Shown: one piece after another, positions 1-64,000 of the stretch
How the letters are laid out: every line of letters starts with the position of its first letter
Position numbering within the stretch: the first letter of the stretch is position 1
Assembly (NCBI GenBank): GCA_019694165.1
Contig: JAIBCL010000008.1
Span: forward strand, 124,001-188,000
Length of the DNA stretch: 64,000 nt
Direction of reading: 5' to 3'
Source: Verrucomicrobiaceae bacterium
Lineage (GTDB): Bacteria; Verrucomicrobiota; Verrucomicrobiia; Verrucomicrobiales; Verrucomicrobiaceae
Made by a program: the position numbers and the translations under genes
Notes under the pieces: model-generated
What the model saw: only the letters and a program-made list of their open reading frames with translations
Databases searched by the model: none
What the model was told of the DNA's origin: nothing

Positions 1-25
1 GATGCGTGCCACCCTGCGTCTCATC

Positions 26-925
26 CTACGGGTGTGGAGCTTGGTTGAGTTGATCGACCGGCGCGCCGCGGTGCTCGTCGATGAATTTCTCGGGTGACAG
101 GCGGTTCAACGGCGTGTCGGCATAGCCCACACCGGGGTTCACATACGGGCCGGCGCGCACCTCGAAGTGGAGGTGCGCGAAGTACTGACCGCCGGCCGTG
201 CCCACGGTGCCGATCTGCTCGCCTCGCGTCACGAGTTGATCGGGCCTGACGAGACTCTTCTCGAGGTGTGCATACAACGTCTGGTAAACCGCGAAGCCGC
301 CAGGCGCCCCCGCCTCCTGCACGCGGTGCGCAAGAATGATCATGTTCCCCCATCCGGCGCCCGGCACTCCGGCATAAACCACGCGTCCAGTACCGGCGGC
401 AAAGACCGCATCGCCGAGATCGGAGTTCTCGCCGCCGATGCCGTTGAGATCATCGCCAAGATGACGCGTGATGCGGAACGGCTGCGCATTGTAGGTGAGC
501 GCTGCGTTTTGCGAGCCCATCGGATAATCGAACCGCACGGCCTCGGGCAGTGACGCCACCTCGAGGGGACCGAGCCGGATGAAAGCGGAGTCAAACGGCC
601 GCGCAGGTTCCATCACCAACGAGGTCTGTGGAGCGGCCGGCGATTTCACTCCCGGTCCCGGCTCGGGCAAAGCACGAGGCGGCGTCCCGATGCCGGAAGC
701 AGCCGCTGCGGGGCCCGCCGTGGCCGCGGATGGCGCTCTCACCGGACGCTGCACAGACGGCACGACGGACGACGTGCCCGCGGCATCGCGTGCCTCCGTG
801 GCCGTGGATGGCGGCACCACCGGGCGCTGAGGCGCCAAGTCGCGTCCGTGCCACACCAGCCACACGGCGGCGACGATGACGACGAGCGTGACGAGCACAC
901 GGAGCCAGAGACGGAGACGATTCAT
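26..925 (-). CDS. Membrane-anchored M23 (LytM-type) metallopeptidase
   Basis: The 299-residue protein has an uncleaved-looking N-terminal membrane segment (about residues 8-27) and a low-complexity Ala/Pro-rich linker to about residue 110. The peptidase domain follows. The zinc-site pattern of family M23 is visible: His155 and Asp159 in RHLGDD, His220 in YAHL, and the HLHFE signature at 251-255. Family members cut peptide cross-links in peptidoglycan or serve as inactive activators of amidases. All metal and catalytic positions appear present, so an active envelope hydrolase is likely. It is transcribed away from the Fur-type gene, with starts 92 bp apart. The substrate and any regulation are not visible. 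Confidence 0.88.
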   Translation of the reverse strand: MNRLRLWLRVLVTLVVIVAAVWLVWHGRDLAPQRPVVPPSTATEARDAAGTSSVVPSVQRPVRAPSAATAGPAAAASGIGTPPRALPEPGPGVKSPAAPQTSLVMEPARPFDSAFIRLGPLEVASLPEAVRFDYPMGSQNAALTYNAQPFRITRHLGDDLNGIGGENSDLGDAVFAAGTGRVVYAGVPGAGWGNMIILAHRVQEAGAPGGFAVYQTLYAHLEKSLVRPDQLVTRGEQIGTVGTAGGQYFAHLHFEVRAGPYVNPGVGYADTPLNRLSPEKFIDEHRGAPVDQLNQAPHP

Positions 926-1017
926 GGCGAGGTCCGCGCGGCGGCGGGTCCAGACGAGCCGAGCCTAGCCGCAGTCTTCGCCGTTGTCAGCGGCGGGTTC
1001 GTGCCTATCCTCGGCGC

Positions 1018-1485
1018 GTGCCAAAAATCGACGATCAGGCGCGCACGAAACTCGAGAGCTTTCTGACCAGCCAGGGACTGCGCCAGACCAAGCAGCGTGA
1101 GGTCGTCATCGAGGCAGCCTTTGCCACCGACGAGCATTTCAGCGCCGAAGATTTGCTGCGCCGCGTCCGGAAGATCGACCGCACCGTCTCCCGCGCCACC
1201 GTGTACCGCTCGCTGGCCCTGCTCGTCGAGAGCGGGCTGCTGCGTGAGGTGGACCTGGGCCGCGAACAGACCTACTACGATCCGAACTTCCTCGAAAAGC
1301 CCCAGCACAACCACCTCATCTGCAAGGACTGCGACCGCGTGGTGGAGTTCGAGGACGAGCACATCGCGCTGCTCGAGGACTGCATCACACGCCGGCTCGG
1401 ATTTCGACCTGCCACCAAAAGCATCCGCATCGAGGCCAATTGCGAGGAACTCGCCCGCATGGGCACATGCAGGAATCGGAAATGA
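1018..1485 (+). CDS. Fur-family metal-responsive transcriptional regulator
   Basis: The 155-residue protein has the Fur layout: an N-terminal winged helix with the recognition-helix signature SRATVYRSLALL (residues 58-69), then a C-terminal dimerisation and metal-binding part. Metal-site features seen are HNHL at 97-100, a CxxC (CKDC, 102-105) and two further cysteines at 142 and 151, which suggests a structural zinc site. Fur proteins repress iron or zinc uptake, or peroxide response, when metal is bound. Which subtype this is cannot be told. The start is GTG at 1018, which fits the family's usual N-terminus. No metal-uptake gene lies nearby. Confidence 0.9.
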   Translation: MPKIDDQARTKLESFLTSQGLRQTKQREVVIEAAFATDEHFSAEDLLRRVRKIDRTVSRATVYRSLALLVESGLLREVDLGREQTYYDPNFLEKPQHNHLICKDCDRVVEFEDEHIALLEDCITRRLGFRPATKSIRIEANCEELARMGTCRNRK

Positions 1486-1530
1486 CGTGAAGGCAGCCGG
1501 CGCCCGCATCGGTTGGTCGGCAGCGTGCCG

Positions 1531-1899
1531 TTACGCCTCCGCATCCCGGTGCACCGTCTCGATTCCAAAGGCGGGCACGCAGATCGCCACATACTCCGCG
1601 CCTTCGTCGCCCGGCGTGCTGTAGCTGACCCACTCGCCGGCGTGGGCGATGACGCCCTGGCCGGCGGTCACGTCGAGCGAGCCGCCTTTGTGCTCCACGC
1701 GCAGCGTACCCTTCAGCACCAGCGTGTATTCCTCAAACTCCGGCGTCTGCCCCGGCTCCACCCAGCCGCCCGGGCTGCGCATGTGGGCGACGCTGATGCC
1801 GCTGTGACCGGAATTCACACGGCCGATGTATTCGTCGATGAGCTTGGGCTTGTTGCCGGCGGAAGTGATGCGCGTGGGCTTTGCGATGAGCGTGGGCAT
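1531..1899 (-). CDS. Small cupin-domain protein
   Basis: A 122-residue single-domain cupin. The first cupin motif region is around PGQTPEFEEYTLVLKG, with Glu/His-type ligand positions, and the second is around GQGVIAHAGEWVSY. I chose the ATG at 1899, because the longer reading frame back to 1995 would run into the start of the neighbouring + strand gene and has no family support. Such small cupins bind a metal and sit in varied pathways (sugar modification, ethanolamine-utilisation-like, or sensing), so the substrate is unknown. It converges with the Fur-type gene, with 45 bp between the stops. Confidence 0.8.
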   Translation of the reverse strand: MPTLIAKPTRITSAGNKPKLIDEYIGRVNSGHSGISVAHMRSPGGWVEPGQTPEFEEYTLVLKGTLRVEHKGGSLDVTAGQGVIAHAGEWVSYSTPGDEGAEYVAICVPAFGIETVHRDAEA

Positions 1900-1982
1900 G
1901 GCAGCTTTATGAAGGAAAGCGCGCGTTTGCACAAGCAAAGAAAGTCGTGTTCCATGCCGCCCGTTTTCCCCGCCCCACTGCC

Positions 1983-4331
1983 ATGAAAAAACCAACCGCT
2001 CTTCTTTTCGCGCTTCTCGTTTCCCTCCGTGCCGCCACGGCCGCCGATCAACTTTGGATCGAGGCCGAGTCGTTCAAAGATCGCGGCGGCTGGGTGCTGG
2101 ATACGCAGTTCATCAGCATCATGGGCTCACCGTATCTCATGGCGCACGGCATGGGCCGGCCGGTGAAGGATGCGACGACGACGATCGATGGCATCGAGGG
2201 CAAGGTGACGGTGTGGCTGCGCACGAAAAACTGGGTGGGGCCCTGGGATGCGCCGGGCGCGCCGGGGCGCTTCGGAGTGAGCGTGGGCGGGCAGAAGCTG
2301 GCGCATGAATTTGGCGCGACGGGCAAGGACTGGCAGTGGGAGAATGGCGGCAGCGTCGAGGTGAAAAGCGGCGCCCAGATCGCGCTGCACGATCTCACGG
2401 GATTCGACGGTCGTGTCGATGCGATTTTGCTCAGCAAGGACGCGGGCTTCACGCCGCCGAATGATTTCCCGGCGACGAACAAGCTGCGCCGGCAGCTTCT
2501 CGGTCTGCCTGAGCGGGCGCCGGAGACGGAGGAATTCGATCTCGTCGTGGTCGGCGGTGGTTACTCCGGTCTCGGCGCGGCGATCTCGGGTGCGCGTCAG
2601 GGATTGAAGGTCGCGCTGGTGCAGGATCGTCCGGTGCTCGGTGGCAATGGATCGAGCGAGATCCAGGTGTGGGCTCAGGGCGGCACGCGTCGCGGTTTGT
2701 ATCCGCATCTCGGCGAGATCGTGGAGGAGTTTGCCGATCGCGCGAGCAACAGCCCGGCGGCAACGCCGGATGAGTTCAACGACAAGCTGAAGGAAGACAC
2801 CGTGCGTGCGGAGAAAACGATGCAGCTTTTCCTCAACACGTATGTGCATGGCGTCGAACTGAACGGCGACAAAACGATCCGCTCCGTCACCGGTCTCGAT
2901 ACGCAAAAGGGCCGCGAGACGCGCATTCGCGGGAAGTTGTTTGTCGATTGCACCGGTCACGGCACCGTCGGCGCGCTGGCGGGCGCGAGCTTCATGATGG
3001 AAGAGCAGGGCCGCATGGGCATGAGCAACATGTGGGTGATGAAGAAGACCGACACACCGCATCCGTGGCCCGACACGCCGTGGTCACTGCAGTTTGGTCT
3101 CGACGATTTTCCGCATCCGCGGCCGATGGGCGGCATCGGCGAGAAGAACAAGGCGAATCAAGAAGGCTATGATCTCGGCTACACCCCCGAGCCGCATCCC
3201 GAGGACTACCTGCATGGCGAGTGGTTCTGGGAGAGCGGCTTCAACAAGCACCCGATCAACGACCTCGAACTCATCCGCGATCACAACTTCCGCGCGGTCT
3301 ATGGCGCGGTGACGGCGATGCGCAAACTCGCGCCGGAGAAATACGGCAGCTTCGACCTCCAATGGCTCGCGTTCATCGGCGGACCGCGCGAATCGCGCCG
3401 CATCATCGGCGACTACGTGCTGCAAGGTGAGGACATGGTGAAGAACACGATTTTCCCCGACGGCTGCGTGCCGACCACATGGGACCAGGACCTGCACTAT
3501 CCGAAGGAGCAGTATGCCGCGAAGTTCCCCGACAACCCCTTCATCTCGCGCGCTGAGTTTGGAAAACACACTGACAAGCGCAATGGCTACCCGGTGCCGT
3601 ATCGCTGCTTCTATTCCAAGGACATCGGCAATCTCTTCATGGCCGGCCGCACGATCAGCGTGGAGCGCCATGCGCTCGGCAGCACGCGCGTGATGCGCAC
3701 CTGCGGCATGATGGGTGAGGTCGTCGGCAAGGCGGCGTGGATTTGCGTGCGCCATCACACCACGCCGCGCGGTGTGTATGAGCAGTATCTCGACATTCTC
3801 AAAGACCTCATGAGCCAGCCCGGTGCGATGCGTCGCGATTCGCTCGAAGCGGCACTGTATCTGCCGGCGAATGCGAAGAAGCTGCCTGAGCCGGCCATCG
3901 CCGCAGACTGGATCGATCCGAAGAAGCTGGAAGGAATCGTCATCGACGACGAAAACGCCGATCTCACCGGCAAGTGGGCCAGCGGCGAGGGGCTGAAGCC
4001 GTTCGTCGGCAAATGCTACCGCTACACGGCCGAGAAAGGCGCGAGCGCGCGTTTCGCATTCTCCGTCCGTGAGACGGGCAACTATGAGGTCCGCATCTAC
4101 TGGCAGCCGCATCAGAACCGCGCCAAGAGCGCACCCGTCACCGTGTTCAGCGCCGATGGCGAGAAATCGTTCACGGTGGATCAAACGAAGAAGACCGAGC
4201 TTCCAAAAGGCGCGCACAGCCTCGGCACCTTCAAGTTCACCGCCGGCCAGGAAGCGTCCGTCGTCTTCCGCACCGAAGGTTCCCAGGGCAACGTGCATCT
4301 CGATGCCGTGCAGGTGCTGCCGGCCAAATGA
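1983..4331 (+). CDS. Secreted FAD-dependent oxidoreductase with C-terminal golvesin-like domain
   Basis: The 782-residue protein has a clear signal peptide (residues 1-21, MKKPTALL then hydrophobic, ending TAA). An N-terminal carbohydrate-binding-like beta domain starting LWIEAESF follows. The FAD domain (FAD_oxidored type) begins near residue 186 with the dinucleotide motif VVVGGGYSGLG and the GGNGSSEI segment. A C-terminal beta domain (about 675-782) resembles the golvesin or xanthan-lyase-associated module. Related proteins are abundant in Verrucomicrobiota and Planctomycetota and are presumed to oxidise glycans or glycan-derived substrates outside the cytoplasm, but the reaction is not established. 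The start at 1983 was chosen because it begins directly at the signal peptide; an upstream in-frame ATG at 1947 adds 12 unlikely residues. Confidence 0.85.
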   Translation: MKKPTALLFALLVSLRAATAADQLWIEAESFKDRGGWVLDTQFISIMGSPYLMAHGMGRPVKDATTTIDGIEGKVTVWLRTKNWVGPWDAPGAPGRFGVSVGGQKLAHEFGATGKDWQWENGGSVEVKSGAQIALHDLTGFDGRVDAILLSKDAGFTPPNDFPATNKLRRQLLGLPERAPETEEFDLVVVGGGYSGLGAAISGARQGLKVALVQDRPVLGGNGSSEIQVWAQGGTRRGLYPHLGEIVEEFADRASNSPAATPDEFNDKLKEDTVRAEKTMQLFLNTYVHGVELNGDKTIRSVTGLDTQKGRETRIRGKLFVDCTGHGTVGALAGASFMMEEQGRMGMSNMWVMKKTDTPHPWPDTPWSLQFGLDDFPHPRPMGGIGEKNKANQEGYDLGYTPEPHPEDYLHGEWFWESGFNKHPINDLELIRDHNFRAVYGAVTAMRKLAPEKYGSFDLQWLAFIGGPRESRRIIGDYVLQGEDMVKNTIFPDGCVPTTWDQDLHYPKEQYAAKFPDNPFISRAEFGKHTDKRNGYPVPYRCFYSKDIGNLFMAGRTISVERHALGSTRVMRTCGMMGEVVGKAAWICVRHHTTPRGVYEQYLDILKDLMSQPGAMRRDSLEAALYLPANAKKLPEPAIAADWIDPKKLEGIVIDDENADLTGKWASGEGLKPFVGKCYRYTAEKGASARFAFSVRETGNYEVRIYWQPHQNRAKSAPVTVFSADGEKSFTVDQTKKTELPKGAHSLGTFKFTAGQEASVVFRTEGSQGNVHLDAVQVLPAK

Positions 4332-4413
4332 TGAGATGCCCGGCACATGGGGACCGGTGACCGGAGGCAGCCGCTGACCACCCATGCCCCCGCGCCCGCG
4401 CCGCTCCGGCTCC

Positions 4414-5193
4414 TCACTTCAGGACCTGCTCGAAAAAGCCCTTCATCTCCTCCCAGCTCGCCTTGTCCGCGGCCTCGTTGTAGGCGGCACCCTTGGAGTT
4501 GTCATTGCCGGCGGCCTTCTGGGTGAAGGCATGAACGGCGCCAGGATACTGCACCAGCTTGTATTCGACGCCGTTGTTCTTCATCTCCGCCTCGAAGGCG
4601 GCGAGGTCTTCCTTCTTGACGAACGGATCGTCCGCACCGTGGAGGGCGAGCACCTTGCACTTGATGTTCCGCCCGTCGGCGGGCACAGGCGAATCCAGCC
4701 CACCGTGGAAGCTGACCACGCCTTTGAGCAGTGCGCCGCTCCGCGCGAGTTCGATGACCGCCGTGCCGCCGAAACAATAGCCGATGGCGGCGATGCGTGC
4801 GGGGTCGGTGTTCGGGTCCTTGCGCAGCACGTCGAGCGCGGCATTGACACGCTCGCGGAGCAACGGGCGGTTGCTCTTGAACTTGCCGGCTTCCTGTCCG
4901 GCAGCCGGTGGCTGGGGGCGGACGCCTTTGCCGTAAACATCGCAGACCAGCACGTTGTAGCCCAGCGCGGCGAGCATGTGCGCACGCATTTTTTCGTTGT
5001 CACTCACACCGGTCCATTGGTGGACGATGAGCACCGCGGGGCGCTTCCCCTCCTTGGATGCGTCCATGGCGCTCCAGCCTTCACATGTGATGCCTCCGGT
5101 CTTGTATTCGACCGCCTTCTCCTTGATGTCTGCTCCCACCGCCGGCGAGACGACGCCCGCCAAAGCCAGAAGCACTGCAAAAACTCTGCTCAT
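4414..5193 (-). CDS. Secreted dienelactone hydrolase family protein
   Basis: A 259-residue alpha/beta hydrolase. The first 20 residues (MSRVFAVLLALAGVVSPAVG) form a signal peptide. The DLH catalytic triad is readable: Cys140 in IGYCFGGTA, Asp at 188/189 in HGADDP, and His221 in GAVHAF. The family hydrolyses lactones and esters. Secreted versions in this lineage have no defined substrate. The start could also be the in-frame ATG codons at 5202 or 5205; 5193 gives the most compact signal peptide. The long upstream extension to 5409 is not supported. It converges with the FAD oxidoreductase gene. Confidence 0.87.
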   Translation of the reverse strand: MSRVFAVLLALAGVVSPAVGADIKEKAVEYKTGGITCEGWSAMDASKEGKRPAVLIVHQWTGVSDNEKMRAHMLAALGYNVLVCDVYGKGVRPQPPAAGQEAGKFKSNRPLLRERVNAALDVLRKDPNTDPARIAAIGYCFGGTAVIELARSGALLKGVVSFHGGLDSPVPADGRNIKCKVLALHGADDPFVKKEDLAAFEAEMKNNGVEYKLVQYPGAVHAFTQKAAGNDNSKGAAYNEAADKASWEEMKGFFEQVLK

Positions 5194-5362
5194 GGCACGC
5201 ATCATAGACAGACTGCGGCGGGATCGCAACGCAGGGAACGAAGAATGTGGCGCACGCCCGGGGCTTACGCATGAATTGCTTCTGAGTGAATTCCCACGGA
5301 TTGGACTTCTTCTGAATCCATCTGTGGAATCCTGAATCTTGCGGGGAAAACCATAGATTTGA

Positions 5363-5391
5363 GGCTTGCGCCTTCGGTTCATGCGCAAGCC
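5363..5391. repeat. Perfect 9-bp inverted repeat (hairpin) in a divergent promoter region
   Basis: GGCTTGCGC at 5363-5371 pairs with GCGCAAGCC at 5383-5391 across an 11-base loop. It lies in the 273-bp space between two divergently transcribed genes for secreted enzymes. No T-run follows, so a classical terminator is unlikely. It could be an operator or a stray repetitive extragenic hairpin. Nothing else recognisable was seen in this intergenic stretch. Confidence 0.4.
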
Positions 5392-5466
5392 CTGGCGCAC
5401 GCCGGGCACTCAACGCGCAAAGTTTGCGGCTGGACAAACGGCCCGCGCCCGGTAAAACGCACCATC

Positions 5467-6825
5467 ATGAACCCGACCACCGCCTCGTCCCGCCGCCAGT
5501 TTTTGAAAGGCACCGCCGCAGCCATCGGCTTTCCGACCATCGTCCCGTCCACCGTCTTCGGCCAGAACGCGCCGAGCAACCGCATCACCATGGCCGCCGT
5601 GGGCTGGGGCATGCAGGGGCCGGGGAATACCGCCGCATTCATGAATGAAGCGGACTGCCAGATGGTGGCCGTGTGTGATCTCGACAAGAAGCACCTCGAG
5701 TCCGCGGTGAATACGATCAACAAGAAGTACGGCAACACCGACTGCAAACCCTGCCACGACTACCGCGAGCTGATGGCGCGCAAGGACATCGACGCCGTGA
5801 TGCTCGCCGTACCGGACAACTGGCACGCCCTGGTCGCCATCGAGGCGCTCAAGAACGGCAAGGACGTGTACGGCGAGAAGCCTCTCGCCCGCACCATCGC
5901 CGAGCAGCAGGCCATCGTAAAAGCCGTGCAGCAATACAAGCGCATCTGGCAGACCGGAAGCTGGCAGCGCTCACAGGACCGCTTCCGCATCGCCGCCGAA
6001 ATCGTGCGCAACGGACTCATCGGCAAGATCACGAACGTCGAGGTCGGCCTGCCTTCAGGCCACCACGACTTTGCCGGCACGGCGGACAAGAACCAGGTCA
6101 CGCCGCCACCAGCGGAGCTGGATTATGAAATGTGGATCGGCCCCGCGCAGATGGAGCCGTACATCGAAGCGCGCATCCACAAGAACTGGCGTTGGAATTA
6201 CAACATCGGCGGCGGCCAGCTTCTCGACTGGATCGGCCACCATTGCGACATCGCGCACTGGGGCATGGACGCCGACGGCACCGGACCCGTCGAAATGAAG
6301 CCCATCCAGGCGGACTTCCCGCCCCGCACCGACATGTGGAACACGGCCACGAAGTACCGCGCCGAGGCAAAGTATGCGAACGGCATCAACATGATCATCG
6401 CCGACCAGGGCAGCGGCGTGAAGATGGGCACGAAGTGGACCGGCACGGACGGCTGGGTGTGGGTGGACCGCGGCGGATTCGACTGCTCGAACCCGGCCTG
6501 GAAGAAAACCGTCAAGCGCCGTGACGGTGACAAGATCGTCGAAGGCTTCGAGGCGATGAAGCTCGGGGACGACGTGATCAAGGCACGCCTCTACGAGACG
6601 CGCGGCCATCAGCGGAACTTCCTCGACTGCGTCAAGAGCCGCCAGCCGACCATCACGCCCGTCGAGACCGCGCACCACAGCGCCATCCCGGGCCACCTCG
6701 CGCTCATCTCCCTCATGGTCAACCGCACCATCAAATGGGACCCGGCCAAGGAAGAAATCCTCGGCGACGCCGATGCCGGCAAGCTGCTGCATCGCGAGTA
6801 CCGCGGCCCGTGGAAGCTGGCGTAA
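5467..6825 (+). CDS. Tat-exported Gfo/Idh/MocA family oxidoreductase
   Basis: The 452-residue protein starts with a twin-arginine signal (SSRRQFLKG, Arg9-Arg10) followed by a hydrophobic stretch. The NAD(P)-binding Rossmann start is AAVGWGMQGPGN (about 43-54). The GEKPL motif typical of the family is at about residue 136, and a C-terminal dimerisation/substrate half contains GGGQLLDWIGHH. Tat export implies folding with its cofactor in the cytoplasm. Family members oxidise or reduce sugars, inositols and their derivatives, and this exported subgroup is greatly expanded in Planctomycetota and Verrucomicrobiota. ATG 5467 was chosen because it places the twin-arginine motif at the N-terminus; the frame stays open upstream to 5359 without support. 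Confidence 0.88.
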   Translation: MNPTTASSRRQFLKGTAAAIGFPTIVPSTVFGQNAPSNRITMAAVGWGMQGPGNTAAFMNEADCQMVAVCDLDKKHLESAVNTINKKYGNTDCKPCHDYRELMARKDIDAVMLAVPDNWHALVAIEALKNGKDVYGEKPLARTIAEQQAIVKAVQQYKRIWQTGSWQRSQDRFRIAAEIVRNGLIGKITNVEVGLPSGHHDFAGTADKNQVTPPPAELDYEMWIGPAQMEPYIEARIHKNWRWNYNIGGGQLLDWIGHHCDIAHWGMDADGTGPVEMKPIQADFPPRTDMWNTATKYRAEAKYANGINMIIADQGSGVKMGTKWTGTDGWVWVDRGGFDCSNPAWKKTVKRRDGDKIVEGFEAMKLGDDVIKARLYETRGHQRNFLDCVKSRQPTITPVETAHHSAIPGHLALISLMVNRTIKWDPAKEEILGDADAGKLLHREYRGPWKLA

Positions 6826-6985
6826 GGGCAAGGCCGCAAGTGTGCAGCCCGCCGCCAGCCTCCCGGCCCGTGCGTCAGGTCACTGCGCGTACGAAACGCG
6901 CCGACCGGGGTAGATTCCACTGGCAATCGAAGCCGCAGACCGTGACGGACACACGGGGACGTCCGGCTTCGAGTCCCGCTCGAAG

Positions 6986-7664
6986 CTACTTCTTCTCCTT
7001 CTCCGCCTTCAGCTTCTCGATGGCGGCACGCGCATCGGCCAGCGTAGTCCCGGGCTTCAGCCCGCACCCGCGTCGCTACACGAGTAGCCTTCGATCTCAC
7101 CTCGCCCGCCATCGAAGCCCAGCGGCCTGCGGCGTGGTCACGCGCTCAAGCGCATGACTACTTTGACTTCTCCGCTTGGATCGTCTCGATGACGGCGCAC
7201 GCATCGGCCAAAGTAGTCCCGGGCTTCAGCCCGCACCCGCGTCGCTACACGAGTAGCCTTCGATCTCACCTCGCCGGTCAGCGAAGGCCAGCGGCCTGCG
7301 ACGTGGTCACGCGCTCAAGCGCATGGCTACTTTGGCTTCACCGCTTGGATCGTCTCAATGGCGGCGCGCGCATCGGCCAAAGTAGTCCCGGGCTTCAGCC
7401 CGCACCCGCGTCGCTATGCGAGCAGCCTTCGATCTCACCTCGCCCGCCATCGAAGCCCAGCGGCCTGCGGCGTGGTCACGCGCTCAAGCGCATGACTACT
7501 TTGGCTTCACCGCTTGGATCGTCTCAATTGCGGCGCGCGCATCGGCCAAAGTAGTCCCGGGCTTCAGCCCGCACCCGCGTCGCCACGCGAGTAGCCTTCG
7601 ATCTCACCTCGCCCGTCATCGAAGCCCAGCGGCCAGCGACATGGTCACGCGCTCAAGCGCATGG
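6986..7664. repeat. Four-copy tandem repeat (about 169 bp unit) carrying copies of the adjacent gene's 3' end
   Basis: Copies lie at 6986-7157, 7158-7326, 7327-7495 and 7496-7664. The last three are each 169 bp and the first is 172 bp. Every copy begins (read on the + strand) with CTA, the complement of a TAG stop, followed by a degenerate copy of the last codons of the STAND gene that ends at 7665. On the minus strand the copies read as tails such as DARAAIEKLKAEKEKK-stop (first copy) and DARAAIETIQAVKPK-stop (third and fourth), against EVRAAIEKLKAKKKPK-stop in the gene. The rest of each unit is hairpin-rich: GGGCTTCAGCCC, TTCGAT...ATCGAA, and GCGCTCAAGCGC. There are no unique spacers, so it is not a CRISPR array. 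The 160 bp between the Tat oxidoreductase and the first copy show nothing recognisable. Confidence 0.85.
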
Positions 7665-10600
7665 CTACTTTGGCTTCTTCTTCGCCTTCAGCTTCTCGAT
7701 GGCGGCGCGCACCTCATCTTCCCACGGCAGCTTCTCGTCCTTCGCCGGATCATACAGCGGCAGCACGGGCACGGGGACGTTCATCTGCCGGAGCAGTTCG
7801 GTGGTCTGGGTGAGTTCGTAGCGGCGCACATACGGCTCGCCGTCGGCCCAGGCCCATTTGTAGGCGGCGAGGGCGTGGTGCTTCGCCTGCTCGGGGTCGC
7901 CGAGGGCGAGCCAGAGCTGGGCGAGGCGGCGATGCGCGGGGTCGCGGAGTTGGGCCAGGCGCTCGGCTTCTTCGCGGGGATTGGCGAGCTGGCCGAGGTG
8001 GTGCTTGGCCACGGCGAGGCCGGTCTCGGAGGCGGCATCAATGACCGACCGGGTATCGCGGGCCAGGCGCACGGCCTCCTGATAGCTCTCTGCCGCCAGC
8101 GCCCACTCGCCCTGCGTCAGCCGCCAGTCGCCGCGCAGGCGGTGGAGAGAGCGGATGATGCCGCGGTCTTTGCCCTGGGCCGCTAGGCGCTCGGCCTCGG
8201 CCAGGTGCGCTTCCTGCAAGCTGCCCTGCCAGAAGTGAAACCACGCATAATGCGTCTCAGCCAATCCGGGCCGATAGAAGGCGCGCGACCAAGCGCGGCC
8301 CATGGGGTCGAGCAGGCTCCAGGTGGCGGCGGCCTCCGCCCACTGGCCCAGCCTCGACTGGTCGGCGAAAAGGTTGAGTCGGCTCACGAAAACGCCTTCC
8401 TTGTTTTCGCTCAAGGTGGCGACCTCCAAGGCGAGGGAATCCGTGCGGAGCGCTTGGACGAGCCGATTCTGGGCGGTCAGATTGAGCGAGATGTTGCGGA
8501 ACTTCGTCGCCGTATTCGTCCAATCTTCGGCTTCCAAGTCGGCTCGGAGGCCAGCGCCGTAGGCGGCGAGAGCGGCAGCCAGTTCACCGCAACAGTTCAA
8601 GGCTATCGCCGCGCAACTTGCCAGATAGGAACTGGCTCTGGAGAACCCCTCTTTCGGCAGTTCGCCCCAGCCGTTGGGGAAGAAGGGCTTCAGCAAGGAC
8701 AAGACTTCGACATAGGCATTGAGGTTGAACAGGAGCGCATTCGACAAAGAACCCCGGTAGGCATCCACCGCCTGCTGGTAGTGGCCGAGCTTCAGCAGGG
8801 TGCGGACGACGTGCAGGCCGCTGCGCACGTCCTCCAGCGTTTCGGCTTCCTCGTAGGGGCGGTGGGGCTGGACGGTGAAGTGGTCCACCACGCGCTGGCC
8901 GTGGCGTTCGCGGTCCGCCGCCGCCATTGCGCCCGAGGCGACGCCGCGGACGACGGGGTGCAGGTCATACTTCCGCGTGCGGCCCTCCCATTGCAGCAGG
9001 CCGCGCTGCTCTAGGTCTTTGACGGTCGCTTCCAGCTTCTTCGGCGCGGCGCGGAACGCCGGTGATTCGAGCCACGCCTGCACGGCAGGTTGGGCTCTCC
9101 ATTTTGAAAGTGCAGCTTCGTATTCCTTCCGCAGTTCGGCTTTCTCCTCCTCGTCTGAGAATTCCCACTCCCAGTCCTTCTCCGGCGGCTCCGGCTTCTC
9201 CACCTCCTCCGGCTCCGGTGGCAGGTGGGGATTGAAGGCTTTGAGCGTCTCGTAGTCCACGGAGTCGGTGAGCAGGGCGAGGGTGGAGAGGAGCTGGCGG
9301 CTGGCGTCGGGCAGCTCTTTGATCGCAGCCTCAAGGATGTGGTTGCGGCGCTGGATGAGGTCGAGGCTGGCGAGGTCGAGCGCGGCTCCGCCGTCGGGGG
9401 CGGCGGACCAGGCGTCGAAGTCGCCGCGCGCGGGCAGGTAGTTCGCGATGAGGCCGCCGAGGATGCCGATGACGAGCGGGTGGTTGTCGCAGTTGGCGGT
9501 GAGGTAGCTCTGGATGGCGTCGCTTTTCCCCTCGATGCCGCAGGAGCGCAGGAGGGCCTCGGCATCCGGCGGGCGCAGGCCGGGGAGGGTGATGCGCTTC
9601 GCGCCGGGGATGGTCTGGCCGGAGGGATTCAGCAGGACGCGCGGGGTGAGGCGGGAGCTGACGAGGAGCTTCGACGGGGCGGCGGCGGCGAGGGCGCGGA
9701 GGAGGTCGTTGTCCTCGTCGCGGATGGCGTCGCAGGGGTTGCGGTTGACGATTTTGTCGGTGGGGATGTTCGCCTCCTCGTCGGGGACTTCGGCGGCATC
9801 GATGCGGTGATAGGCGACGAGGATGCGCTCGAGTCCATCGAGGATGAGCAGCCAGGGCCGGGCATGAAGCTGGGCGAGGAGGTCGTCCTTCAACTCGGCG
9901 GTCTTCTTTTTCGCGAAGTCCTCCTGCGGACGCTCCGTCATGTAGGCGAGGGCGTGGCGGCAGAAGTCCTCCATGCTCGCGCCGCCCTCGTAGAACGAAT
10001 ACCAGAAGCGCCCGGCCCAAGGCTGATCCGCCGGGCGCGCGGCGAGGGCGTGTCGGAGATTGGTCGTCCACTCCCAGGTGAGCATGCTCTTGCCATTGCC
10101 GCCGATGGCTTCGAAGAGGAGCAGGTTTGTGGGATCGGCCGGCGCGGCCCAGTCGGAGAGGAGCTGGAGCTCTGCGGCGCGCCCGACGAACTTGTGCGAG
10201 CCGATGTAGTCGGGCTCGGCGTAGAAGGCGGGAGGCTTGGGGAGGCCGGTGGGCAGTAAGCCAGAAGGCGGTGCGTCAGTGGGCGGTGGTGGATTGGTTG
10301 GCGTGGATGATTCGAGATGGCGCTGCATCTCGGAAAGCGGAGCGCCGATGATTTCCTTCAACTGTTCCAGGCTTTCGAAGGTGCCGTAAACGCGATTCAC
10401 CGCTGAGCTTGGAGCCGACTTCTTTGCCAGTTTACGGAATGCTTCGAGCTTCTTGCGCTTACTCGCATCGAGTTCGATCTCCGACTCAATGCGCGGGTGA
10501 TGGTCCCCCATCAGGAACAACAGCACCGGCCGCTTTAATCGAACGGCCTCGCGATATTCCAGTTCGGTGATCGACAGCTTCTTGGGATTACGCGTGGGAC

Positions 10601-10850
10601 ATTCCGGCGTCTGTCCATACTTGCGCCCAATGATCAGGATATAAGCGGCACTCTTCGCCACCATGCCGAGCGATGCATCCACCACATCGCCAGTGAGCTT
10701 CGCATCACTGAACTCCATGCCGACGGGATGCATGTCGTGTTTGCTGATGGCTTGGATCAAAGCGTTCCGATGCTCCTTCAAATCCGTGAAGGTGCTGGAC
10801 ACCATGACTTGCGGAACAGGCTTCGGCGCTGGGGAGACTTCGTCAGACAT
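7665..10850 (-). CDS. DUF4062 - STAND-type NTPase - helical repeat protein (candidate conflict/defence sensor)
   Basis: The 1061-residue protein has three parts. Residues 12-115 form a DUF4062 domain (VMVSSTFTDLKEHR at 15-28, YILIIGRKYG at 70-79, SITELEYREAV at 93-103). A Pro-rich linker follows (about 180-205). The NTPase module begins with FVGRAAELQLL; its P-loop is GGNGKSM (250-256) and its Walker B is LLILDGLER (334-342). The rest is a long alpha-helical repeat region, TPR-like from about residue 700, which would serve as a sensor. This is the classic STAND layout of effector, switch and sensor. The start at 10850 (MSDEVSP) is chosen because the longer frame to 11168 merely reads through an upstream hairpin element. 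It stands alone, with no partner genes. Biological role is unproven. Confidence 0.85.
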   Translation of the reverse strand: MSDEVSPAPKPVPQVMVSSTFTDLKEHRNALIQAISKHDMHPVGMEFSDAKLTGDVVDASLGMVAKSAAYILIIGRKYGQTPECPTRNPKKLSITELEYREAVRLKRPVLLFLMGDHHPRIESEIELDASKRKKLEAFRKLAKKSAPSSAVNRVYGTFESLEQLKEIIGAPLSEMQRHLESSTPTNPPPPTDAPPSGLLPTGLPKPPAFYAEPDYIGSHKFVGRAAELQLLSDWAAPADPTNLLLFEAIGGNGKSMLTWEWTTNLRHALAARPADQPWAGRFWYSFYEGGASMEDFCRHALAYMTERPQEDFAKKKTAELKDDLLAQLHARPWLLILDGLERILVAYHRIDAAEVPDEEANIPTDKIVNRNPCDAIRDEDNDLLRALAAAAPSKLLVSSRLTPRVLLNPSGQTIPGAKRITLPGLRPPDAEALLRSCGIEGKSDAIQSYLTANCDNHPLVIGILGGLIANYLPARGDFDAWSAAPDGGAALDLASLDLIQRRNHILEAAIKELPDASRQLLSTLALLTDSVDYETLKAFNPHLPPEPEEVEKPEPPEKDWEWEFSDEEEKAELRKEYEAALSKWRAQPAVQAWLESPAFRAAPKKLEATVKDLEQRGLLQWEGRTRKYDLHPVVRGVASGAMAAADRERHGQRVVDHFTVQPHRPYEEAETLEDVRSGLHVVRTLLKLGHYQQAVDAYRGSLSNALLFNLNAYVEVLSLLKPFFPNGWGELPKEGFSRASSYLASCAAIALNCCGELAAALAAYGAGLRADLEAEDWTNTATKFRNISLNLTAQNRLVQALRTDSLALEVATLSENKEGVFVSRLNLFADQSRLGQWAEAAATWSLLDPMGRAWSRAFYRPGLAETHYAWFHFWQGSLQEAHLAEAERLAAQGKDRGIIRSLHRLRGDWRLTQGEWALAAESYQEAVRLARDTRSVIDAASETGLAVAKHHLGQLANPREEAERLAQLRDPAHRRLAQLWLALGDPEQAKHHALAAYKWAWADGEPYVRRYELTQTTELLRQMNVPVPVLPLYDPAKDEKLPWEDEVRAAIEKLKAKKKPK

Positions 10851-10936
10851 GGCGCGATTCTGAACGGGAGCTTGTAACTTGGCAAGATGGTCCGCGCATT
10901 CTTTGTGCGACGAGGCATCGGCTCGCGTCACGGTCC

Positions 10937-11080
10937 GTTGGAGTCCCGGCTTCAGCCGGTCACGCTGCGAAGTACACACGCAGACTTTCGCCGCTCTCGT
11001 TTGCCGAGCGGACCGCAGGACGTTCCAGCAGCGACACCATGTGCCGCGCTCTGCCAACCGCCTGAAGGCGGGACTCCAAC
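10937..11080. repeat. Inverted pair of 23-bp REP-like hairpins upstream of the STAND gene
   Basis: The left arm at 10937-10959 (GTTGGAGTCCCGGCTTCAGC...) and the right arm at 11058-11080 are inverted copies. They differ at two positions that keep each arm's own small hairpin intact (CGGCTTCAGCCG against CCGCCTTCAGGCGG). The core GAGTCCCGG-CTTCAG is shared with the tandem repeat at the other end of the gene, where it reads GTAGTCCCGGGCTTCAGCCCG. The arrangement resembles a bacterial interspersed mosaic element (paired REPs). It fills most of the 307-bp gap between the STAND gene start and the MetE-like gene; no other gene was seen there. Confidence 0.7.
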
Positions 11081-11101
11081 ATTCGCGTCCGGACGCGAAT
11101 G
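11080..11101. repeat. Perfect 22-bp palindrome
   Basis: CATTCGCGTCCGGACGCGAATG is its own reverse complement, directly abutting the right arm of the REP-like pair. It could be part of the same element or an operator site; there is no direct evidence for either. Confidence 0.6.
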
Positions 11102-11157
11102 ATTGCGGGGATCGCTGAGGTGAAAGCCAGTCGGGGCGTGTCGCTGGATCGACTGGC

Positions 11158-12162
11158 TTACTTTCCAAGAAAACGATCCCTGCCCTTCGCGAGGGCTTCG
11201 ATTTTGCGGTCGGCGATGCTGCGTTTGAGCATCCAGAAGCCGCAGTCGGGGTGGATGAACTTCACGCGACCGGCGCCGAGCTTTTTCTCGGCGCGCTCGA
11301 TGCGCATGGCGATGTCGTCGGCGGTTTCGACGTGGTTCACCTTGATGTCCACGACGCCGAGGCCGACGCCGATCTTTGGATCGAGATCGCGCAGGGCGTC
11401 GAGGTCGGCTTCGGGGCGGTGGGCCAGCTCGAGCACGAGGTGATCGGCATGGAGGCTGTTCAGGAAATCGATGAGCGGCTTCCACGCGCCTTTTTGAATC
11501 GTCTGGCCGCCGTAGTTGCCGAAGCAGAAGTGGACGGCGGTGCGCACCTTCACGGCGTCGAGGATGCGGTTGATGGCCTTAGCGGCGAGCGGGCCGTCCT
11601 TGGGATTGCCGGGGATGTTGGCCTCATCGACCTGCACGCACGCGCAGTCGAGTTCCCCGGCCTGAGCGGCCATGGCGTCGGCAATGGCGAGCGTCATCGC
11701 CTCGAAGTCGCCGTAATGCAGATCGAGCAGCGTGCGCGAGAGCATGTAGGGACTGGTGAGGGTGAACTTGAAATCGCCGCCAGCAACCTTCGCGGCACGC
11801 GCGCAATCTTCGGGCAGATTGAGCACGCCTTCCGTGATCGGTCCCCGCACGACGGCGGCGGGCTTCGCGCGCCAGACCATCTCCTGCTTCGCGCGGAATT
11901 GCGCGGTCTCGGCACGACCGACGCGTCCGTCGATGCCGCCGAGGCTGCGGAGGAAGTACTCGATCATGCCGTTGGTATCCGGGTGATTGATGTCGAAGCG
12001 ATACAGCTCGCCGTCGGTGGGCAGGTCGATGCCGGCCTGCCGCTGGATGTCGAAGACGACGCGCGTGGCATCGACGACGGCCTGCTCGCTGGGCAGCGCA
12101 TTGAGCCATTCAGGCACGGGATAGGAACCTACGGTGGTGGTGAGGATGGAAGGGGCGGGCAT
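11158..12162 (-). CDS. MetE C-terminal-domain-like (cobalamin-independent methionine synthase family) protein
   Basis: The 334-residue protein corresponds to the catalytic C-terminal barrel of MetE without the N-terminal duplicate domain. The zinc ligands expected in this family are visible: His211 and Cys213 in AVHFCFGN, Glu245 in VLELAHRP, and Cys307 in IHPDCGF. The start (TTTVGSYPVP) is typical. Short MetE-like proteins are found in many bacteria and transfer methyl groups to thiols, but many are not true methionine synthases. No cobalamin or SAM riboswitch was recognised upstream, so regulation is unknown. Confidence 0.85.
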   Translation of the reverse strand: MPAPSILTTTVGSYPVPEWLNALPSEQAVVDATRVVFDIQRQAGIDLPTDGELYRFDINHPDTNGMIEYFLRSLGGIDGRVGRAETAQFRAKQEMVWRAKPAAVVRGPITEGVLNLPEDCARAAKVAGGDFKFTLTSPYMLSRTLLDLHYGDFEAMTLAIADAMAAQAGELDCACVQVDEANIPGNPKDGPLAAKAINRILDAVKVRTAVHFCFGNYGGQTIQKGAWKPLIDFLNSLHADHLVLELAHRPEADLDALRDLDPKIGVGLGVVDIKVNHVETADDIAMRIERAEKKLGAGRVKFIHPDCGFWMLKRSIADRKIEALAKGRDRFLGK

Positions 12163-12210
12163 GACGGGGATGGTGGTTCGTGGATGGTCGAATGCGGCTC
12201 CCGAAGGCTT

Positions 12211-12225
12211 GGAGCAGCGAGCTCC
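12211..12225. repeat. Short GC-rich hairpin in intergenic region
   Basis: GGAGCAGCGAGCTCC forms a 5-bp stem with a 5-base loop in the 171-bp gap between the MetE-like and SPFH genes. There is no T-run. It may be another dispersed hairpin of this genome. Confidence 0.3.
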
Positions 12226-12333
12226 ACCATCACGAATCCATGACCCAGCGGCAACCCGCCGGCTTGGCAGTATCCGGGCAGGGGCATGGCAGGACTTGAT
12301 GCGGCAGAGCTGCAGACGCCCGCGCGCGACGGC

Positions 12334-13383
12334 TCAGCGCTGGTGGCGCGGCGGATAAGCCGGCGGACCCGCATGTGGAGGCGGTGGTGGCGGCGGCACG
12401 GCCGAAGACCCGGGTGGCGGAGGCGGAGGAGGTGGTGGTGGCGGCGGCACTGACAGGTGTGGTGCGCCGCTGGTTTGCAGCACTTTGCCGAGAGTAGCCA
12501 CCATCCCGGCCACGTCGCCAAGATTGCCGGGGATGATCATGGTGTTCGTCGCCTTCGCCAGATTTCCAAATTCACCGATGTAGCGCTCGGCCACGCGGAG
12601 ATTCACTGCCTCCGCGCCACCGGGCTGGCAGATGCTCTGCGCGATGCGCGCGATGCCGTCAGCCGTGGCCTGGGCGAGCAGTTCGATTTCACGCGCCTTG
12701 CCCTCGGCCTCGTTGATCTGCTTGAGCTTGAGCGCCTCGGACTGCTTGATGGTTTCCTGCTTGTGGCCTTCGGCGATGTTGATGCGCGACTCGCGGTCGC
12801 CCTCTGAGAGCGCCACCTGCGCGCGGCGTTCGCGCTCGGCACGCATCTGCTTCTCCAGCGCATCCTTCACGCTCTGCGGCGGATTGATGTTCGAAATCTC
12901 ATACCGCATGATCTTCAGACCCCACGGCTCGGATGCCTTGTCGAGCGCCTCGATGAGCTTGGCGTTAATGTTCTCGCGCTCCTCGAAGGTGCGGTCGAGT
13001 TCCAGCGTGCCGATCACCGAGCGCAGGCTCGTCTGCGCGAGCTGGCGGGAGGCGAAGTGGTAGTTGTCCACGCCGTAAGTGGCGCGCGCGGGATCGAGCA
13101 CCTGCATGAATAGCACGCCGTCGATCTCGATGGAGATGTTGTCCTTGGTGATGCAGACCTGCGAGGGGACATCGATCACCTGCTCCTTGAGCGTGTGCCG
13201 CGCCACGATGTTGTCGATGAACGGGATGAGAACGTGGAAGCCCGCGTCGAGCGTACGGTTGTACTTGCCCAGGCGCTCCACGATGTACGCCTGCTTCTGC
13301 GGCACGACCCGCGCGCCTTTGAGAATGGCGGTGATGATCACGACCATCACGCCCACTGCCACGATGCCACTGCCTTCGATCAT
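12334..13383 (-). CDS. SPFH/band-7 (stomatin-like) membrane protein with polyproline tail
   Basis: The 349-residue protein has one N-terminal membrane helix (about residues 5-22) and then the SPFH domain starting QAYIVERLGKYNRTLDAGFH. A charged alpha-helical region rich in Arg, Glu and Ala (about 180-260) follows, as in QmcA/stomatin homologues. The C-terminus (about residue 305 to the end) is exceptional, with two polyproline runs of up to a dozen prolines separated by GSSAV. SPFH proteins form ring or cage oligomers on the membrane and often pair with NfeD proteins, and an NfeD gene lies just upstream in the same direction. The polyproline stretch would need EF-P for efficient translation. 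Confidence 0.9.
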   Translation of the reverse strand: MIEGSGIVAVGVMVVIITAILKGARVVPQKQAYIVERLGKYNRTLDAGFHVLIPFIDNIVARHTLKEQVIDVPSQVCITKDNISIEIDGVLFMQVLDPARATYGVDNYHFASRQLAQTSLRSVIGTLELDRTFEERENINAKLIEALDKASEPWGLKIMRYEISNINPPQSVKDALEKQMRAERERRAQVALSEGDRESRINIAEGHKQETIKQSEALKLKQINEAEGKAREIELLAQATADGIARIAQSICQPGGAEAVNLRVAERYIGEFGNLAKATNTMIIPGNLGDVAGMVATLGKVLQTSGAPHLSVPPPPPPPPPPPPGSSAVPPPPPPPHAGPPAYPPRHQR

Positions 13384-13468
13384 GTTTTCGATCTCCTGTG
13401 TTGAGGTTTGAATGTTGAAATATGACTCCCGTTCCGCCAGACCGCGGACCGTGGAAAAAAATGGGGCG

Positions 13469-13912
13469 CTACACCTTGCGCCTCACCTTGAGGCACAGGC
13501 CGTCGATGTCCGTGATCACGGCAGTTTCGCCCGCGGCCAGCGCCTCGTCCGCTTCGGCCGTCCACGCCGCACCCTTGAACTCCACCTTTCCCTGCACGCC
13601 GGGCCCGATGGCCGCCGTCACGCGCACGGGCTTGCCGGCGAATTCGTCGAGATCGCGGCTCGTGTCGGGATTCGACGTCGAGAAGCCCATGAACCATGTC
13701 TTGCACAGGCGCCGCAGGCCCACGAGCAGCACGAGCGACGAGACGGCGAAAAGGATCATCTGCGAGTCGAGCGACTGCGTCCAGCCCAGACGGGTGGTGA
13801 GCGCAGTGATCCATGCGCCGAGTCCGATGAACACCAGCACCACGCCTGGCAGGGCAAGCTCTGCCAGCACGAGGACCAGTCCGATGGTAAACCACATTTG
13901 CGCGGGGGACAT
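13469..13912 (-). CDS. NfeD-like membrane protein
   Basis: The 147-residue protein has two to three hydrophobic helices in its first half (MWFTIGLVLVLAELALPGVV and ITALTT...FAVSSLVLLVGL). A soluble OB-fold-like C-terminus follows (GKPVRVTAAIGPGVQGKVEF and TAVITDIDGLCLKVRRK), the short-form NfeD layout without the serine-protease domain. It lies 85 bp upstream of the SPFH gene in the same orientation, and this pairing is a well-known conserved operon. The start at ATG 13912 (MSPAQMW) is preferred to 13951, since the longer version adds a charged leader in front of the first membrane helix. Confidence 0.87.
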   Translation of the reverse strand: MSPAQMWFTIGLVLVLAELALPGVVLVFIGLGAWITALTTRLGWTQSLDSQMILFAVSSLVLLVGLRRLCKTWFMGFSTSNPDTSRDLDEFAGKPVRVTAAIGPGVQGKVEFKGAAWTAEADEALAAGETAVITDIDGLCLKVRRKV

Positions 13913-14048
13913 GACGACCACGATTCTGCGGACGTCCCGCCGGGCAGGCAAATGGAATTCGGGCGGGATTTTCCAGATCGCGCCGGCCGCCGCGGAGCGT
14001 CACCCGCGGCTTTCGGCGTTCGCGGCTCCCATCCGGCGTTTCCGATCC

Positions 14049-14136
14049 TGGTGCCGATGGCGGGACTCGAACCCGCACTCTGGTTTCCCAAATACGGATT
14101 TTAAGTCCGTTGCGTCTGCCATTCCGCCACATCGGC
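14049..14136 (-). tRNA. tRNA-Leu (anticodon UAA)
   Basis: On the minus strand the acceptor stem is GCCGATG paired with CATCGGC, followed by a discriminator A and an encoded CCA end. The anticodon arm is ACGGACT-TAA-AATCCGT, giving anticodon UAA. The T arm contains GGTTCGAGTCC. A long variable arm (about 14 nt, including GGGAAACC) marks it as class II, as expected for leucine. It reads UUA/UUG codons. No integrase or target-site duplication was seen beside it. Confidence 0.95.
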
Positions 14137-14659
14137 CGATGAAGCACCTCCCAAGCCGGGCCGCATTAAACCGTACTTCGCGCTCTTGGCGAACGGAAAA
14201 GGAGGCCCGCGCGAAAGCGGCCGCAGCGTGCACACGAAGCCCGGAAAGAAAAACGAGCTTGCCATGGGATTCACGGAGGCCCGCAGATTGTTTCCTGGGT
14301 GCGATCTGTGGGAATGGTGTCAGGGGAATGAGAAGAGCGGTGAATGGGGGCGCCGCGCTGCCAATGCGCAGCAGGGCGAATGAAATCCAGCAGCTCAGAA
14401 GACTGGCGCGATGGACTGGCAAAACGAGCAGGCCGGGACCAAATCCCACATGCAAGCCGATCATCCCGAAATGGAGCAGCGCACTACTTTGAAGTCTGTC
14501 AATAGTCGCAGCCTGACCCCCGTTCCCTGACCCCCGTTCCCCAAGCCGCTCACTCTGCGTCCCGAGCAGCGCACGGCACACGTTAGGCGTTGCCTCAAAG
14601 TTTGACGTGGCTTTAATCGACCCGGCTTCGCCATTTCACTCTCAACCTTTTCCCGAAAC
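14137..14659. other. Gene-free stretch with a 14-bp tandem duplication
   Basis: No reading frame here has convincing coding character. The one structure seen is two adjacent copies of CCTGACCCCCGTTC at 14512-14525 and 14526-14539. The stretch separates the tRNA from the amidohydrolase lipoprotein gene and must contain that gene's promoter, which I could not identify. Confidence 0.5.
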
Positions 14660-16366
14660 ATGAGACCGACCCGACGGCTTTCCTCTGCTTTGCTTCTTGC
14701 TCTCGCAATGGCGTCATGCGCGAATCCAAAGCAGACGTCGCAGCACAAATTCAAGTGCGCCAATGATCCGAAGTTCAAAGAGCGTTGGGAGCATGCCGTG
14801 ATCAAGGACGACTGCCCGATCGTGGACGTTCACACTCATCTCTTCAATTCGCGCTACATGCCGCTCAAGCATGTGGTGAAGGCCCGGATGTGGGCGGCGG
14901 GTGCATCGAAGCCGCTAACGCTGATCGCCAACGGACTCGGCCTCACCGATGCTGCTGCGGTGCTGCTCGCGACCCGCACACCGGCGGACAAGTATGAAGC
15001 CGCCGCACGCCAGAAGCTGGTGGACGCCTACCTCGCCCGGCACGGCGGCAGTGCGCTTAATGATGTCGATCTCTTCCACGCCATGGCGCATTCCCAGGTG
15101 AGCAATCCGAAGCTTGACCTGCCTTTTCGAGATCGCCTTCGCGGCAGTCCCGAGGACATCGGGCCGCTCGAATACCTCGCCTACGAGACGTTTGGCGAGG
15201 GATTTCTGGTGGACTACATCGCGAAGTGGTTCGTCCACGACCCGGCTGATGGCGTGAGCGCCAATGGCGTGGCGTCTTTTGCCGTCGGCATGATGTCGGA
15301 GGAGGGCGAGAGCTTGAAACGCATGGAGCGGCTTTTCCCCCAGGTCGATCTCTTCGTCTATCAGAGCATGGATCTGGTGCCATCGTTTTACGCCGGCCAC
15401 ACGCACGCTTATTCCTACAGCCGTGACGACAACCACGACGACAGCACCCACAAGCCTGCGGCGTCGCTACCCCGCATCCGCGAGCTTTGCAAAGAAAGTG
15501 ACGGACGGCTCATCCACTTCGTAGCGTGGAATCCGTTTCGGACGTTGAATCGCGAGGGCGGAGCGGTCCCCTCGTTGCAGCTGGTAAAACAGGCGGTGCA
15601 GAACGGTGCGTCGGGTGTGAAATTCTATCCGCCGCTGGGGTACCGGCCGTCATGCAACGACTTCACCGGCTACAAAAAGCCCTTTTTCCTGTCCGAAGCG
15701 CGCAAGCAGTGGAACAACCGTTACCTGGGCAATCATCCGCACGGAAGGGAGACGGACGTACTGAAGCAGCGGGCACAGGAAATGGACCGCGTGAACGAGG
15801 AACTTTTCGCGTGGTGCGCGGACAACGACATCCCGATCTTCAGCCACTGCAACACGGGCGAGTTCCGCGCCTACTACACCGAGGAGTACGCCGAGAATGC
15901 GAACCCTGCCTACTGGGAACCCGTGCTGAAAAAGCACCCGAAGCTGCGCTTGTGCTTCGGCCACGCCGGCGGTGTCACCGACTGGTATGGCAAGTGCGCG
16001 CAACCTTCCGGTCATGTCCCTGGCACGGAAAAGTGGGGCGAGTGCGTGCGGCGGCTCTGCCGAACCTATCCGAACGTGTATTGCGAATTCGGCATTCACG
16101 AAGACATCGCGCATCCCGAGACGGCGGAGTTCATCTATGACACCCTCTTGCGGGAGCTTCCCGAACGGGGCGATGGCAAATGGAAGCTGGCCGACAAGGT
16201 GATGTACGGTTCCGACTACTTCATGCCGGTCAGCGTCACTCCCAAGCAGTACCTCGAGGGCTTCCAGCGCATCTTCAGCCTTCGGGGAATGGAAATCTAC
16301 AAAGCACGGTTCTTCTCAGGCAACGCCATGAAGTATCTGAAGCGGAAGGTCGCAAACCGCTTCTGA
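14660..16366 (+). CDS. Amidohydrolase-family lipoprotein
   Basis: The 568-residue protein starts with a lipoprotein signal peptide whose lipobox (AMASC) puts the lipidated cysteine at residue 20. Metal-dependent hydrolase motifs follow in order: VDVHTHLF (HxH at 58-60), FSHCNTGEF, LCFGHAGG, and a late catalytic-type aspartate in YGSDYF. This fits the amidohydrolase-2 group (ACMSD-like TIM barrels). The protein is longer than usual for that group, with an extended segment between the first and second motifs. The mature protein would be anchored on the periplasmic side of a membrane. Its substrate is unknown. Confidence 0.8.
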   Translation: MRPTRRLSSALLLALAMASCANPKQTSQHKFKCANDPKFKERWEHAVIKDDCPIVDVHTHLFNSRYMPLKHVVKARMWAAGASKPLTLIANGLGLTDAAAVLLATRTPADKYEAAARQKLVDAYLARHGGSALNDVDLFHAMAHSQVSNPKLDLPFRDRLRGSPEDIGPLEYLAYETFGEGFLVDYIAKWFVHDPADGVSANGVASFAVGMMSEEGESLKRMERLFPQVDLFVYQSMDLVPSFYAGHTHAYSYSRDDNHDDSTHKPAASLPRIRELCKESDGRLIHFVAWNPFRTLNREGGAVPSLQLVKQAVQNGASGVKFYPPLGYRPSCNDFTGYKKPFFLSEARKQWNNRYLGNHPHGRETDVLKQRAQEMDRVNEELFAWCADNDIPIFSHCNTGEFRAYYTEEYAENANPAYWEPVLKKHPKLRLCFGHAGGVTDWYGKCAQPSGHVPGTEKWGECVRRLCRTYPNVYCEFGIHEDIAHPETAEFIYDTLLRELPERGDGKWKLADKVMYGSDYFMPVSVTPKQYLEGFQRIFSLRGMEIYKARFFSGNAMKYLKRKVANRF

Positions 16367-16375
16367 AGCCCGGCC

Positions 16376-16531
16376 TTACCACGAAGCCATCACCTCGAAG
16401 GCGTAGCCGCGGAGGTACTCCGTCTCCGGCTGTCCGGCGATGATGGGGTGGTCGGGGCGTTGCGAATAGACGGCGACCTGACGGAACGTACGTTTGGCAT
16501 CGACCGACGCATCGACGATCATCCGGTGGAA
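16376..16531 (-). pseudogene. C-terminal remnant of an RlmI-like SAM-dependent rRNA methyltransferase
   Basis: About 50 codons ending at the TAA at 16376 read FHRMIVDASVDAKRTF then QRPDHPIIAGQPETEYLRGY. This resembles the last part of class I SAM-dependent rRNA (cytosine-C5) methyltransferases, whose tails contain PDHP and PETEYLKG. The catalytic domain is missing. Homology stops near 16531, where sequence matching a transposase tail on the other strand begins. Identification is from memory of family tails and should be confirmed by a search. Confidence 0.55.
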
Positions 16532-16646
16532 CCCCACCTTCAACGACTTCCGCCATGCCATTGACGATTACCTCAACGCATTGAACTCAACGACCGAGGA
16601 ACTCCGCTCCCTGCTCACCTTGAACTTCCAGTTCTTCTCAAAATGA
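16531..16646 (+). pseudogene. C-terminal remnant of an IS630-type transposase
   Basis: The + strand frame ending at TGA 16644-16646 reads FNDFRHAIDDYL then NSTTEELRSLLTLNFQFF. This matches the extreme C-terminus expected for IS630-family DDE transposases (a pattern of FRxAI...F...L...ELxSLLTLNF). The catalytic DDE part is absent. It abuts the broken methyltransferase tail tail-to-tail, which suggests an insertion followed by deletion. No terminal inverted repeat was recognised. The roughly 110 bp after it, up to 16755, show nothing recognisable. Confidence 0.5.
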
Positions 16647-16755
16647 AAATTCATGCTGCGCGGGAGTGTATCCAGGCGAAAACGGCAAAGCACCCACCAC
16701 AGCAGGCCGTGCCGCCCCGCCCGAAGATGCGACACCTGCATTTTACAGCAGCCTG

Positions 16756-17964
16756 CTAATTGGCAGCTACCCGACTGGACTTGGGCTGTGGTTCTGCCAG
16801 GTAGAGATACATGATTGCCATGGCATCAATCGCATGTCCTGTTTTGTTGTCATACTCTGCCACCAGTTCGTAATGAGCTGTCTTTTTGAGTGGGATGCCC
16901 TCAAGTGAGGAAATCTGCGTCATGTCTGCCACACCAAATTTGTCCGTCATGTCGCGGGAGGCGATGTCTGCGACAGCTTTGCCGGTGTCTTTGTCCACCA
17001 AGGTGAGTTTGACCCCGGTGGGATGAAGATGACCCGTGATGTAGTGAGCTGTAGTGTCAGCGGGCAACTGCATTTGTGGTGTGACATCCGTGGTGTAGCA
17101 GTGATGACCGGGAGGAACCATCCAGTGGATCGTGTTGTTGGAACCAAACTGCAACATCACGCCACCGCTGGAGGCATTCTCCACGCAACAGGAGGCACCT
17201 GGATGATTCAAGGCTGCCATGTCTTTGGCGATGCTTGCCACCTTGGCGCGCTGATTCAAAGAGCACATTTCTCCGCATTTCTGACCCGAGTGAACGGCGG
17301 GGTCCACATCGACTGTCGTTTCCTGCCCCTCCTTGTGCGCCATATACACATAGACTGAGCGCCGAAACACCGGGGTGACGGGCTTGCTGGCATCGGAGAA
17401 GCCGATCTTCGTTCTGATGCGGACATCTGTTTCGGGCACGCCGTCGTTTTGGTTGAGCGTCATCGTCAGGTAATCCAGGTGTGTGCCGTTGCGGATAGGC
17501 ACACCAAATCCTTCGGGAAGCTTGAGAGACATTCTCCCCGGAACGAGGGTAAACAATCGCCAGTCTGCATGCAACGGTGGGTCAAACGTGGCGTTATGCT
17601 TCTCCGGCTTGGTGGAGCGTTCACTCAACGTGAGATTTGCGTGGCAAAAGAACTCTGGTGAGACGGTCTGCAAACTTCTGGCATCCACGACTTCGGACTC
17701 CACGCTGTTGAGATAAAAGACTTCCGAATCTCCCAATGATGGGCCAAGCTGAAAATCAGACTGCAGGCCGGCAGGGCCTTCCATGCTCTGGTATTTTCGG
17801 TCAATTTTGTAGGGCTTTGATACCAGCTCCAGTTGGCCCGAAGCCTTTTCTTTTGGCAGCGTCCGGCTAAGGATTTGCGGCCTGCCCGACTGATAGTTGT
17901 GGTTGAAGGCTAAAGCACCCACGAGGAGCGCAGCATAAAATGTGTAGCGAAAGAAGATGAACAT
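16756..17964 (-). CDS. Unknown exported protein with possible copper-monooxygenase-like (PHM/SURNod19) features
   Basis: I do not recognise this 402-residue protein with confidence. It has an N-terminal hydrophobic segment (about residues 3-20, signal or anchor). The rest looks beta-rich, with FFCHANLTL near residue 105, a Cys-rich middle (CGEMC and SCCVE), the motif GHLHPTG at about 311-317, and a late MAIMYLYL. His-x-His in such a motif, together with the paired cysteines, recalls copper type II monooxygenase or SURNod19 folds, but this is only a suggestion. Base composition is visibly lower in GC than on both sides, and the gene lies next to the transposase scar, which is consistent with recent acquisition. 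Confidence 0.6.
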   Translation of the reverse strand: MFIFFRYTFYAALLVGALAFNHNYQSGRPQILSRTLPKEKASGQLELVSKPYKIDRKYQSMEGPAGLQSDFQLGPSLGDSEVFYLNSVESEVVDARSLQTVSPEFFCHANLTLSERSTKPEKHNATFDPPLHADWRLFTLVPGRMSLKLPEGFGVPIRNGTHLDYLTMTLNQNDGVPETDVRIRTKIGFSDASKPVTPVFRRSVYVYMAHKEGQETTVDVDPAVHSGQKCGEMCSLNQRAKVASIAKDMAALNHPGASCCVENASSGGVMLQFGSNNTIHWMVPPGHHCYTTDVTPQMQLPADTTAHYITGHLHPTGVKLTLVDKDTGKAVADIASRDMTDKFGVADMTQISSLEGIPLKKTAHYELVAEYDNKTGHAIDAMAIMYLYLAEPQPKSSRVAAN

Positions 17965-17981
17965 AATTAGATATTATGGAA

Positions 17982-18009
17982 ATTATATTACCCAGTTCCC
18001 AAGCGGCAA
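17982..18009 (-). promoter_or_regulatory. Sigma-70-like promoter for the low-GC orphan gene
   Basis: On the minus strand, TTGCCG (18004-18009, 4 of 6 matches to the -35 consensus) precedes an exact TATAAT (17982-17987) with a 16-bp spacer. The predicted transcription start is only about 10-12 nt before the ATG at 17964, and no Shine-Dalgarno sequence is visible. The transcript would be nearly leaderless. The surrounding AT-rich stretch is unusual for this window. Confidence 0.5.
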
Positions 18010-18137
18010 GCTTTTTTGCCAATCCGAGCAGTACCAGCTCGGCGCTAGTGGCAAAAGCCGGTCCAGCTTTGCTTCGTCGTAGCACCATTTCCCGACGGGC
18101 GAGACCTGCGGCTGCTGCTCAAGCCGGGCTTGTGGCA

Positions 18138-21100
18138 TCAGTAATTCAATTCCACGCGGAGGCGGACGAATTTCCTGGGGGCGGCCTCGGTGGCCGGAGT
18201 AACGCGGACGGTGACTTCCTCGGTGACGCCGTCGCCGGTGGGAACGGCGCTGAGTTCCAGCGTGTCGCCGCCGGTGCCGGTCCATGCGCCGTCGGCGAGT
18301 GAATCCGAGGTTTCCACGCTGTAACGGAAGCCGCCGGGCTGGATGCGGCGGCGGTAATGAAGGGTAAGATATTTTTTTCCATCGCCGCCGGCCTGCAGGT
18401 CGATGACCGGGAGGCCGGCACCGGCATCTCGCGAGGTGGGATTGAGATTGAAGGCGCACTCGAGCAGGTCGGTGGTGCCGTCGCCGTCAGAATCGCCCAA
18501 GGGTGCGCTGATGCGGAAGACGGCGCACATGAGCGTGGTCGTGTTTGGCGGCACGGCGTGGTCGCTGGCGGTGACGGTGAAGGCGTTGCTGCCGGACGCG
18601 AGACCGGTCAACGATTTCTCCCAGTGCGAGAAGGCGTCCGCAGTCGAGGCGGGCGCGCCGTTCACACTCAGTGAAGCGATGCCGCTCACAGAATCCGAGG
18701 CGGCGCCGGCCAGGGTGAAGGTCTCGTGCACGGTGAATGCCTGCGCGCCGGTGAAGAAGGACACGTCCGGCGGCTGCCCATCCTGCGTGGAGGAGACGAC
18801 GGGCGACCAGTCGGCCGTCCACACGCCGGACCGGCGCATGCGCGCGCGGTAGAAGTGCTGCGAACCGTGCGCGAGTCCGGTGAACTGAAAGCTCGCTGTG
18901 CCCGGCGCGAGCCATCCCGACGAGGCGGAGCCGGGGAAGGCGGCGCTGGCCGCTTCCTGCACTTCGATCTCGATGCCTGCGCCCATCGAGGGCCAGGTGA
19001 GCGAGTTCGATGTGCCGCCGGTGAACGGCGGCTCGGCATTCAGCACGAGTTCGGCGGGCACAACCTCGAATGCCCCCGAGTCGCCGGTGTGCGCCGCACC
19101 ATCCGCCGCGCGCAGCATCACTGATGCGACGGGCGAGGCGAGCGTGACATTGCCGGACCACACGCCGTTTGCGAAAGCACCGGTGACTGCCGGCGTGACG
19201 GGCAGCGGCGGCGGACTGCGCAGCAGCTTCACATTCCAAACGGTGCTGCTGCCCGTGGCGGCGGGCGTGGTGCCGGTCCACGCCAAGGGATCGCCCGCCG
19301 TGCTGTCGGCAGCAGCGTACATCGTGCGCTGCGAGGACACGCCGGTGTAGCGCACGGTGCCGTTCGAGGACGCGCTGCTGTTGTTGAAGGAGTAATCGAC
19401 GAGCAGGTTGTCCGTGCCGTTGTAGTCGAAGTTCGTGGTGAAGGGAAAGACCACCCAGCCGGTGGAGGTGATGGTTTGATCCGACTGATGCACGACCGTC
19501 CAGCCGGCGGACTCCCAGGACTTGTCGGCGGAAAAATTCGCGCGCGCGGTGTGCTTCATGCGGATGGTCCAGTGCTGCAGCGTCTGGCCTGGCACGGTGT
19601 TCACGTAGAGCGCCAGCGAGGTGAGCGCGCCAGCGCCGCCGATCTCGGCCGGGGTGTGGATGACCTGGGAGCGCACGTCGTGATTTGATGCGCCAAGCAA
19701 GATGCCCACCGCGCCGGTGCCCGTGCCGATGACGATCTCGGACGCGGCACCGGGGCTGATGCCCGAAAGCGAGACGGGACCGGTGAAGCCGAAGACGTCG
19801 AGGCCGTTCACATCGCACGCATGGAGCGTCACCGGAAACGGCACGCCGGCGTAGCGCGGCGAGGGGACGGTGCTCCAGGTGAAATGGTCGAACGGCAGCT
19901 CGGTCACGGCAAAGGCATCGCTCGTTCCAATGACGCCGCCCGCCGCGGCCGTGATGCGCACGTTCGTGCCGGGATTCATCAGCGCCACGCTGCCGGTCCA
20001 CACACCGCTGGTGAAGCTGCCCGTCACCTGCGGTGTGATGCCCACCGTGCCGCCATCACCGGAGGCGCTGAGCGCGGCGGTGCCGCTGAATGATGCCACA
20101 GTCGCGCCGCCGACGGCCACCGCTGTGATCGTCACGGGCTGCGGCGCGGTGCGCAACACGGAGGACGGCATGGCGGAGAACACGAAGCCGGCCGGATCGT
20201 CATCGACAATGAAGGTCAGCGCGCTGCCGCCGATGAAGCCGAGCGCGGAACCGCTCACGGTGACTGTCTCAGTAGGCTCGGGCACGGCATCCTGCACGAC
20301 GTGCGCGGTGAAGCCCGCGCTCGAAGCACCGGCGGGAATCGTCACCATCGCCGGCACGGTGAGATCAGCGGAGGAGGACGACACGAGGGCAACATCGACA
20401 GCCGAGGCGACCACGCCCGCTACGCTCACGGTGCCGGTCACGTCACCGGCGTATTCCTGAATCGGAAACGCCAGCGTGATGCTGATCACATTTCCCTCAT
20501 CGTCCTGCACGGTGCCAGCGGCGGTGCCATCGGTCCAGCCCGCAACATGAGCGGTGACGGTGACAGCGCGCGGGCCGTCGATGTAGATGTCATCCGGCAG
20601 CGTCACATCGAACGTGGCGCTCGTCTGGCCGGCGGGGATCACCACGCTGGCAGGCAGGCTCAGTTCGGCTGGGTTCGAAGAAGAAAGGTGCACGGTCACC
20701 GGCACCACCGGCGCCGCGCCAAACGTGACGGTACCCGCGCTCGGGAGCGTGCCCTGGTTCTCCGTCATGCCCGCCGGCAGCGTGACGGTGATGGCCGTCG
20801 TCTCGTTGTCGGTCACGGTCACATTCGCGGTGGCCGTGGCGAAAGTGGTCGCTCCCGCCGTGATGACGGCGTCTTGCGGCCCGTCGAGGACTGCATCATC
20901 CACCACCGTCAGCGTAAAGGTCGCGCTCGTCTGACCGGCCGGCACACTCACGGTGGATGCAGGCTCCGCGATCGCCGACGGGTTGGACGAATGCAGCGTG
21001 AAGACCGCATCAGCGGCGCGCGCGGTGGCAAACGACAACGTGCCGGCGAGCGTGCCGGCGGACTCGCTCACCGAGGAGGCGAGCGTCAGCGTGATCGGCG

Positions 21101-24100
21101 AGGGCGCGTGGACCGCAAAGGTGCCCGACTGGCCCGTGGCGCCGCCGCTCGTGGCCGTGAGCGTGGTGGCCGCCGTGGTCGGCGAGAGCACCAGGTCGCC
21201 GCTCCACTCGCCGGCCACAAATGATCCCGTCACCGATGGAAACACCGCCGAAGACGACGTCGAAAGCCCCGCCGTGCCGGTGAAGCCCGCCGCGATGTTG
21301 TCCGCCGAATCACGCGCGGTGATGGTCACCGGAAACGACACGCCGGCATACTGTGGCGAGGCGATGCTGCTCCACGAGAAATGATGCAGCGGTCCAAAGC
21401 TCACATCGAAGCCGCCGCTGGTGCCGCTGAGACCACCCGCGGCTTCAGCGGTGATCTGCACGCCGGTGGCGAATGCAGCGATGCTCGCGTTTCCGCTCCA
21501 CACGCCGTTCACGAACGATCCCGTGACCGAAGGCGACAACGGCACCGGCCCTCCCAAAGACGAGGCGGTCAGCATCGCGGTCGCATTGAAAGCACCGGCC
21601 ACCTGGTCGTCGATCGTGCGCGCGGTGACGACCACCGGGATCGCGGCATTTCTGATCTGCGGGCTCGCGACGGCCGCAAAGGAGAAATGATGCGCGTCGT
21701 CGTCCCGCACCAGGAGGCTGCGCATGGCGGAGCTGAACGTGGCGGCCGTGGCGGAGATGATGGGAGCTTGCGTGCCGTCAGTCTCGGCATCGTCGATGAC
21801 CGTGATGGAGAAAGACGCGCCGCTTTGACCAGCGGAGATGGTCACAGCCGCCGGCACCGTGGCCTCGGTGGCGTCGTTCGACGCCAAATCCACCACGAGA
21901 TCGGATGCAACCGCGAATCCGGTCGAAACCGTGCCGGAGACCAGTCCGACGCCCTCGACCGTGCTCGTGGCGAAATTCAACAGGAGCACGCGCGGTTCGT
22001 CATCGAGCACAGTGATGGCGGCCGTGCCCGGCGTCCAGCCCGTCACCTGCGCGGTGATCGTCGCGCTTTGCGTGCCGTCGATGATCGCGTCCTGCGGCGC
22101 AACGATGTCAAAGGCGGCGCTGGTCTGTCCCGCTGGAATCGTCACGCTCGCGGGCACAATGATCTCGCTCGCATCGCTGCTGGAGAGCGTCACGACGACA
22201 GGCGCACCGACCACTGCGGACACCGTCACGCTGCCTTGTCCGGCGAGGGTGCCCTGCCCTTCCGTGACCTGCGCGGGAGCGGCCACGGAGAGCGCGGCGG
22301 TCTCGTCATCATTCACCGCCACGTTCAAACTGGTGCCCAGGAAGCCCGGGCACGAGGCGCTGATGACCACGGTGCGCGAGCCGTCGAGCACGGCGTCATC
22401 CGTCACGCTGAGCGCCGCATGAGCGGTGGTCTGACCCGCCGGAATCACGACGGACACGGGCGCAATCAAGGCCGGAATCGAACTGCCGAGCGTCACCGTC
22501 ACATCCACCGACGCGGGGGCGCTGAGCGTGATCGTGAAGCCCTCCGGCAGCGTGCCGGCGTTTTCCAGCACGCCCGTGGTGCTGCCCGCGAGACTGAGCG
22601 TGCCGATGAGGTTCACGGCAAAAGCGTTGGTCTCGCCGTGGTTCCCTGACGCATCGCGCGCCATGAGCACCGCCGCCACCGCCGGACTTCTCACACGGAT
22701 GTCGCCGCTCCACGTACCCGTGTTGAGCGTGACACTCGCGGGAGCGATCACCAGATTCTCGCCGGAAAACGGCACGGTGAGGTCCGGATTGACCGTGCCG
22801 ATGCCGGGCATGGCCGTGATCCAATCCGCCGCGGTGTTTGTGTCCGCGGTTCCGGCACGCGCATAGCCGAAGTTCAAATCGGGCGGCGCGGAAACAGAAG
22901 CTCCCGACCACTGCGCCGCCGGAATGGCGGCCGGCGAAGTGATGGCCGCCGCACCCGCCGCCGTGGCGCACATGAAGTCCACCGGAGTGCCATCCGCCTT
23001 GCGCAGCAGCACGGCGTTGGTGGAAGCGGAGCTCGAGGTCCAGTTGATGTTCGTCCCATAGAAGAAGCTCGGGAACGAGCCGGGCGCGGCGCCGAATTCC
23101 TCGATCTTGAAGGTCTGTCCGGCGGCGCAGACCGATCCGGCCGGGATGGTGAAGACGGGCAGAGGGTCGGGAAAGGTCGTGTTGTCGTAGATGTAAATCT
23201 GCCAGCCGGAGACATCCACGGAGGACGAGGACACATTCGTGAACTCGATGGCGTCAGGCGTGTTCGGATTCACCTCCGTGATCACGATCGAAGATGTCGT
23301 GGCAGGGAGGATGTCCACCGGCCCGTTGAACGCGGTGGCCGGCATGTTGTTCACGTCGTAGCCCGTGATCGAGACATGAAACGGGGCATCGACAGCCTGC
23401 GGGCTCGGAACCGTGCTCCACGCGTAGCGCACCGGCGGCCCGCCGACGGGAACGGAGAACTGCCACACAGGACCATCGGTGCTCGCCACGCCTTTTCTCG
23501 CAACGATCTTCCAATAGTAAGTCGTTCCTGCCGAGAGCAGCGGCAGCGTCCACGCCGGCGCTGTCGTGCTGCCGGCGAACTCCGCCACGCCTGGCGCTGG
23601 ATTCGTGCCGAAATAGACGTCGTAACCGGCAGGCGCGCCGCCCGTGCCGGCTGCGAAGCTCCACGCGAGATCGGCGTCAGGGTGCGTGTTGCTTTGCAGA
23701 TGCGCGGGACTCGGATTCGCGGGCATGGCCGGCGTCTCGTCATCGAGCACTGAAGTCGTGCCGGTGCCCGTCGTGTAGGTCGCAGCCGATGCCGCCACAT
23801 GCACGGTCTGCGCCCCATCGACGTCGGGATCATTCACCACGCCGAGGAGAAACGTCGCGCCGGACTGGCCGGACGGTATCGTCACCGTCGCAGGCACGGT
23901 CAGCTCGGAAACATCGTCGCTGGCGAGATCGACGATGAGATCAGCCGTGAGCACGCCTGACGCGGTGACGCTGCCAGTCATGCCCGCGGCACCCTCGAGC
24001 ACGGTCGCGGGCAGCGTGACCGTGAGCACGCGCGGCTCGTTGTCCTGCACAATGGTGGTGGCCGTGCCCGTGGTCCAGCCATGCACCGCGGCGGTGAGAT

Positions 24101-27100
24101 TCACCACCTTCGCGTCCTCGATGAGACTGTCCTCCACCACCGTGACGGGGAACGATGCGGCGGTCTGTCCTGCGGGCACCGTGACGCTCGCGGGAAGATT
24201 GATGCTGCTCTTGTCGCCGGAGTCGAGCAGCACGGCCACCGCACGATCCGCCGGTGTGCTGAGCGTGACAGCACCCGTTGCGCCAGTGTCCCCTTCGGTC
24301 ACGCTCGCCGGCATCGTGAGCGTGATGATCGCCGTCTCGTTGTCATGGATTGTCATCGTTGCGTTTGCGCTCGCAGCGCCGGTTGCCGAAGCCGTGACGC
24401 CGATCAAGCGGGAGCCGTCGAGCAGCGCATTGTCGCCGATGGTGAGACCGAAGGTGGCGCTGGCCGCATTCGCCGGGATGGTGACCGTCGCAGGCACGGC
24501 GAGAGCCGTCGCGTCGGCGGAGGCAAGCGTCACGTCAAGGGAAGCGGGAAGCGGGACGGAACGCGTGACGACGCCCTGCCCCGCCAGCACGCCATCGCCC
24601 TCGGTGGCTTCAGCCGGCAGCGCCAGGGCGATGGCGAGATTGAAGTAGGCGCTGAAGTCGCTCTCAGTGAAGTCGGCGGGCGTGCCCGTGCCACGAGAAA
24701 GCCCGACGAGGCCCGCGGTGGCCGCGATGCCGAGGTGCGTGATGCGGATACGTCCGTCGAAAAAAAGCTCGATCTGCAGGCTGTTTGAGTTCGACTTGCC
24801 GTATTCAGTCACATTCTGCCAGGTCACGGCCACGCGATCCGCGAGCTGCTTCCAGGTGACCTGGCCGGTGGTCGGCACCAGATCATCGAAGAATGCGGAC
24901 ACGCGCGGCATGTTGAAGTGATTGGCCAGAGTGCCGGTCCACTGGATGTCGCTGGAGCCGAAGGTGACGTAACCATTGCTGCCGACGTAGAAGGACGAGT
25001 AGTTCGTTCCGTAAAGCGTCACCTGCTTGCCTCCGGTGAGGGAGACGAGCACGGACGTGTCGTCGCTCATTGTCAGGCTCGTGCCGCCAGCGGGGTCCGT
25101 CGGAAATACCGGCGCGGAATCTTTTGCCACGCTGTAGGCGCTGGGCGTCGTGTTCGGCGTGAAGGTGAAGCTTTGATTGTCCGTGTCCTGCGGCCCGGAG
25201 GTGTCGAACAGCTCGGTGAAGTAGTCGATCTGCCCCACGCGAAGCCTGACGGAGCGCGCGAGGAAGCGGCCGCTGGTGGTGTTGGTGAGGGTGATCGTCG
25301 CTGGGTAGGAGCCATTTGCCAGAGAGTTGGCCGCGCTGTTCACCGTGGCATTGAGCGTGATCGCAGCGCCGGCTGCGAGAGTGCCCGAAGCAGCACTCAA
25401 CGTGATCCATGGCTGGTCCACGGCCGCGGTCCAGTTCAGGCTCGCGGCGCCGTTGTTGGTGAGCGTGTAGGTATTCGATGCCGGGCTGAATGGTCCGCCC
25501 ACCTCGCCGATGCTGAGGAACAAGGCCGCCGGAGTCACACCCAGGTCGTCCGGCAAGTCGAAGCTCTCGACGAGGCCCGTCGTCGTCGTGCTCGCGGGCG
25601 AGCTGGCACCCGCGCCCATGCCGCGTTTTGCAAAGGCTGCCCACAGCTCGTTGCGGTTCGCTCCCGCATTGTTCACCAGATCGGCCTGGATGATGGCGTC
25701 ACGCGCCTGGAGGAAGTTCGGGTCCACAGGCGAGAGCTTCATGCCGTCCGTCACGAGCTGCAGCGCGAGCTGGTTGCCCGCGGCCCAGCCGTGTTTCGCC
25801 ACCAAATTCGCCCGCATGTCCCAGAGAGTGACGCACCAGACCTCTCCCTCGTTGTGCACTTCATTGGCCGTGCTGCCGATGATCGGGCTGCGCGAGATGC
25901 CGGAGTGGCTGCCGGCCTGCGCGGGGTCGATGTCTTTGAAGGTCAGCGGGTTCTTCAGCAGGTCTGTGGAGTACGGATAGCGGCGGATGCCGAAGTAATA
26001 ATTCTGCGTGAGGCCGGCGAAGTCCTTCGTCGCGTAGCCGCCCGCGGCGTAGCAGCCGTTCGGATCATCGCCCGCCTCGCTGAGCAGGCAGAGCGCGTAA
26101 AAATCCGACCAGCCCTCGCCCATGCCTTCGCTCTGGTTCGCGCTCATTCCCACGCCGCCGCCGACGAGGCGATTGCTCAGGCCGTGTGTGTACTCGTGGA
26201 TCACGATCTCCTGGTCCAGGTCACCGTCGCGGTCCGGCGTCGGACCGTCGAAGACGTACATCTGCATGCGGCCGGCCGAGCCGTCGGCGGGGGTGGAGAA
26301 GTTCGCATTGTTCGTGCCGCTGCCGTCCTGCGCATCGGCCAGCACGGCGTCGTTGCCACTGCCGCCGCGGCCGAAGTTGTTGGTCTGGAAATTGCCCGCG
26401 CTCTCGGTGAAGCCGAGGGCATAGAGCTTGTCGTGGATCCAATTGCAGACGTAGAACAGGTTCACCACCGCAGCATTCTTGTAGGTGGAAGGCGCCTGCG
26501 TCAGATCAAGCGCGAAGTCGAAGTTCCGGGTGGCCGAGGTCGGGCGCGGCAGATCGGCCACGTTGTCAGCGTTCGTGTCCGTGTGTGCATCGACGTTGTT
26601 TCCGAGCGTCTCGGTGACGCCGTCGTTGATCCAGCCGTTTGGTGATGCAGTCGCGTTCTCCGCCTGAAGCGTGATCGCATTCCGGCTCACCGCCGGTGGC
26701 TGGGTGGTCAGCGGCGTGCTGTGGCCGGGTGCGAATGGGGTGGGGCTGTCGTAGGGTTGCAGGTCCGGCTTCGCATACACGCGGAAGGTGGCGTCGCTGA
26801 TGTAGTTCGTGAGTCCCAGCCGCACGAGCACCGCGCCGCTCTGCGCATCCACCAGCACGCGGAACATCTCGCCGCGCTGCGTGCTCATCGTCGTGACGTC
26901 CCACGCCAGCCGCAGCGCGTCCGCGTTCATCGGCACCCAGGTCAGGTGCGCGCTCGTGTCACTCAGCGCCGGTGCTTCCAGCCGCTGCGTACGCTCCGCA
27001 CCCGCCGCCGCTCCGCCGGATTTCACCGCCGCCTCGTCCACCACCGTGCCGATGTCCGCCGCCGCCAGCGTCACCGCCTTTGCCACGCCGATGGCAGGCT

Positions 27101-27797
27101 GCGCGATCAAGGCCGCGCGATCTTTCGGCGCCAGTTTCGACGCCGCCGCCGCATCGCGCACGAAGCTGCCGCCGAGCGTGATGATATCTCCGTTCTTCGT
27201 CACGTTCGCGCGGAGCACCGACTGGAAGATCGGAATGCCATCCAGCTCCTGCTGCCACACGGTGGTCCTCATGCCATTGTGTGCGGACACGTCCTCGCGC
27301 GTCACGCGTGCACCGCCCTTCTCCAGCGCGGCGGCCCCGTGGCCGAAGAGTGCGCGGTTCGCATCCAAAAACTCGCGCACCGCCGCATTCGGATCGTGAT
27401 CCAGCTTGGTGGTGCCGGAGGGTGATGCGAGGAAGCGGCCCGGCACCGTCACATTCTTCGGCCCGCCCGTCACGAGATCGAAATCGATTTGCACGCCCGG
27501 CACTTTTTGCCGCAGCGCTGCAGCCGCGGCATCGCGCACGGCGTCCCCGTGCGGACTCGCAGCCGGTGGCTGACGCACGTCCACGTCCTGCAGCGGGCCG
27601 GGCTTCAGCGGTCTGGTGATCTTCCGCGGCCTGGGCGCAGCCGGATCAGCCGCCGCGCGCGTCGTTGCCGCCGCCGCGGTCTCCGACCGATCCCCAGCTC
27701 TCCGCCAGGCCGCGTGCCACATGAGCACGCCCGCGGCCAACGCGGCGAGCAGCGCCACGCCCATCACAAGCGAACCATTGTTCCGCAACCGGGACAT
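18138..27797 (-). CDS. Giant M36 (fungalysin) metalloprotease with nine Calx-beta-like repeats
   Basis: The 3219-residue exported protein starts with a membrane/signal segment (about 10-30). A fungalysin/thermolysin propeptide region (about 90-260) and an M36 catalytic domain follow. Its zinc site is HEYTH at 534-538, with the third ligand in GEGWSDF near 562. After a short Ig/BACON-like module come nine repeats of the Calx-beta type, each with a variant of VPASVTIPAGQTSATF and ending in DDE. They fall in three groups of three (about 1050-1355, 1730-2030 and 2230-2535). Between groups lie an FN3-like module and five Ig-like modules (signature SPQYAGVPFPVTITA). A lamin-tail-like domain is inserted into the first Ig-like module and another beta domain into the last. 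A DSDGDGTTD calcium-type loop and a C-terminal beta domain close the protein. It is likely a cell-surface or secreted protease-adhesin. Confidence 0.88.
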   Translation of the reverse strand: MSRLRNNGSLVMGVALLAALAAGVLMWHAAWRRAGDRSETAAAATTRAAADPAAPRPRKITRPLKPGPLQDVDVRQPPAASPHGDAVRDAAAAALRQKVPGVQIDFDLVTGGPKNVTVPGRFLASPSGTTKLDHDPNAAVREFLDANRALFGHGAAALEKGGARVTREDVSAHNGMRTTVWQQELDGIPIFQSVLRANVTKNGDIITLGGSFVRDAAAASKLAPKDRAALIAQPAIGVAKAVTLAAADIGTVVDEAAVKSGGAAAGAERTQRLEAPALSDTSAHLTWVPMNADALRLAWDVTTMSTQRGEMFRVLVDAQSGAVLVRLGLTNYISDATFRVYAKPDLQPYDSPTPFAPGHSTPLTTQPPAVSRNAITLQAENATASPNGWINDGVTETLGNNVDAHTDTNADNVADLPRPTSATRNFDFALDLTQAPSTYKNAAVVNLFYVCNWIHDKLYALGFTESAGNFQTNNFGRGGSGNDAVLADAQDGSGTNNANFSTPADGSAGRMQMYVFDGPTPDRDGDLDQEIVIHEYTHGLSNRLVGGGVGMSANQSEGMGEGWSDFYALCLLSEAGDDPNGCYAAGGYATKDFAGLTQNYYFGIRRYPYSTDLLKNPLTFKDIDPAQAGSHSGISRSPIIGSTANEVHNEGEVWCVTLWDMRANLVAKHGWAAGNQLALQLVTDGMKLSPVDPNFLQARDAIIQADLVNNAGANRNELWAAFAKRGMGAGASSPASTTTTGLVESFDLPDDLGVTPAALFLSIGEVGGPFSPASNTYTLTNNGAASLNWTAAVDQPWITLSAASGTLAAGAAITLNATVNSAANSLANGSYPATITLTNTTSGRFLARSVRLRVGQIDYFTELFDTSGPQDTDNQSFTFTPNTTPSAYSVAKDSAPVFPTDPAGGTSLTMSDDTSVLVSLTGGKQVTLYGTNYSSFYVGSNGYVTFGSSDIQWTGTLANHFNMPRVSAFFDDLVPTTGQVTWKQLADRVAVTWQNVTEYGKSNSNSLQIELFFDGRIRITHLGIAATAGLVGLSRGTGTPADFTESDFSAYFNLAIALALPAEATEGDGVLAGQGVVTRSVPLPASLDVTLASADATALAVPATVTIPANAASATFGLTIGDNALLDGSRLIGVTASATGAASANATMTIHDNETAIITLTMPASVTEGDTGATGAVTLSTPADRAVAVLLDSGDKSSINLPASVTVPAGQTAASFPVTVVEDSLIEDAKVVNLTAAVHGWTTGTATTIVQDNEPRVLTVTLPATVLEGAAGMTGSVTASGVLTADLIVDLASDDVSELTVPATVTIPSGQSGATFLLGVVNDPDVDGAQTVHVAASAATYTTGTGTTSVLDDETPAMPANPSPAHLQSNTHPDADLAWSFAAGTGGAPAGYDVYFGTNPAPGVAEFAGSTTAPAWTLPLLSAGTTYYWKIVARKGVASTDGPVWQFSVPVGGPPVRYAWSTVPSPQAVDAPFHVSITGYDVNNMPATAFNGPVDILPATTSSIVITEVNPNTPDAIEFTNVSSSSVDVSGWQIYIYDNTTFPDPLPVFTIPAGSVCAAGQTFKIEEFGAAPGSFPSFFYGTNINWTSSSASTNAVLLRKADGTPVDFMCATAAGAAAITSPAAIPAAQWSGASVSAPPDLNFGYARAGTADTNTAADWITAMPGIGTVNPDLTVPFSGENLVIAPASVTLNTGTWSGDIRVRSPAVAAVLMARDASGNHGETNAFAVNLIGTLSLAGSTTGVLENAGTLPEGFTITLSAPASVDVTVTLGSSIPALIAPVSVVIPAGQTTAHAALSVTDDAVLDGSRTVVISASCPGFLGTSLNVAVNDDETAALSVAAPAQVTEGQGTLAGQGSVTVSAVVGAPVVVTLSSSDASEIIVPASVTIPAGQTSAAFDIVAPQDAIIDGTQSATITAQVTGWTPGTAAITVLDDEPRVLLLNFATSTVEGVGLVSGTVSTGFAVASDLVVDLASNDATEATVPAAVTISAGQSGASFSITVIDDAETDGTQAPIISATAATFSSAMRSLLVRDDDAHHFSFAAVASPQIRNAAIPVVVTARTIDDQVAGAFNATAMLTASSLGGPVPLSPSVTGSFVNGVWSGNASIAAFATGVQITAEAAGGLSGTSGGFDVSFGPLHHFSWSSIASPQYAGVSFPVTITARDSADNIAAGFTGTAGLSTSSSAVFPSVTGSFVAGEWSGDLVLSPTTAATTLTATSGGATGQSGTFAVHAPSPITLTLASSVSESAGTLAGTLSFATARAADAVFTLHSSNPSAIAEPASTVSVPAGQTSATFTLTVVDDAVLDGPQDAVITAGATTFATATANVTVTDNETTAITVTLPAGMTENQGTLPSAGTVTFGAAPVVPVTVHLSSSNPAELSLPASVVIPAGQTSATFDVTLPDDIYIDGPRAVTVTAHVAGWTDGTAAGTVQDDEGNVISITLAFPIQEYAGDVTGTVSVAGVVASAVDVALVSSSSADLTVPAMVTIPAGASSAGFTAHVVQDAVPEPTETVTVSGSALGFIGGSALTFIVDDDPAGFVFSAMPSSVLRTAPQPVTITAVAVGGATVASFSGTAALSASGDGGTVGITPQVTGSFTSGVWTGSVALMNPGTNVRITAAAGGVIGTSDAFAVTELPFDHFTWSTVPSPRYAGVPFPVTLHACDVNGLDVFGFTGPVSLSGISPGAASEIVIGTGTGAVGILLGASNHDVRSQVIHTPAEIGGAGALTSLALYVNTVPGQTLQHWTIRMKHTARANFSADKSWESAGWTVVHQSDQTITSTGWVVFPFTTNFDYNGTDNLLVDYSFNNSSASSNGTVRYTGVSSQRTMYAAADSTAGDPLAWTGTTPAATGSSTVWNVKLLRSPPPLPVTPAVTGAFANGVWSGNVTLASPVASVMLRAADGAAHTGDSGAFEVVPAELVLNAEPPFTGGTSNSLTWPSMGAGIEIEVQEAASAAFPGSASSGWLAPGTASFQFTGLAHGSQHFYRARMRRSGVWTADWSPVVSSTQDGQPPDVSFFTGAQAFTVHETFTLAGAASDSVSGIASLSVNGAPASTADAFSHWEKSLTGLASGSNAFTVTASDHAVPPNTTTLMCAVFRISAPLGDSDGDGTTDLLECAFNLNPTSRDAGAGLPVIDLQAGGDGKKYLTLHYRRRIQPGGFRYSVETSDSLADGAWTGTGGDTLELSAVPTGDGVTEEVTVRVTPATEAAPRKFVRLRVELNY

Positions 27798-28137
27798 TGA
27801 GTGATTTCAGTTGTACAGGATCGGCCCGGCAGCCACAAGGCCGATGGTGAGAATTCACGGCGGAAGGAGTGTTCAATTTTGCCCGACACGGGAAGCCCGT
27901 TACGCAGCGGCACGCCGGTCTGATCGCGCCGGATCACGTTCCATCCGCGGCAGCAAAACTAATGGGTTCGCGCCCAAGATTAAGCTTTTCGCCCAAGTCA
28001 TGCATGTTAGAGTCAGCGCCCTTTTACGGTCCCGTGCAGGCCGCATTTCATCCTCAAAATCAACGCCCTGGCCGCCGAGCGACCAATGGCGGCAGCTTGC
28101 CCGGAAGTACCCGCCACCGCCTCGCGGCAGCACTGTC
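27798..28137. other. Divergent intergenic region between the giant protease and the polysaccharide locus
   Basis: These 340 bp separate the start of the leftward protease gene from the start of the rightward carbamoyltransferase. The frame of the carbamoyltransferase stays open upstream to 27811, but that part shows no family similarity. I could not pick out a convincing promoter, although promoters in both directions must lie here. It marks the left border of the polysaccharide locus. Confidence 0.5.
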
Positions 28138-29880
28138 ATGATCGTCCTCGGCATCAACGCGTATCACGGCGACTCCTCGGCCGCCATCATCCGCGACGGG
28201 AAACTCGTCGCCGCCATCGAGGAGGAGCGCTTCCTGCGCATCAAGCATTGGGCCGGGGTGCCGGTGGAGTCGATCCGCTTCTGCCTGAAGGAGGCGGGCA
28301 TCCGCTTCGGCGAGCTGGAGCACATCGCGATCAATCTCAATCCGCGCGTCAACCACCTGCGCCGTCTGCTTTTCATCCTTCGTCGCCGGCCCGATTTCAA
28401 ACTCATCTTCGAACGGCTGCGGAAGCTCAACAAGACCGCGTCGATCCGTGAAGCCATCGCCGCCGGTTTCCCGGGCGAGACGATGAAGGCGGAGGTGCAT
28501 CACATCGAGCATCACCTCTCGCATCTGGCTTCGTCCTATTTGTGCAGCCCGTTCAAGGACGCGGTGAATCTCTCGGTCGATGGCTTTGGCGACTTCGCCA
28601 GCGCGGCTTGGGGGCCGGGCATCGACGGGCGGATGCAGATCGACGGTCGCGTCTATTTCCCGCACTCGCTGGGCATGTTCTATTCGGCGCTCACGCAGTT
28701 CATCGGATTTCCGCACTACGGAGACGAGTACAAGGTCATGGGCCTCGCACCCTACGGCGAGCCGCGCTTCATGGAGCAGATGCGCAAGATCGTGCAGGTG
28801 CAGGGAGACGGCAGCTTCAAGCTGGGCCTCGACTACTTCCTCCATCATCGCGAGAAGGTGCCCTACACATGGGAGAATGGCTCGCCGGAAGTGGGCACCC
28901 TGTTTGCACCCGCGCTCGAAGACCTGCTCGGCCCCGCGCGAAAGAAGGACGCGCCGCTCGAGCAGAAGCACAAGGACATCGCACGCTCCGTGCAGGCGAT
29001 GTATGAGGAGGCCTTCTTCGCACTGCTGAACCAGCTCCACAAAACCTACGGCGGAGAAAACATCACGCTCTCCGGCGGCTGCGCGATGAACTCCGTCGCG
29101 AACGGGAAGGTGCAGCGCATGTCGCCCTTCAAGAACGTGTACATCCAGAGCGCGGCGGGTGATGCCGGCGGCGCGATCGGCGCGGCGCTCGTGGCAGCGC
29201 AGCAGCTCGGCGAAAAAGCGGAGCGCTTCCACATGAGCCATGCGTACTACGGCCCGCAGTTCAGCGATGCCGAATTCAAGGCCCTGCTCGACTCGCAAGC
29301 CGCCGCGATCAAAGAAGCGGGCTGCTCCGTCATTGAATTCCACGACACGGACAACCTCTGCAAGGCCACCGCGCAGGCGATCAGCGAAGGCAAAGTCATC
29401 GGCTGGTTCCAGGGCCGTCTCGAGTGGGGACCGCGCGCGCTGGGAAACCGCTCCATCCTCGGCGATCCGCGCCGCGCGGACATGAAGGACATCCTCAATC
29501 AGAAGATCAAACGCCGCGAATCCTTCCGCCCCTTTGCACCCTCGATCCTGCGCGAGGAGGTGCCTGCATGGTTCGAGACCGAGGCCGACGTGCCTTTCAT
29601 GATGCAAGTCTTCCAAGTGCGCGAGGAAAAGCGCGCGCTGATTCCCGCCACCACGCACGCCGACGGCTCCGGCCGCTTGCAGACCGTGCACCGCGACACG
29701 AACCCGCTCTATTACCAGCTCATCTCCGCCTTCCGTGATCTCACCAGCGTGCCGATGGTGCTGAACACCAGCTTCAACGAAAACGAGCCCGTCGTCTGCC
29801 GCCCGCAGGAAGCGCTGGATTGCTTCCTGCGCACCAAGATGGACGTGCTCGTGCTTGGAAAGCGGATGGTGCGGCGCTGA
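28138..29880 (+). CDS. NodU/CmcH-type carbamoyltransferase
   Basis: The 580-residue protein has the full two-part family layout. The N-terminal half starts MIVLGINAYHGDSSAAII and carries EEERF and the His-rich HHIEHHLSHLASSY. The C-terminal YrdC-like half has the hallmark WGPRALGNRSIL, then FRPFAPSIL and MVLNTSFNENEPVV. The family transfers a carbamoyl group from carbamoyl phosphate, through carbamoyl-AMP, to a sugar hydroxyl. It is the first gene of the polysaccharide locus, followed after 24 bp by the UDP-GlcNAc epimerase gene. The likely job is O-carbamoylation of a sugar in the polymer. The start at 28138 is where family similarity begins. Confidence 0.92.
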   Translation: MIVLGINAYHGDSSAAIIRDGKLVAAIEEERFLRIKHWAGVPVESIRFCLKEAGIRFGELEHIAINLNPRVNHLRRLLFILRRRPDFKLIFERLRKLNKTASIREAIAAGFPGETMKAEVHHIEHHLSHLASSYLCSPFKDAVNLSVDGFGDFASAAWGPGIDGRMQIDGRVYFPHSLGMFYSALTQFIGFPHYGDEYKVMGLAPYGEPRFMEQMRKIVQVQGDGSFKLGLDYFLHHREKVPYTWENGSPEVGTLFAPALEDLLGPARKKDAPLEQKHKDIARSVQAMYEEAFFALLNQLHKTYGGENITLSGGCAMNSVANGKVQRMSPFKNVYIQSAAGDAGGAIGAALVAAQQLGEKAERFHMSHAYYGPQFSDAEFKALLDSQAAAIKEAGCSVIEFHDTDNLCKATAQAISEGKVIGWFQGRLEWGPRALGNRSILGDPRRADMKDILNQKIKRRESFRPFAPSILREEVPAWFETEADVPFMMQVFQVREEKRALIPATTHADGSGRLQTVHRDTNPLYYQLISAFRDLTSVPMVLNTSFNENEPVVCRPQEALDCFLRTKMDVLVLGKRMVRR

Positions 29881-29904
29881 AGTAGTCCACGTTCCCGAGT
29901 TCCC

Positions 29905-31032
29905 ATGTCCACAAAAAAACGCGTCCTCGTCCTCTTCGGCACCCGTCCCGAAGTCATCAAACTGGCACCCGTCGTCCACGAACTGCGCTCGCGACCCGGC
30001 GAGTTCACCACCATCGCCTGCTCCACCGGCCAGCACCGCGAGATGCTCGACCAGGCGATGAGCGTTTTCAAACTCACGGCTGATCTCGATCTCAATTTGA
30101 TGACGCCCGGCCAGACGCTCGCCGGACTCACCAGCCTCCTCTTCAAAGCCATCGACAAGGCCATCGACGACACGAAGCCCGACGCCATCATCGTGCAGGG
30201 CGACACGACGAGCGCCTTCGTCGGCGGCATGTGCGGCTTCTACCGGCGCATCGCCGTCGGCCATGTCGAGGCCGGCCTGCGCACCGGCAACATCTGGGCG
30301 CCCTTCCCCGAGGAGGTGAACCGCTGCATCGTCGGCAAAGTGGCCACGCATCACTTCGCGCCCACTGACCGCTCAAGGCAGAATCTGCTGCGCGAAGGCG
30401 TCACAGACGCGTCCATCGTGGTGACCGGAAACACCGTCGTCGATGCGCTTCATTGGATGCAAAAAAACGACGCGCTCAAGCCGACGGACGAGATTCCCAC
30501 CGACATAGCACCCGTGCTTGCGCAGCACCGGCTCATCCTCGTCACCAGTCATCGGCGCGAATCTTTCGGCGGCGGGCTCGAGAATACGTTCCGCACCATC
30601 GTGCGCATCGCGAACGAGTTCCCGGACACGCTCATCGTCTATCCGGTGCATTTGAATCCAAACGTGCAGGCACCGGCGAAGGCCATCCTCGCCGATCATC
30701 CGCGCATCCGTCTGCTTCCTCCGGTGTCCTATTCCGCACTGCTTTGGCTCATGTCGAAGGCGCACATCATCCTCAGCGACTCCGGCGGCATCCAGGAGGA
30801 AGCGCCCAGTTTTTCGAAGCCGCTGCTTGTGTTGCGCGAGACGACCGAGCGGCCCGAAGCGGTCGATGCCGGCTGCGCCATTCTCGTGGGCACCGATGAA
30901 GAGAAGATCTTCACCCACGCGGCGAAGCTCCTCTCCGACCCCGCTGCCTACGCCGCGATGGCCGGCAAGCCGAACCCATTTGGCGATGGCAGGGCCGCGG
31001 TGCGCATCGCGGACGTGCTCGCCGCCGGTTGA
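29905..31032 (+). CDS. wecB: UDP-N-acetylglucosamine 2-epimerase (non-hydrolysing)
   Basis: The 375-residue protein has normal length for WecB. Motifs are GTRPEVIKLAPVV (12-24), VQGDTTSAFVGG, HVEAGLRTG, TSHRRE and SDSGGIQEEA. It interconverts UDP-GlcNAc and UDP-ManNAc in the cytoplasm. The matching UDP-ManNAc dehydrogenase is encoded 4 kb downstream, so together they would supply UDP-ManNAcA for the polysaccharide. It is closely spaced behind the carbamoyltransferase gene and probably in the same transcript. Confidence 0.95.
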   Translation: MSTKKRVLVLFGTRPEVIKLAPVVHELRSRPGEFTTIACSTGQHREMLDQAMSVFKLTADLDLNLMTPGQTLAGLTSLLFKAIDKAIDDTKPDAIIVQGDTTSAFVGGMCGFYRRIAVGHVEAGLRTGNIWAPFPEEVNRCIVGKVATHHFAPTDRSRQNLLREGVTDASIVVTGNTVVDALHWMQKNDALKPTDEIPTDIAPVLAQHRLILVTSHRRESFGGGLENTFRTIVRIANEFPDTLIVYPVHLNPNVQAPAKAILADHPRIRLLPPVSYSALLWLMSKAHIILSDSGGIQEEAPSFSKPLLVLRETTERPEAVDAGCAILVGTDEEKIFTHAAKLLSDPAAYAAMAGKPNPFGDGRAAVRIADVLAAG

Positions 31033-31081
31033 GCCGCGGGGCTGCGCCGGAGCACTGAGAGTCAGAATCCAAGGGGCTGCG

Positions 31082-32233
31082 TTGAGCCAACACTTTGAAA
31101 CAGGCCTTCTCGATCGTCGCGTCACCACGGGAGTGGATTTCCTGCGCGGAGTGTTTGCCATCCTTGTCGTCTTCGCCCATGCCACGGCAGTCGTGCAGGA
31201 GTACCACGGCGCGGAGGCTGCGGCCACGCCGCTCGGCCGCCTGCTCGGCGTGACGTTGCGGCAGGGACTCGTCTGGGTCATCGGCTTCTTTGTCATCTCA
31301 GGATTTTGCATCCAGCACAGCACGGCAGCCGCGATGCTTTCCAGCGGCCGGATCGATCTCGGGCGCTACGCCCGCGCGCGAGTCTCACGCATCTTTCCCT
31401 TCTACCTCATCGGACTCGCCTTCGCGCTGACGGCCATGGCGCTGCGCACTCGGCCGGATGTGAACCTGCCGAAGACGATCATCGCCCTGACGATGACCCA
31501 GGGCGCGCTGGGATGCATCCCCTCCTTCGAGAACTCATGGAGCCTGACCAACGAGATGTTCTACTACGTCGTTTACGGCGTGCTGCTGTGGAGGTGGAGG
31601 GGCGGAATGAAGAGCCTGTTCATCGGCGGCGCGGTGCTTTCGCTGGGAATGACCGCAGCGTGTCTCATCGCGTGGATCGCGCTGGGCAAGCCGGTGCCCG
31701 GCGTCTTCGCCTTCTGGACCATTCCGCTGCAAATGCTCATCTGGCTCGGCGGCGCGGCGCTCGTTCATTATTGGCGGCCTTTGAGCGCGGCAGCCACTCC
31801 CGTACGCGGACTCTGGCCCGCGCTAGCGCTTTCGTTTGTGGTCGTCTATTTCTTCTACACGCGCCTCTGGGAAGGCGGCGTGCGGTTGGTGGAAATGGAA
31901 CTCGTCAATCTCGCGTGGCTGCCTTTCTTCTGCCTGCTTCTGCTTTCATTGGGTCACATGGCGTGGCTGGAGCGGCCGGGTGTGCGCACCGCCGCGGCAA
32001 AGTTGGGACTGTCGAGCTATCCGCTTTACCTCTTGCACTCGCCACTTCAGGACATGCTGCGCAGCCTGCTGCACCCGCTGCAGTGGTTCGGACAGATGCC
32101 TCCGGTCATGCAATGGAGCATTCATGTGATCGTGCCGGTGGCGTTTTGCCTGACACTGGGCGTGCCGGTGGAGCAGCGGCTGCTCGCGTGGAGAAAACAA
32201 TGGCTCAAAAAGACCGGTCCGGCCTGCGCGTGA
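31082..32233 (+). CDS. Acyltransferase-3 family membrane protein
   Basis: The roughly 383-residue protein has about ten hydrophobic helices. The family signature is at the N-terminus: GVDFLRGVFAILVVFAHA, with the conserved Arg and His. Late segments such as LGLSSYPLYLLHSPL are also typical. These enzymes O-acylate extracytoplasmic glycans. The start is inferred as TTG at 31082, preceded at 5 nt by AAGGGG (31071-31076), a good Shine-Dalgarno sequence. The longer ATG frame at 30827 overlaps wecB deeply and is unlikely. It would acetylate or otherwise acylate the exported polysaccharide. Confidence 0.82.
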   Translation: MSQHFETGLLDRRVTTGVDFLRGVFAILVVFAHATAVVQEYHGAEAAATPLGRLLGVTLRQGLVWVIGFFVISGFCIQHSTAAAMLSSGRIDLGRYARARVSRIFPFYLIGLAFALTAMALRTRPDVNLPKTIIALTMTQGALGCIPSFENSWSLTNEMFYYVVYGVLLWRWRGGMKSLFIGGAVLSLGMTAACLIAWIALGKPVPGVFAFWTIPLQMLIWLGGAALVHYWRPLSAAATPVRGLWPALALSFVVVYFFYTRLWEGGVRLVEMELVNLAWLPFFCLLLLSLGHMAWLERPGVRTAAAKLGLSSYPLYLLHSPLQDMLRSLLHPLQWFGQMPPVMQWSIHVIVPVAFCLTLGVPVEQRLLAWRKQWLKKTGPACA

Positions 32234-32283
32234 GTTTGCGCATGAAAACACGCACGCGCATCCATCCGACGGACAGGCCGATG

Positions 32284-32997
32284 TCAGGTCTTCACCTGCG
32301 GATTCAGCGCGGGATTCTTCGTCCACGACTCGAAGGCACCCTGCGTGATCAAGGGCGGCTCGGCCCAGTAGGAACGAATGTGCATCTCACGGCCCGCCTC
32401 GCACAACAGCCAGTCGATGGGGCATGTGAACGGCGGCCGCGCGAACCGGCTCGCCGACAAGCGCGCCGCCAGCCCCGGCTCGATGAAGTAGGCCTCCGTG
32501 CAGCGCGACGTGCCGCCGCCGGCACGGAACCACGGCTTCCAGCCGCGGAAGTAAACCCGCCTGCCCGGCCGGCGACGCCACCACGGCACATGCAGGCCGC
32601 AGCCTTCGCCCACGAAGAGCATCTCCCAATCCTGTGGAAGCTGCGTGAGGCAGCACTCAAGGTCCGCGATCAATCCAGGCTTCACCAGGATGTCGTCTTC
32701 CAGCACCAGATGCATCCGCTCCGGCTCCCGCGCCACAAGTCGCCAGACCTCGATGTGCTTCAGGATCAGCGAGACGGACGAAGCCGCGATCACACCCGGA
32801 TCGCCCCACTCCCCACGCGACCATTCATCGAGCAGCGCCTCGCGATCATGCTGGAGCATCCAGTCCACGGGAAAGCCGTCGAAACCATGTTCGCGGAGGA
32901 CCAATTCCATGTGGGCGCGCCGCTCGACAAAAGGCGAGTAATGCACCACGTGAATGCGCAAGTTTTCCGGTGTGAGGACTGCGGGCGGCCTGACCAT
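32284..32997 (-). CDS. Glycosyltransferase family 25 protein
   Basis: The 237-residue protein has GT25 features: an early segment IHVVHYSPFVERRAHME, SLILKHIEVWRLV, and the metal-binding acidic stretch MHLVLEDDILVKPG. GT25 enzymes are typically LPS beta-galactosyl or related transferases. It is the only gene of the polysaccharide region on the minus strand, divergent from the flippase gene with 87 bp between starts. I chose ATG 32997 (MVRPPAVL) over 33039, because the extra residues are basic and unlike the family. Confidence 0.82.
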   Translation of the reverse strand: MVRPPAVLTPENLRIHVVHYSPFVERRAHMELVLREHGFDGFPVDWMLQHDREALLDEWSRGEWGDPGVIAASSVSLILKHIEVWRLVAREPERMHLVLEDDILVKPGLIADLECCLTQLPQDWEMLFVGEGCGLHVPWWRRRPGRRVYFRGWKPWFRAGGGTSRCTEAYFIEPGLAARLSASRFARPPFTCPIDWLLCEAGREMHIRSYWAEPPLITQGAFESWTKNPALNPQVKT

Positions 32998-33084
32998 GCG
33001 TGAAGCCGCAGTGATCCTCGCAGCGCGGCACGGCTGCAACTCCCAATCGCTCGGCGAGCACCTTTTGCCGGGAAACCATCACGG

Positions 33085-34389
33085 ATGATCTCATGGGCAT
33101 CGCTTCACAAGAACCGCCACCGGCTCCTCAGATGGGGCACGATTTTCGGCGGCTTCGCGGCCGTGCAACTCGTCGTGCAGACGTTGAACGCCGTCGCCGG
33201 CTTCCTGCTCGTGCGCACGCTGGAGAAGCCGGACTACGCATGGTTTACCATCGCCAACGGCATGAGCGCGGCCCTCTCCATCCTCTCGGACTCCGGCATC
33301 GGCAGCGCGGTCATCTCCATTGGCGGCGGCATCTGGCGGGACAAGGCATCGATGACGGGCCTCGTGCGTGCCGCCCTGAGCATGAGACGAAAGCTCGCGG
33401 CGCTGTCGTCGCTGGTCGTTGCCGCCATTTCGATGTGGCTGCTCATGCGCAATGGCGCGGCGCTGCTGCCGGCCGTGCAACTCACCATTCTGGTGCTCAT
33501 CCCCATCTGGTGCGTCTCCACCACGGCGGTGCTCAACGTGGTGAACCGCCTGCACTCCCGCACCATCCAGCTCCAGCTCGGCGACCTCGTGCCGGCACTG
33601 ATGCGTCTGGCCCTCACTGCGAGCCTGATGTGGGCGGGCGGCCTCACCTCGGCCACCGCTCTGCTGGCCGTGCTTGTTGCGCAGGCCGGGCAATTCCTCA
33701 TCGTGCGCCGCCAGGTGCTGCCTCTTCTTGGAGTGGAAACCGAAGGCACGGGCATCCAGGAATACAAGCGCCGGATTCGCAAGATGGTCCATCAGATGAT
33801 GCCGAACTGCGTGTTCCTCTGCATCCAGGGGCAGCTCGCCACATGGCTCATCAGCGTCTTTGCCACTTCGAGCGAAGTGGCCGATCTTGGCGCGCTAAAC
33901 CGCCTGGGCATCATATTCTCAGTCCTCGGCGGCCCAGTCGGACAATTCGTGGCACCGGCTTTTGCCCGGGCCACGGATCGAAAGAAGCTTTGGGCCGTCG
34001 CGCTGACGCTGATCGCCGGCTGCGTGCTGCTCGGCGTCGTCCTCCTTGCCTTCGCATGGTTCAAGGCCGGATGGTTTTTGTGGCTGCTGGGCAGCAAATA
34101 TTCCCACCTGCGCGAGGAACTGGTGCTGGTGCTTGCGGGCATGACCATCTCCATCACCTCATCACTGGTCTGGGCGCTGAACATCGCGCGAGGCTGGGTT
34201 CGGCTCTCGTGGCTGAACATTCCGCTCACGCTCGCCGCGCAGGCTGCCGCGGCATGCGCCTGCCAGCTCAATTCGGTGAAAGGACTGGCTTGGTTTGTGA
34301 TCGCGAGTGCTGCGGTGCAATGCATCCACTCGCTTGCCACCTGCTTCGTCGGCCTCTCCGGCCGGCGACGCGTAGGCGTGTTGGCGTAA
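33085..34389 (+). CDS. Polysaccharide flippase (Wzx/MATE-like, oligosaccharidyl-lipid exporter)
   Basis: The 434-residue integral membrane protein has about twelve hydrophobic helices and begins GTIFGGFAAVQLVVQTLNAVAGFLLVRTL. This resembles the first helices of polysaccharide transporters of the MOP superfamily. Such proteins flip undecaprenyl-linked repeat units across the inner membrane. Similarity in this family is weak by nature, so the call rests on topology, N-terminal pattern and its place in the locus, alongside a Wzy-like polymerase and a WecA/MraY-type transferase. Confidence 0.78.
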   Translation: MISWASLHKNRHRLLRWGTIFGGFAAVQLVVQTLNAVAGFLLVRTLEKPDYAWFTIANGMSAALSILSDSGIGSAVISIGGGIWRDKASMTGLVRAALSMRRKLAALSSLVVAAISMWLLMRNGAALLPAVQLTILVLIPIWCVSTTAVLNVVNRLHSRTIQLQLGDLVPALMRLALTASLMWAGGLTSATALLAVLVAQAGQFLIVRRQVLPLLGVETEGTGIQEYKRRIRKMVHQMMPNCVFLCIQGQLATWLISVFATSSEVADLGALNRLGIIFSVLGGPVGQFVAPAFARATDRKKLWAVALTLIAGCVLLGVVLLAFAWFKAGWFLWLLGSKYSHLREELVLVLAGMTISITSSLVWALNIARGWVRLSWLNIPLTLAAQAAAACACQLNSVKGLAWFVIASAAVQCIHSLATCFVGLSGRRRVGVLA

Positions 34390-34427
34390 GCCGCATGTTC
34401 CTTTTCTGAAACTGGGATTCTGATTTC

Positions 34428-35135
34428 ATGGCGGACCAAGAGCTTGCAAAGCCTCCGATCCACAATCGCATCGTCAACAAGCTGCGAGCCCTCCGGGATC
34501 ATCACCTGCTCGGCGTGCCGCCGCGCGCCGCCGATCCGTATGTGACGCATCTGCCGGTTCTCGTGGGCGTCGGTTCGCTGCTCAAGATCAGATCGGTGCT
34601 GGAATTCGGAAGCGGCAATCACAGCTCGCTCACTTTTCTCGACCGCAACTGCTTCCCCGACGTGGAGCGGGTGGACTCGTTTGAAAACGATGTCGAGTGG
34701 GGCTGCAGCATCCGGGCCAAGACGGCACACGATCCGCGGTTCACCATGCATCTGCTGGAGGGAAGCGTTGCCGACGCAGTGCGAACCGTGAAGATCGAGG
34801 ACTACGATTTGATTTTCATCGATGACTCGGTCGAGAGCGAGCAGCGCCAGGCGACCATCACGGCTGTCGTCGCCCTTCGGCCGTCGCGCGCGGTGGTCGT
34901 CGTTCATGACTTCGAGCATCCTCCGTATCGTCACCGGTTGCGGCCCATGAAACACACCGTGCGCATGACGGCCCTGAATCCGAACACGGGGGTTGGCTGG
35001 AACGACGCGCCGCTGACACAGAACAGCCTGCGTGCTCTGAATCGTCTTGTCAGGGAGCAGGCCGGCTCGCTTCCCCTCAACGACAAGGCGCGCCTCGCCA
35101 CCGTTGTCAGGCAGGGCATCCGCCATGCGTCGTAA
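34428..35135 (+). CDS. SAM-dependent methyltransferase-like protein
   Basis: The 235-residue protein has a Rossmann-type pattern of class I methyltransferases: VLEFGSGNHSSLTFL (the SAM loop), then ERVDSFENDVEW, YDLIFIDDSVE and AVVVVHDFEHPP. It is followed 29 bp later by the UDP-ManNAc dehydrogenase gene. It probably methylates a sugar, but neither the position nor the substrate can be told. Similar class I proteins can also be non-enzymatic or act on other substrates. Confidence 0.65.
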   Translation: MADQELAKPPIHNRIVNKLRALRDHHLLGVPPRAADPYVTHLPVLVGVGSLLKIRSVLEFGSGNHSSLTFLDRNCFPDVERVDSFENDVEWGCSIRAKTAHDPRFTMHLLEGSVADAVRTVKIEDYDLIFIDDSVESEQRQATITAVVALRPSRAVVVVHDFEHPPYRHRLRPMKHTVRMTALNPNTGVGWNDAPLTQNSLRALNRLVREQAGSLPLNDKARLATVVRQGIRHAS

Positions 35136-35164
35136 TGGCGGGACCAAGTAGAATTCACTATTTC

Positions 35165-36379
35165 ATGAAACACACCCAGAAAAAAATCGTCGTCGTCGGC
35201 ACCGGATACGTCGGACTGCCAGCCGCCCTGATGTGGGCCAAAGCGGGTCACGCGGTGGTGGGTGTGGACATCAACGAAAACGTCGTCCGCGCCATCAATG
35301 AGGGCGTGATGCACATCAACGAAAATGAACTGCGCGAACTCATGGCCGATCCGGTGGTGAAGAAGAACCTCTCCGCGCGGACCTCGCCGTGTGAAGGAGA
35401 CGTCTTTGTCGTGGCGGTGCCGACGCCGGTGGACCACGCCCGCAAAACGGCCGATCTGGCGTTTGTCGAGTCGGCGGTGGAGTCGTTCTGCCCATTCGTG
35501 AAAAGAGGCAACCTCGTCATCATCGAGAGTACCATCCCGCCGCGCACCTGCCGTGACGTCGTGGCACCCATCATCGAAAAACACACCGGCATGACGGTTC
35601 CCGGCGACATCATGCTGGCCCACTGCCCCGAACGCATCCTGCCCGGCGACATCTTCCGCGAGATCGTGGAGAACGACCGCCTCATCGGCGGCATGGATGA
35701 CGCCTCCACCGAAGCCGCCGCGCAAGTCTATGCATCCTTCGTCACCGGCGCGCTGCACCGCACCGATGACATCTCCGCCGAGCTCTCGAAGCTCATGGAG
35801 AACACGTATCGCGACGTGAACATCGCCCTGGCGAACGAACTCGCCGCGATCTGCGAGAACCTCGGCGCCGATCCGCGCAAGGTGATCGGTTTCGCCAACA
35901 AACATCCGCGCGTGAGGATTCTCAATCCAGGCATCGGTGTCGGCGGCCACTGCATCCCGGTCGATCCGTGGTTTTTGCGCGAGATCGCACCGTACGATTC
36001 ACGCCTCATCAGCACGGCCCGCCTGATCAATGACGAGGTGCCGCTGCGCGTGGCCGGCAAAATCCGACGCGCGGTGCGTGACATCGCCAGCCCGCGCATC
36101 GTCTTGCTCGGCGCGACTTACAAGCGCGATTGCGAGGACCAACGCGAAAGCCCGGCGCACGAGGTGGCCGCACAACTCGAGCGCGACGGCTATGACTTCG
36201 CGCACCACGACCCGCTCGTCTCGGGGAAGGAGTACGCTTCGCTCGTCGAGATCGCAAAAGGCGCGGACCTCATCGCCGTGCTCGTTCCGCACTCCCGGAT
36301 GGTGGAGGAACTCCGCGCCCAGGACGCCGCGATCCGCGCTGCGATGCGCACGCCGCGAATCGAGTATTACGAGAAGTAG
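35165..36379 (+). CDS. wecC: UDP-N-acetyl-D-mannosamine dehydrogenase (nucleotide-sugar dehydrogenase)
   Basis: The 404-residue protein has the UDP-glucose/UDP-ManNAc dehydrogenase layout: an N-terminal NAD fold (IVVVGTGYVGLPAALMWA), the active-site cysteine in GVGGHCIPVDPWF, and a C-terminal UDP-binding domain (ILLGATYKRD-like start). The GGHCIPVDP form and the co-occurring WecB favour UDP-ManNAc as substrate, oxidised twice to UDP-ManNAcA. UDP-GlcNAc dehydrogenase (WbpA-like) remains possible. The start at ATG 35165 (MKHTQKKIVVV) is preferred; an ATG at 35135 overlaps the previous stop and adds ten residues. Confidence 0.88.
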   Translation: MKHTQKKIVVVGTGYVGLPAALMWAKAGHAVVGVDINENVVRAINEGVMHINENELRELMADPVVKKNLSARTSPCEGDVFVVAVPTPVDHARKTADLAFVESAVESFCPFVKRGNLVIIESTIPPRTCRDVVAPIIEKHTGMTVPGDIMLAHCPERILPGDIFREIVENDRLIGGMDDASTEAAAQVYASFVTGALHRTDDISAELSKLMENTYRDVNIALANELAAICENLGADPRKVIGFANKHPRVRILNPGIGVGGHCIPVDPWFLREIAPYDSRLISTARLINDEVPLRVAGKIRRAVRDIASPRIVLLGATYKRDCEDQRESPAHEVAAQLERDGYDFAHHDPLVSGKEYASLVEIAKGADLIAVLVPHSRMVEELRAQDAAIRAAMRTPRIEYYEK

Positions 36380-36419
36380 CAAACCATTTCACCCTCCAAA
36401 CCCACCCACACACCCATCC

Positions 36420-37382
36420 ATGAGCCAGAACATACTCGTCACCGGCGGCACAGGCGCAGTCGGCAGTTTCCTCGTCAAAGAACTGCGAATGCGAGGCCAC
36501 AACGTCTTCGTGGCGGACATGAAACATCATAACGATCCGAGCTACGCGCGCTGCGACGTCGGTGAATTCCGGCAGGTGGAGGCGCTCTGGCGCGGCGGTG
36601 GCTGGAGCCACGGTTACTGCAACAAGCCTCACACCTTTGACATCGTCTATCATCTGGCGGCCGAGTTCGGCCGCTGGAACGGCGAGGACTACTACGAGCA
36701 GGTCTGGCGCAGCAACGCCGTGGGCACCAAGAACATCCTTCGCATGCAGGAACGCGAGGGTTTCAAGGCGGTGTACTTTTCATCATCCGAAGTCTATGGC
36801 GACTTTGAAGGCGTGATGACCGAGGATGTGATGGACAAGCACGAAATCCGCCAGATGAATGACTATGCGCTCTCGAAATGGGTGAACGAGCAGCAGGTGC
36901 TCAACAGCGCCACGCAGTTCGGCACGCAAAGCGTACGCGTCCGGCTCTTCAACACCTACGGGCCGGGCGAGCCTTACAGCAAGTACCGCTCCGTCATCTG
37001 CCTGTTCTGCTACCGCCTGCTGCACGACATGCCCGTCACGGTCTATCGTGGATACAAGCGCACCAGCACCTACATCACGGACATGGCCCGTACGCTGGCG
37101 AACATCAGCGGCAACTTCAAGCCCGGCGAGGTTTACAACATTGGCGGCGAGGACTTCCACGACATTGAGGAGGCTGCTGCCCTCGTGTTGAAGCACACCG
37201 GCCGTGAAAGCCGGCGGGCGGAGCTGGTGACGGTGAAGGATGAGGAAGTGCTCACCACGCGCGTGAAACGCGTGGACTGCTCGAAGGCGAAGCGGGACCT
37301 GGATTTGAAGACCACCGTCACGCTGGAGGAGGGCATCAGGAACACCGTCGAGTGGATGAGGGACTTCTACCGTCTGCGTTGA
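36420..37382 (+). CDS. NAD-dependent sugar epimerase/dehydratase (extended SDR)
   Basis: The 320-residue extended short-chain dehydrogenase starts MSQNILVTGGTGAVGSFLVKEL, with the GxxGxxG cofactor motif. The catalytic region holds FSSSEVYG and the YxxxK motif in DYALSKWVNE. It acts on a nucleotide sugar, but the precise reaction (4-epimerase or 4,6-dehydratase) is not decided by what I can see. It lies 40 bp after wecC. The ATG at 36420 is where the Rossmann fold begins; an upstream open frame from 36030 overlaps wecC and is not real. Confidence 0.85.
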   Translation: MSQNILVTGGTGAVGSFLVKELRMRGHNVFVADMKHHNDPSYARCDVGEFRQVEALWRGGGWSHGYCNKPHTFDIVYHLAAEFGRWNGEDYYEQVWRSNAVGTKNILRMQEREGFKAVYFSSSEVYGDFEGVMTEDVMDKHEIRQMNDYALSKWVNEQQVLNSATQFGTQSVRVRLFNTYGPGEPYSKYRSVICLFCYRLLHDMPVTVYRGYKRTSTYITDMARTLANISGNFKPGEVYNIGGEDFHDIEEAAALVLKHTGRESRRAELVTVKDEEVLTTRVKRVDCSKAKRDLDLKTTVTLEEGIRNTVEWMRDFYRLR

Positions 37383-37427
37383 CCGACGCGCGCATTTCCC
37401 GCGCCTTCGGCGGAAGGAAAACCCTCG

Positions 37428-38624
37428 ATGCCGGAAGCTCCATCCATCACGGACCACAGCAGGCCGGTGATCTTCATCCAGCCGTTCAGCATCGGCGCGA
37501 TGGGGGGAGGATCGCGGATTCTGCGCTCGGTTATCATGGGCGCACCCGTGCAGGTGGTCAGCATCTGCACCGGATTCCTGCATTCCCTGCCGGAGAACAC
37601 GCTGTGCGAGGAGCATCTCGTCAGGCAGCGGCCACCGCTTGGCAGGCTCGACCGCACCCGGTTCGCGCACTGGGGATCATGGGCGGAGCGCGCCTGCAGC
37701 CCGTGGTTTCGCGCGCGGCTGCGCGCAATCTTCCGCGCACGACAGCCGCGGGCCGTGCACGTCGTACCGCATTCATGGGGAGATTTCGCGGTGGCCCACG
37801 ACATCGCCCGTGAGATGCGAGTGCCGGTGCATGCCAGCTTCCACGATGATTTCGCGTACACGGCCGGCCGACATTGCTTCAAACCGATGCTGCTCGAGAA
37901 GTTGGGCGTCCTGTGGCGTGAGGCGGTCACGCGCTTTGTCATATCGGAGGAGATCGGAGAGGAGTACTGCCGCCGCTACGGCCGCCGCGAGTACGTGATC
38001 CACACCGACGGAGTCACCGAGGTGTACGACGGTGCGTGGAAGCCGCCGGGCGACGAAGTGAAGATGTACTTCATGGGCATGATGAATTACCCCTACATTG
38101 AGACGGTACGCTCAATGGCGCGGGCGCTGCCACTGCTGGAGTCCGCCACGGGCCGGAAGGTTTCCTTCACACTGCGCACCCATGGCTATGCCGCGGAGCA
38201 GGGCGAGAAAGTGAACCTGCAGCCCTGCGCGTCGGAAGACGTGGTTCGCGAGGAGTTGAAACAGCAGGACTTGCTCTACCTGCCGCTGCCGCTCGGCGAG
38301 GAGTACGAGGGCCTGTGGCGGTACGGTTTTTCGACCAAGATGGTGAGCTACCTCGCGTCCGGAGTCCCCATCCTCTACCACGGGCCGGCTGAAGCCGCTT
38401 CAGGTCGCTATCTGTCGCGAAATGAGGCCGCGCTATGCGTCCACACAACCGATCCCGAGGAAATTGCCTCGGCGATTGCCGGCGTGATCGGTACTCCGGA
38501 CCGGTTGCTGCAGATCCGGGACAACGCATTGAATATCGTCGTCAGAGACTTTGATGCCCGGAAGCTCCGGGACCGATTCTGGAACTCCATTCTCGATCAC
38601 GCCGCAGCTTCACGGTTGTCATGA
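37428..38624 (+). CDS. Putative glycosyltransferase (GT4-like)
   Basis: The 398-residue protein has a two-Rossmann (GT-B) feel. The N-terminal half starts VIFIQPFSIGAMGGGSRILRS, with the Gly-rich loop of GT4 enzymes. HVVPHSWGDFAVAHDIA and VHASFHDDFAYT follow. The C-terminal half has LYLPLPLGEEYEGLWRYGF and STKMVSYLASGVPILYHGP, the usual nucleotide-sugar-binding region with its acidic residue. The divergence from standard GT4 is notable, so donor and acceptor are unknown. Its stop overlaps the next start by 4 bp. Confidence 0.72.
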   Translation: MPEAPSITDHSRPVIFIQPFSIGAMGGGSRILRSVIMGAPVQVVSICTGFLHSLPENTLCEEHLVRQRPPLGRLDRTRFAHWGSWAERACSPWFRARLRAIFRARQPRAVHVVPHSWGDFAVAHDIAREMRVPVHASFHDDFAYTAGRHCFKPMLLEKLGVLWREAVTRFVISEEIGEEYCRRYGRREYVIHTDGVTEVYDGAWKPPGDEVKMYFMGMMNYPYIETVRSMARALPLLESATGRKVSFTLRTHGYAAEQGEKVNLQPCASEDVVREELKQQDLLYLPLPLGEEYEGLWRYGFSTKMVSYLASGVPILYHGPAEAASGRYLSRNEAALCVHTTDPEEIASAIAGVIGTPDRLLQIRDNALNIVVRDFDARKLRDRFWNSILDHAAASRLS

Positions 38625-39208
38625 GCAAACTTACCGAGCTGTTCCAGAAAGCCGTGTTCCGGTTCCGGCATCACGGACTTGGCTCGTGGCTCCGGGTTCT
38701 CAGATATCAGTGCCTCGGCATGGAAGTGGGCCGTCTGACCTGTCTGTGCGAGGGGTTCCATGCTTCGTGGCCCCAGTGTGTGCGCATCGGCTCCAACTGC
38801 GTGATCGAGCCGGATGTCATTTTCAAAGTGGACTCCCGCTGGTCTCTCGAAAAGCGCATCGTCGTCGGCAACGATGTCTTCATCGGCACCGGCGCTGAAC
38901 TGAACATCAATCGAGGCATCAAGATCGGCGACCGCTGCCTCATTGCCTCGGGATGCAAGTTTGTGGACCACGATCATGGATTTGAGCGCCCGGGTCCGAT
39001 TGTCTCTCAAACGGGTGATGCTGGCTCGATCGAAATTGGAGACGACGTCTGGCTCGGGGTCAACGTCGTCGTGCTGCGCGAAGTGGCTATAGGAAACGGA
39101 TCCGTCGTGGGTGCGGGTGCGGTGGTGACGAGGAGCATTCCGTCAGGCGAAATCTGGGCAGGCGTGCCGGCGCGGAAGATCGGTGAACGGCCCCGAAACG
39201 TCGAATGA
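38621..39208 (+). CDS. Left-handed beta-helix (hexapeptide-repeat) acyltransferase
   Basis: The 195-residue protein is built of hexapeptide repeats with the pattern [LIV]-G-x-x-x-x, for example VRIGSNCVIEPDVIF, KIGDRCLIASGC and EIGDDVWLGVNVVVL. The active-site-type histidine lies in FVDHDHGF. The terminal VVGAGAVVTRSIPSGEIWAGVPARKIG is typical of WbbJ/WcaF-like O-acetyltransferases. It would acetylate a sugar from acetyl-CoA in the cytoplasm. ATGA overlaps at both ends couple it to the two flanking glycosyltransferases. Confidence 0.88.
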   Translation: MSKLTELFQKAVFRFRHHGLGSWLRVLRYQCLGMEVGRLTCLCEGFHASWPQCVRIGSNCVIEPDVIFKVDSRWSLEKRIVVGNDVFIGTGAELNINRGIKIGDRCLIASGCKFVDHDHGFERPGPIVSQTGDAGSIEIGDDVWLGVNVVVLREVAIGNGSVVGAGAVVTRSIPSGEIWAGVPARKIGERPRNVE

Positions 39209-40158
39209 GCCAGCAACCGTCCATCTCGTGCATCATTCCAACCTTCAATCGCCGACATGTTCTCGTCGGGACCATCGAGATGCTCCTCGACCAGTCCTCA
39301 GCCGCGAAAGAGATCGTCGTGGTGGATCAATCCACCGATATTCCGCCCGAAGTTTCTTCCCGTCTGCAGTCGTGGCACGAGCAGGGACGCATCAAATGGG
39401 TGCGGCAGCCGGAACCGAATGCCTCGATGGCGCGGAACCGCGGAGCGCTGGAGTCCACGGGAGACGTCATAGTGTTCCTTGACGATGACATCCGCGTCTC
39501 TCGCGACTTTGTGGCCTCGTACCAGCGCGCCTTTGCCGATCCGGAAGTGCGGGCCGTGGCCGGTCAGGTGCTGGAGGGCGGCTGCGAGACGGTGGGCACG
39601 CGCGATCCGCGCGCGGATGATCCTGACTACGGCTGGATGTTTTGCAAAAGGAACTTCGACAAGCCCTTCACAGGCGCCTTTCTGATGGCCGGGAACATGG
39701 GAGTGCGGCGCACGGACTTCATGGCCGTGGGCGGCATGGACGAGCACTACATGAAGGGCGCTTTCCGCGAGGAGGCGGACTTTGCCATGCGCTGGCGCAA
39801 GAGCGGGAAGATGATCCACTTCAGGCCCGATGTCTCGCTCATCCATCTCGCCGGGCCCGGCATCCAGGATGGCGGCGCGCGGCACTGGACCTACCGCACA
39901 CCTTGGACGGCGATGCACCACTACTTCGGCTCCTGGTACTTTCTGCTCAATCACGCCACATGGCGCTCACTGCCGTATTTGCTGGCGGTGGACATGCGCT
40001 CCGCGGGCCTGAACAAACGAAACCTGCGCAAGCCGTGGATGATACCGCTGCATCTCAGCCGCTGGCTCTGGGCATTGCCTGGAGCCTTGCGCGCCAGGAT
40101 CGAAGGGCCGCGCCTCATCGGAACGGCGCATGCGGCAAAGGGGAAAAATGGCGGATGA
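39205..40158 (+). CDS. Glycosyltransferase family 2
   Basis: The 317-residue GT-A enzyme starts PSISCIIPTFNRRHVLVGTI. The nucleotide-sugar and metal site VIVFLDDDIRVSRDF is near residue 95, and the acceptor-side acidic motif is REEADFAMRW. The C-terminal part has the RTPWTAMHHYFGSWYFLLNH stretch common in GT2 enzymes of O-antigen loci. It probably adds one sugar to the lipid-linked repeat unit. It is joined by 4-bp overlaps to the hexapeptide acyltransferase before it and the double glycosyltransferase after it. Confidence 0.88.
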   Translation: MSQQPSISCIIPTFNRRHVLVGTIEMLLDQSSAAKEIVVVDQSTDIPPEVSSRLQSWHEQGRIKWVRQPEPNASMARNRGALESTGDVIVFLDDDIRVSRDFVASYQRAFADPEVRAVAGQVLEGGCETVGTRDPRADDPDYGWMFCKRNFDKPFTGAFLMAGNMGVRRTDFMAVGGMDEHYMKGAFREEADFAMRWRKSGKMIHFRPDVSLIHLAGPGIQDGGARHWTYRTPWTAMHHYFGSWYFLLNHATWRSLPYLLAVDMRSAGLNKRNLRKPWMIPLHLSRWLWALPGALRARIEGPRLIGTAHAAKGKNGG

Positions 40159-42575
40159 AAATGAAGGCTGCCTATTTCCTCTCCCACCCGATCCAATACC
40201 AAGCGCCGCTGCTGCGGCATTTGGCGGCGGAGGGGGTGAACATCACCACGGTGTATGGCGACATCTCGACGGCGGGCACGTATTTCGATCCCGACTACCA
40301 GCAGGAAGTCTCATGGGAGCAACCGTTGCTTGAAGGCTATGAGTTCGAGGTGCTGCGCGCGCCGCTGATCCGGGCGTCGCCTTGGGGCTGGGCGCGGGTG
40401 GCGCGGGAGTGGATGAAACGACACCGGCCTGACGTGGTGTGGGTGCATGGCTGGGGCACGGTGTTTGCCGTCGGCGCGCTGCTCGCCGCCCATGCGTGCG
40501 GCGTGCCGGTGATGCTGCGCGGGGAGACGCATCTGAGGTGCCTCAAAGGCTCGTGGCTCTGGCATCAGCTCCATCGCGCGGTGCTCGCGCGCGTCTTCAC
40601 GCAGGTGGATCAGTTCCTCGCCATCGGCAGCGCGAACCGCGAGTTCTACCGTGCCTATGGCGTCGAAGAGGCACGCATCACACCGGTGCCTTATGTGACT
40701 GACAACGCGCACTTTCAGGCGGCCTGCGCGCGGGCGCGAACGAGCCGTGATGCGTTCCGCACACGGCTCGGGGTCGCGCCGGGCAAGCTCGTGCTGTTGT
40801 TCGTGGGACGGCTCAGCCGCGAGAAAGACATCCCCACGCTCCTCGAGGCCCTGCGGATCGCCGGCAAGGACCTCAGCCCCGCCGTGCGGCCGTGCCTGCT
40901 GATCGGCGGCGAGGGGCCGCTCTCCGCGCCATTGCGCCGGGACGTGGCGGCGATGGCCGAGATCGACGCACGCTTCCTCGGCTTCGTGAAGCAGTCGCAG
41001 CTTCCGGCGCTTTATGATCTTTGTGATGCGCTCGTGCTGCCGTCGCGCACGGAGCCGTGGGGCATGGTGGTAAACGAGGCGATGAATGCCGGCCGGCCCA
41101 TGATCCTCAGCGACCGAGTGGGCGCGGGCGCGGACCTTTTGCAGCACGGCGAGAGCGGCTTCGTGTTTCCAAGCGGCAATGCCGAAGCCCTCGCGGCCTG
41201 CATCCGCCGGCTGATCGACGATCCGGCCTTCCGGCTCAAGGCGGGCGGGCGCAGCCTGGAGATCATCAACCGGTGGAACACGGGCCTCGCCGTCGCGGGC
41301 GTGAAGCGTGCGCTCGAAAATGTCACCCGAGCGGCCGGTGGGGACGCGTCAACCTGGAGCGCGGCGGCAAGGACGGCGCGCGGCGGCATCGAGCTGGCCT
41401 ACATCGGCGTGCACGAGGTTTTTCAGCTCGCGATCGCCGCGCATGAGATGGGCGAGCTGCGCGGCTTTCAATGCTCGGTGATCGATCTGCCGGGCAAGCT
41501 CGGGCGCGCCGCAGGCCACATGATGCGGCTGCCTTCGGCGCGGCCGCTCGGCACGGAAGCCCTGCCGCCGGACCGAGTGACGGAGCGGCCCGCTTCGCTG
41601 CTGGCCCTGCGGGCCTGGCACTGGCTGCGCGGCCGACGGAAGCTGGATCCTCTCCGCTGCCACCAACTGTTCGAGCACCTCGCGGCGCGCCGCCTCGCGG
41701 GATCGGCAGCGTCCATCGCCGTCGGCGCGGAAACCTGCGCGCTGGGCTGGTTCGAAGCCGCAAAACGCCGCGGCATGAAGTGCGTGCTGGACGCCCACGG
41801 CATTCCCGCGCCGTTCCTCGACGCGGCAAAGCGCCGCGCGGCGGCGGACTTCGGCCTGGCGACGCCGGCGCAGTCCGACAGCGAGGAAATGACCTGGCAC
41901 AAGAAGCAGGAGCGCCAGCTCGCCGACGTGATCCTGGTGTGCTCCCAGTTGCAGAAGGACGTGTACGGCAGGCTCGGCGAAGACACATCCCGCATGAGGC
42001 CCGTGCCGCTGTGGATCGACACTGAATTCTGGCGCGAGACACGCGCGCGGGGGAAAGCGACGCTGCCGCTGCGCGTGATGTTTGCCGGCACGGCCACTCT
42101 CGCCAAAGGGCTGCCGTATCTTTTCCAGGCGCTGGAGAAGACGGGCGACGCGGTGCATCTGACGATCGTGGGTCCGCTTGCACCGGACATCCGGCATCTG
42201 GCCGCGCGCATCAAGCCGGTGCTCACTGTGCTCGGCTACAAGTCCCGCGAGGAGCTGCGCGGCTTTTATTCCACGCAGCATGTGCTCGTGCTCCCATCAT
42301 TGGGGGACTCCTTTGGCTTCGTGGTGATGGAGGCGATGGCCTGCGGCCTGCCGGTCATTCTAACCGATCACTGCGGCGCACCGGTGCCTGACGAATCGTG
42401 GCGCGTACCCGCGCACGACTCGCAGGCGCTGGCCGAGCGCCTCCTCTGGTATGCCGCCGACATGACGCGCGTGGAGCACGACGGCGGCATCGCGCGCGAA
42501 TTTGCCTCGCGCTTCCCACCCTCCGAATACCGCCGGAAGGCCCGGGCGATCTTTGCCGAACTTCTGGCCGCGTGA
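40155..42575 (+). CDS. Fused double glycosyltransferase (GT4-GT4)
   Basis: At 806 residues this is twice the size of a normal GT4. The first module (about 1-390) starts KAAYFLSHPIQYQAPLLRHL, binds donor through LLFVGRLSREKDIPTLLEAL and carries the acidic site PSRTEPWGMVVNEAMNAG. The second (about 408-806) starts GGIELAYIGVHEVFQLAIAA and has MFAGTATLAKGLPYLFQAL and LPSLGDSFGFVVMEAMACG. Both modules keep the E-x7-E donor-binding region, so both may be active. It could add two consecutive sugars. The start at 40155 overlaps the previous stop by 4 bp. The next gene overlaps its stop through GTGA at 42572. Confidence 0.85.
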   Translation: MKMKAAYFLSHPIQYQAPLLRHLAAEGVNITTVYGDISTAGTYFDPDYQQEVSWEQPLLEGYEFEVLRAPLIRASPWGWARVAREWMKRHRPDVVWVHGWGTVFAVGALLAAHACGVPVMLRGETHLRCLKGSWLWHQLHRAVLARVFTQVDQFLAIGSANREFYRAYGVEEARITPVPYVTDNAHFQAACARARTSRDAFRTRLGVAPGKLVLLFVGRLSREKDIPTLLEALRIAGKDLSPAVRPCLLIGGEGPLSAPLRRDVAAMAEIDARFLGFVKQSQLPALYDLCDALVLPSRTEPWGMVVNEAMNAGRPMILSDRVGAGADLLQHGESGFVFPSGNAEALAACIRRLIDDPAFRLKAGGRSLEIINRWNTGLAVAGVKRALENVTRAAGGDASTWSAAARTARGGIELAYIGVHEVFQLAIAAHEMGELRGFQCSVIDLPGKLGRAAGHMMRLPSARPLGTEALPPDRVTERPASLLALRAWHWLRGRRKLDPLRCHQLFEHLAARRLAGSAASIAVGAETCALGWFEAAKRRGMKCVLDAHGIPAPFLDAAKRRAAADFGLATPAQSDSEEMTWHKKQERQLADVILVCSQLQKDVYGRLGEDTSRMRPVPLWIDTEFWRETRARGKATLPLRVMFAGTATLAKGLPYLFQALEKTGDAVHLTIVGPLAPDIRHLAARIKPVLTVLGYKSREELRGFYSTQHVLVLPSLGDSFGFVVMEAMACGLPVILTDHCGAPVPDESWRVPAHDSQALAERLLWYAADMTRVEHDGGIAREFASRFPPSEYRRKARAIFAELLAA

Positions 42576-43651
42576 CTTCCGCCGCATCAGGCAGCCGGCC
42601 CAGGCCGCTGCGCATCATGATCCGCACCCGTCCATTTTACCCGAGCATTGGCGGCCTCGAGGCCGTCATGCAGATGCTGGCGGAGGAATTCACGCGCGCG
42701 GGTCACCAGGTCACGGTGGTGACCGCGAGCGAGAACACCGCGCGCGATGAATTTCCCTACACCGTGCTGCGCAGGCCGGGCTTCTGGCGGCTGTTCCAGA
42801 CGCAATGCCGGGCGGACGTAGTCGTGCTCGGCAACATCAGCCTGTGGTGGGTGCTCATGCTCCTCGTGTGTCCGCGGCCATGGATCGCCACGCATCACGG
42901 TTGGTACGTCGATACAGGCCGGCCCGTGCGCTGGCTGGACCGGCTGAAAATGGCGTTGGCGGCGTTCGCGACGGCGAATGTTTCCGTGAGCCATGCGGTG
43001 AACCGTTTCCTCGGCAATCCGGGCGTGGTAATCCCGAATCCGTATGACAAGGACACCTTCCATCTCATGCCCGAGGTGCCGCGGGACCGCGATCTGGTTT
43101 TCCTTGGCCGGCTCGTTTCCGACAAAGGTGCCGACGTGCTCATCGACGCGCTCGGAATCCTCGCGCAGCAGAAAGGACTGCGGCCGCGGCTCACCGTGGT
43201 CGGTTCCGGGCCGGAACAGCGTGCGCTGGAGGAGCAAACCGCGCGGCTCGGCCTAAAAGACCAGGTGACCTTTGCGGGGCCGAAACGCGGCCGAGAACTG
43301 GCCGAACTGCTGAATGCACACCGCGTGATGGTGATCCCGTCCCGCTGGAACGAGCCATTCGGCATCGTCGCGCTCGAAGGCATCGCCTGCGGCTGCGTCA
43401 TCGTCTGCTCCGCGGGCGGCGGCCTGCCGGAGGCGGCGGGAGAGTGCGGCATTGCCTTTCCGAACGAGGACCGCCAGGCGCTCGCTGCAGCGACCGAACG
43501 CGTCCTGCACGACCATGCGCTCCAGGACCGCCTGAGATCGGCGCGCGAAGAACACCTTTCCCGTCATCAGAAACCGAAGATCGCGGAGATGTACCTGTCC
43601 GTCATTGACCGTGTGGCAGGGCTTCCCTCCGCGCATGTTCCCGCACGCTGA
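42572..43651 (+). CDS. Glycosyltransferase family 4
   Basis: The 359-residue single-module GT4 reads IMIRTRPFYPSIGGLEAVMQ at its N-terminus. Later motifs are DLVFLGRLVSDKGADVLIDAL and VIPSRWNEPFGIVALEGIACG, with the paired donor-site glutamates. The inferred start is GTG at 42572, overlapping the stop of the double glycosyltransferase; the open frame upstream to 42398 is antisense-like noise inside that gene. The next ATG in frame would be at MIRTRP and would trim the first strand. Confidence 0.87.
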   Translation: MTSAASGSRPRPLRIMIRTRPFYPSIGGLEAVMQMLAEEFTRAGHQVTVVTASENTARDEFPYTVLRRPGFWRLFQTQCRADVVVLGNISLWWVLMLLVCPRPWIATHHGWYVDTGRPVRWLDRLKMALAAFATANVSVSHAVNRFLGNPGVVIPNPYDKDTFHLMPEVPRDRDLVFLGRLVSDKGADVLIDALGILAQQKGLRPRLTVVGSGPEQRALEEQTARLGLKDQVTFAGPKRGRELAELLNAHRVMVIPSRWNEPFGIVALEGIACGCVIVCSAGGGLPEAAGECGIAFPNEDRQALAAATERVLHDHALQDRLRSAREEHLSRHQKPKIAEMYLSVIDRVAGLPSAHVPAR

Positions 43652-43673
43652 TCCCCAGTTCCGACCGCAAACC

Positions 43674-44483
43674 ATGAACGCCCCATCGATTGTGAAACGC
43701 CTGCTTCGTCCGCTGACCCGAATCCCGTGGATCGCCTCCTGGCGGCGGGCCCGTCGCGTAACAGCGGACGCGATGAGCGTTGCCAACTCGTGGACGGAGG
43801 CGGACGACGCGATGCTGCGCTTCTACCGTCAATTCTTGAAGCCGGGCGACGTGTGCTTCGATGTCGGCGCGAACATCGGCAACCGCGTGAAGATCTTCGT
43901 CAAGCTCGGCGCCAGGGTCGTGGCGGTCGAGCCGCAGAAGGAGTGCGCCGCCGAGCTGCGCCGCTGGTATGGCGGCTCGGGCATCGTGGTGGTGGAGAAA
44001 GCCCTCGGGGAATCCAAAGGACGCGCCGAGCTGCTCACGAGCAATTTCCACATGGTCTCCAGCCTGTCCCCCGACTGGATTCAGGCGACGAAGGAGAGCG
44101 GCCGGTTCGCCCAGCACAACTGGCAGGCCGCGGGCAGCGTGGAGGTGGCCACGATGGACGATCTCATCGCCATCCACGGCGCGCCGCGTTTCGCGAAGAT
44201 CGATGTCGAAGGATTTGAACTCAACGTGATCAAGGGGCTGTCCCACCCGGTGAGATTCCTCTCGCTGGAGTTCACGCCGGAAACCAAGAAGTCGTCGATC
44301 GAATGCCTGGAACGGCTCTCGCAACTGGGCCGGACGCGATTCAATTTCAGCGAGGGCGAGTCGATGAACATGCGCTTTGCCGAGTGGCTCGACCTCGAAG
44401 CCATGCGCGTTTTCATTCAGGGCCTGAATGTCGCCAACGAGGTGTGGGGTGACATTTACGTCAGTTTTCCCGACGTGCCCTGA
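43674..44483 (+). CDS. FkbM-family methyltransferase (first of three)
   Basis: The 269-residue protein has the SAM fold of FkbM proteins: FDVGANIGNRVKIFVKLGA, VAVEPQKECA, and the conserved ARFAKIDVEGFELNVIKGL-like segment ending in EG-E. FkbM enzymes O-methylate sugars or other hydroxyls. It lies between two glycosyltransferase genes. ATG 43674 (MNAPSIVKR) is preferred; ATGs at 43605 and 43635 lie inside the previous gene. Confidence 0.87.
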   Translation: MNAPSIVKRLLRPLTRIPWIASWRRARRVTADAMSVANSWTEADDAMLRFYRQFLKPGDVCFDVGANIGNRVKIFVKLGARVVAVEPQKECAAELRRWYGGSGIVVVEKALGESKGRAELLTSNFHMVSSLSPDWIQATKESGRFAQHNWQAAGSVEVATMDDLIAIHGAPRFAKIDVEGFELNVIKGLSHPVRFLSLEFTPETKKSSIECLERLSQLGRTRFNFSEGESMNMRFAEWLDLEAMRVFIQGLNVANEVWGDIYVSFPDVP

Positions 44484-44515
44484 CCAACCGGTCCCAACGC
44501 GCAGCCAAACGTCCC

Positions 44516-45487
44516 ATGAGAGAAATCCAACTGGCCGTCATCACGAACTCCTTCAACCGGCGTGATCTGCTGGGCCAGGCGCTGCCGTCGCTGCTCGAAG
44601 CGCTGCGGGACATGCCGTTCGCCAGTTGCATCGTCGTGTTTGACGCCGGCTCGAAGGACGGCAGCCAGGACTACGTGCGCGAGATGGCAGCGAAGAATCC
44701 GGACGTGCCCGTCCATCTCATCGAGCCGGATCCGCCGGCGGCAGGCTCCTTCGCGGACGGTTGCAATCAGGCCGTGGCCCATGCCCTGCGGCAGCATCCT
44801 TCGGTGAAATGGTGCTTCTTTTACGAGACGGACAATCTGCTGCCGAATCACGAGGCGCTGCGCGAAGCGGTGCGACTGCTGGAGGACAACCCGTCGCTGG
44901 CTGGCACGGGATTCACCGTGGAGAAACGCGATGGGGCGAAGGCCGGCTTCGGCTGCGCGCTGCCCGGCGTGGCCGGCTTCCTCGCGGGCCAGCAGCTCTC
45001 GGCACGGCTGCATCTCGACGACATGGTGCTGCGGGACTGGCAGACTACGCCGCGCGGTGTGCGCTGGGCACACTGCGATGTGGTGTACACCAGCCCGCTG
45101 CTCATCCGTGCCGAGGCGTGGACGCGGGTGGGAGGCATGGATGTGAAGCTCTTTCCGTTCACCGACAGCGACGTGGACCTGTGCTGGAAGGTGCGGAACG
45201 CGGGCTGGCGCTTTGCCATTCTCGACATGCCGGGCGTGGTGCATGACAACGACAGCACGCCCTCGGCGTGGAGCAGCCGCCGCGTGCTGTGGTACCACCA
45301 GAGCCGCATGCGTCTGCTGAGGAAGTACCACGGCGCGGGGGTGGAACTGCTCAAGCCCCTCCTCTTCGCGCGGCATCTCGTCGAGTGGCTCCTGCTGGCG
45401 CCGCGGGCGCTGTTCAGTGCGCGCGCGCGCCAGTCGCTGCACACGCGCGCGATGCTGCTGGGCCGGGTGTTTCACGGCTATGAGTAG
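44516..45487 (+). CDS. Glycosyltransferase family 2
   Basis: The 323-residue GT-A protein starts QLAVITNSFNRRDLLGQAL. The donor-site region includes VFDAGSKDGSQ and the acidic stretch CFFYETDNLLPN. The later motif FPFTDSDVDLCWKVRNAGW is the ED-type acceptor/catalytic region of GT2 enzymes. The rhamnosyltransferase-like C-terminus (YHQSRMRLLRKY) suggests transfer to a growing oligosaccharide. The next gene starts one base after its stop. Confidence 0.87.
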   Translation: MREIQLAVITNSFNRRDLLGQALPSLLEALRDMPFASCIVVFDAGSKDGSQDYVREMAAKNPDVPVHLIEPDPPAAGSFADGCNQAVAHALRQHPSVKWCFFYETDNLLPNHEALREAVRLLEDNPSLAGTGFTVEKRDGAKAGFGCALPGVAGFLAGQQLSARLHLDDMVLRDWQTTPRGVRWAHCDVVYTSPLLIRAEAWTRVGGMDVKLFPFTDSDVDLCWKVRNAGWRFAILDMPGVVHDNDSTPSAWSSRRVLWYHQSRMRLLRKYHGAGVELLKPLLFARHLVEWLLLAPRALFSARARQSLHTRAMLLGRVFHGYE

Positions 45488-46774
45488 GTGGAAGCGCGCG
45501 CCGGGGCGCGTGTCATTCGTGTGATTCTGATGTCCCATGTCACGGGCAATCCCAACAGCCGCCAGGCCGCGCTGTGCATGGCGGAGCGCGGCTGGCTGGC
45601 TGAGTTTCACACCACGCTCGCATGGAGATCAGGAAGCCGCGCGCGGGTGCTGCCGGCCGCGTGGCGGGAGGTGCTGGAGAAACGCGCTTTCCCGCCGGCG
45701 GTGACACCGGCGTTGCGCGGACATCCCTGGCGTGAAGTGCTGCGCCTCATGCTGCGCGACGTGTTTCCCCGCATGCAAACGGGCCCCCTGGCGCGATGGC
45801 GCGGCATCGAGCATGTGGCGCTCGGCTTCGACCGCGCGGTGGGCCGCGCGGTCATGCGCAGCCGGAATGTGACCGCAGTGTACGGCTACATGGACTCATC
45901 CGTGGAAACTTTCCAGGCGGCGCGGCGGCGCGGGATGCGCACGATCTACGAGCTGCCGAGCCCCTATTGGCGCACGGCCCTGGGCATCATGCAGGAGGAG
46001 GCATCACTGCAACCCGCCTGGGCGGCCACCCTGCCGCACATGTCAGCGGACACCCCGAAGATGCGGCGGCGCGACGAGGAATTGCGGCTGGCGGACGCGG
46101 TCGTGGTGCCAAGTGCGTTCGTGAAGGACAGCCTGCGACACGCACCTGGACTGCGCGCCGAGATTCACGTCGTGCCATACGGCGGCCCCGAGCCGGCCGC
46201 CGGCCCTTCACGCGAGCGCCCCGCTGGACCACTGCGCGTGCTGTTTGCGGGCACGCTGACTCAGGCGAAGGGCCTCTCGTACCTCGATGAAGCTGCAAGG
46301 TCGCTCGGACCGGCGATCACGCTCACACTCGCAGGCGCGCAGCACGAAGACGGCGGCTGTGCCGCACTGCGCGACTTCCTCGCCCGGCACCGCCACGTCG
46401 GACAGTTGAGCCACGCACAATTGCTCGCCGAGATGGACCATCACGATGTGCTGGTGCTGCCGACGCTGCTGGAAGGCATGCCGCTCGTGGCGCTCGAGGC
46501 GTTCTCGCGCGGGCTTCCGGTGATCGCCACGCATCACGCGGGCCTGGGCGGTGTGCTCGAAGACGGTCGCGAGGGCTTTCTTGTCCCGATCAGGGACGCG
46601 GCCGCGCTTTCGAATCGTCTGACCCGCCTGATGCACGAAGCGGATCTCCTCCGGAAAATGCGCGGTGCCGCAGAGGAACTCGGCCGCCGCCAAAGCTGGG
46701 CATGTTACCGCGTCGCGCTCGCCGCCACGCTCTCGCAGGTGACCGGCCTTTCCGCCCCGCCTGCACTCAATTGA
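45488..46774 (+). CDS. Glycosyltransferase (GT4-like)
   Basis: The 428-residue GT-B protein begins with a first strand RVILMSHVTGNPNSRQAAL. ELPSPYWRT follows, then RDEELRLADAVVVPSAFVKD. The C-terminal donor half has VLFAGTLTQAKGLSYLDEA and VLPTLLEGMPLVALEAFSRG. It resembles the second module of the double enzyme at 40155. The start is taken as the GTG at 45488, immediately after the previous stop; ATG 45530 would cut off most of the first beta strand. Confidence 0.82.
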   Translation: MEARAGARVIRVILMSHVTGNPNSRQAALCMAERGWLAEFHTTLAWRSGSRARVLPAAWREVLEKRAFPPAVTPALRGHPWREVLRLMLRDVFPRMQTGPLARWRGIEHVALGFDRAVGRAVMRSRNVTAVYGYMDSSVETFQAARRRGMRTIYELPSPYWRTALGIMQEEASLQPAWAATLPHMSADTPKMRRRDEELRLADAVVVPSAFVKDSLRHAPGLRAEIHVVPYGGPEPAAGPSRERPAGPLRVLFAGTLTQAKGLSYLDEAARSLGPAITLTLAGAQHEDGGCAALRDFLARHRHVGQLSHAQLLAEMDHHDVLVLPTLLEGMPLVALEAFSRGLPVIATHHAGLGGVLEDGREGFLVPIRDAAALSNRLTRLMHEADLLRKMRGAAEELGRRQSWACYRVALAATLSQVTGLSAPPALN

Positions 46775-46782
46775 ACCCGCCA

Positions 46783-47520
46783 ATGCTCACACATCTCATC
46801 CATTTCATCCGCGATGCCTCGCCCCGAGCCTTTGACCTGCTCAAGAGCTGCGGGCGGGGGCTGGGCAGACGCAGCCCGCTTTACGACGCGCTAGAGGCCG
46901 CCATCGCGCCGCTCGGGCGGTTCACCTTCCTGCAAATCGGCGGCAACGACGGGATCTCGAATGATCCCTATCGCGAGTTCATGATCCGTCCGCAAGCGCG
47001 TGGCGCGACCGTCGAACCGGTGCCCGAGTATTTTGCGCGGCTGAAATCAAACTATGCGGCGTATCCGCAGGTGACGTGTCTGAACGCCTGCGTCAGTTAC
47101 GACGGCGGAAGCGAGGCATGCCTCTATGCCTACACCGAGGCGTATCTGCGGAGCATTGGCAATTCACAGGAGCTGGCGGGCATCGCCGGCTTCCGTCGGG
47201 ATCACCTCGCGGCACAGGTGCGGCCGCCCCACCGCGCCGACGACTGCATCCGGGAGGTGCGCATCGCGAGCCTGACTGTCGAGCAGATTCTCGCACGCAG
47301 CGGGCTCGACCGCTTCGACTGCCTGTTTCTCGACTGCGAAGGACACGAGGAACACGTCCTGCTCGGCATGAATTACGAGACGGTGCGGCCATGTGTGATC
47401 GCCTTCGAACACACTTACTTTTCCACGGAAGACTCGGCCATCGACCGGCACCTCCAGTCAAAGGGCTTCACGCTCCACCGCCTGCAATACGACACCGTCG
47501 CGGTACGACAGCCGACGTGA
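46783..47520 (+). CDS. FkbM-family methyltransferase (second of three)
   Basis: The 245-residue protein has FTFLQIGGNDGISNDP as its SAM loop, ATVEPVPEYFARL, and FDCLFLDCEGHEEHVLLGM, the FkbM-type motif with C in place of the usual V before EG. It is divergent from the other two FkbM proteins of the locus, with an unusual QIGGNDG in place of DVGAN-G. This form is also seen in a subgroup of FkbM proteins. The start is ATG 46783, 8 bp after the preceding glycosyltransferase stop. Confidence 0.82.
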   Translation: MLTHLIHFIRDASPRAFDLLKSCGRGLGRRSPLYDALEAAIAPLGRFTFLQIGGNDGISNDPYREFMIRPQARGATVEPVPEYFARLKSNYAAYPQVTCLNACVSYDGGSEACLYAYTEAYLRSIGNSQELAGIAGFRRDHLAAQVRPPHRADDCIREVRIASLTVEQILARSGLDRFDCLFLDCEGHEEHVLLGMNYETVRPCVIAFEHTYFSTEDSAIDRHLQSKGFTLHRLQYDTVAVRQPT

Positions 47521-47654
47521 GCGCTCCGGTCCGCGAGAAACCAAACGTTGGATGATTTCGTTTTCGAATTCAGCAATGTGAGTATGCTGGTTGTCCAATC
47601 GCGACGGCCCGCTCCCGCCGCCGCTCGCATCCACCCTCCGCCCCTTCGCAGCCT

Positions 47655-49112
47655 ATGTACATGAAGATGATGTCGGTCGAGCAAATGCTCTTCTTCGGGG
47701 GCATTGGCACGATCATCACGGTGATGCTCGCGTCACTGAACTGGCGGCGCGCCGTGTTCGCCGCCTTCTTTATGGCGCTGTTCGAGGGTGCCATCCGCAA
47801 ATGGCTGCTCCCTTCGCTTTCCGAGCTTGTGTACTTCGGCAAGGACATCGTGCTGCTCGGTGCTTACTTGAAGTTCTATTTTGACCCCGAACCGGACATC
47901 AAGGCCTACAGCCTGCGGGTGCCGGGTGCGTTGATTGCTGCGGTATGCATGGTTCTCATCATCGGGGGCGCGATGAATCCGAACATCGGTTCGTTCATAC
48001 TCGCGCTATACGGCATCAAGATTTATCTGTGGTATGTCCCGCTCGCCTTCATGATGCCCTACTTGTTCCGCGACCAGAAGGATCTCACGAACAAGATTTT
48101 CTGGTACTCGACGCTCGCCATCCCAATCTGTCTCCTCGGTGCCGCCCAGTTCGTGGCGGGTCCCGATTCGCCCCTGAACTGCTACGCGAAGACGATCTAC
48201 ACGGAGATGAATCAGATCGCCACCTTCGGCGCAGGCTCCACGCGTGCCCGCATCTCCGGCACATTTTCCTACCTCACGGGCTTCACCGTGTTCGTGGTGC
48301 TCTTCTTCGTCATCTCCCTGGCCCTGCTCACCGTGCTGACTGGCAAGCGCAGGCTGGTCGTGCTTTTTGGAAATCTGCCGCTCCTCGCCGCGAACTCGTT
48401 GATGTCGGGATCGCGCGGTGCCGTTTACAGCATCATCATCTGCTCGGTGTTCTACGTTCTGGCATCGAGCATCTACCGTGTGACCGACGAAAAAAAGAGC
48501 GGAGGCGGAGCCGCGATTTACATCATTCTCGGTTTCGGTGTGGTGGCGGCCGTCACGAGCCTCTTTTTCAAGGACGCGGTCAATGAATTCCAAATGCGCC
48601 GGCGCACCACCAACGACACCACGTATGACCGGCTGATCACGCCATTGTGGTCCGTCGGCCAGGCGGCGCGCGAAGTCGGTTTCGGCGGCTACGGTATCGG
48701 CCTCTCGCATCCGGCGAGCGAAGCGATGCGCACAAACCTCAAGCTGCCGGCGCCCAAGCAGCGGTGCCCGGTGTACGACTCTGAAATGGGCCAAGTGCTT
48801 GCGGAACTCGGCTGGCCCGGTTTCCTGATGTGGTACTACCTCCGCTTCAGCGCGATCTTCGCCACTTGGAATGCCTTCAAACGCGCCCAGCCTTCCCTGC
48901 AACGCGCGCTCTACCTCGCGTGCTTCTGTTACCAGTCGATCTTCTTCACCGCCGGCGTCGTGCTGAACCACACGGCGAACTTTTTCGTCTTTGCCACCTG
49001 GGGTCTTTGCCTGCTGCCAAATCTCTATCCGGCAGTGGGGCGCCGGCGCCCCGGCTACGGTGGTCCGGTTTCGCTGCCGGCTCAACCCGCGCCTCGATAC
49101 GGATCGAGATGA
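47655..49112 (+). CDS. Wzy-like O-antigen/polysaccharide polymerase
   Basis: The 485-residue protein has about ten or more hydrophobic helices and opens with AAFFMALFEGAIRKWLLP, a motif seen in a subgroup of Wzy/O-antigen ligase-like proteins. LMSGSRGAVYSIIICSVFYVL and a large loop before the final helices also fit. Wzy joins lipid-linked repeat units on the periplasmic face. A 134-bp gap without a recognised gene precedes it, the longest inside this part of the locus, so an internal promoter there is possible but not identified. Confidence 0.78.
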   Translation: MYMKMMSVEQMLFFGGIGTIITVMLASLNWRRAVFAAFFMALFEGAIRKWLLPSLSELVYFGKDIVLLGAYLKFYFDPEPDIKAYSLRVPGALIAAVCMVLIIGGAMNPNIGSFILALYGIKIYLWYVPLAFMMPYLFRDQKDLTNKIFWYSTLAIPICLLGAAQFVAGPDSPLNCYAKTIYTEMNQIATFGAGSTRARISGTFSYLTGFTVFVVLFFVISLALLTVLTGKRRLVVLFGNLPLLAANSLMSGSRGAVYSIIICSVFYVLASSIYRVTDEKKSGGGAAIYIILGFGVVAAVTSLFFKDAVNEFQMRRRTTNDTTYDRLITPLWSVGQAAREVGFGGYGIGLSHPASEAMRTNLKLPAPKQRCPVYDSEMGQVLAELGWPGFLMWYYLRFSAIFATWNAFKRAQPSLQRALYLACFCYQSIFFTAGVVLNHTANFFVFATWGLCLLPNLYPAVGRRRPGYGGPVSLPAQPAPRYGSR

Positions 49113-49270
49113 TCGCGGCACTGGCCGCGCAACAGGTGAACGTCAGCTTCGTCGGCCGCCTGGTGACCTGCCGCTAGTACAATGTGGATCAGGTCGTGGC
49201 GATGGTGCCGCAGGAGTTCGACAATCTCAAGCCGGCCCTCGCCCGGCCCGATGATGAGCAGGTGGCCTAA
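49109..49270 (+). pseudogene. Possible decayed small gene, coupled to the polymerase gene, with an in-frame stop
   Basis: An ATG at 49109 overlaps the polymerase stop as ATGA. It opens a frame of 22 codons to a TAG at 49175-49177, then continues in the same frame for 30 codons to a TAA at 49268-49270. Both halves keep the strong G/C third-position bias of real genes in this window (MIAALAAQQVNVSF... and YNVDQVVAMVPQEFDNLK...). I recognise no family. It could be a short gene broken by a nonsense mutation, a sequencing error, or chance. Confidence 0.35.
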
Positions 49271-49307
49271 GCGCGGCGCGGGCACGAGGCGCACGGTGAT
49301 TGGATGA

Positions 49308-50171
49308 ATGGACGCACGCGCTCCCATCTCGGTGGCCATCCCTGCCCATCTGCGGGTGGACAAGCTGTTGCACACCCTGGGCGTGGTGCACGCCTGCACG
49401 CCGCCGCCAGACGAGGTGATCGTGCACGTCGATGGCGGCGCGCCGGAAGTGCTCGCGGCGGTGGCGCGCGCGTTTCCCGATGTGCGGCTGATGATATCGG
49501 AAACCTTGAGGGGGCCGGGCGGCGCACGGGACGCCATGATCCGCGAGGCACGGCACGAGTGGGTGGCCACTTTCGACGACGATTCCTTTCCGGAGCCGCC
49601 GGATTTCTTCGCGCGGACGATGGAGGACGCGGGACGTTTTCCCGATGCTGCCGTGCTGAGCTGGGACACGCTGCCCGAGGAACAGGCGCGGCGCGGGTTT
49701 CATCACATCGCGGTGTTCTCCGGCTGCGGCAGCGTGCTGAGCCGCCGGTGGTATCTGCGCACTCGCGGCTTCGTGCCGCGCGTGGTGGCCTACGGACTTG
49801 AAGAGGTGGATGTGAGCCTTCAACTGCACGCGCTCGGAGGCGTCATCTTGTTCGATGCGCGCTTGAGAACGGTCCACGATCATCCGCTTCCGGAACGGTT
49901 TCCTGATGACACGATCGCCGCCGTGATCGCGAACAGTTTTCTCTTTCCGCTCGTGAGCTATCCAGTGGTGCTCTGGCCGCTGGGGCTGGCACAGGCGCTC
50001 AAATACATGCTGCGCATACTGCGCACCCGCCGTGTGCGCCCGGTCTTGAAAGCGCTCGCCGGACTCCCGGGCGATGTGCGCGAAGTGTGGCGGTGGCGGC
50101 ATCCCGTGTCCGCCTCGGCAGTGCTGAGCTGGCTCGAACTGCGCAGGCATCCGCGCCCCCTGTCGTCATGA
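49308..50171 (+). CDS. Glycosyltransferase family 2
   Basis: The 287-residue GT-A enzyme starts PISVAIPAHLRVDKLLHTL. GGARDAMIREARHEWVATFDDDSF contains the nucleotide-sugar DDD site near residue 90, and YGLEEVDVSLQLHALGG is the acceptor/catalytic region. A C-terminal hydrophobic stretch (SYPVVLWPLGLAQALKYML) suggests membrane association. Its stop overlaps the next gene's ATG by 4 bp. Confidence 0.85.
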   Translation: MDARAPISVAIPAHLRVDKLLHTLGVVHACTPPPDEVIVHVDGGAPEVLAAVARAFPDVRLMISETLRGPGGARDAMIREARHEWVATFDDDSFPEPPDFFARTMEDAGRFPDAAVLSWDTLPEEQARRGFHHIAVFSGCGSVLSRRWYLRTRGFVPRVVAYGLEEVDVSLQLHALGGVILFDARLRTVHDHPLPERFPDDTIAAVIANSFLFPLVSYPVVLWPLGLAQALKYMLRILRTRRVRPVLKALAGLPGDVREVWRWRHPVSASAVLSWLELRRHPRPLSS

Positions 50172-50980
50172 ACGACTCCTGTGTGGACGCGGCGGCTGAG
50201 CCGCCGGCACCGGCCGGCTGGGCATCGAGCGCGGCGCGGTGGTTGTATCCGTATGGCGCCGTGCGCACTGCGTTGGCCGGTCCGGCGGCGGGTTTGCGGT
50301 TTCGTGTGGCACCGGGGATGGGGATGATGTATGCGCTGGGGCGCGATCACCGGCGTGCGCTTGATCTTCTGGCGGCGAGGCTGCGCCCAGGGCAGACGGT
50401 GTACGATGTCGGTGCCAATCAGGGCCAGTTCACGCTGCCGCTGTCCCGGATCGTGGGTGGGGAGGGTTGTGTGGTGGCATTCGAACCGGTGCCGGAAAAC
50501 TTTGCAGCTCTCGCCGAAAACGTCGCCTTGAACGGTTTGTCGAACGTGAACCTGCGCCGGAACGCGCTCGGCGGCAAAAGCGGCACCCGGACTTTTTTCT
50601 TTGAGCGTCAGCGATGTACGATGGGTACTTTTGTCGAGTCGGCCGTGAAACTCAATGCGGATGCCCCCCGTATCGAGGTGGTGACAGAATGCATGGATGA
50701 ACTGGTGGCCGCAGGCGTGAAACCGCCGGACTGTATCAAAATTGACGTCGAAGGCGCGGCCGGCGAGGTCTTGAGCGGCTGCCGCGAGACGCTCCGCCGG
50801 CGTCGGCCGGCGCTGTTTGTCGAGCTGCACATCTCGGAGCGTCACGATGACGAGCGGCAGGCGCTGATGGCCGTGGCACGCGAATTCGAGTACGAGATAG
50901 CCATGATGGACGACATGCCGATTTCAGAGATGAGGGTGCCGGGCGAGTATCACGCCTGGTGCGTGCCGGTCAGCCGGTGA
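50168..50980 (+). CDS. FkbM-family methyltransferase (third of three)
   Basis: The 270-residue protein has the standard FkbM signature: TVYDVGANQGQFTLPLSRIV, VVAFEPVPENFAALAENV, and PDCIKIDVEGAAGEVLSG. Of the three FkbM genes in the locus this is closest to the textbook pattern. The start at ATG 50168 overlaps the preceding glycosyltransferase stop (ATGA), so the two are probably co-translated. It probably methylates a sugar hydroxyl. Confidence 0.88.
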   Translation: MNDSCVDAAAEPPAPAGWASSAARWLYPYGAVRTALAGPAAGLRFRVAPGMGMMYALGRDHRRALDLLAARLRPGQTVYDVGANQGQFTLPLSRIVGGEGCVVAFEPVPENFAALAENVALNGLSNVNLRRNALGGKSGTRTFFFERQRCTMGTFVESAVKLNADAPRIEVVTECMDELVAAGVKPPDCIKIDVEGAAGEVLSGCRETLRRRRPALFVELHISERHDDERQALMAVAREFEYEIAMMDDMPISEMRVPGEYHAWCVPVSR

Positions 50981-51029
50981 AGCCGGGACGAAGATGGCAG
51001 ATTCACTCAAGAACACGAAGGCACTTCCC

Positions 51030-52001
51030 ATGAAACGCGCGCTCATCACCGGGATCACAGGGCAGGACGGGTCCTATCTGGCGGAGTTGCTGCTCGGACA
51101 AGGCTACGAAGTGCACGGCCTGATGAGACAAACTGGACTTGAGCAAATCAGAGGTCTCCAGCCATATGGCGCTCAAGCGGACCTCTATGAGCGTTGCAAG
51201 CTGCACGCCGTGAGCCTCGACAACTTTCCGGGACTCTACCGCCTGGTCTCAAACATCCAGTTCGACGAGTGCTACCATCTCGCCGCAGCGTCCTTCGCCG
51301 GTGAGAATCTGGCCGATGGCTACCAGACCATCCAGACAAACATCGCGGGTACGCACTATCTGCTGGCCGCGCTGGGCGAGTTCCAGAAAACCTGCCGTTT
51401 CTACTTTGCAGGCACGAGCGAGATGTTCGGCAGGCCGGGCGCGGCACCGCAAAGGGAAGACACCCCCTTCATGCCGCGCAGTGCGTACGGCATCAGCAAG
51501 CTGGCGGCCTTCCACATCGTGCGCAATTACCGCGAGACGCAGGGCATGTTCTGCTCCTCCGGAATTCTCTACAATCACGAGAGCCCGCGCCGCAGGCCGG
51601 AGTTTGTGACGCGCAAGATCACCCTCGCCGTGGCCCGCATCGCCGCCGGCAGGCAGGACAAGCTCGAACTTGGCAACCTCACCGCCGTGCGCGACTGGGG
51701 CTACGCACCCGACTATGTGAGGGCGATGCAGGCCATGCTGCTGCACGCAGAGCCGGGAGATTTCGTCGTGGCCACGGGCCGGCTTCACAGCGTGGCAGAC
51801 TTCTGCCGCATCGCCTTCGAGCATGTGGGCCTCGACTGGCAGAAGCATGTGACCAGCAGCCCCATGTTTTTCCGCGCCCAGGAACCGGTGCCGCTCCAGG
51901 GTGATCCGTCACGCATCCAGAATGAGATCGGCTGGAAGCCGGGGATGGATTTTCCGGACATGGTCCGCGAGATGGTGGATGCCGACATCGCCAGGATGTG
52001 A
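51030..52001 (+). CDS. GDP-mannose 4,6-dehydratase-like protein, divergent paralogue
   Basis: The 323-residue extended SDR starts [20 protein letters not shown], identical in style to GMD. It has the active-site GTSEMFG and YGISK motifs and the GMD-typical LYNHESPRR and FVTRKIT. It differs from the second copy at 60563 by lacking the [15 protein letters not shown] cofactor/tetramer segment, which is replaced by a shorter RQTGLEQIRGLQPYG. ATG 51030 is preferred, with GAAGG 8 nt upstream; ATG 50994 would add 12 residues. It probably makes a GDP-4-keto-6-deoxy sugar, but a relative with another substrate cannot be ruled out. Confidence 0.82.
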   Translation: MKRALITGITGQDGSYLAELLLGQGYEVHGLMRQTGLEQIRGLQPYGAQADLYERCKLHAVSLDNFPGLYRLVSNIQFDECYHLAAASFAGENLADGYQTIQTNIAGTHYLLAALGEFQKTCRFYFAGTSEMFGRPGAAPQREDTPFMPRSAYGISKLAAFHIVRNYRETQGMFCSSGILYNHESPRRRPEFVTRKITLAVARIAAGRQDKLELGNLTAVRDWGYAPDYVRAMQAMLLHAEPGDFVVATGRLHSVADFCRIAFEHVGLDWQKHVTSSPMFFRAQEPVPLQGDPSRIQNEIGWKPGMDFPDMVREMVDADIARM

Positions 52002-52007
52002 ACGAAG

Positions 52008-54326
52008 ATGAGGGGAAAAAAGGAAAGCATTCACGTCTGGGCGCCTGAGATTCACGAGGGATCGGGAGGCATCCAGGCTTTCTCGCGCGTCTATGTGAAG
52101 TCACTGCAGGAGGCGTACCCGGACATAGGCGTCCACGTCTTCGTGAAGAACGACTCCGTGCCCGGGCACGATCCGTTGCGCCTCCTGGGAGTGACCATTC
52201 ACTCTGCGGCCCGCTACCCTGGCTGGCTGCGCACGCTGGCGCTGGTCGTCATGGGCATCGGCCTCGGCTTGTGGATGAGGCCGCGCTGCGCAATCACCAC
52301 GCATCTGCACTTCCTGCCCGCGCTGCGCATGCTGCACTGGCTGGCAGGCATCCCGGTGATAAGCGTTCTGCACGGCGTGGAGGCGTGGTACGCACGCGAC
52401 GGGCTGCGCGTGCGGGCCATGCGCGCGGCGAACCACCTCATGGCCGTGAGCCGCCACACGCGGCAGATGGTGATCAATGCCTTTGGCGTCGAGCCGCAGC
52501 GCGTCAGCGTGGTTCCGAACACCTTCGACACCGGGCGTTTCACCCTCGGTCCGAAGCCCGGGCGCCTGCTGAAAAAGTTCGGCCTGCGCCCGGATCAGCC
52601 GGTGCTGCTCACAGTCAGCCGCCTGGCACTCTCCGAAGGTCACAAGGGGCACCGGCAGGTGCTGGTGGCCCTCGATGCGATACGGCGGAAGTTTCCAGAC
52701 GTGCGCTATCTCGTGGTGGGCACCGGGGATGATCTGCCGCGCCTGCGCGATGCCGTGGTGGCGCGCGGGCTGGAGGACTGCGTGATCTTTGCCGGCTACG
52801 TCCCGTCCGCCGAATTGCCTGATTACTACCGGCTGTGCGACGCCTTCGTGATGCCCAGCAGCAAGGAGGGCTTTGGCATCGTCTTCCTGGAGGCGATGGC
52901 CTCGGGCAAGCCGGTGGTGGCCGGCTGCCTCGACGGATCGGTGGATGCCCTCGATGGCGGCCGCCTCGGCGTGCTGGTGGATCCGAACGACCCGGCGAAA
53001 ATCGCAGACTCCGTCTGCCGTGTGCTCGCGCACCAGCCCGAGGGTGCGCTCTGGAATGACCCCGCAGCCCTGCGCGCGGCCGTGGTGGCGCAGTTCGGTC
53101 ATCAGCGCGTGAGCCGCCTGATGGCGGACGACATCGCCGGCATCATCGGCCGCGAACCGCGGTCCGACAGCAGCCTGCCCGCCGCGCGCGGTGGCGAGGA
53201 CGTCTTCCCCGTGGCGCCTCGCATCGTGGTGATCACGAAATTGATCACGCCGTACCACGTCGAGTTCTTCAACGCGCTCTCCGCCCAGGGCGGGCTGCTG
53301 CTCGAGGTGATCTACCTGACCAGCCGCGATCCCGACCACCAATGGCAAATGCCGTCGGTGGCGCATGATCATCTGGTGCTCTCCGACATGCCCGAGATGG
53401 AGGCCAACGCGCTGCGCAGCATCAGCAGCGCGGACCTCGCCGTGTTCAACTGCAATCTCGACTGGTTCGTGTTCAAAGCCCTGCGCGAGCGCTCGCGGGC
53501 ACGGCGGCCGTGGGTATTCTGGGGCGAGTGGCCGGGCTTCATGCGGCCGGGCGTGAGCGGCGCGGTGGCGCGGTGGTTCCTGCGCGTGCCTCTCCACCGC
53601 CAGACCGCCCCGATCTGGGCGGTCGGCAAGCTCGCCATCGAAGGCTTCCGCAAGGAGTTCGGCAACAGCCGCACCTATTGCAACATCCCTTACTTTTGCG
53701 ATCTGCAGCGCTTGCTTGACGCACCGCTTCCGCCGGTGGACAGGCGCACGTTCCTGTATGCAGGCACGCTCACGCAGCGCCGCGGCGTGGACGTGCTGGC
53801 CTCCGCTTTTGCGCGTCTGGCCTCCCTGCACCCGGACGCGCGCCTCGTGGTGATGGGCACCGGTCCGATGGAGGGCACGATGCGCGGGCTGCTCAAAAAC
53901 TGCGCCGACAAGGTCACCTGGCTCGGCTTTCTCCCCTGGCAGCAGACACAGATGGGCTACGCGCAGGGATCCGTGTTTTGCTTCCCTGCGCGGGATGAGG
54001 CGTGGGGCCTGCCGGTCACGGAAGCACTCGCCTCCGGCCTGCCCGTGATCAGCACGCCGCGCACCGGGGCGGCCGTCGAATTCGTCGCTGACGGTGAGAC
54101 TGGATGGCTGGTCCCGGCGGATGACGTCGCCGCGCTCGTGGCTGCCATGGAGAAGGCACTGCGCCTGCCTGATGCGGACTTCGCGCAGTTGCAAAAGAAG
54201 GCGCGCGAAGTGGCGGCAGGCGGCACGCTGGCAGAAGGCGTCAAACGCATCGCCGGCGCGGCCACTGATTTCATCTCCCGCTGGCGGGCGCGTTCTCCCG
54301 GCCGCCGTTCCGTCTTGCACCCCTGA
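52008..54326 (+). CDS. Fused double glycosyltransferase (GT4-GT4)
   Basis: The 772-residue protein has two complete GT-B modules. The first (about 1-385) starts SIHVWAPEIHEGSGGIQAFS and has VSRLALSEGHKGHRQVLVAL and MPSSKEGFGIVFLEAMASG. The second (about 402-772) starts RIVVITKLITPYHVEFFNAL, then RPWVFWGEWPGFM, FLYAGTLTQRRGVDVLASA and FPARDEAWGLPVTEALASG. The second module is clearly related to the first module of the fusion at 56151. It starts 6 bp after the GMD-like gene and is followed 9 bp later by the asparagine-synthase-like gene, so it is part of one operon. Confidence 0.85.
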   Translation: MRGKKESIHVWAPEIHEGSGGIQAFSRVYVKSLQEAYPDIGVHVFVKNDSVPGHDPLRLLGVTIHSAARYPGWLRTLALVVMGIGLGLWMRPRCAITTHLHFLPALRMLHWLAGIPVISVLHGVEAWYARDGLRVRAMRAANHLMAVSRHTRQMVINAFGVEPQRVSVVPNTFDTGRFTLGPKPGRLLKKFGLRPDQPVLLTVSRLALSEGHKGHRQVLVALDAIRRKFPDVRYLVVGTGDDLPRLRDAVVARGLEDCVIFAGYVPSAELPDYYRLCDAFVMPSSKEGFGIVFLEAMASGKPVVAGCLDGSVDALDGGRLGVLVDPNDPAKIADSVCRVLAHQPEGALWNDPAALRAAVVAQFGHQRVSRLMADDIAGIIGREPRSDSSLPAARGGEDVFPVAPRIVVITKLITPYHVEFFNALSAQGGLLLEVIYLTSRDPDHQWQMPSVAHDHLVLSDMPEMEANALRSISSADLAVFNCNLDWFVFKALRERSRARRPWVFWGEWPGFMRPGVSGAVARWFLRVPLHRQTAPIWAVGKLAIEGFRKEFGNSRTYCNIPYFCDLQRLLDAPLPPVDRRTFLYAGTLTQRRGVDVLASAFARLASLHPDARLVVMGTGPMEGTMRGLLKNCADKVTWLGFLPWQQTQMGYAQGSVFCFPARDEAWGLPVTEALASGLPVISTPRTGAAVEFVADGETGWLVPADDVAALVAAMEKALRLPDADFAQLQKKAREVAAGGTLAEGVKRIAGAATDFISRWRARSPGRRSVLHP

Positions 54327-54335
54327 CGCTTTTTC

Positions 54336-56135
54336 ATGTGCGGCATCGCAGGCATCCTGCACGCGGGCGGGTCTGACAAGGACTCGCTGCGCCGCCCGCT
54401 GGACGATCTCGTCCTCGCGCTGCGGCATCGCGGGCCGGACGACAACGGCATCTGGATCAATGCCGGGGGCACGGCCGGTCTGGCGCATGTGCGCCTGGCC
54501 ATCCTGGACCTCACCCCCGCGGGCCACCAGCCGATGCACACGGCTGACGGCGAGCTGCACATCATCTTCAACGGCGAGATTTACAATTTCCGCGAACTCC
54601 GCGCCGGGCTCGAAAAAGAAGGCGTCGTATTCAAAACCAATTCGGATACCGAAGTCCTCCTCCAGATGTACCGGGCCAGGGGCGTGTCCATGTTGTCCGA
54701 ATTGCGCGGCATGTTCGCCTTCGCGATCTGGGATGAAAAGCGCCGGAACTGCCTGCTGGCCCGTGATCCCATGGGTATCAAGCCGCTCTACTACGCGCTC
54801 AACGGCCAGCGCATGGTCTTCGCATCCGAATTGCGTGCCCTGCAAACGGCGGGCCTCGTCGGGCGCGATCTCGATGCCGGCGCACTCATCCGCTATTTCC
54901 AAATGGGATCGGTGCCGGAGCCGCAGACGCTGCTGGCCGACGTCCACAGCCTCGAAGCCGGACACTATCTGATGTGGGAGAATGGCCGGGTGGCCAAGCG
55001 CTGCTACTGGCGGGTCGCCTTCCCGGAAAAACAGACGCAGCCAATGGATCCTGTCCGTGCCACGGACGAGGTGCGGAGCGCGCTGCTCGACAGCCTGCGC
55101 GCACACTTCGTCAGCGACGTGCCGGTGGGAGTCTTCTTGAGCGGCGGGATTGATTCCACGGCTCTTGTCGCACTGGCGCGCGTGGAGGGACACGAGAACC
55201 TCGCCACCTTCTCCATCGGCGTGAACGATCCGGAGATGGATGAGGCCGCCATCGCGGAGAAGACCGCCGGATTTTTCGGCACGCAGCACCGGACCATGCA
55301 TCTGGATGCCGCCCTCGGGCGCCAGATTTTCGCCAGGTTCCTGGAGAGCATGGACCAGCCCAGCATCGACGGCCTGAACACCCACACCGTGTCATCGTTC
55401 GCCAGCGAGCACGGCATGAAGGTCGTCCTCTCCGGTCTCGGCGGCGACGAATTGTTCGCCGGCTACCGCAGCTTCGACTCCGTGCCGCGGCTGCACGCGT
55501 TCAACCGCGCGGTTCACTGCCTGCCCGGTGCCGCGACCCTGGCCGGCTGGGCGATGGAGAGATGTCCGCTCTCGGCCCGCGTAAGGCGCGTCGGATCACT
55601 GCTCCGCTCCGAGGTCACGATGAAGAGCGCCTTCCGCTGCTTCCGCAGCATCTTCTCCCTGCGCAGCGCACAACTTCTGGCCGCGCGCTATCTCGACTGC
55701 CATCCGCGGAATCTGCCCGAGCTTTATTATTCCCAGGTCCAGGCGAAGGAGGCGCGCAATGCCGTCAGCGAGTGCGAGATCACGCTCTACATGCGCAATC
55801 AACTGCTCAAGGACAGCGACGTGATGAGCATGGCCCGCGGGCTGGAGCTGCGGGTGCCGTTCGTGGACCGCGTGCTCTTCGAGCGCATCGCCGCGGTGCC
55901 CGCCGTGCTCCGTCTCCGGCAGGGCAAGCAGATGCTGCTGGATGCCGTGCCGGAGATTCCCGAATGGGTGCGCAACCAGCGCAAGCGCGGATTCATGTTT
56001 CCCTTTGAGAAATGGCTTGAGGAAGACTGGAAGCAGCCTTTCGCCGATGCCGCCAGCAAAGTACCCTATGGCCGGCCGTCGTGGTATCAGAGCTGGGCCG
56101 TGTTCGTGCTCGAACATTGGCTGAGACGGCAGTAG
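54336..56135 (+). CDS. Asparagine synthase (glutamine-hydrolysing) family amidotransferase
   Basis: The 599-residue protein has the full AsnB layout. Catalytic Cys2 (MCGIAGIL) opens the class II glutaminase domain, with NGEIYNF and SDTEVLLQ. The synthetase domain has the PP-loop FLSGGIDSTALVAL near residue 267 and LSGLGGDELFAGY. In polysaccharide loci such AsnB-type proteins are thought to amidate uronic acids. Its place between two glycosyltransferase fusions, in a locus that should make ManNAcA, supports that role over housekeeping asparagine synthesis. That remains an inference. Confidence 0.9.
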   Translation: MCGIAGILHAGGSDKDSLRRPLDDLVLALRHRGPDDNGIWINAGGTAGLAHVRLAILDLTPAGHQPMHTADGELHIIFNGEIYNFRELRAGLEKEGVVFKTNSDTEVLLQMYRARGVSMLSELRGMFAFAIWDEKRRNCLLARDPMGIKPLYYALNGQRMVFASELRALQTAGLVGRDLDAGALIRYFQMGSVPEPQTLLADVHSLEAGHYLMWENGRVAKRCYWRVAFPEKQTQPMDPVRATDEVRSALLDSLRAHFVSDVPVGVFLSGGIDSTALVALARVEGHENLATFSIGVNDPEMDEAAIAEKTAGFFGTQHRTMHLDAALGRQIFARFLESMDQPSIDGLNTHTVSSFASEHGMKVVLSGLGGDELFAGYRSFDSVPRLHAFNRAVHCLPGAATLAGWAMERCPLSARVRRVGSLLRSEVTMKSAFRCFRSIFSLRSAQLLAARYLDCHPRNLPELYYSQVQAKEARNAVSECEITLYMRNQLLKDSDVMSMARGLELRVPFVDRVLFERIAAVPAVLRLRQGKQMLLDAVPEIPEWVRNQRKRGFMFPFEKWLEEDWKQPFADAASKVPYGRPSWYQSWAVFVLEHWLRRQ

Positions 56136-56150
56136 TCGCCACATAAAACC

Positions 56151-58523
56151 ATGCCCTTCACGGGACGATCCAACAACAGCGAAGATTTCGCGGGCGGCGA
56201 AGCTCCCGCAAATGCATCAGGCCAGGTTCTGGACATCTGCGTGATCACGTATCTCACGTCGCCTTATCAGGTGGAGTTTTTCAACGAAATCGCCACCCAC
56301 AAGGGCGTCAGGCTGCGCGTCATCTATCTCCACGAGGAGGTGCGCCTCTATCCCTGGGCACCGGTAGAATGCAGGCATGAGTTCATGATCCTGGAGGGCA
56401 GCCGGCGGAGAATCGCCCAGGCGTTCAAGTGGGCGCGCGAAGCGTCGCTGACGGTGTGCAACTACTACACCCATTGGTTTGCCCTCGCCGCGCTCCACGC
56501 CCGTCATCTTGGCGGACGACCCTGGGTGTTTTGGGGCGAGAGTCCGGGATTCCTCCAGCTTGGCTGGCTTGGAAAGCTGGGACGCAAGATGCTCCTCTAC
56601 CCCATCGCCAGAAGTGACGCTCCAGTGTGGGGCATCGGGCGCACTGGCGTGTCCCGCTACAAGCAGGACTGGGGCGACTCGAAGGACTACGTCAATCTCC
56701 CCTACTTCTCCGATCTCCAGCGCTTCCGCACCCAGACCAGAACCGCGCCCGCCGACGTGCGCTGCATTTTGTACTCCGGCGTGCTCAGGCCGCGCAAAGG
56801 AGTGCTCGAGCTGGCCGAGGCATTCCGCGCCGCCGCATTGCAAAACGGCACGCTGCGTCTGGTGATCCTGGGTGGCGGACCGCTCGAAGACCAGATGAGG
56901 ACGATTCTCGATCCCGTACGGCATCTCGTGCGGTGGGAGGGTTTCCGCCAGTGGCACGAGCTGCCGGCACTGTACGCGCAGGCACATGTGCTGTGCCTGC
57001 CCACCAAATACGATGGCTGGGCCATGGTGGTGCCCGAAGCCCTCGCGGCCGGACTGCCCGTGCTCACCACCCGCGAGGCCGGCGCGGCGGTGGAACTCGT
57101 CGAAGATGGCGTGAACGGCTGGCTCATGCCGGCGGTGAGGACGCAGTGCATCACCGAGTCGCTGCTCCGCATCGCCGCGCTCTCGAACGATGAACTCGAA
57201 AAACTCGGTGTCACCGCGCGGGAAAGCGTGCGGGATCACAGCCTCGCGGAGGGCGGCACGCGTTTCGTCGCCGCCGCCTGGGGTGCCATCGAGGCGTTTC
57301 ATTGTCGCCTGGCCTCCGGTCGTGCCGGGCTCCCTCCATCTGCGCCGAAGATTTTCATCACCGGCCCCTATCCGCCGGATCGCTTGAACAGCATGATCCG
57401 GTATGTGGACCTCCTGCGGTCGGTTACGAAAGATTTTCCCTGGCCCGTCGAACAGCTGGACCCGCCCGTAATCTTCGGCGCATTGCGCCGGCTTCCCGCG
57501 CGGCTGCGCAGGCTGCTCGAGTATCTGGACAAGTACGTGTTTTTCCCGCTGAAGATCCGCTGGAGGGCAGGCAGGAACGCCGGACGCGAGGGTTGTTTCG
57601 TTCACATCACCGACCAGGGATTCGGCCCCCTCGCTCCATGGATCGCGGACTTTCCAGTCGTCGTCACCTGCCACGACCTGATCGCCATCCGGGCCGCGCT
57701 CGGGCTTGGACCCGCGGCACGGCGCGCACCATGGCGTGGCTGGTTCCAGCGCCTCATCCGGCGGACCTTGTGCCTGCCTGCCACTGTGATTTGTGATTCG
57801 GAAAAAACACGCGGTGACTGCGAGCAATTGCTGAGCACAGGAAGCGTCCGCCATGTGCTGCATCTGCCGCTCGATCCCGAGTTCACGGGCGACACCGGCG
57901 GCATCGAGGTTCCAGCGCTGCCCGAGCGTTTCTTCCTGCATGTTGGCAATTCGCTTTGGTACAAGAACCGGCCGGGCGTGCTGCAAATCTTTGCCGCCCT
58001 TTGTGAGAAGCCGGCCATGCCGCCAAAGCTCGTCTTCATGGGAGAGCCCCCCACGGCGGACGAACTCCGCATCGCAAGCACGCGCAAGATCGAAGACCGT
58101 GTCGTCTGGATTCCCCGTCCGCCCACGGCTTGGATCATGGCCGCCTACGACAGGGCGCAGGCTCTGATTTTCCCTTCACTGGAAGAAGGCTTCGGCTGGC
58201 CGGTGCTGGAGGCCATGTCGCGCGGATGCCCGGTGTTTTGTTCTGATCGCGCACCGCTTTCTGAAATCGGCGGTGATGCCGTGGTGTACATCGATCCGGA
58301 AAGTCCTGCCGCGGCAGCCGATGTCATCGCGGGCTGCATGGTGCAGGGCGGCCCGTGGCGGAGCGCTCAAGCCGCGAAGGGGAAGAGCCGAGCAGCCGGC
58401 TTTTCCGTCCCAAGATTCAGCGCCGGCATGATGGGGGTGTATCAGTCGGTCATCGACCGCTTCACGCTGGAAGGGAGCCGGGAGGCTGAGCACGAGCCGA
58501 TGCGGGACGCCTCGCCGGGTTGA
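56151..58523 (+). CDS. Fused double glycosyltransferase (GT4-GT4)
   Basis: The 790-residue protein has two GT-B modules. The first (about 20-385) has SPYQVEFFNEIATHKGV, RPWVFWGESPGFLQ, ILYSGVLRPRKGVLELAEA and LPTKYDGWAMVVPEALAAG. It is homologous to the second module of the gene at 52008. The second module (about 395-790) starts KIFITGPYPPDRLNSMIRYV, then VVTCHDLIAIR, RFFLHVGNSLWYKNRPGVL and FPSLEEGFGWPVLEAMSRG. The terminal motif is the normal donor-binding acidic pair. An unannotated N-terminal tail of about 20 residues is polar. It is followed 9 bp later by another GT4 gene. Confidence 0.85.
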   Translation: MPFTGRSNNSEDFAGGEAPANASGQVLDICVITYLTSPYQVEFFNEIATHKGVRLRVIYLHEEVRLYPWAPVECRHEFMILEGSRRRIAQAFKWAREASLTVCNYYTHWFALAALHARHLGGRPWVFWGESPGFLQLGWLGKLGRKMLLYPIARSDAPVWGIGRTGVSRYKQDWGDSKDYVNLPYFSDLQRFRTQTRTAPADVRCILYSGVLRPRKGVLELAEAFRAAALQNGTLRLVILGGGPLEDQMRTILDPVRHLVRWEGFRQWHELPALYAQAHVLCLPTKYDGWAMVVPEALAAGLPVLTTREAGAAVELVEDGVNGWLMPAVRTQCITESLLRIAALSNDELEKLGVTARESVRDHSLAEGGTRFVAAAWGAIEAFHCRLASGRAGLPPSAPKIFITGPYPPDRLNSMIRYVDLLRSVTKDFPWPVEQLDPPVIFGALRRLPARLRRLLEYLDKYVFFPLKIRWRAGRNAGREGCFVHITDQGFGPLAPWIADFPVVVTCHDLIAIRAALGLGPAARRAPWRGWFQRLIRRTLCLPATVICDSEKTRGDCEQLLSTGSVRHVLHLPLDPEFTGDTGGIEVPALPERFFLHVGNSLWYKNRPGVLQIFAALCEKPAMPPKLVFMGEPPTADELRIASTRKIEDRVVWIPRPPTAWIMAAYDRAQALIFPSLEEGFGWPVLEAMSRGCPVFCSDRAPLSEIGGDAVVYIDPESPAAAADVIAGCMVQGGPWRSAQAAKGKSRAAGFSVPRFSAGMMGVYQSVIDRFTLEGSREAEHEPMRDASPG

Positions 58524-58532
58524 GGAATTCCG

Positions 58533-59708
58533 ATGCGAGTGCTGCACATCATTCCGAGCATGGCACCGTCCTACGGCGGACCGGCGACTGCGCTGCCCGG
58601 CATCGCCAAAGGGCTGCTTGACGCTGGAGTATCAGTCGATGTGGCCACCATCATCAATCCTGGCGAGCAAGCGGACCCCGCGCAGGCGGTATCGGACGAA
58701 GCGCATGGATTCCGCCGTTTCGTCTTCGCACGCACGACGCGGCCTTACCGCATCTCGCTGCCTCTCGGACGATGGCTGGATGAACGAGTGCGGGAGTACG
58801 CACTGGTGCATGTGCATGCCGTGTTCACCTACTCGAGCCGCGCGGGCTGCCGCAGCGCGTTCAGCAACGCCGTGCCGTACATCGTCAGGCCGCTGGGCAT
58901 CCTGAACCGTTGGGGCATGGAGCAGCGCCGCCCGCTGGCGAAGAAGTTCTTCTTCAAGTTCATCGAAAAACCGCTTCTCGATGCCGCTGCGGGAATGCAC
59001 TACACGAGCGAGACGGAGGCCGAAGAGGCCGCGCGACTGAGCATCCGCGCGCCGGCGCGCATTGTCCCGCTCGGCATCGATCTCGGCCCGTTCGAGCGGC
59101 TTCCGGGCAGAGAGATTTTTGTCTCGCGCTTCTTTCCGGATTCGCACGCTGGCGGACCGGTGATCCTTTTCCTCTCGCGGCTGGATCCGAAGAAGGGCAT
59201 CGATTTGCTGCTCGATGCCTTTCAATCAATGCTCTCCTCGCATCCGCGCGCGCGGCTGGTCATCGCAGGTGATGGAGATGCGGCGTTTGTCCGGTCACTC
59301 AAGGAGCGGGCCGCGCAACTCGGCCTCGGCGGCTCGGTGGTCTGGCCTGGATTTCTCGCGGGTGAAATGAAACTCGCCGCGCTGGCGGCCGCGGATGTTT
59401 TCTGCCTGCCCTCGCATTCTGAGAATTTCGGCATGGCTTTGCTGGAGGCGATGGCCGCCGGAAAAGCGTGCGTCTCCAGCGACCAGGTGGCGCTCGGTGT
59501 CGAAGCGGCGCGCTCGAGCGCGGTGAAGCTCGTGACGCGTGATGCGGCGTCGATTGCGAAGGCGCTGGAGGACGTGATGGCATCAGCGGACCGGCGATCG
59601 CAACTCGGCGCGACGGCGCGCACCTACGCCCGCGAGCACCACGGCATCGCCGCTGTCGGCACGAGGCTTGCCGCGTGGTATGAGGAGATCGTCGGCGCGA
59701 AAAGATAA
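58533..59708 (+). CDS. Glycosyltransferase family 4
   Basis: The 391-residue enzyme starts MRVLHIIPSMAPSYGGPATAL, typical for GT4. Motifs are LVHVHAVFTYSSRAGCRSA, ILFLSRLDPKKGIDLLLDA and CLPSHSENFGMALLEAMAAG, with the conserved pair of glutamates. This pattern is like the WcaI/mannosyltransferase subset of O-antigen loci. Donor is likely a GDP- or UDP-sugar made by the locus, but cannot be assigned. It is 9 bp from the upstream and 6 bp from the downstream gene. Confidence 0.9.
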   Translation: MRVLHIIPSMAPSYGGPATALPGIAKGLLDAGVSVDVATIINPGEQADPAQAVSDEAHGFRRFVFARTTRPYRISLPLGRWLDERVREYALVHVHAVFTYSSRAGCRSAFSNAVPYIVRPLGILNRWGMEQRRPLAKKFFFKFIEKPLLDAAAGMHYTSETEAEEAARLSIRAPARIVPLGIDLGPFERLPGREIFVSRFFPDSHAGGPVILFLSRLDPKKGIDLLLDAFQSMLSSHPRARLVIAGDGDAAFVRSLKERAAQLGLGGSVVWPGFLAGEMKLAALAAADVFCLPSHSENFGMALLEAMAAGKACVSSDQVALGVEAARSSAVKLVTRDAASIAKALEDVMASADRRSQLGATARTYAREHHGIAAVGTRLAAWYEEIVGAKR

Positions 59709-59714
59709 AGACCG

Positions 59715-60497
59715 ATGACTGATCCGCGGTCAGGCCATGTGCGGCTCGTGGTGCCTTGCTTTCAAGAAAGCAGGCGGATCGGCGGCTTTCTTCCGGCTCT
59801 GTGCGCGGGCATGGAGTCGCTAGGAGGCGTGGACGTACTCGTCGTCGAGGACGGTGGCGGCGGCGAGGAGCAGTCGCGGCTGGCCGCGATGATCGAGGAC
59901 TTGCGGCGCGTCCACCCGTGCCTTCTGCCGCCGCTGCTGCTGCCCGGGAATCTCGGCAAGGGCGGCGCGGTTTACTCCGGCTGGGACCATGCCGGCGGCG
60001 CGGCCTGGCTGGCGTTTGTCGATGCGGACGGTTCATGTACCGCGGCGGAAGTAGCGCGGCTTATCGGCCTCGCGCGCCAGGAGTCCACGCCACCAAGGGC
60101 GCTCTTTGCCTCGCGGATCAAGATGCTCGGCCGCAAGATCGACCGCCGCTGGAGGAGGCACCTTCTCGGCCGCATCTATGCCACGCTCGTATCGGAGCTG
60201 CTGCACATCCCCGTGTATGACAGCCAGTGCGGGCTGAAGCTTGTGCCGGCCGCGGCCTTCGAGGGTATCAAGCCGCTGCTGTCGATCCAGGGATTCGCCT
60301 TCGACGTGGAACTGCTCCTCGCCCTGCTGCGCGGCGGCTGCCAGGTACTCGAAGTCCCGATCGACTGGCACGAGACGCCGGGCGGCAAGGTCCGGCTCGT
60401 GCGCGACTCGATCCAGATGGCGCGGGACATCTTTGCCATCCGGCGCGCCGCCGCCCGGTCACCCGCGTGGAGGAACCTCCGCGCAAACGATCCATGA
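59715..60497 (+). CDS. Glycosyltransferase family 2, polyprenyl-phosphate-sugar synthase-like
   Basis: The 260-residue GT-A protein is of the DPM1/dolichyl-phosphate-glucose-synthase type. It opens VRLVVPCFQESRRIGGFLPAL, then LPGNLGKGGAVYSGWDHA and the DxD site AWLAFVDADGSCTAAEVARL. YDSQCGLKLVPAAAFE and FAFDVELLLALLRGGCQVLEVPIDWHE are class hallmarks. No membrane helices are attached, as in the short form. It would load a sugar onto a polyprenyl phosphate for periplasmic transfer. It lies 6 bp after the GT4 gene. Confidence 0.85.
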   Translation: MTDPRSGHVRLVVPCFQESRRIGGFLPALCAGMESLGGVDVLVVEDGGGGEEQSRLAAMIEDLRRVHPCLLPPLLLPGNLGKGGAVYSGWDHAGGAAWLAFVDADGSCTAAEVARLIGLARQESTPPRALFASRIKMLGRKIDRRWRRHLLGRIYATLVSELLHIPVYDSQCGLKLVPAAAFEGIKPLLSIQGFAFDVELLLALLRGGCQVLEVPIDWHETPGGKVRLVRDSIQMARDIFAIRRAAARSPAWRNLRANDP

Positions 60498-60562
60498 TTG
60501 CAACTCCGCTTGAACGGAAATAGGTATGGCGGCTCCAACCACACGCCAATGATTCTCTGAAA

Positions 60563-61576
60563 ATGAAAAAAGCACTCGTAACCGGCATCACGGGCCAGGA
60601 TGGCTCCTATCTCGCGGAACTGCTTCTCGAGAAAGGCTATGAGGTCCACGGCATCGTGCGCCGGGCCTCGAACTTCAACACCCAGCGCATCGACCACCTC
60701 TACGTCGATCCACACAAGAAAACGAACCTGCACCTGCACTTTGGCGATCTGACAGATTCGGTGGCGATGGTGAAGCTCATCCACGAGATGCAACCCGACG
60801 AGGTGTACAATCTCGGCGCGCAGAGCCATGTGCGCGTGTCCTTCGACGTGCCCGAGTCCACCGGCGACATCGTGGGCCTCGGCACGCTGCGCATCCTGGA
60901 AGCGATCCGCGAGGCCGGCATGGTGAACAAGGTGCGCTTCTACCAGGCATCCTCCTCGGAAATGTACGGCAAGGTGCAGGAGGTGCCGCAGACGGAGAAG
61001 ACGCCCTTCTGGCCGCGCTCACCGTATGCGTGCGCAAAAGTGTACGGCTACTGGCTCACGGTGAACTACCGCGAGTCCTACAACCTGCACGCGAGCAACG
61101 GCATCCTCTTCAACCACGAGTCTCCACGCCGCGGCGAGACGTTTGTGACACGCAAGATCACGCGCGCGGCCACGCGCATCAAACTCGGGCTGCAGGACAA
61201 GCTCTACCTCGGCAACATGGATGCCCGGAGGGACTGGGGTTACGCGAAGGAATACGTCGAGATGATGTGGCTCATGCTGCAGCAGGACAGGCCGGACGAC
61301 TACGTCGTCGCCACAAACGAAACGCACTCCGTGCGCGAGTTCGTGGAGGAGACATTTGCCCTGCTGGATCTCGACTGGAAAAAACACGTCGAGCACGACG
61401 CCCGCTACGAGCGTCCGGCGGAGGTGGAGCTGCTCATCGGCGATCCGTCGAAAGCCAAGCGCCAGCTCAACTGGGAGCCGAAGGTGCGGTTCAAAGACCT
61501 CGTGAAGCTCATGGTCGATGCCGACTTGAAGCTGGCCGAGGCGGAGCTGCACCAGCGCGGCCACAGGCCGGCGTAG
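60563..61576 (+). CDS. gmd: GDP-mannose 4,6-dehydratase
   Basis: The 337-residue protein closely follows [23 protein letters not shown], the [16 protein letters not shown] segment, [15 protein letters not shown], the YACAKVYG catalytic motif and [19 protein letters not shown]. It converts GDP-D-mannose to GDP-4-keto-6-deoxymannose, the precursor of GDP-fucose, GDP-rhamnose and GDP-perosamine. No fucose synthase, RMD reductase or aminotransferase was seen in this window, so the end product is undefined. The canonical motifs contrast with the divergent copy at 51030. Confidence 0.94.
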
Positions 61577-61629
61577 CATCATGCGCCCGCCGCCAGTCAC
61601 GCCAGCCTTGCACCCGCCCGTTTGACCCG

Positions 61630-62868
61630 ATGGCAAGCCGCCCTTTGCGCATCCTGCTGCTCAATCAGGCGTTTCATCCGGACCATGTGGCCACCGCGCT
61701 CGTGCTCAGCGACTTCGCTCGTGCGCTTGTGAAACGCGGCCACGATGTGACCGCTGTGTCCTCGAGCCGCGGCTACGACGCGGCAGCCCAGCGCTACGCC
61801 GCCGAGGAAGAGTGGCATGGCGTCAAGATCCGCCGCATCTGGACGCCGGGTCTGGGCAAGTCACGCAAGTGGCGGAGACTGGCGGACTTTGCAGCCTTCT
61901 GGATCAGCGCCATCTGGATACTGATGAAGCTGCCGCGCTTCGACGTGACCGTGTGCCTCACCTCGCCGCCGCTCATCTCCACGCTCGGGACCTTCATGGC
62001 CGTGATGAAAGGTGGCCGGGTGGTGCCCTGGATCATGGATCTGAATCCTGACGAGGCTGTGGCGGCCGGCTGGCTGCGCGAGGGAGGCTTGCCGGAACGA
62101 CTCATGACGACGCTGCAGAATTGGAGCTTCTCGATGGCGGCGCGCATCATCGTGCTCGACCGGTTCATGGCGGAACGCCTGCGCAAGAAGGGTGTGGCGG
62201 AGGATGTGATCCATGTCGATCCGCCCTGGTCGCACGACCAGATCGTGAGCTACGACGTGGAGGCGCGAAACCGCTTTCGCACCGAACACGGGCTGACGGG
62301 AAAGTTTGTCGTCATGTACTCCGGCAATCACAGTCCGTGTCACCCGCTCGACACGGTGCTGGCGGCCGCCGAAGCTCTGGCCGGCGACTCGGACATTCAC
62401 TTTCTGTTCGTCGGCGGCGGCAGCGAGTTCGCCAAGGTAAGAGCTTTCGCCGAGACCAGAAGGCTGGCCAACGTGACCGCCCTGCCCTACCAGCCGGTGG
62501 AAGCCCTGTCCGGTTCCCTCGCCGCGGCGGACCTTCATCTGGTGGTGATGGGTGATGCGTTCGTGGGCATCGTTCATCCGTGCAAGATCTACAACATCCT
62601 CTCGCTGGGCATTCCATTCCTTTTCATCGGCCCCGGCGAGAGCCATGTGGGCGATCTCACGGCGATCCTCGGTGATCCTTGTTTCTGCCTCCGGGCCCGT
62701 CACGGCGACACGGAGGGCGTCGTCAGGCAGATCCGTGCGGCGAAGCAGCGTCGCGCCAAAGTTCCTGACGACAAAGCCCGCGCACTGGCAGCGGCGTTCT
62801 CCCAGCAGCGCCTATGCGGCCGGCTGACAGAGTTGATTGAATTGACGGGGGCCGCGCCCCTGACATAA
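61630..62868 (+). CDS. Glycosyltransferase family 4 (WbuB-like)
   Basis: The 412-residue enzyme starts LRILLLNQAFHPDHVATALV, with the SxYxP-like opening and cofactor contacts of WbuB-type transferases. VCLTSPPLISTLGTFMAVMKG and VMYSGNHSPCHPLDTVLAAAEAL follow. A C-terminal half contains the donor region VMGDAFVGIVHPCKIYNILSL. WbuB-like enzymes in O-antigen loci often add the second sugar to undecaprenyl-PP-GlcNAc. It is immediately followed (3 bp) by the WecA/MraY-like gene, which supports an early role. Confidence 0.85.
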   Translation: MASRPLRILLLNQAFHPDHVATALVLSDFARALVKRGHDVTAVSSSRGYDAAAQRYAAEEEWHGVKIRRIWTPGLGKSRKWRRLADFAAFWISAIWILMKLPRFDVTVCLTSPPLISTLGTFMAVMKGGRVVPWIMDLNPDEAVAAGWLREGGLPERLMTTLQNWSFSMAARIIVLDRFMAERLRKKGVAEDVIHVDPPWSHDQIVSYDVEARNRFRTEHGLTGKFVVMYSGNHSPCHPLDTVLAAAEALAGDSDIHFLFVGGGSEFAKVRAFAETRRLANVTALPYQPVEALSGSLAAADLHLVVMGDAFVGIVHPCKIYNILSLGIPFLFIGPGESHVGDLTAILGDPCFCLRARHGDTEGVVRQIRAAKQRRAKVPDDKARALAAAFSQQRLCGRLTELIELTGAAPLT

Positions 62869-62871
62869 AAG

Positions 62872-64000
62872 ATGCCCGTGAATCCGCCATATATCGTGCC
62901 CAGCCCGCCCGTGCATCTCGCGCACAGCGTGGCGTGGACATTCACGGGCTTCTTCGCGGTGGCCGCGTTCATCGCCGCGCTCACGACGATGTTCATTCTG
63001 AAAACCCAGCAGAGCATCGGCATGGACCAGCCCGATGCCCGGCGCAAAATGCACGAGAAACCTATCTCCCGGCTGGGCGGCGGCGCGATCTTCCTTGCCT
63101 TGGTCGTGGGATTCCTTCTCGCACTTCAGGCCGAGGGCATCGAGTGGGGGCGCTGGTGGCCGGTGATGCTGTGCAACATGCTCGTTTTCGCCGTCGGGTT
63201 TTTCGACGATCTCAAGGCGCTCGGGGCCAAGACCAAGCTCGTGGGCCAGATCGGAGCATCGCTGATTCTATACGCGCTCGGAGTGTCCATCGACATCCTG
63301 AGCAATCCGTTTGGCGAAGGCAGCATCAACCTGGGCTGGTTGAGCCTGCCGCTGACTCTGATATGGCTGGTGGCGATACCGAACATCGTCAACCTCATCG
63401 ATGGCATGGACGGACTGGCCACGGGATTCGGGCTGTTTGTCAGCCTCACGCTGGCCTTCGTCGGCTACCTCTCGGGCCAGCCCGACGTGGTGTATGCATG
63501 TGTGGTGATGTCCGGTGCGCTGGCTGGTTTCCTGATTTTCAATTTTCCACCCGCCAAGATTTTCCTCGGCGACGGAGGGGCGTATCTCATCGGCTTCTAC
63601 ATCGCATCAGTTTCCGTGTTGAGTTCCAACAAGGGGTCGATCATCGCCGCCTTGCTGGTGATGATGGTGGCGCTCGGAGTACCCATACTCGACACGCTCT
63701 TCGCCATCATGCGCCGCGCGATCCGTGGCGTGCCGATTTTCAAGGCCGACGCCGAGCACATCCACCACCGGCTGATCTTGCTGGGTTACTCGAAAGGGCA
63801 GGCGCTCGTGGCGCTGTATGCAGTGTGTTTCGCGCTCAGCTTGGTGGGCCTGAGCATCCTGCTCACCAAAGGCCTCGCGCTGCCTGTGGCCGGCGCCGTG
63901 CTCTTCATCCTGGCCATGAGCGCGGCCAAATATCTCGGGTATGTGAGAACCTGGAAAGGCATGAGGAGGCAGATCAATGCGGCGCTGGAGCGGCGGCGTG
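62872..64000 (+). CDS. WecA/MraY-type polyprenyl-phosphate glycosyltransferase, cut by the window edge
   Basis: The frame is open from ATG 62872 to the end of the window (about 376 codons). It is an integral membrane protein with about ten helices and conserved motifs of the PNPT family: RRKMHEKPISRLGGGAI near the N-terminus, FFDDLKALG, NIVNLIDGMDGLA, IFLGDGGAYLIGF, and HIHHRL, the His-rich motif seen in WecA-like members. The family transfers a sugar phosphate (GlcNAc-1-P or similar) to undecaprenyl phosphate, the first step of a Wzx/Wzy pathway. MraY itself acts on UDP-MurNAc-pentapeptide; the locus context and HIHHRL motif favour a WecA role. The 3' end is not in the window. Confidence 0.9.
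   Translation, partial: MPVNPPYIVPSPPVHLAHSVAWTFTGFFAVAAFIAALTTMFILKTQQSIGMDQPDARRKMHEKPISRLGGGAIFLALVVGFLLALQAEGIEWGRWWPVMLCNMLVFAVGFFDDLKALGAKTKLVGQIGASLILYALGVSIDILSNPFGEGSINLGWLSLPLTLIWLVAIPNIVNLIDGMDGLATGFGLFVSLTLAFVGYLSGQPDVVYACVVMSGALAGFLIFNFPPAKIFLGDGGAYLIGFYIASVSVLSSNKGSIIAALLVMMVALGVPILDTLFAIMRRAIRGVPIFKADAEHIHHRLILLGYSKGQALVALYAVCFALSLVGLSILLTKGLALPVAGAVLFILAMSAAKYLGYVRTWKGMRRQINAALERRR

What the first reader, a model, noticed from the sequence alone, without database searches (positions are those of the whole stretch)
6986..7664. Tandem repeat whose units each carry a copy of the neighbouring gene's stop codon and last codons
Four consecutive units (172, 169, 169 and 169 bp) lie exactly against the stop codon of the DUF4062-STAND gene. 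Each starts with a degenerate copy of the gene's last 14-16 codons and TAG, followed by a block of three hairpins. This implies that the repeat unit spans the 3' end of the gene, and that the array grew by amplification of gene tail plus hairpin block. The tails vary (KLKAEKEKK, TIQAEKSK, TIQAVKPK) while the hairpin blocks are nearly constant. The result may let the gene swap its C-terminus by slippage or recombination.
Basis: partly seen in the sequence, partly recalled or inferred. Interest (0 to 1): 0.62.

Follow-up and report, generated by a model that had tools for sequence, protein, structure and literature searches.

The report
REP-doublet array repeating a gene's tail
A cluster of a known kind of mobile hairpin repeat (REP doublets) sits at the end of a probable anti-phage gene, supplies its stop codon and has been multiplied together with the gene's last codons; it is largely an ordinary repeat cluster, with some evidence that the gene's tail was once patched from the repeat.

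Summary
The repeat is real: four units (169, 169, 169, 172 bp) abut the stop codon of a DUF4062 gene on the minus strand, each with a tail copy plus TAG. The 'hairpin block' is a REP doublet (REPIN) of the GTAG superfamily: its ends read CAAAGTAG/CTACTTTG, and its hairpins belong to a covarying REP family dispersed in the genome without any tail. The REP's GTAG supplies the TAG. Tail copies are local. Tandem REPIN clusters that include flanking sequence, and GTAG REPs that provide stop codons, are both published, so this is a new member of a known kind. Unusual: the tails are not plain duplicates. The gene's own tail is a mosaic (15 nt equal to relatives' allele, next 21 nt equal to the far-end copy, last codons equal to the array type), and copies 2-4 carry another tail type. 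A truncated orthologue (G047) shows tail-REPIN-tail with other REPINs, and G010 keeps only a tail relic beside REPINs. Past exchange between gene tail and repeat is plausible, but there are no strain data, the tail is poorly conserved, and nothing supports a programmed switch.

The parts
7665..10850 (-). DUF4062 gene (1061 codons, TPR-like C-terminal part), host of the array; its stop codon TAG (7665-7667) is part of a REP's GTAG
7665..7724 (-). T1, tail of the gene (WEDEVRAAIEKLKAKKKPK*), mosaic
7547..7672 (.). X1, REP doublet nearest the gene, ends CAAAGTAG/CTACTTTG
7496..7546 (-). T2, tail copy (ADARAAIETIQAVKPK*)
7378..7503 (.). X2, REP doublet
7327..7377 (-). T3, tail copy (ADARAAIETIQAVKPK*)
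7209..7334 (.). X3, REP doublet
7158..7208 (-). T4, tail copy (ADACAVIETIQAEKSK*)
7040..7165 (.). X4, REP doublet; its far end reads CTACGCTG instead of CTACTTTG
6986..7039 (-). T5, far-end tail copy (ADARAAIEKLKAEKEKK*), closest to the family's usual tail
6910..6989 (.). Y, a REP doublet of another family; its GTAG supplies the TAG of T5
   Evidence: same family at stops of other reading frames

Best explanation
This is a tandem cluster of REP doublets (REPINs, GTAG superfamily) at the 3' end of a DUF4062 gene, in which the flank repeated along with each REPIN is the gene's own 3' tail. Shown: the REP ends carry GTAG, whose TAG is the stop codon of the gene and of every tail copy; the REPIN family is dispersed without tails; the tail copies are local; the gene's tail is a mosaic. 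Inferred: REPINs (first Y, then X) became lodged in the last codons of the gene and cut off an earlier, longer tail; a unit of X plus tail, possibly from another allele of the gene, was multiplied by unequal recombination or replication slippage; recombination between gene and array then replaced the gene's last codons. Function, inferred only: the transcribed hairpins just after the stop codon may affect RNA stability, termination or translation, as proposed for REPs in general; the tail itself is probably of little importance.
For: Ends and hairpins match dispersed elements: 17 and 29 sites genome-wide for the two hairpins (4 of each in the array), none for the reversed control patterns, mostly as doublets with the same ends and without a gene tail. 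Paired positions covary: score 0.221 against 0.114 in shuffles, 0 of 500 as high. Y1 transposase genes are present in the genome (16 matches); in relative G024, REPIN arrays with the same ends lie on both sides of such a gene and one ends at the TAG stop of an esterase-like reading frame. Tail motif confined to this locus, orthologues and the G010 relic in 68 genomes. Gene tail: left 15 nt equal G025/L040, next 21 nt equal T5, no orthologue nearer than 2 differences there. X blocks and T2-T4 diverge at similar rates, as for units copied whole. Literature: tandem REPIN clusters typically include flanking sequence (PMC3116915); GTAG REP ends often provide TAG stops (PMC3733652).
Against: The order of events is not fixed by any intermediate genome. 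T5 and T2-T4 differ from T1 in ways that a plain duplication does not explain. The mosaic rests on 15 and 21 nt. No second array with tail copies was found in 1.66 Mb of the genome. The cognate transposase of X was not identified. The RNA fold of a unit is not more stable than its shuffles (z -0.76).
Confidence: 0.8

Rival explanations
1. Tail-exchange cassettes: REPIN-plus-tail units, perhaps as circular intermediates, recombine with the tails of alleles of this gene and so exchange its C-terminus and stop codon, now or in the recent past.
For: Mosaic tail of the gene and third tail type in T2-T4, nearest an orthologue with IETIRA (4 of 21 nt, one amino-acid change); tail-REPIN-tail with a different allele in G047; tail relic beside REPINs in G010.
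Against: Closest relatives have no array. G047's gene is truncated and frameshifted and G010 keeps only a relic, so decay fits as well. The tail shows little constraint. No strain data.
Confidence: 0.1
2. REPINs of this family make long (about 45 bp) target duplications when they insert, and the tail copies are such duplications.
For: Own locus and G047 both have a second tail of about 45 bp across a REPIN.
Against: Six other complete REPINs in 1.66 Mb show no duplicated flanks (scores 13-18; mismatched-flank median 16). T5 and G047's second tail match other alleles better than the adjacent gene at their left ends. General knowledge: IS200/IS605-type transposition makes no target duplication.
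Confidence: 0.05
3. Programmed C-terminal variation like a silent-cassette system.
For: Several silent tail copies next to an expressed one, ending in the same stop.
Against: Copies 2-4 are nearly the same as each other; the family's tail varies freely; no dedicated recombinase beside the array; no expressed T2-T4-type gene seen.
Confidence: 0.02

Closest known systems
Tandem REPIN clusters of Pseudomonas fluorescens SBW25 (PMC3116915)
   Same: Tandem repeats of nearly identical REP doublets including flanking sequence; largest cluster has four REPINs and over 700 bp, close to this one
   Different: There the flank is extragenic; here it is the coding tail of the gene with its stop codon, and the copies come from more than one tail type
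GTAG-tagged palindromic repeats, including those of the verrucomicrobium Opitutus terrae (PMC3733652)
   Same: GTAG tag, 6-9 bp stems, head-to-tail or opposed dimers with variable spacers, location downstream of genes, TAG of the REP used as stop codon
   Different: No repeated gene tail is described in the passages I read
BIME arrays (REPs in alternating orientation)
   Same: Alternating REPs at regular spacing
   Different: Spacer is a gene tail here
DUF4062 'Swarozyc' antiphage NADases (preprint PMC13174449)
   Same: The host gene has a DUF4062 domain and a patchy distribution across phyla
   Different: Concerns the gene, not the repeat; defence function not tested here

Membership tests
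GTAG REP / REPIN | Palindrome tagged by GTAG at one end | tested here: met
   GTAG conserved at most of 30 ends; hairpin covaries
GTAG REP / REPIN | Two REPs in opposite orientation forming one element | tested here: met
   39-nt inverted arms in each block; same in dispersed copies
GTAG REP / REPIN | Dispersed in the genome | tested here: met
   13 and 25 sites outside the array, control 0
GTAG REP / REPIN | Y1 (RAYT-type) transposase in the same genome | tested here: met
   16 Y1_Tnp matches
GTAG REP / REPIN | Cognate transposase flanked by this REP family | tested here: inconclusive
   Seen in relative G024; in this genome homologues at 34-36% identity, without this REP beside them
Tandem REPIN cluster | Tandem units of REPIN plus flanking sequence | tested here: met
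Silent-cassette tail-switch system | Expressed tail differs between strains and matches different copies | not testable with these tools
   One genome per species held
Transposon with long target duplication | Direct flank duplication at most copies | tested here: not met

The most novel reading that the evidence does not exclude
REPIN-linked gene-tail units act as small recombining cassettes that repeatedly graft new C-termini and a ready-made stop codon onto horizontally spreading DUF4062 genes, leaving tail fossils behind when gene bodies are lost or replaced.
Probability: 0.1. Interest if true: 0.55.

Novelty: new member of a known kind. Interest (0 to 1): 0.3.

Why it matters
It is a clear case in which a mobile hairpin repeat ends a gene and carries copies of that gene's end, so it records how REP clusters grow and how they can alter protein C-termini. 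If tails vary between strains, it would be a testable route by which REPs change proteins and not only RNA ends.

Tried and rejected
Rfam: no match. A dispersed repeat with a fixed codon-like piece: rejected, the tail is confined to this gene, its orthologues and one relic. Long target duplication as a general property of these REPINs: rejected. Preferred insertion at stop codons by this REP family: not supported in 1.66 Mb (frame of the TAG fits in 2 of 7 long upstream frames). Other arrays of this kind in 1.66 Mb: none with GTAG ends. REPIN arrays in G024: real, but I saw no gene-tail copies in their units by eye. Shared locus with the G010 relic: not supported, the neighbouring Gfo/Idh gene is on another contig there. 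Defence-family models in PADLOC and NCBIfam: no match for the gene. A literature search for partial gene duplications of this sort found nothing.

Full report
Observation. The minus strand reads gene tail, TAG, block, tail copy, TAG, block, with four blocks, and then a different element. TAG codons lie at 7665 (the gene), 7496, 7327, 7158 and 6986, giving units of 169, 169, 169 and 172 bp as reported; TRF gives period 169 with score 1144. The tail copies match the gene far better than chance: 5 to 11 mismatches in 36 nt, against 8 of 3.33 million other 36-mers within 11.

What the block is. Each block is 118 bp, or 126 bp with the full ends CAAAGTAG and CTACTTTG, and holds two hairpins facing each other. 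Searches of the whole genome find 17 and 29 sites for the two hairpins, 4 of each in this array, and none for the reversed control patterns. The dispersed copies are mostly pairs of hairpins with the same ends and variable spacers, without a gene-tail copy. Across 30 such hairpins the paired positions change together: covariation score 0.221 against 0.114 in shuffles, 0 of 500 as high, and sliding the partner destroys the pairing. This is a GTAG-type REP, and the block is a REP doublet or REPIN. The TAG of the gene and of each copy is part of the REP's GTAG. The far-end copy is followed by Y (6910-6989), a REP doublet of another family, which also ends two related reading frames elsewhere, one in this genome and one in G030 (read from the sequences).

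Tail copies are local. In 68 genomes of the family the tail motif is found only in this genome, in the orthologues of G025 and G047 and as a relic in G010, apart from one weak hit at E 0.05. Among 28 orthologue 3' ends from several phyla, tail copies beyond the stop were found only in G047; the closest relatives end in a longer or different tail and mostly TGA.

Where the tails come from. The gene's tail is a mosaic. After WE, its 15 nt (DEVRA) equal those of G025 and of a Pedosphaera orthologue (L040); its next 21 nt equal the far-end copy T5 exactly, while the nearest orthologues differ by 2; its last codons (AAGCCAAAGTAG) equal the array type. T5 begins like another orthologue, L054, with two synonymous changes. 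T2-T4 carry IETIQA, closest to an orthologue with IETIRA. These stretches are short, so this is suggestive and not proof. In G047 the orthologue lacks its N-terminal part and is broken by a frameshift; its tail is followed by another REPIN type, then a second tail nearest to the G010 allele, then a third REPIN type. In G010 about 30 codons of tail remain, followed by Y and then another REPIN, with an inverted repeat directly before the tail, at a place not syntenic with the window. The gene tree places the window's gene among orthologues from several phyla, apart from G047, though few forks are well supported, so the arrangement probably arose more than once.

How it arose. Most likely Y lodged in the gene's tail in an ancestor, since the same tail-Y junction is in G010 (78% identity over 113 bp). 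A unit of X plus a tail then entered, or arose in, the tail and was multiplied by recombination or slippage; T2-T4 and their blocks diverge at similar rates, as expected for units copied whole. Long target duplications are not general for these REPINs. These steps are inferred.

What it does. REPs downstream of genes are thought to act on RNA. Here the first hairpin begins within a few bases of the stop codon, so an effect on RNA stability, termination or translation is plausible but untested; the fold of one unit is not more stable than its shuffles. The protein tail varies across the family, so changes of the last codons are probably tolerated rather than useful.

Known or new. REPINs in ordered clusters are typically tandem repeats including flanking sequence (PMC3116915), and GTAG REP ends often provide the TAG stop to flanking reading frames (PMC3733652). 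This locus combines both. The mosaic tail and the recurrence at the same gene are the unusual parts. The host gene has a DUF4062 domain, a family described in a 2026 preprint as TIR-like NADases with antiphage function (PMC13174449); I did not test this.

Noticed in passing
window 10937-11080: A REP-doublet-like inverted repeat of another type (GTTGGAGTCCCGGCTTCAGCCGGT and its inverse) lies about 90 bp upstream of the DUF4062 gene, so the gene sits between such elements on both sides.
   Followed up: partly
G024:C36 (L105 866-1432; L106 6-404 and 1143-1424): Tandem REPIN arrays with the same CAAAGTAG ends, two of them on either side of a Y1 transposase gene.
   Followed up: partly
G000:C61:251000-251382 (in L177): A 140-bp tandem array of hairpin-bearing units starts right at the stop codon of a Y1_Tnp gene.
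   Followed up: no
L249 (G047:C17) 1722-4177: Orthologue of the DUF4062 gene without its N-terminal part and with a frameshift, i.e. a decayed copy with REPINs in its tail.
   Followed up: partly
G000:C22:291266-291503 (in L139): 63-bp (21-codon) tandem repeat that reads GPHAGMI/AGPHAGT in one frame, looks coding-like or low-complexity.
   Followed up: no

Follow-up and report, generated by a model that had tools for sequence, protein, structure and literature searches.

A glycosyltransferase module at opposite ends of two double-GT4 proteins in a polysaccharide locus of a Verrucomicrobiaceae bacterium

The window, by which we mean the whole 64,000-nucleotide stretch of Verrucomicrobiaceae DNA analysed here (contig JAIBCL010000008.1 of assembly GCA_019694165.1, positions 124,001 to 188,000), contains a closely packed plus-strand run of surface-polysaccharide genes for sugar-nucleotide enzymes, GT2 and GT4 transferases and FkbM methyltransferases. 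Two open reading frames in this run encode double-glycosyltransferase proteins, which we call A (52008..54326, 772 aa) and B (56151..58523, 790 aa). The module common to both is designated M, its upstream partner in A is designated AN, and its downstream partner in B is designated BC (Table 1). As the first-pass annotation had it, A and B flank an AsnB-type gene, and the gaps on its two sides are 9 and 15 bases, respectively. The product of this gene scores above the cut-off of the asn_synth_AEB model TIGR01536 (424.5 against 267.1 bits) and falls below the cut-off of TIGR03108, the XrtA/PEP-CTERM exopolysaccharide amidotransferase model (385 against 816.9 bits). In the Pfam search of the window, the frame at 47655-49112 gave a weak Wzy_C match (25.8 bits, below the 31.7 cut-off). 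The locus holds two GDP-mannose dehydratase-type genes: one at 60563-61576, which passes the gmd cut-off (557 bits), and one directly upstream of A, which scores 313 bits, short of the 415 cut-off, and may therefore act on another sugar. A carbamoyltransferase gene with both Pfam halves (27811-29880) borders the sugar genes on their upstream side, so that the polymer may be carbamoylated. Adjoining the polysaccharide locus on the minus strand, a 3219-aa frame (18141-27797) with M36 fungalysin peptidase, BACON-like and lamin-tail domains encodes a giant, probably secreted protease.

Table 1. Features of the two double-GT4 genes and their immediate neighbours, in window coordinates.
Feature	Position	Strand	Evidence
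GDP-mannose dehydratase-like gene, last backbone gene before the island, directly upstream of A	50994..52001	+	Pfam GDP_Man_Dehyd, 360 bits
AN module, N-terminal GT4 of A, residues 1-402 including linker 386-401	52008..53213	+	Pfam; stand-alone homologues in 12 relatives; model (residues 1-385)
AN EX7E motif, catalytic-type, residues 287-295	52866..52892	+	Motif scan
M module, C-terminal copy, A residues 403-772	53214..54326	+	BLASTP; AN-M clade 98/97 (M tree)
A-copy M donor-side Rossmann lobe, residues 581-719, absent from half-M of relatives	53748..54164	+	Model secondary structure; half-M alignments
A-copy M EX7E motif, residues 664-672, E-A replacing D-G of the family	53997..54023	+	Motif scan
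A-copy M terminal helices, residues 722-762, kept wholly or partly by half-M proteins	54171..54293	+	Model; tail alignments
AsnB-type glutamine amidotransferase/asparagine synthase-like gene	54336..56135	+	asn_synth_AEB; neighbourhoods
M module, N-terminal copy in B, homology from residue 26-29	56151..57350	+	BLASTP; clade with G036, G026, G053, 100/100
B-copy M DX7E motif, residues 288-296	57012..57038	+	Motif scan
BC module, C-terminal GT4 of B	57351..58523	+	Stand-alone homologues in 6 relatives
BC EX7E motif, residues 679-687	58185..58211	+	Motif scan
GT4 gene after B	58533..59708	+	Gene comparison with relatives

The first-pass annotation had described the second module of A and the first module of B as clearly homologous, and both this homology and the swapped position were borne out by BLASTP, which aligned A 406-772 with B 29-396 at 141/368 identical residues (38%) with 1 gap (E 2e-76); the motifs it had quoted (PYxVEFFN, RPWVFWGE-PGF, IPYFCDLQR/LPYFSDLQR) lie within this alignment. 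When the A-copy of M was used to search its own genome, the 24 matches listed were headed by the query itself and then by the B-copy, at full length and 261.6 bits, and the next glycosyltransferase reached only 58.3 bits, in a match confined to the C-lobe common to GT4 enzymes. The two Ms of the window are thus closer to one another than generic GT4 similarity would make them. The description of their fusion partners as unrelated proved too strong, since all four modules are GT4 and AN can be aligned with BC (32% over 131 aa, E 8e-11); AN and BC belong to different subfamilies of one superfamily. Glycos_transf_1 (PF00534) matches two stretches in each protein, with 221.9 and 158.1 bits against a 26.4 cut-off, and all four modules have an [E/D]X7E pattern (E at A 287, A 664 and B 679; D at B 288), EX7E being the GT4-type motif. 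An AlphaFold2 model, made for A only, consists of two GT-B units with a low-confidence linker between them (pLDDT 83, pTM 0.60), and GT4 chains cover one unit of it at a TMt of ~0.8. At the DNA level the two M segments match in short stretches only, the best being 129 bp at 73% and the longest perfect match listed 14 bp, and there has thus been no recent duplication or gene conversion.

To survey the arrangement of these modules in relatives, each of the four was searched in 96 genomes, the window's own included, and a 23-row M alignment was searched against 68 family, 384 class and 387 phylum genomes, with further M searches in 98 relatives of the outlying genome G269. M peptide patterns searched against an 84,980-species collection returned 25 loci, many of them contigs of genomes already sampled; all 25 carry metagenome-assembly titles, and many of the sampled genomes are likewise metagenome assemblies. 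Full-length M (>480 bits) was found in 21 of the 68 family genomes, and in two full copies only in that of the window. M follows AN in 14 genomes and precedes BC in 5, both counts including the window's (the AN of G044 is cut by a contig end), and in one genome, G053, M is fused to a GT9 module (PF01075, 7e-17). The first-pass annotation had proposed looking for M as a stand-alone gene in related loci, and it occurs as such in G003, G013 and locus L082, while the tree includes another 8 loci whose single Ms are more distant. AN is a separate gene in 12 relatives and BC in 6, three of the latter distant (33-35%), while three relatives (G053, G011 and G031) have AN joined to half of M. The reverse order is found in G269, which belongs to another family of the class: here M, at residues 8-359 of the protein, is followed by an AN part at 364-728 that scores 225 bits against the window's AN, with AsnB and a GT4 gene next. 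This arrangement, checked with Pfam, was seen in one genome, with no further M-AN among the 98 relatives of G269 (E 1e-70) or the 387 phylum genomes (E 1e-90). We did not count as fusions the frame upstream in L088, which reads like an overlapping frame, or the 576-693 aa frames near distant Ms. Two damaged or partial loci were also seen: in L095 (G037; 11076-12564) an M-BC gene is apparently broken, with BC in two frames and the front of M on another contig (L097), and L096 (G045; 2602-5714, minus strand) shows another variant of the slot, in which an M-like end (45%) precedes, in this order, a methyltransferase-like frame, AsnB and the GT4 gene.

The genes around these modules keep a recurring order. 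In G003 and L082, where M is stand-alone, and in the 13 relatives with AN-M, AsnB and a GT4 gene come next; the stand-alone M of G013 has the GT4 gene next without AsnB. Behind stand-alone AN, AsnB was found in 12 of 12 loci (an FkbM-like gene intervenes in G034 and G048, and 2.5 kb in G077). A GT4 gene then follows AsnB in 11 of them, and in the twelfth, G043, the contig ends. The M-BC genes of G036, G026, G027 and G035, as well as the broken copy of G037, are followed by a GT4 gene without AsnB, and stand-alone BC has a GT4 gene as its direct neighbour in G008 and G018, and at a distance of one gene or 1-3 kb in the remaining four genomes. The GT4 gene after B in the window matches the genes after AsnB in AN-M loci at 43-55%, and those after M-BC in G036, G026 and G027 at about 30%. 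This gene order suggests that M was joined to the C-terminus of AN in loci where M came second, and to the N-terminus of BC in loci where M came first. Moreover, since one lineage has AN before M and another has M before AN in a fused protein, a functional link between the two activities is likely. In L115 (G035; 11765-14344), the GT4 genes that follow M in the two locus types share one open frame of 860 aa, which contains two Glycos_transf_1 stretches and is possibly another fusion.

An M tree of 32 rows was built, with the half-M rows left out together with G037 (M over two contigs, BC in two frames) and G045 (only the end of M on the contig). In this tree the A-copy of the window falls in the AN-M clade (98/97) and the B-copy falls with G036, G026 and G053 (100/100), and an arrangement of the two copies as sisters was rejected (p 1.2e-77). 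The M of the reversed G269 protein groups with the single Ms of G003, G013 and L082 (96/98), outside the AN-M clade. A single M-BC group was not rejected, either for M (p 0.43, the M of G053 included) or for BC (p 0.235), and the M-BC lineages of window/G036/G026 and of G027/G035 may therefore reflect one shared fusion or two. In the AN tree (30 rows), AN-M and AN-halfM proteins fall together to the same side of a branch (92/84, not starred).

A gene-by-gene comparison of the window locus across 27 loci gave different nearest relatives for different parts of it. G097 is the best relative for the GT2 gene (62%), Wzy (60%), the second FkbM gene (52%), the GMD-like gene (77%) and the GT4 gene after B (55%), and for the gene labelled GT45 it is about equal to G036 and G026 (48, 49 and 52% for G097, G036 and G026). 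A and AsnB instead resemble those of G022 and G041 (AN 71 and 61%, M 55 and 56%, AsnB 64 and 68%), compared with 52% for AN, 45% for M and 54% for AsnB in G097. For B the nearest relatives are G036, G026 and G053 (M 61-63%), with BC at 53-55% in G036 and G026. The window and G097 are joined in the GT2 and Wzy trees (SH-aLRT 98 and 97, quick method), and joining A of the window with G097 was rejected for both AN (p 0.014) and M (p 0.002). The simplest reading of these comparisons is an exchange of cassettes between lineages. In G053, M is 77% to the M of G036 and the next gene 82%, yet the partner between them is GT9 and not BC; by this comparison, exchange in G053 reaches inside a gene. Base composition gave no clear foreign mark, with GC of 0.64-0.67 in A, AsnB and B against 0.59-0.69 in the other genes measured.

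In the proteins with half an M, which are 619 (G053), 608 (G011) and 621 aa (G031) long, AN is followed by the N-lobe of M and then directly by the last helices of M, with roughly M residue 160-167 to 318-338 gone. Because MAFFT alignments misplace the tail, that of G053 was aligned alone. Aligned with the end of M from three AN-M proteins, the tails gave Z values of 11.5-17.6 for G041, 5.8-7.1 for A of the window and 8.1-10.1 for G022, and 0/300 shuffles scored as high; against G014, which is also AN-M, and against B of the window there was no standout match. Since the model of A places the C-lobe at residues 581-719, ahead of the terminal helices at 722-762, the part missing from half-M is the donor-binding lobe, EX7E motif included. 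When the half-M of G053 was modelled (216 residues; pLDDT 81, pTM 0.79), the N-lobe proved complete and residues 185-201 formed a terminal helix; the model aligns to GT-B chains from the N-lobe through the last residues (6eji, Z 13.5; 3c4q, Z 13.1). The same N-lobe and helix cut is found in 6ldq, sucrose-phosphate synthase residues 27-220 and 406-426 (Z 12.4); 6ldq is by its title a stand-alone laboratory construct, whereas half-M is the natural C-terminal tail of AN. GT-B enzymes split over two polypeptides also exist, as in Alg13/Alg14. A single origin of the half-M forms as one clade was rejected in the AN tree (p 5.9e-6), and the loss of the donor lobe with retention of the terminal helix happened at least twice. 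In G053 the half-M stretch has 25, 24 and 25 changes of its own at codon positions 1-3, a third-to-second ratio of 1.0 compared with 4.5 in G041 and 5.4 in G025; a kept structural role is unsupported by this even spread, and this half-M looks like a decaying remnant. Those of G011 and G031 are 25-32% identical to the Ms of AN-M proteins, each forming a deep single branch, and their frames are still open, which would argue for longer maintenance.

We think it probable that A and B are two-headed GT4 proteins with M as an optional module, products of separate and older fusions, in a locus assembled from cassettes. Since M is found as a gene of its own ahead of AsnB and a GT4 gene, and relatives carry AN and BC individually at the corresponding place, the swapped position would result from older, independent joining of M to an adjacent GT gene, M having fused to whichever gene adjoined it, upstream or downstream; exchange of whole cassettes between lineages would then have set two M-bearing proteins side by side. 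The two active sites of each protein may add consecutive sugars to a lipid-linked repeat unit, with the fusion keeping the sugar-adding pair together, and loss of the donor-binding lobe in relatives would switch the sugar of M off. The first-pass annotation had read the swap as module shuffling inside the locus, perhaps by recombination between the homologous halves. Shuffling as such holds for the family, in which M alone, AN-M, M-AN, M-BC, M-GT9 and AN-halfM are distributed across relatives, and the window is a mosaic; what fell away is the idea that the swap was made inside the window's locus. The halves are indeed homologous, 1.9 kb apart and in direct orientation, and M does swap partners in the family, and yet movement of M between the two proteins by recombination of its halves is very improbable: the copies belong to separate, old clades and their sister relation was rejected, near-identical DNA tracts are absent between them, and each fusion is present in other genomes without the other. 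A triple AN-M-BC fusion, a possible crossover product, was not found among the best 5 to 30 candidates per genome. Gene conversion or recombination between the Ms of the window was rejected on the M tree together with the lack of identical DNA tracts.

Alternatively, an M-GT4 cassette could have been duplicated in tandem long ago and its Ms later fused to AN and BC, so that the window keeps the full set and other genomes have lost half of it. This would account for the GT4 gene that comes after M whether M is stand-alone, part of AN-M or part of M-BC, with AsnB between in some loci, and for the locus of G053, which also combines an A-like gene with an M-first gene; the deep branches among M lineages lack the resolution in the M tree to oppose it. 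We nevertheless consider such a duplication unlikely, because, of the 21 family genomes with full M, just 2 have both kinds, the A of G053 having half an M; because the order is A-AsnB-B in the window and M-first gene, GT4, Gmd, A in G053; and because A-AsnB, B and the backbone are each nearest to different genomes.

Returning to separate fusions and cassette assembly as the favoured reading, the two Ms of the window differ in how far each has diverged. Among 24 close Ms the A-copy deviates most, at 14 of 80 sites otherwise conserved at >=90%, including S12T, Q15H, R106W, D262E and G263A, and these changes hit the DG of the DGWG motif as well as SPYQ; the B-copy deviates at 5 of 77 conserved sites. 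When the 14 AN-M proteins were compared, that of the window deviated at 24/123 conserved M sites against 5/115 AN sites (p 0.0003, or ~0.004 counting 14 tests), with p >=0.11 in the other 13, and its own second-position changes numbered 30 in M and 13 in AN. The A-copy of M may therefore have a changed specificity or be under relaxed constraint. A related possibility, compatible with the reading we favour and put forward tentatively, is that the A-copy no longer works and is being lost since B supplies M. This would fit the number of conserved sites changed, the excess of amino-acid change in M and not in AN, and the half-M forms of three relatives with their at least two origins; against it, the reading frame, both lobes and the EX7E pattern are intact, and altered specificity would give the same signs. 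More speculatively, M could be a portable extra-sugar module for the surface polysaccharides of Verrucomicrobiaceae, fused at either end, moved in cassettes and repeatedly switched off by removal of its donor lobe, with AN perhaps needing the acceptor lobe and helix, and with the A-copy of the window turned to a new donor or acceptor.

Multi-module glycosyltransferases are known, and earlier work on one of them, WbdA, is reportedly that of Greenfield in 2012. WbdA of E. coli O8/O9a and Klebsiella O3/O5 is presented in passages of PMC11231755 as a polymerizing mannosyltransferase with two or three GT modules per protein. Like A and B, it is described there as joining several GT modules in one polypeptide of an O-polysaccharide locus, with modules distributed differently in related systems. 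It would differ in being the polymerase of an ABC-transporter system, whereas the window locus has a putative Wzy-like gene, and it differs in that M, unlike the WbdA modules of those passages, changes ends and partners and has one form without a lobe. Two GT modules also stand side by side in WbbB of Klebsiella O12 and ORF6 of O7 (PMC11231755) and in WbbM of O2a (PMC12269835); ORF6 of O7 and WbbM come from other GT families, and the passages of these sources that treat the three proteins describe no module at either end of different partners. The best single PDB match of the whole A model is the Cps3D capsule multienzyme (8qoy, E 1.2e-19), which is also multi-module; with a TM-score of only 0.41/0.32 and a TagF-like polymerase in this enzyme, the likeness is at the level of the GT-B lobe. 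For the single modules, PimB', BshA, GlgM and MshA (GT4) are among the best profile and fold matches, and these are, unlike A and B, single-module enzymes of other pathways. A literature search that covered few subscription journals returned no paper describing fusions of this kind in Verrucomicrobia, nor any describing a module that can sit at one or the other terminus. The chemistry and fold of M are ordinary, and what is unusual is its presence at both ends, in both orders, with an exchanged partner and with an excised lobe.

The stepwise gain and loss of multi-module glycosyltransferases is rarely seen. Here, one slot in comparable genomes holds separate genes, fusions at either end, both orders, a replaced partner and the loss of a lobe. 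These proteins are natural test objects for the effect of fusion on the order or speed of sugar addition and for the role left to a lone acceptor lobe, and they may guide the design of multi-module glycosyltransferases. The window locus itself contains a third double-GT4 protein, at 39642-42575, with two Glycos_transf_1 stretches; in G011, G049 and G012 the two halves correspond to distinct genes, and in G046, G096, G002 and G018 to a single gene, and its real start is probably downstream of the listed TTG.
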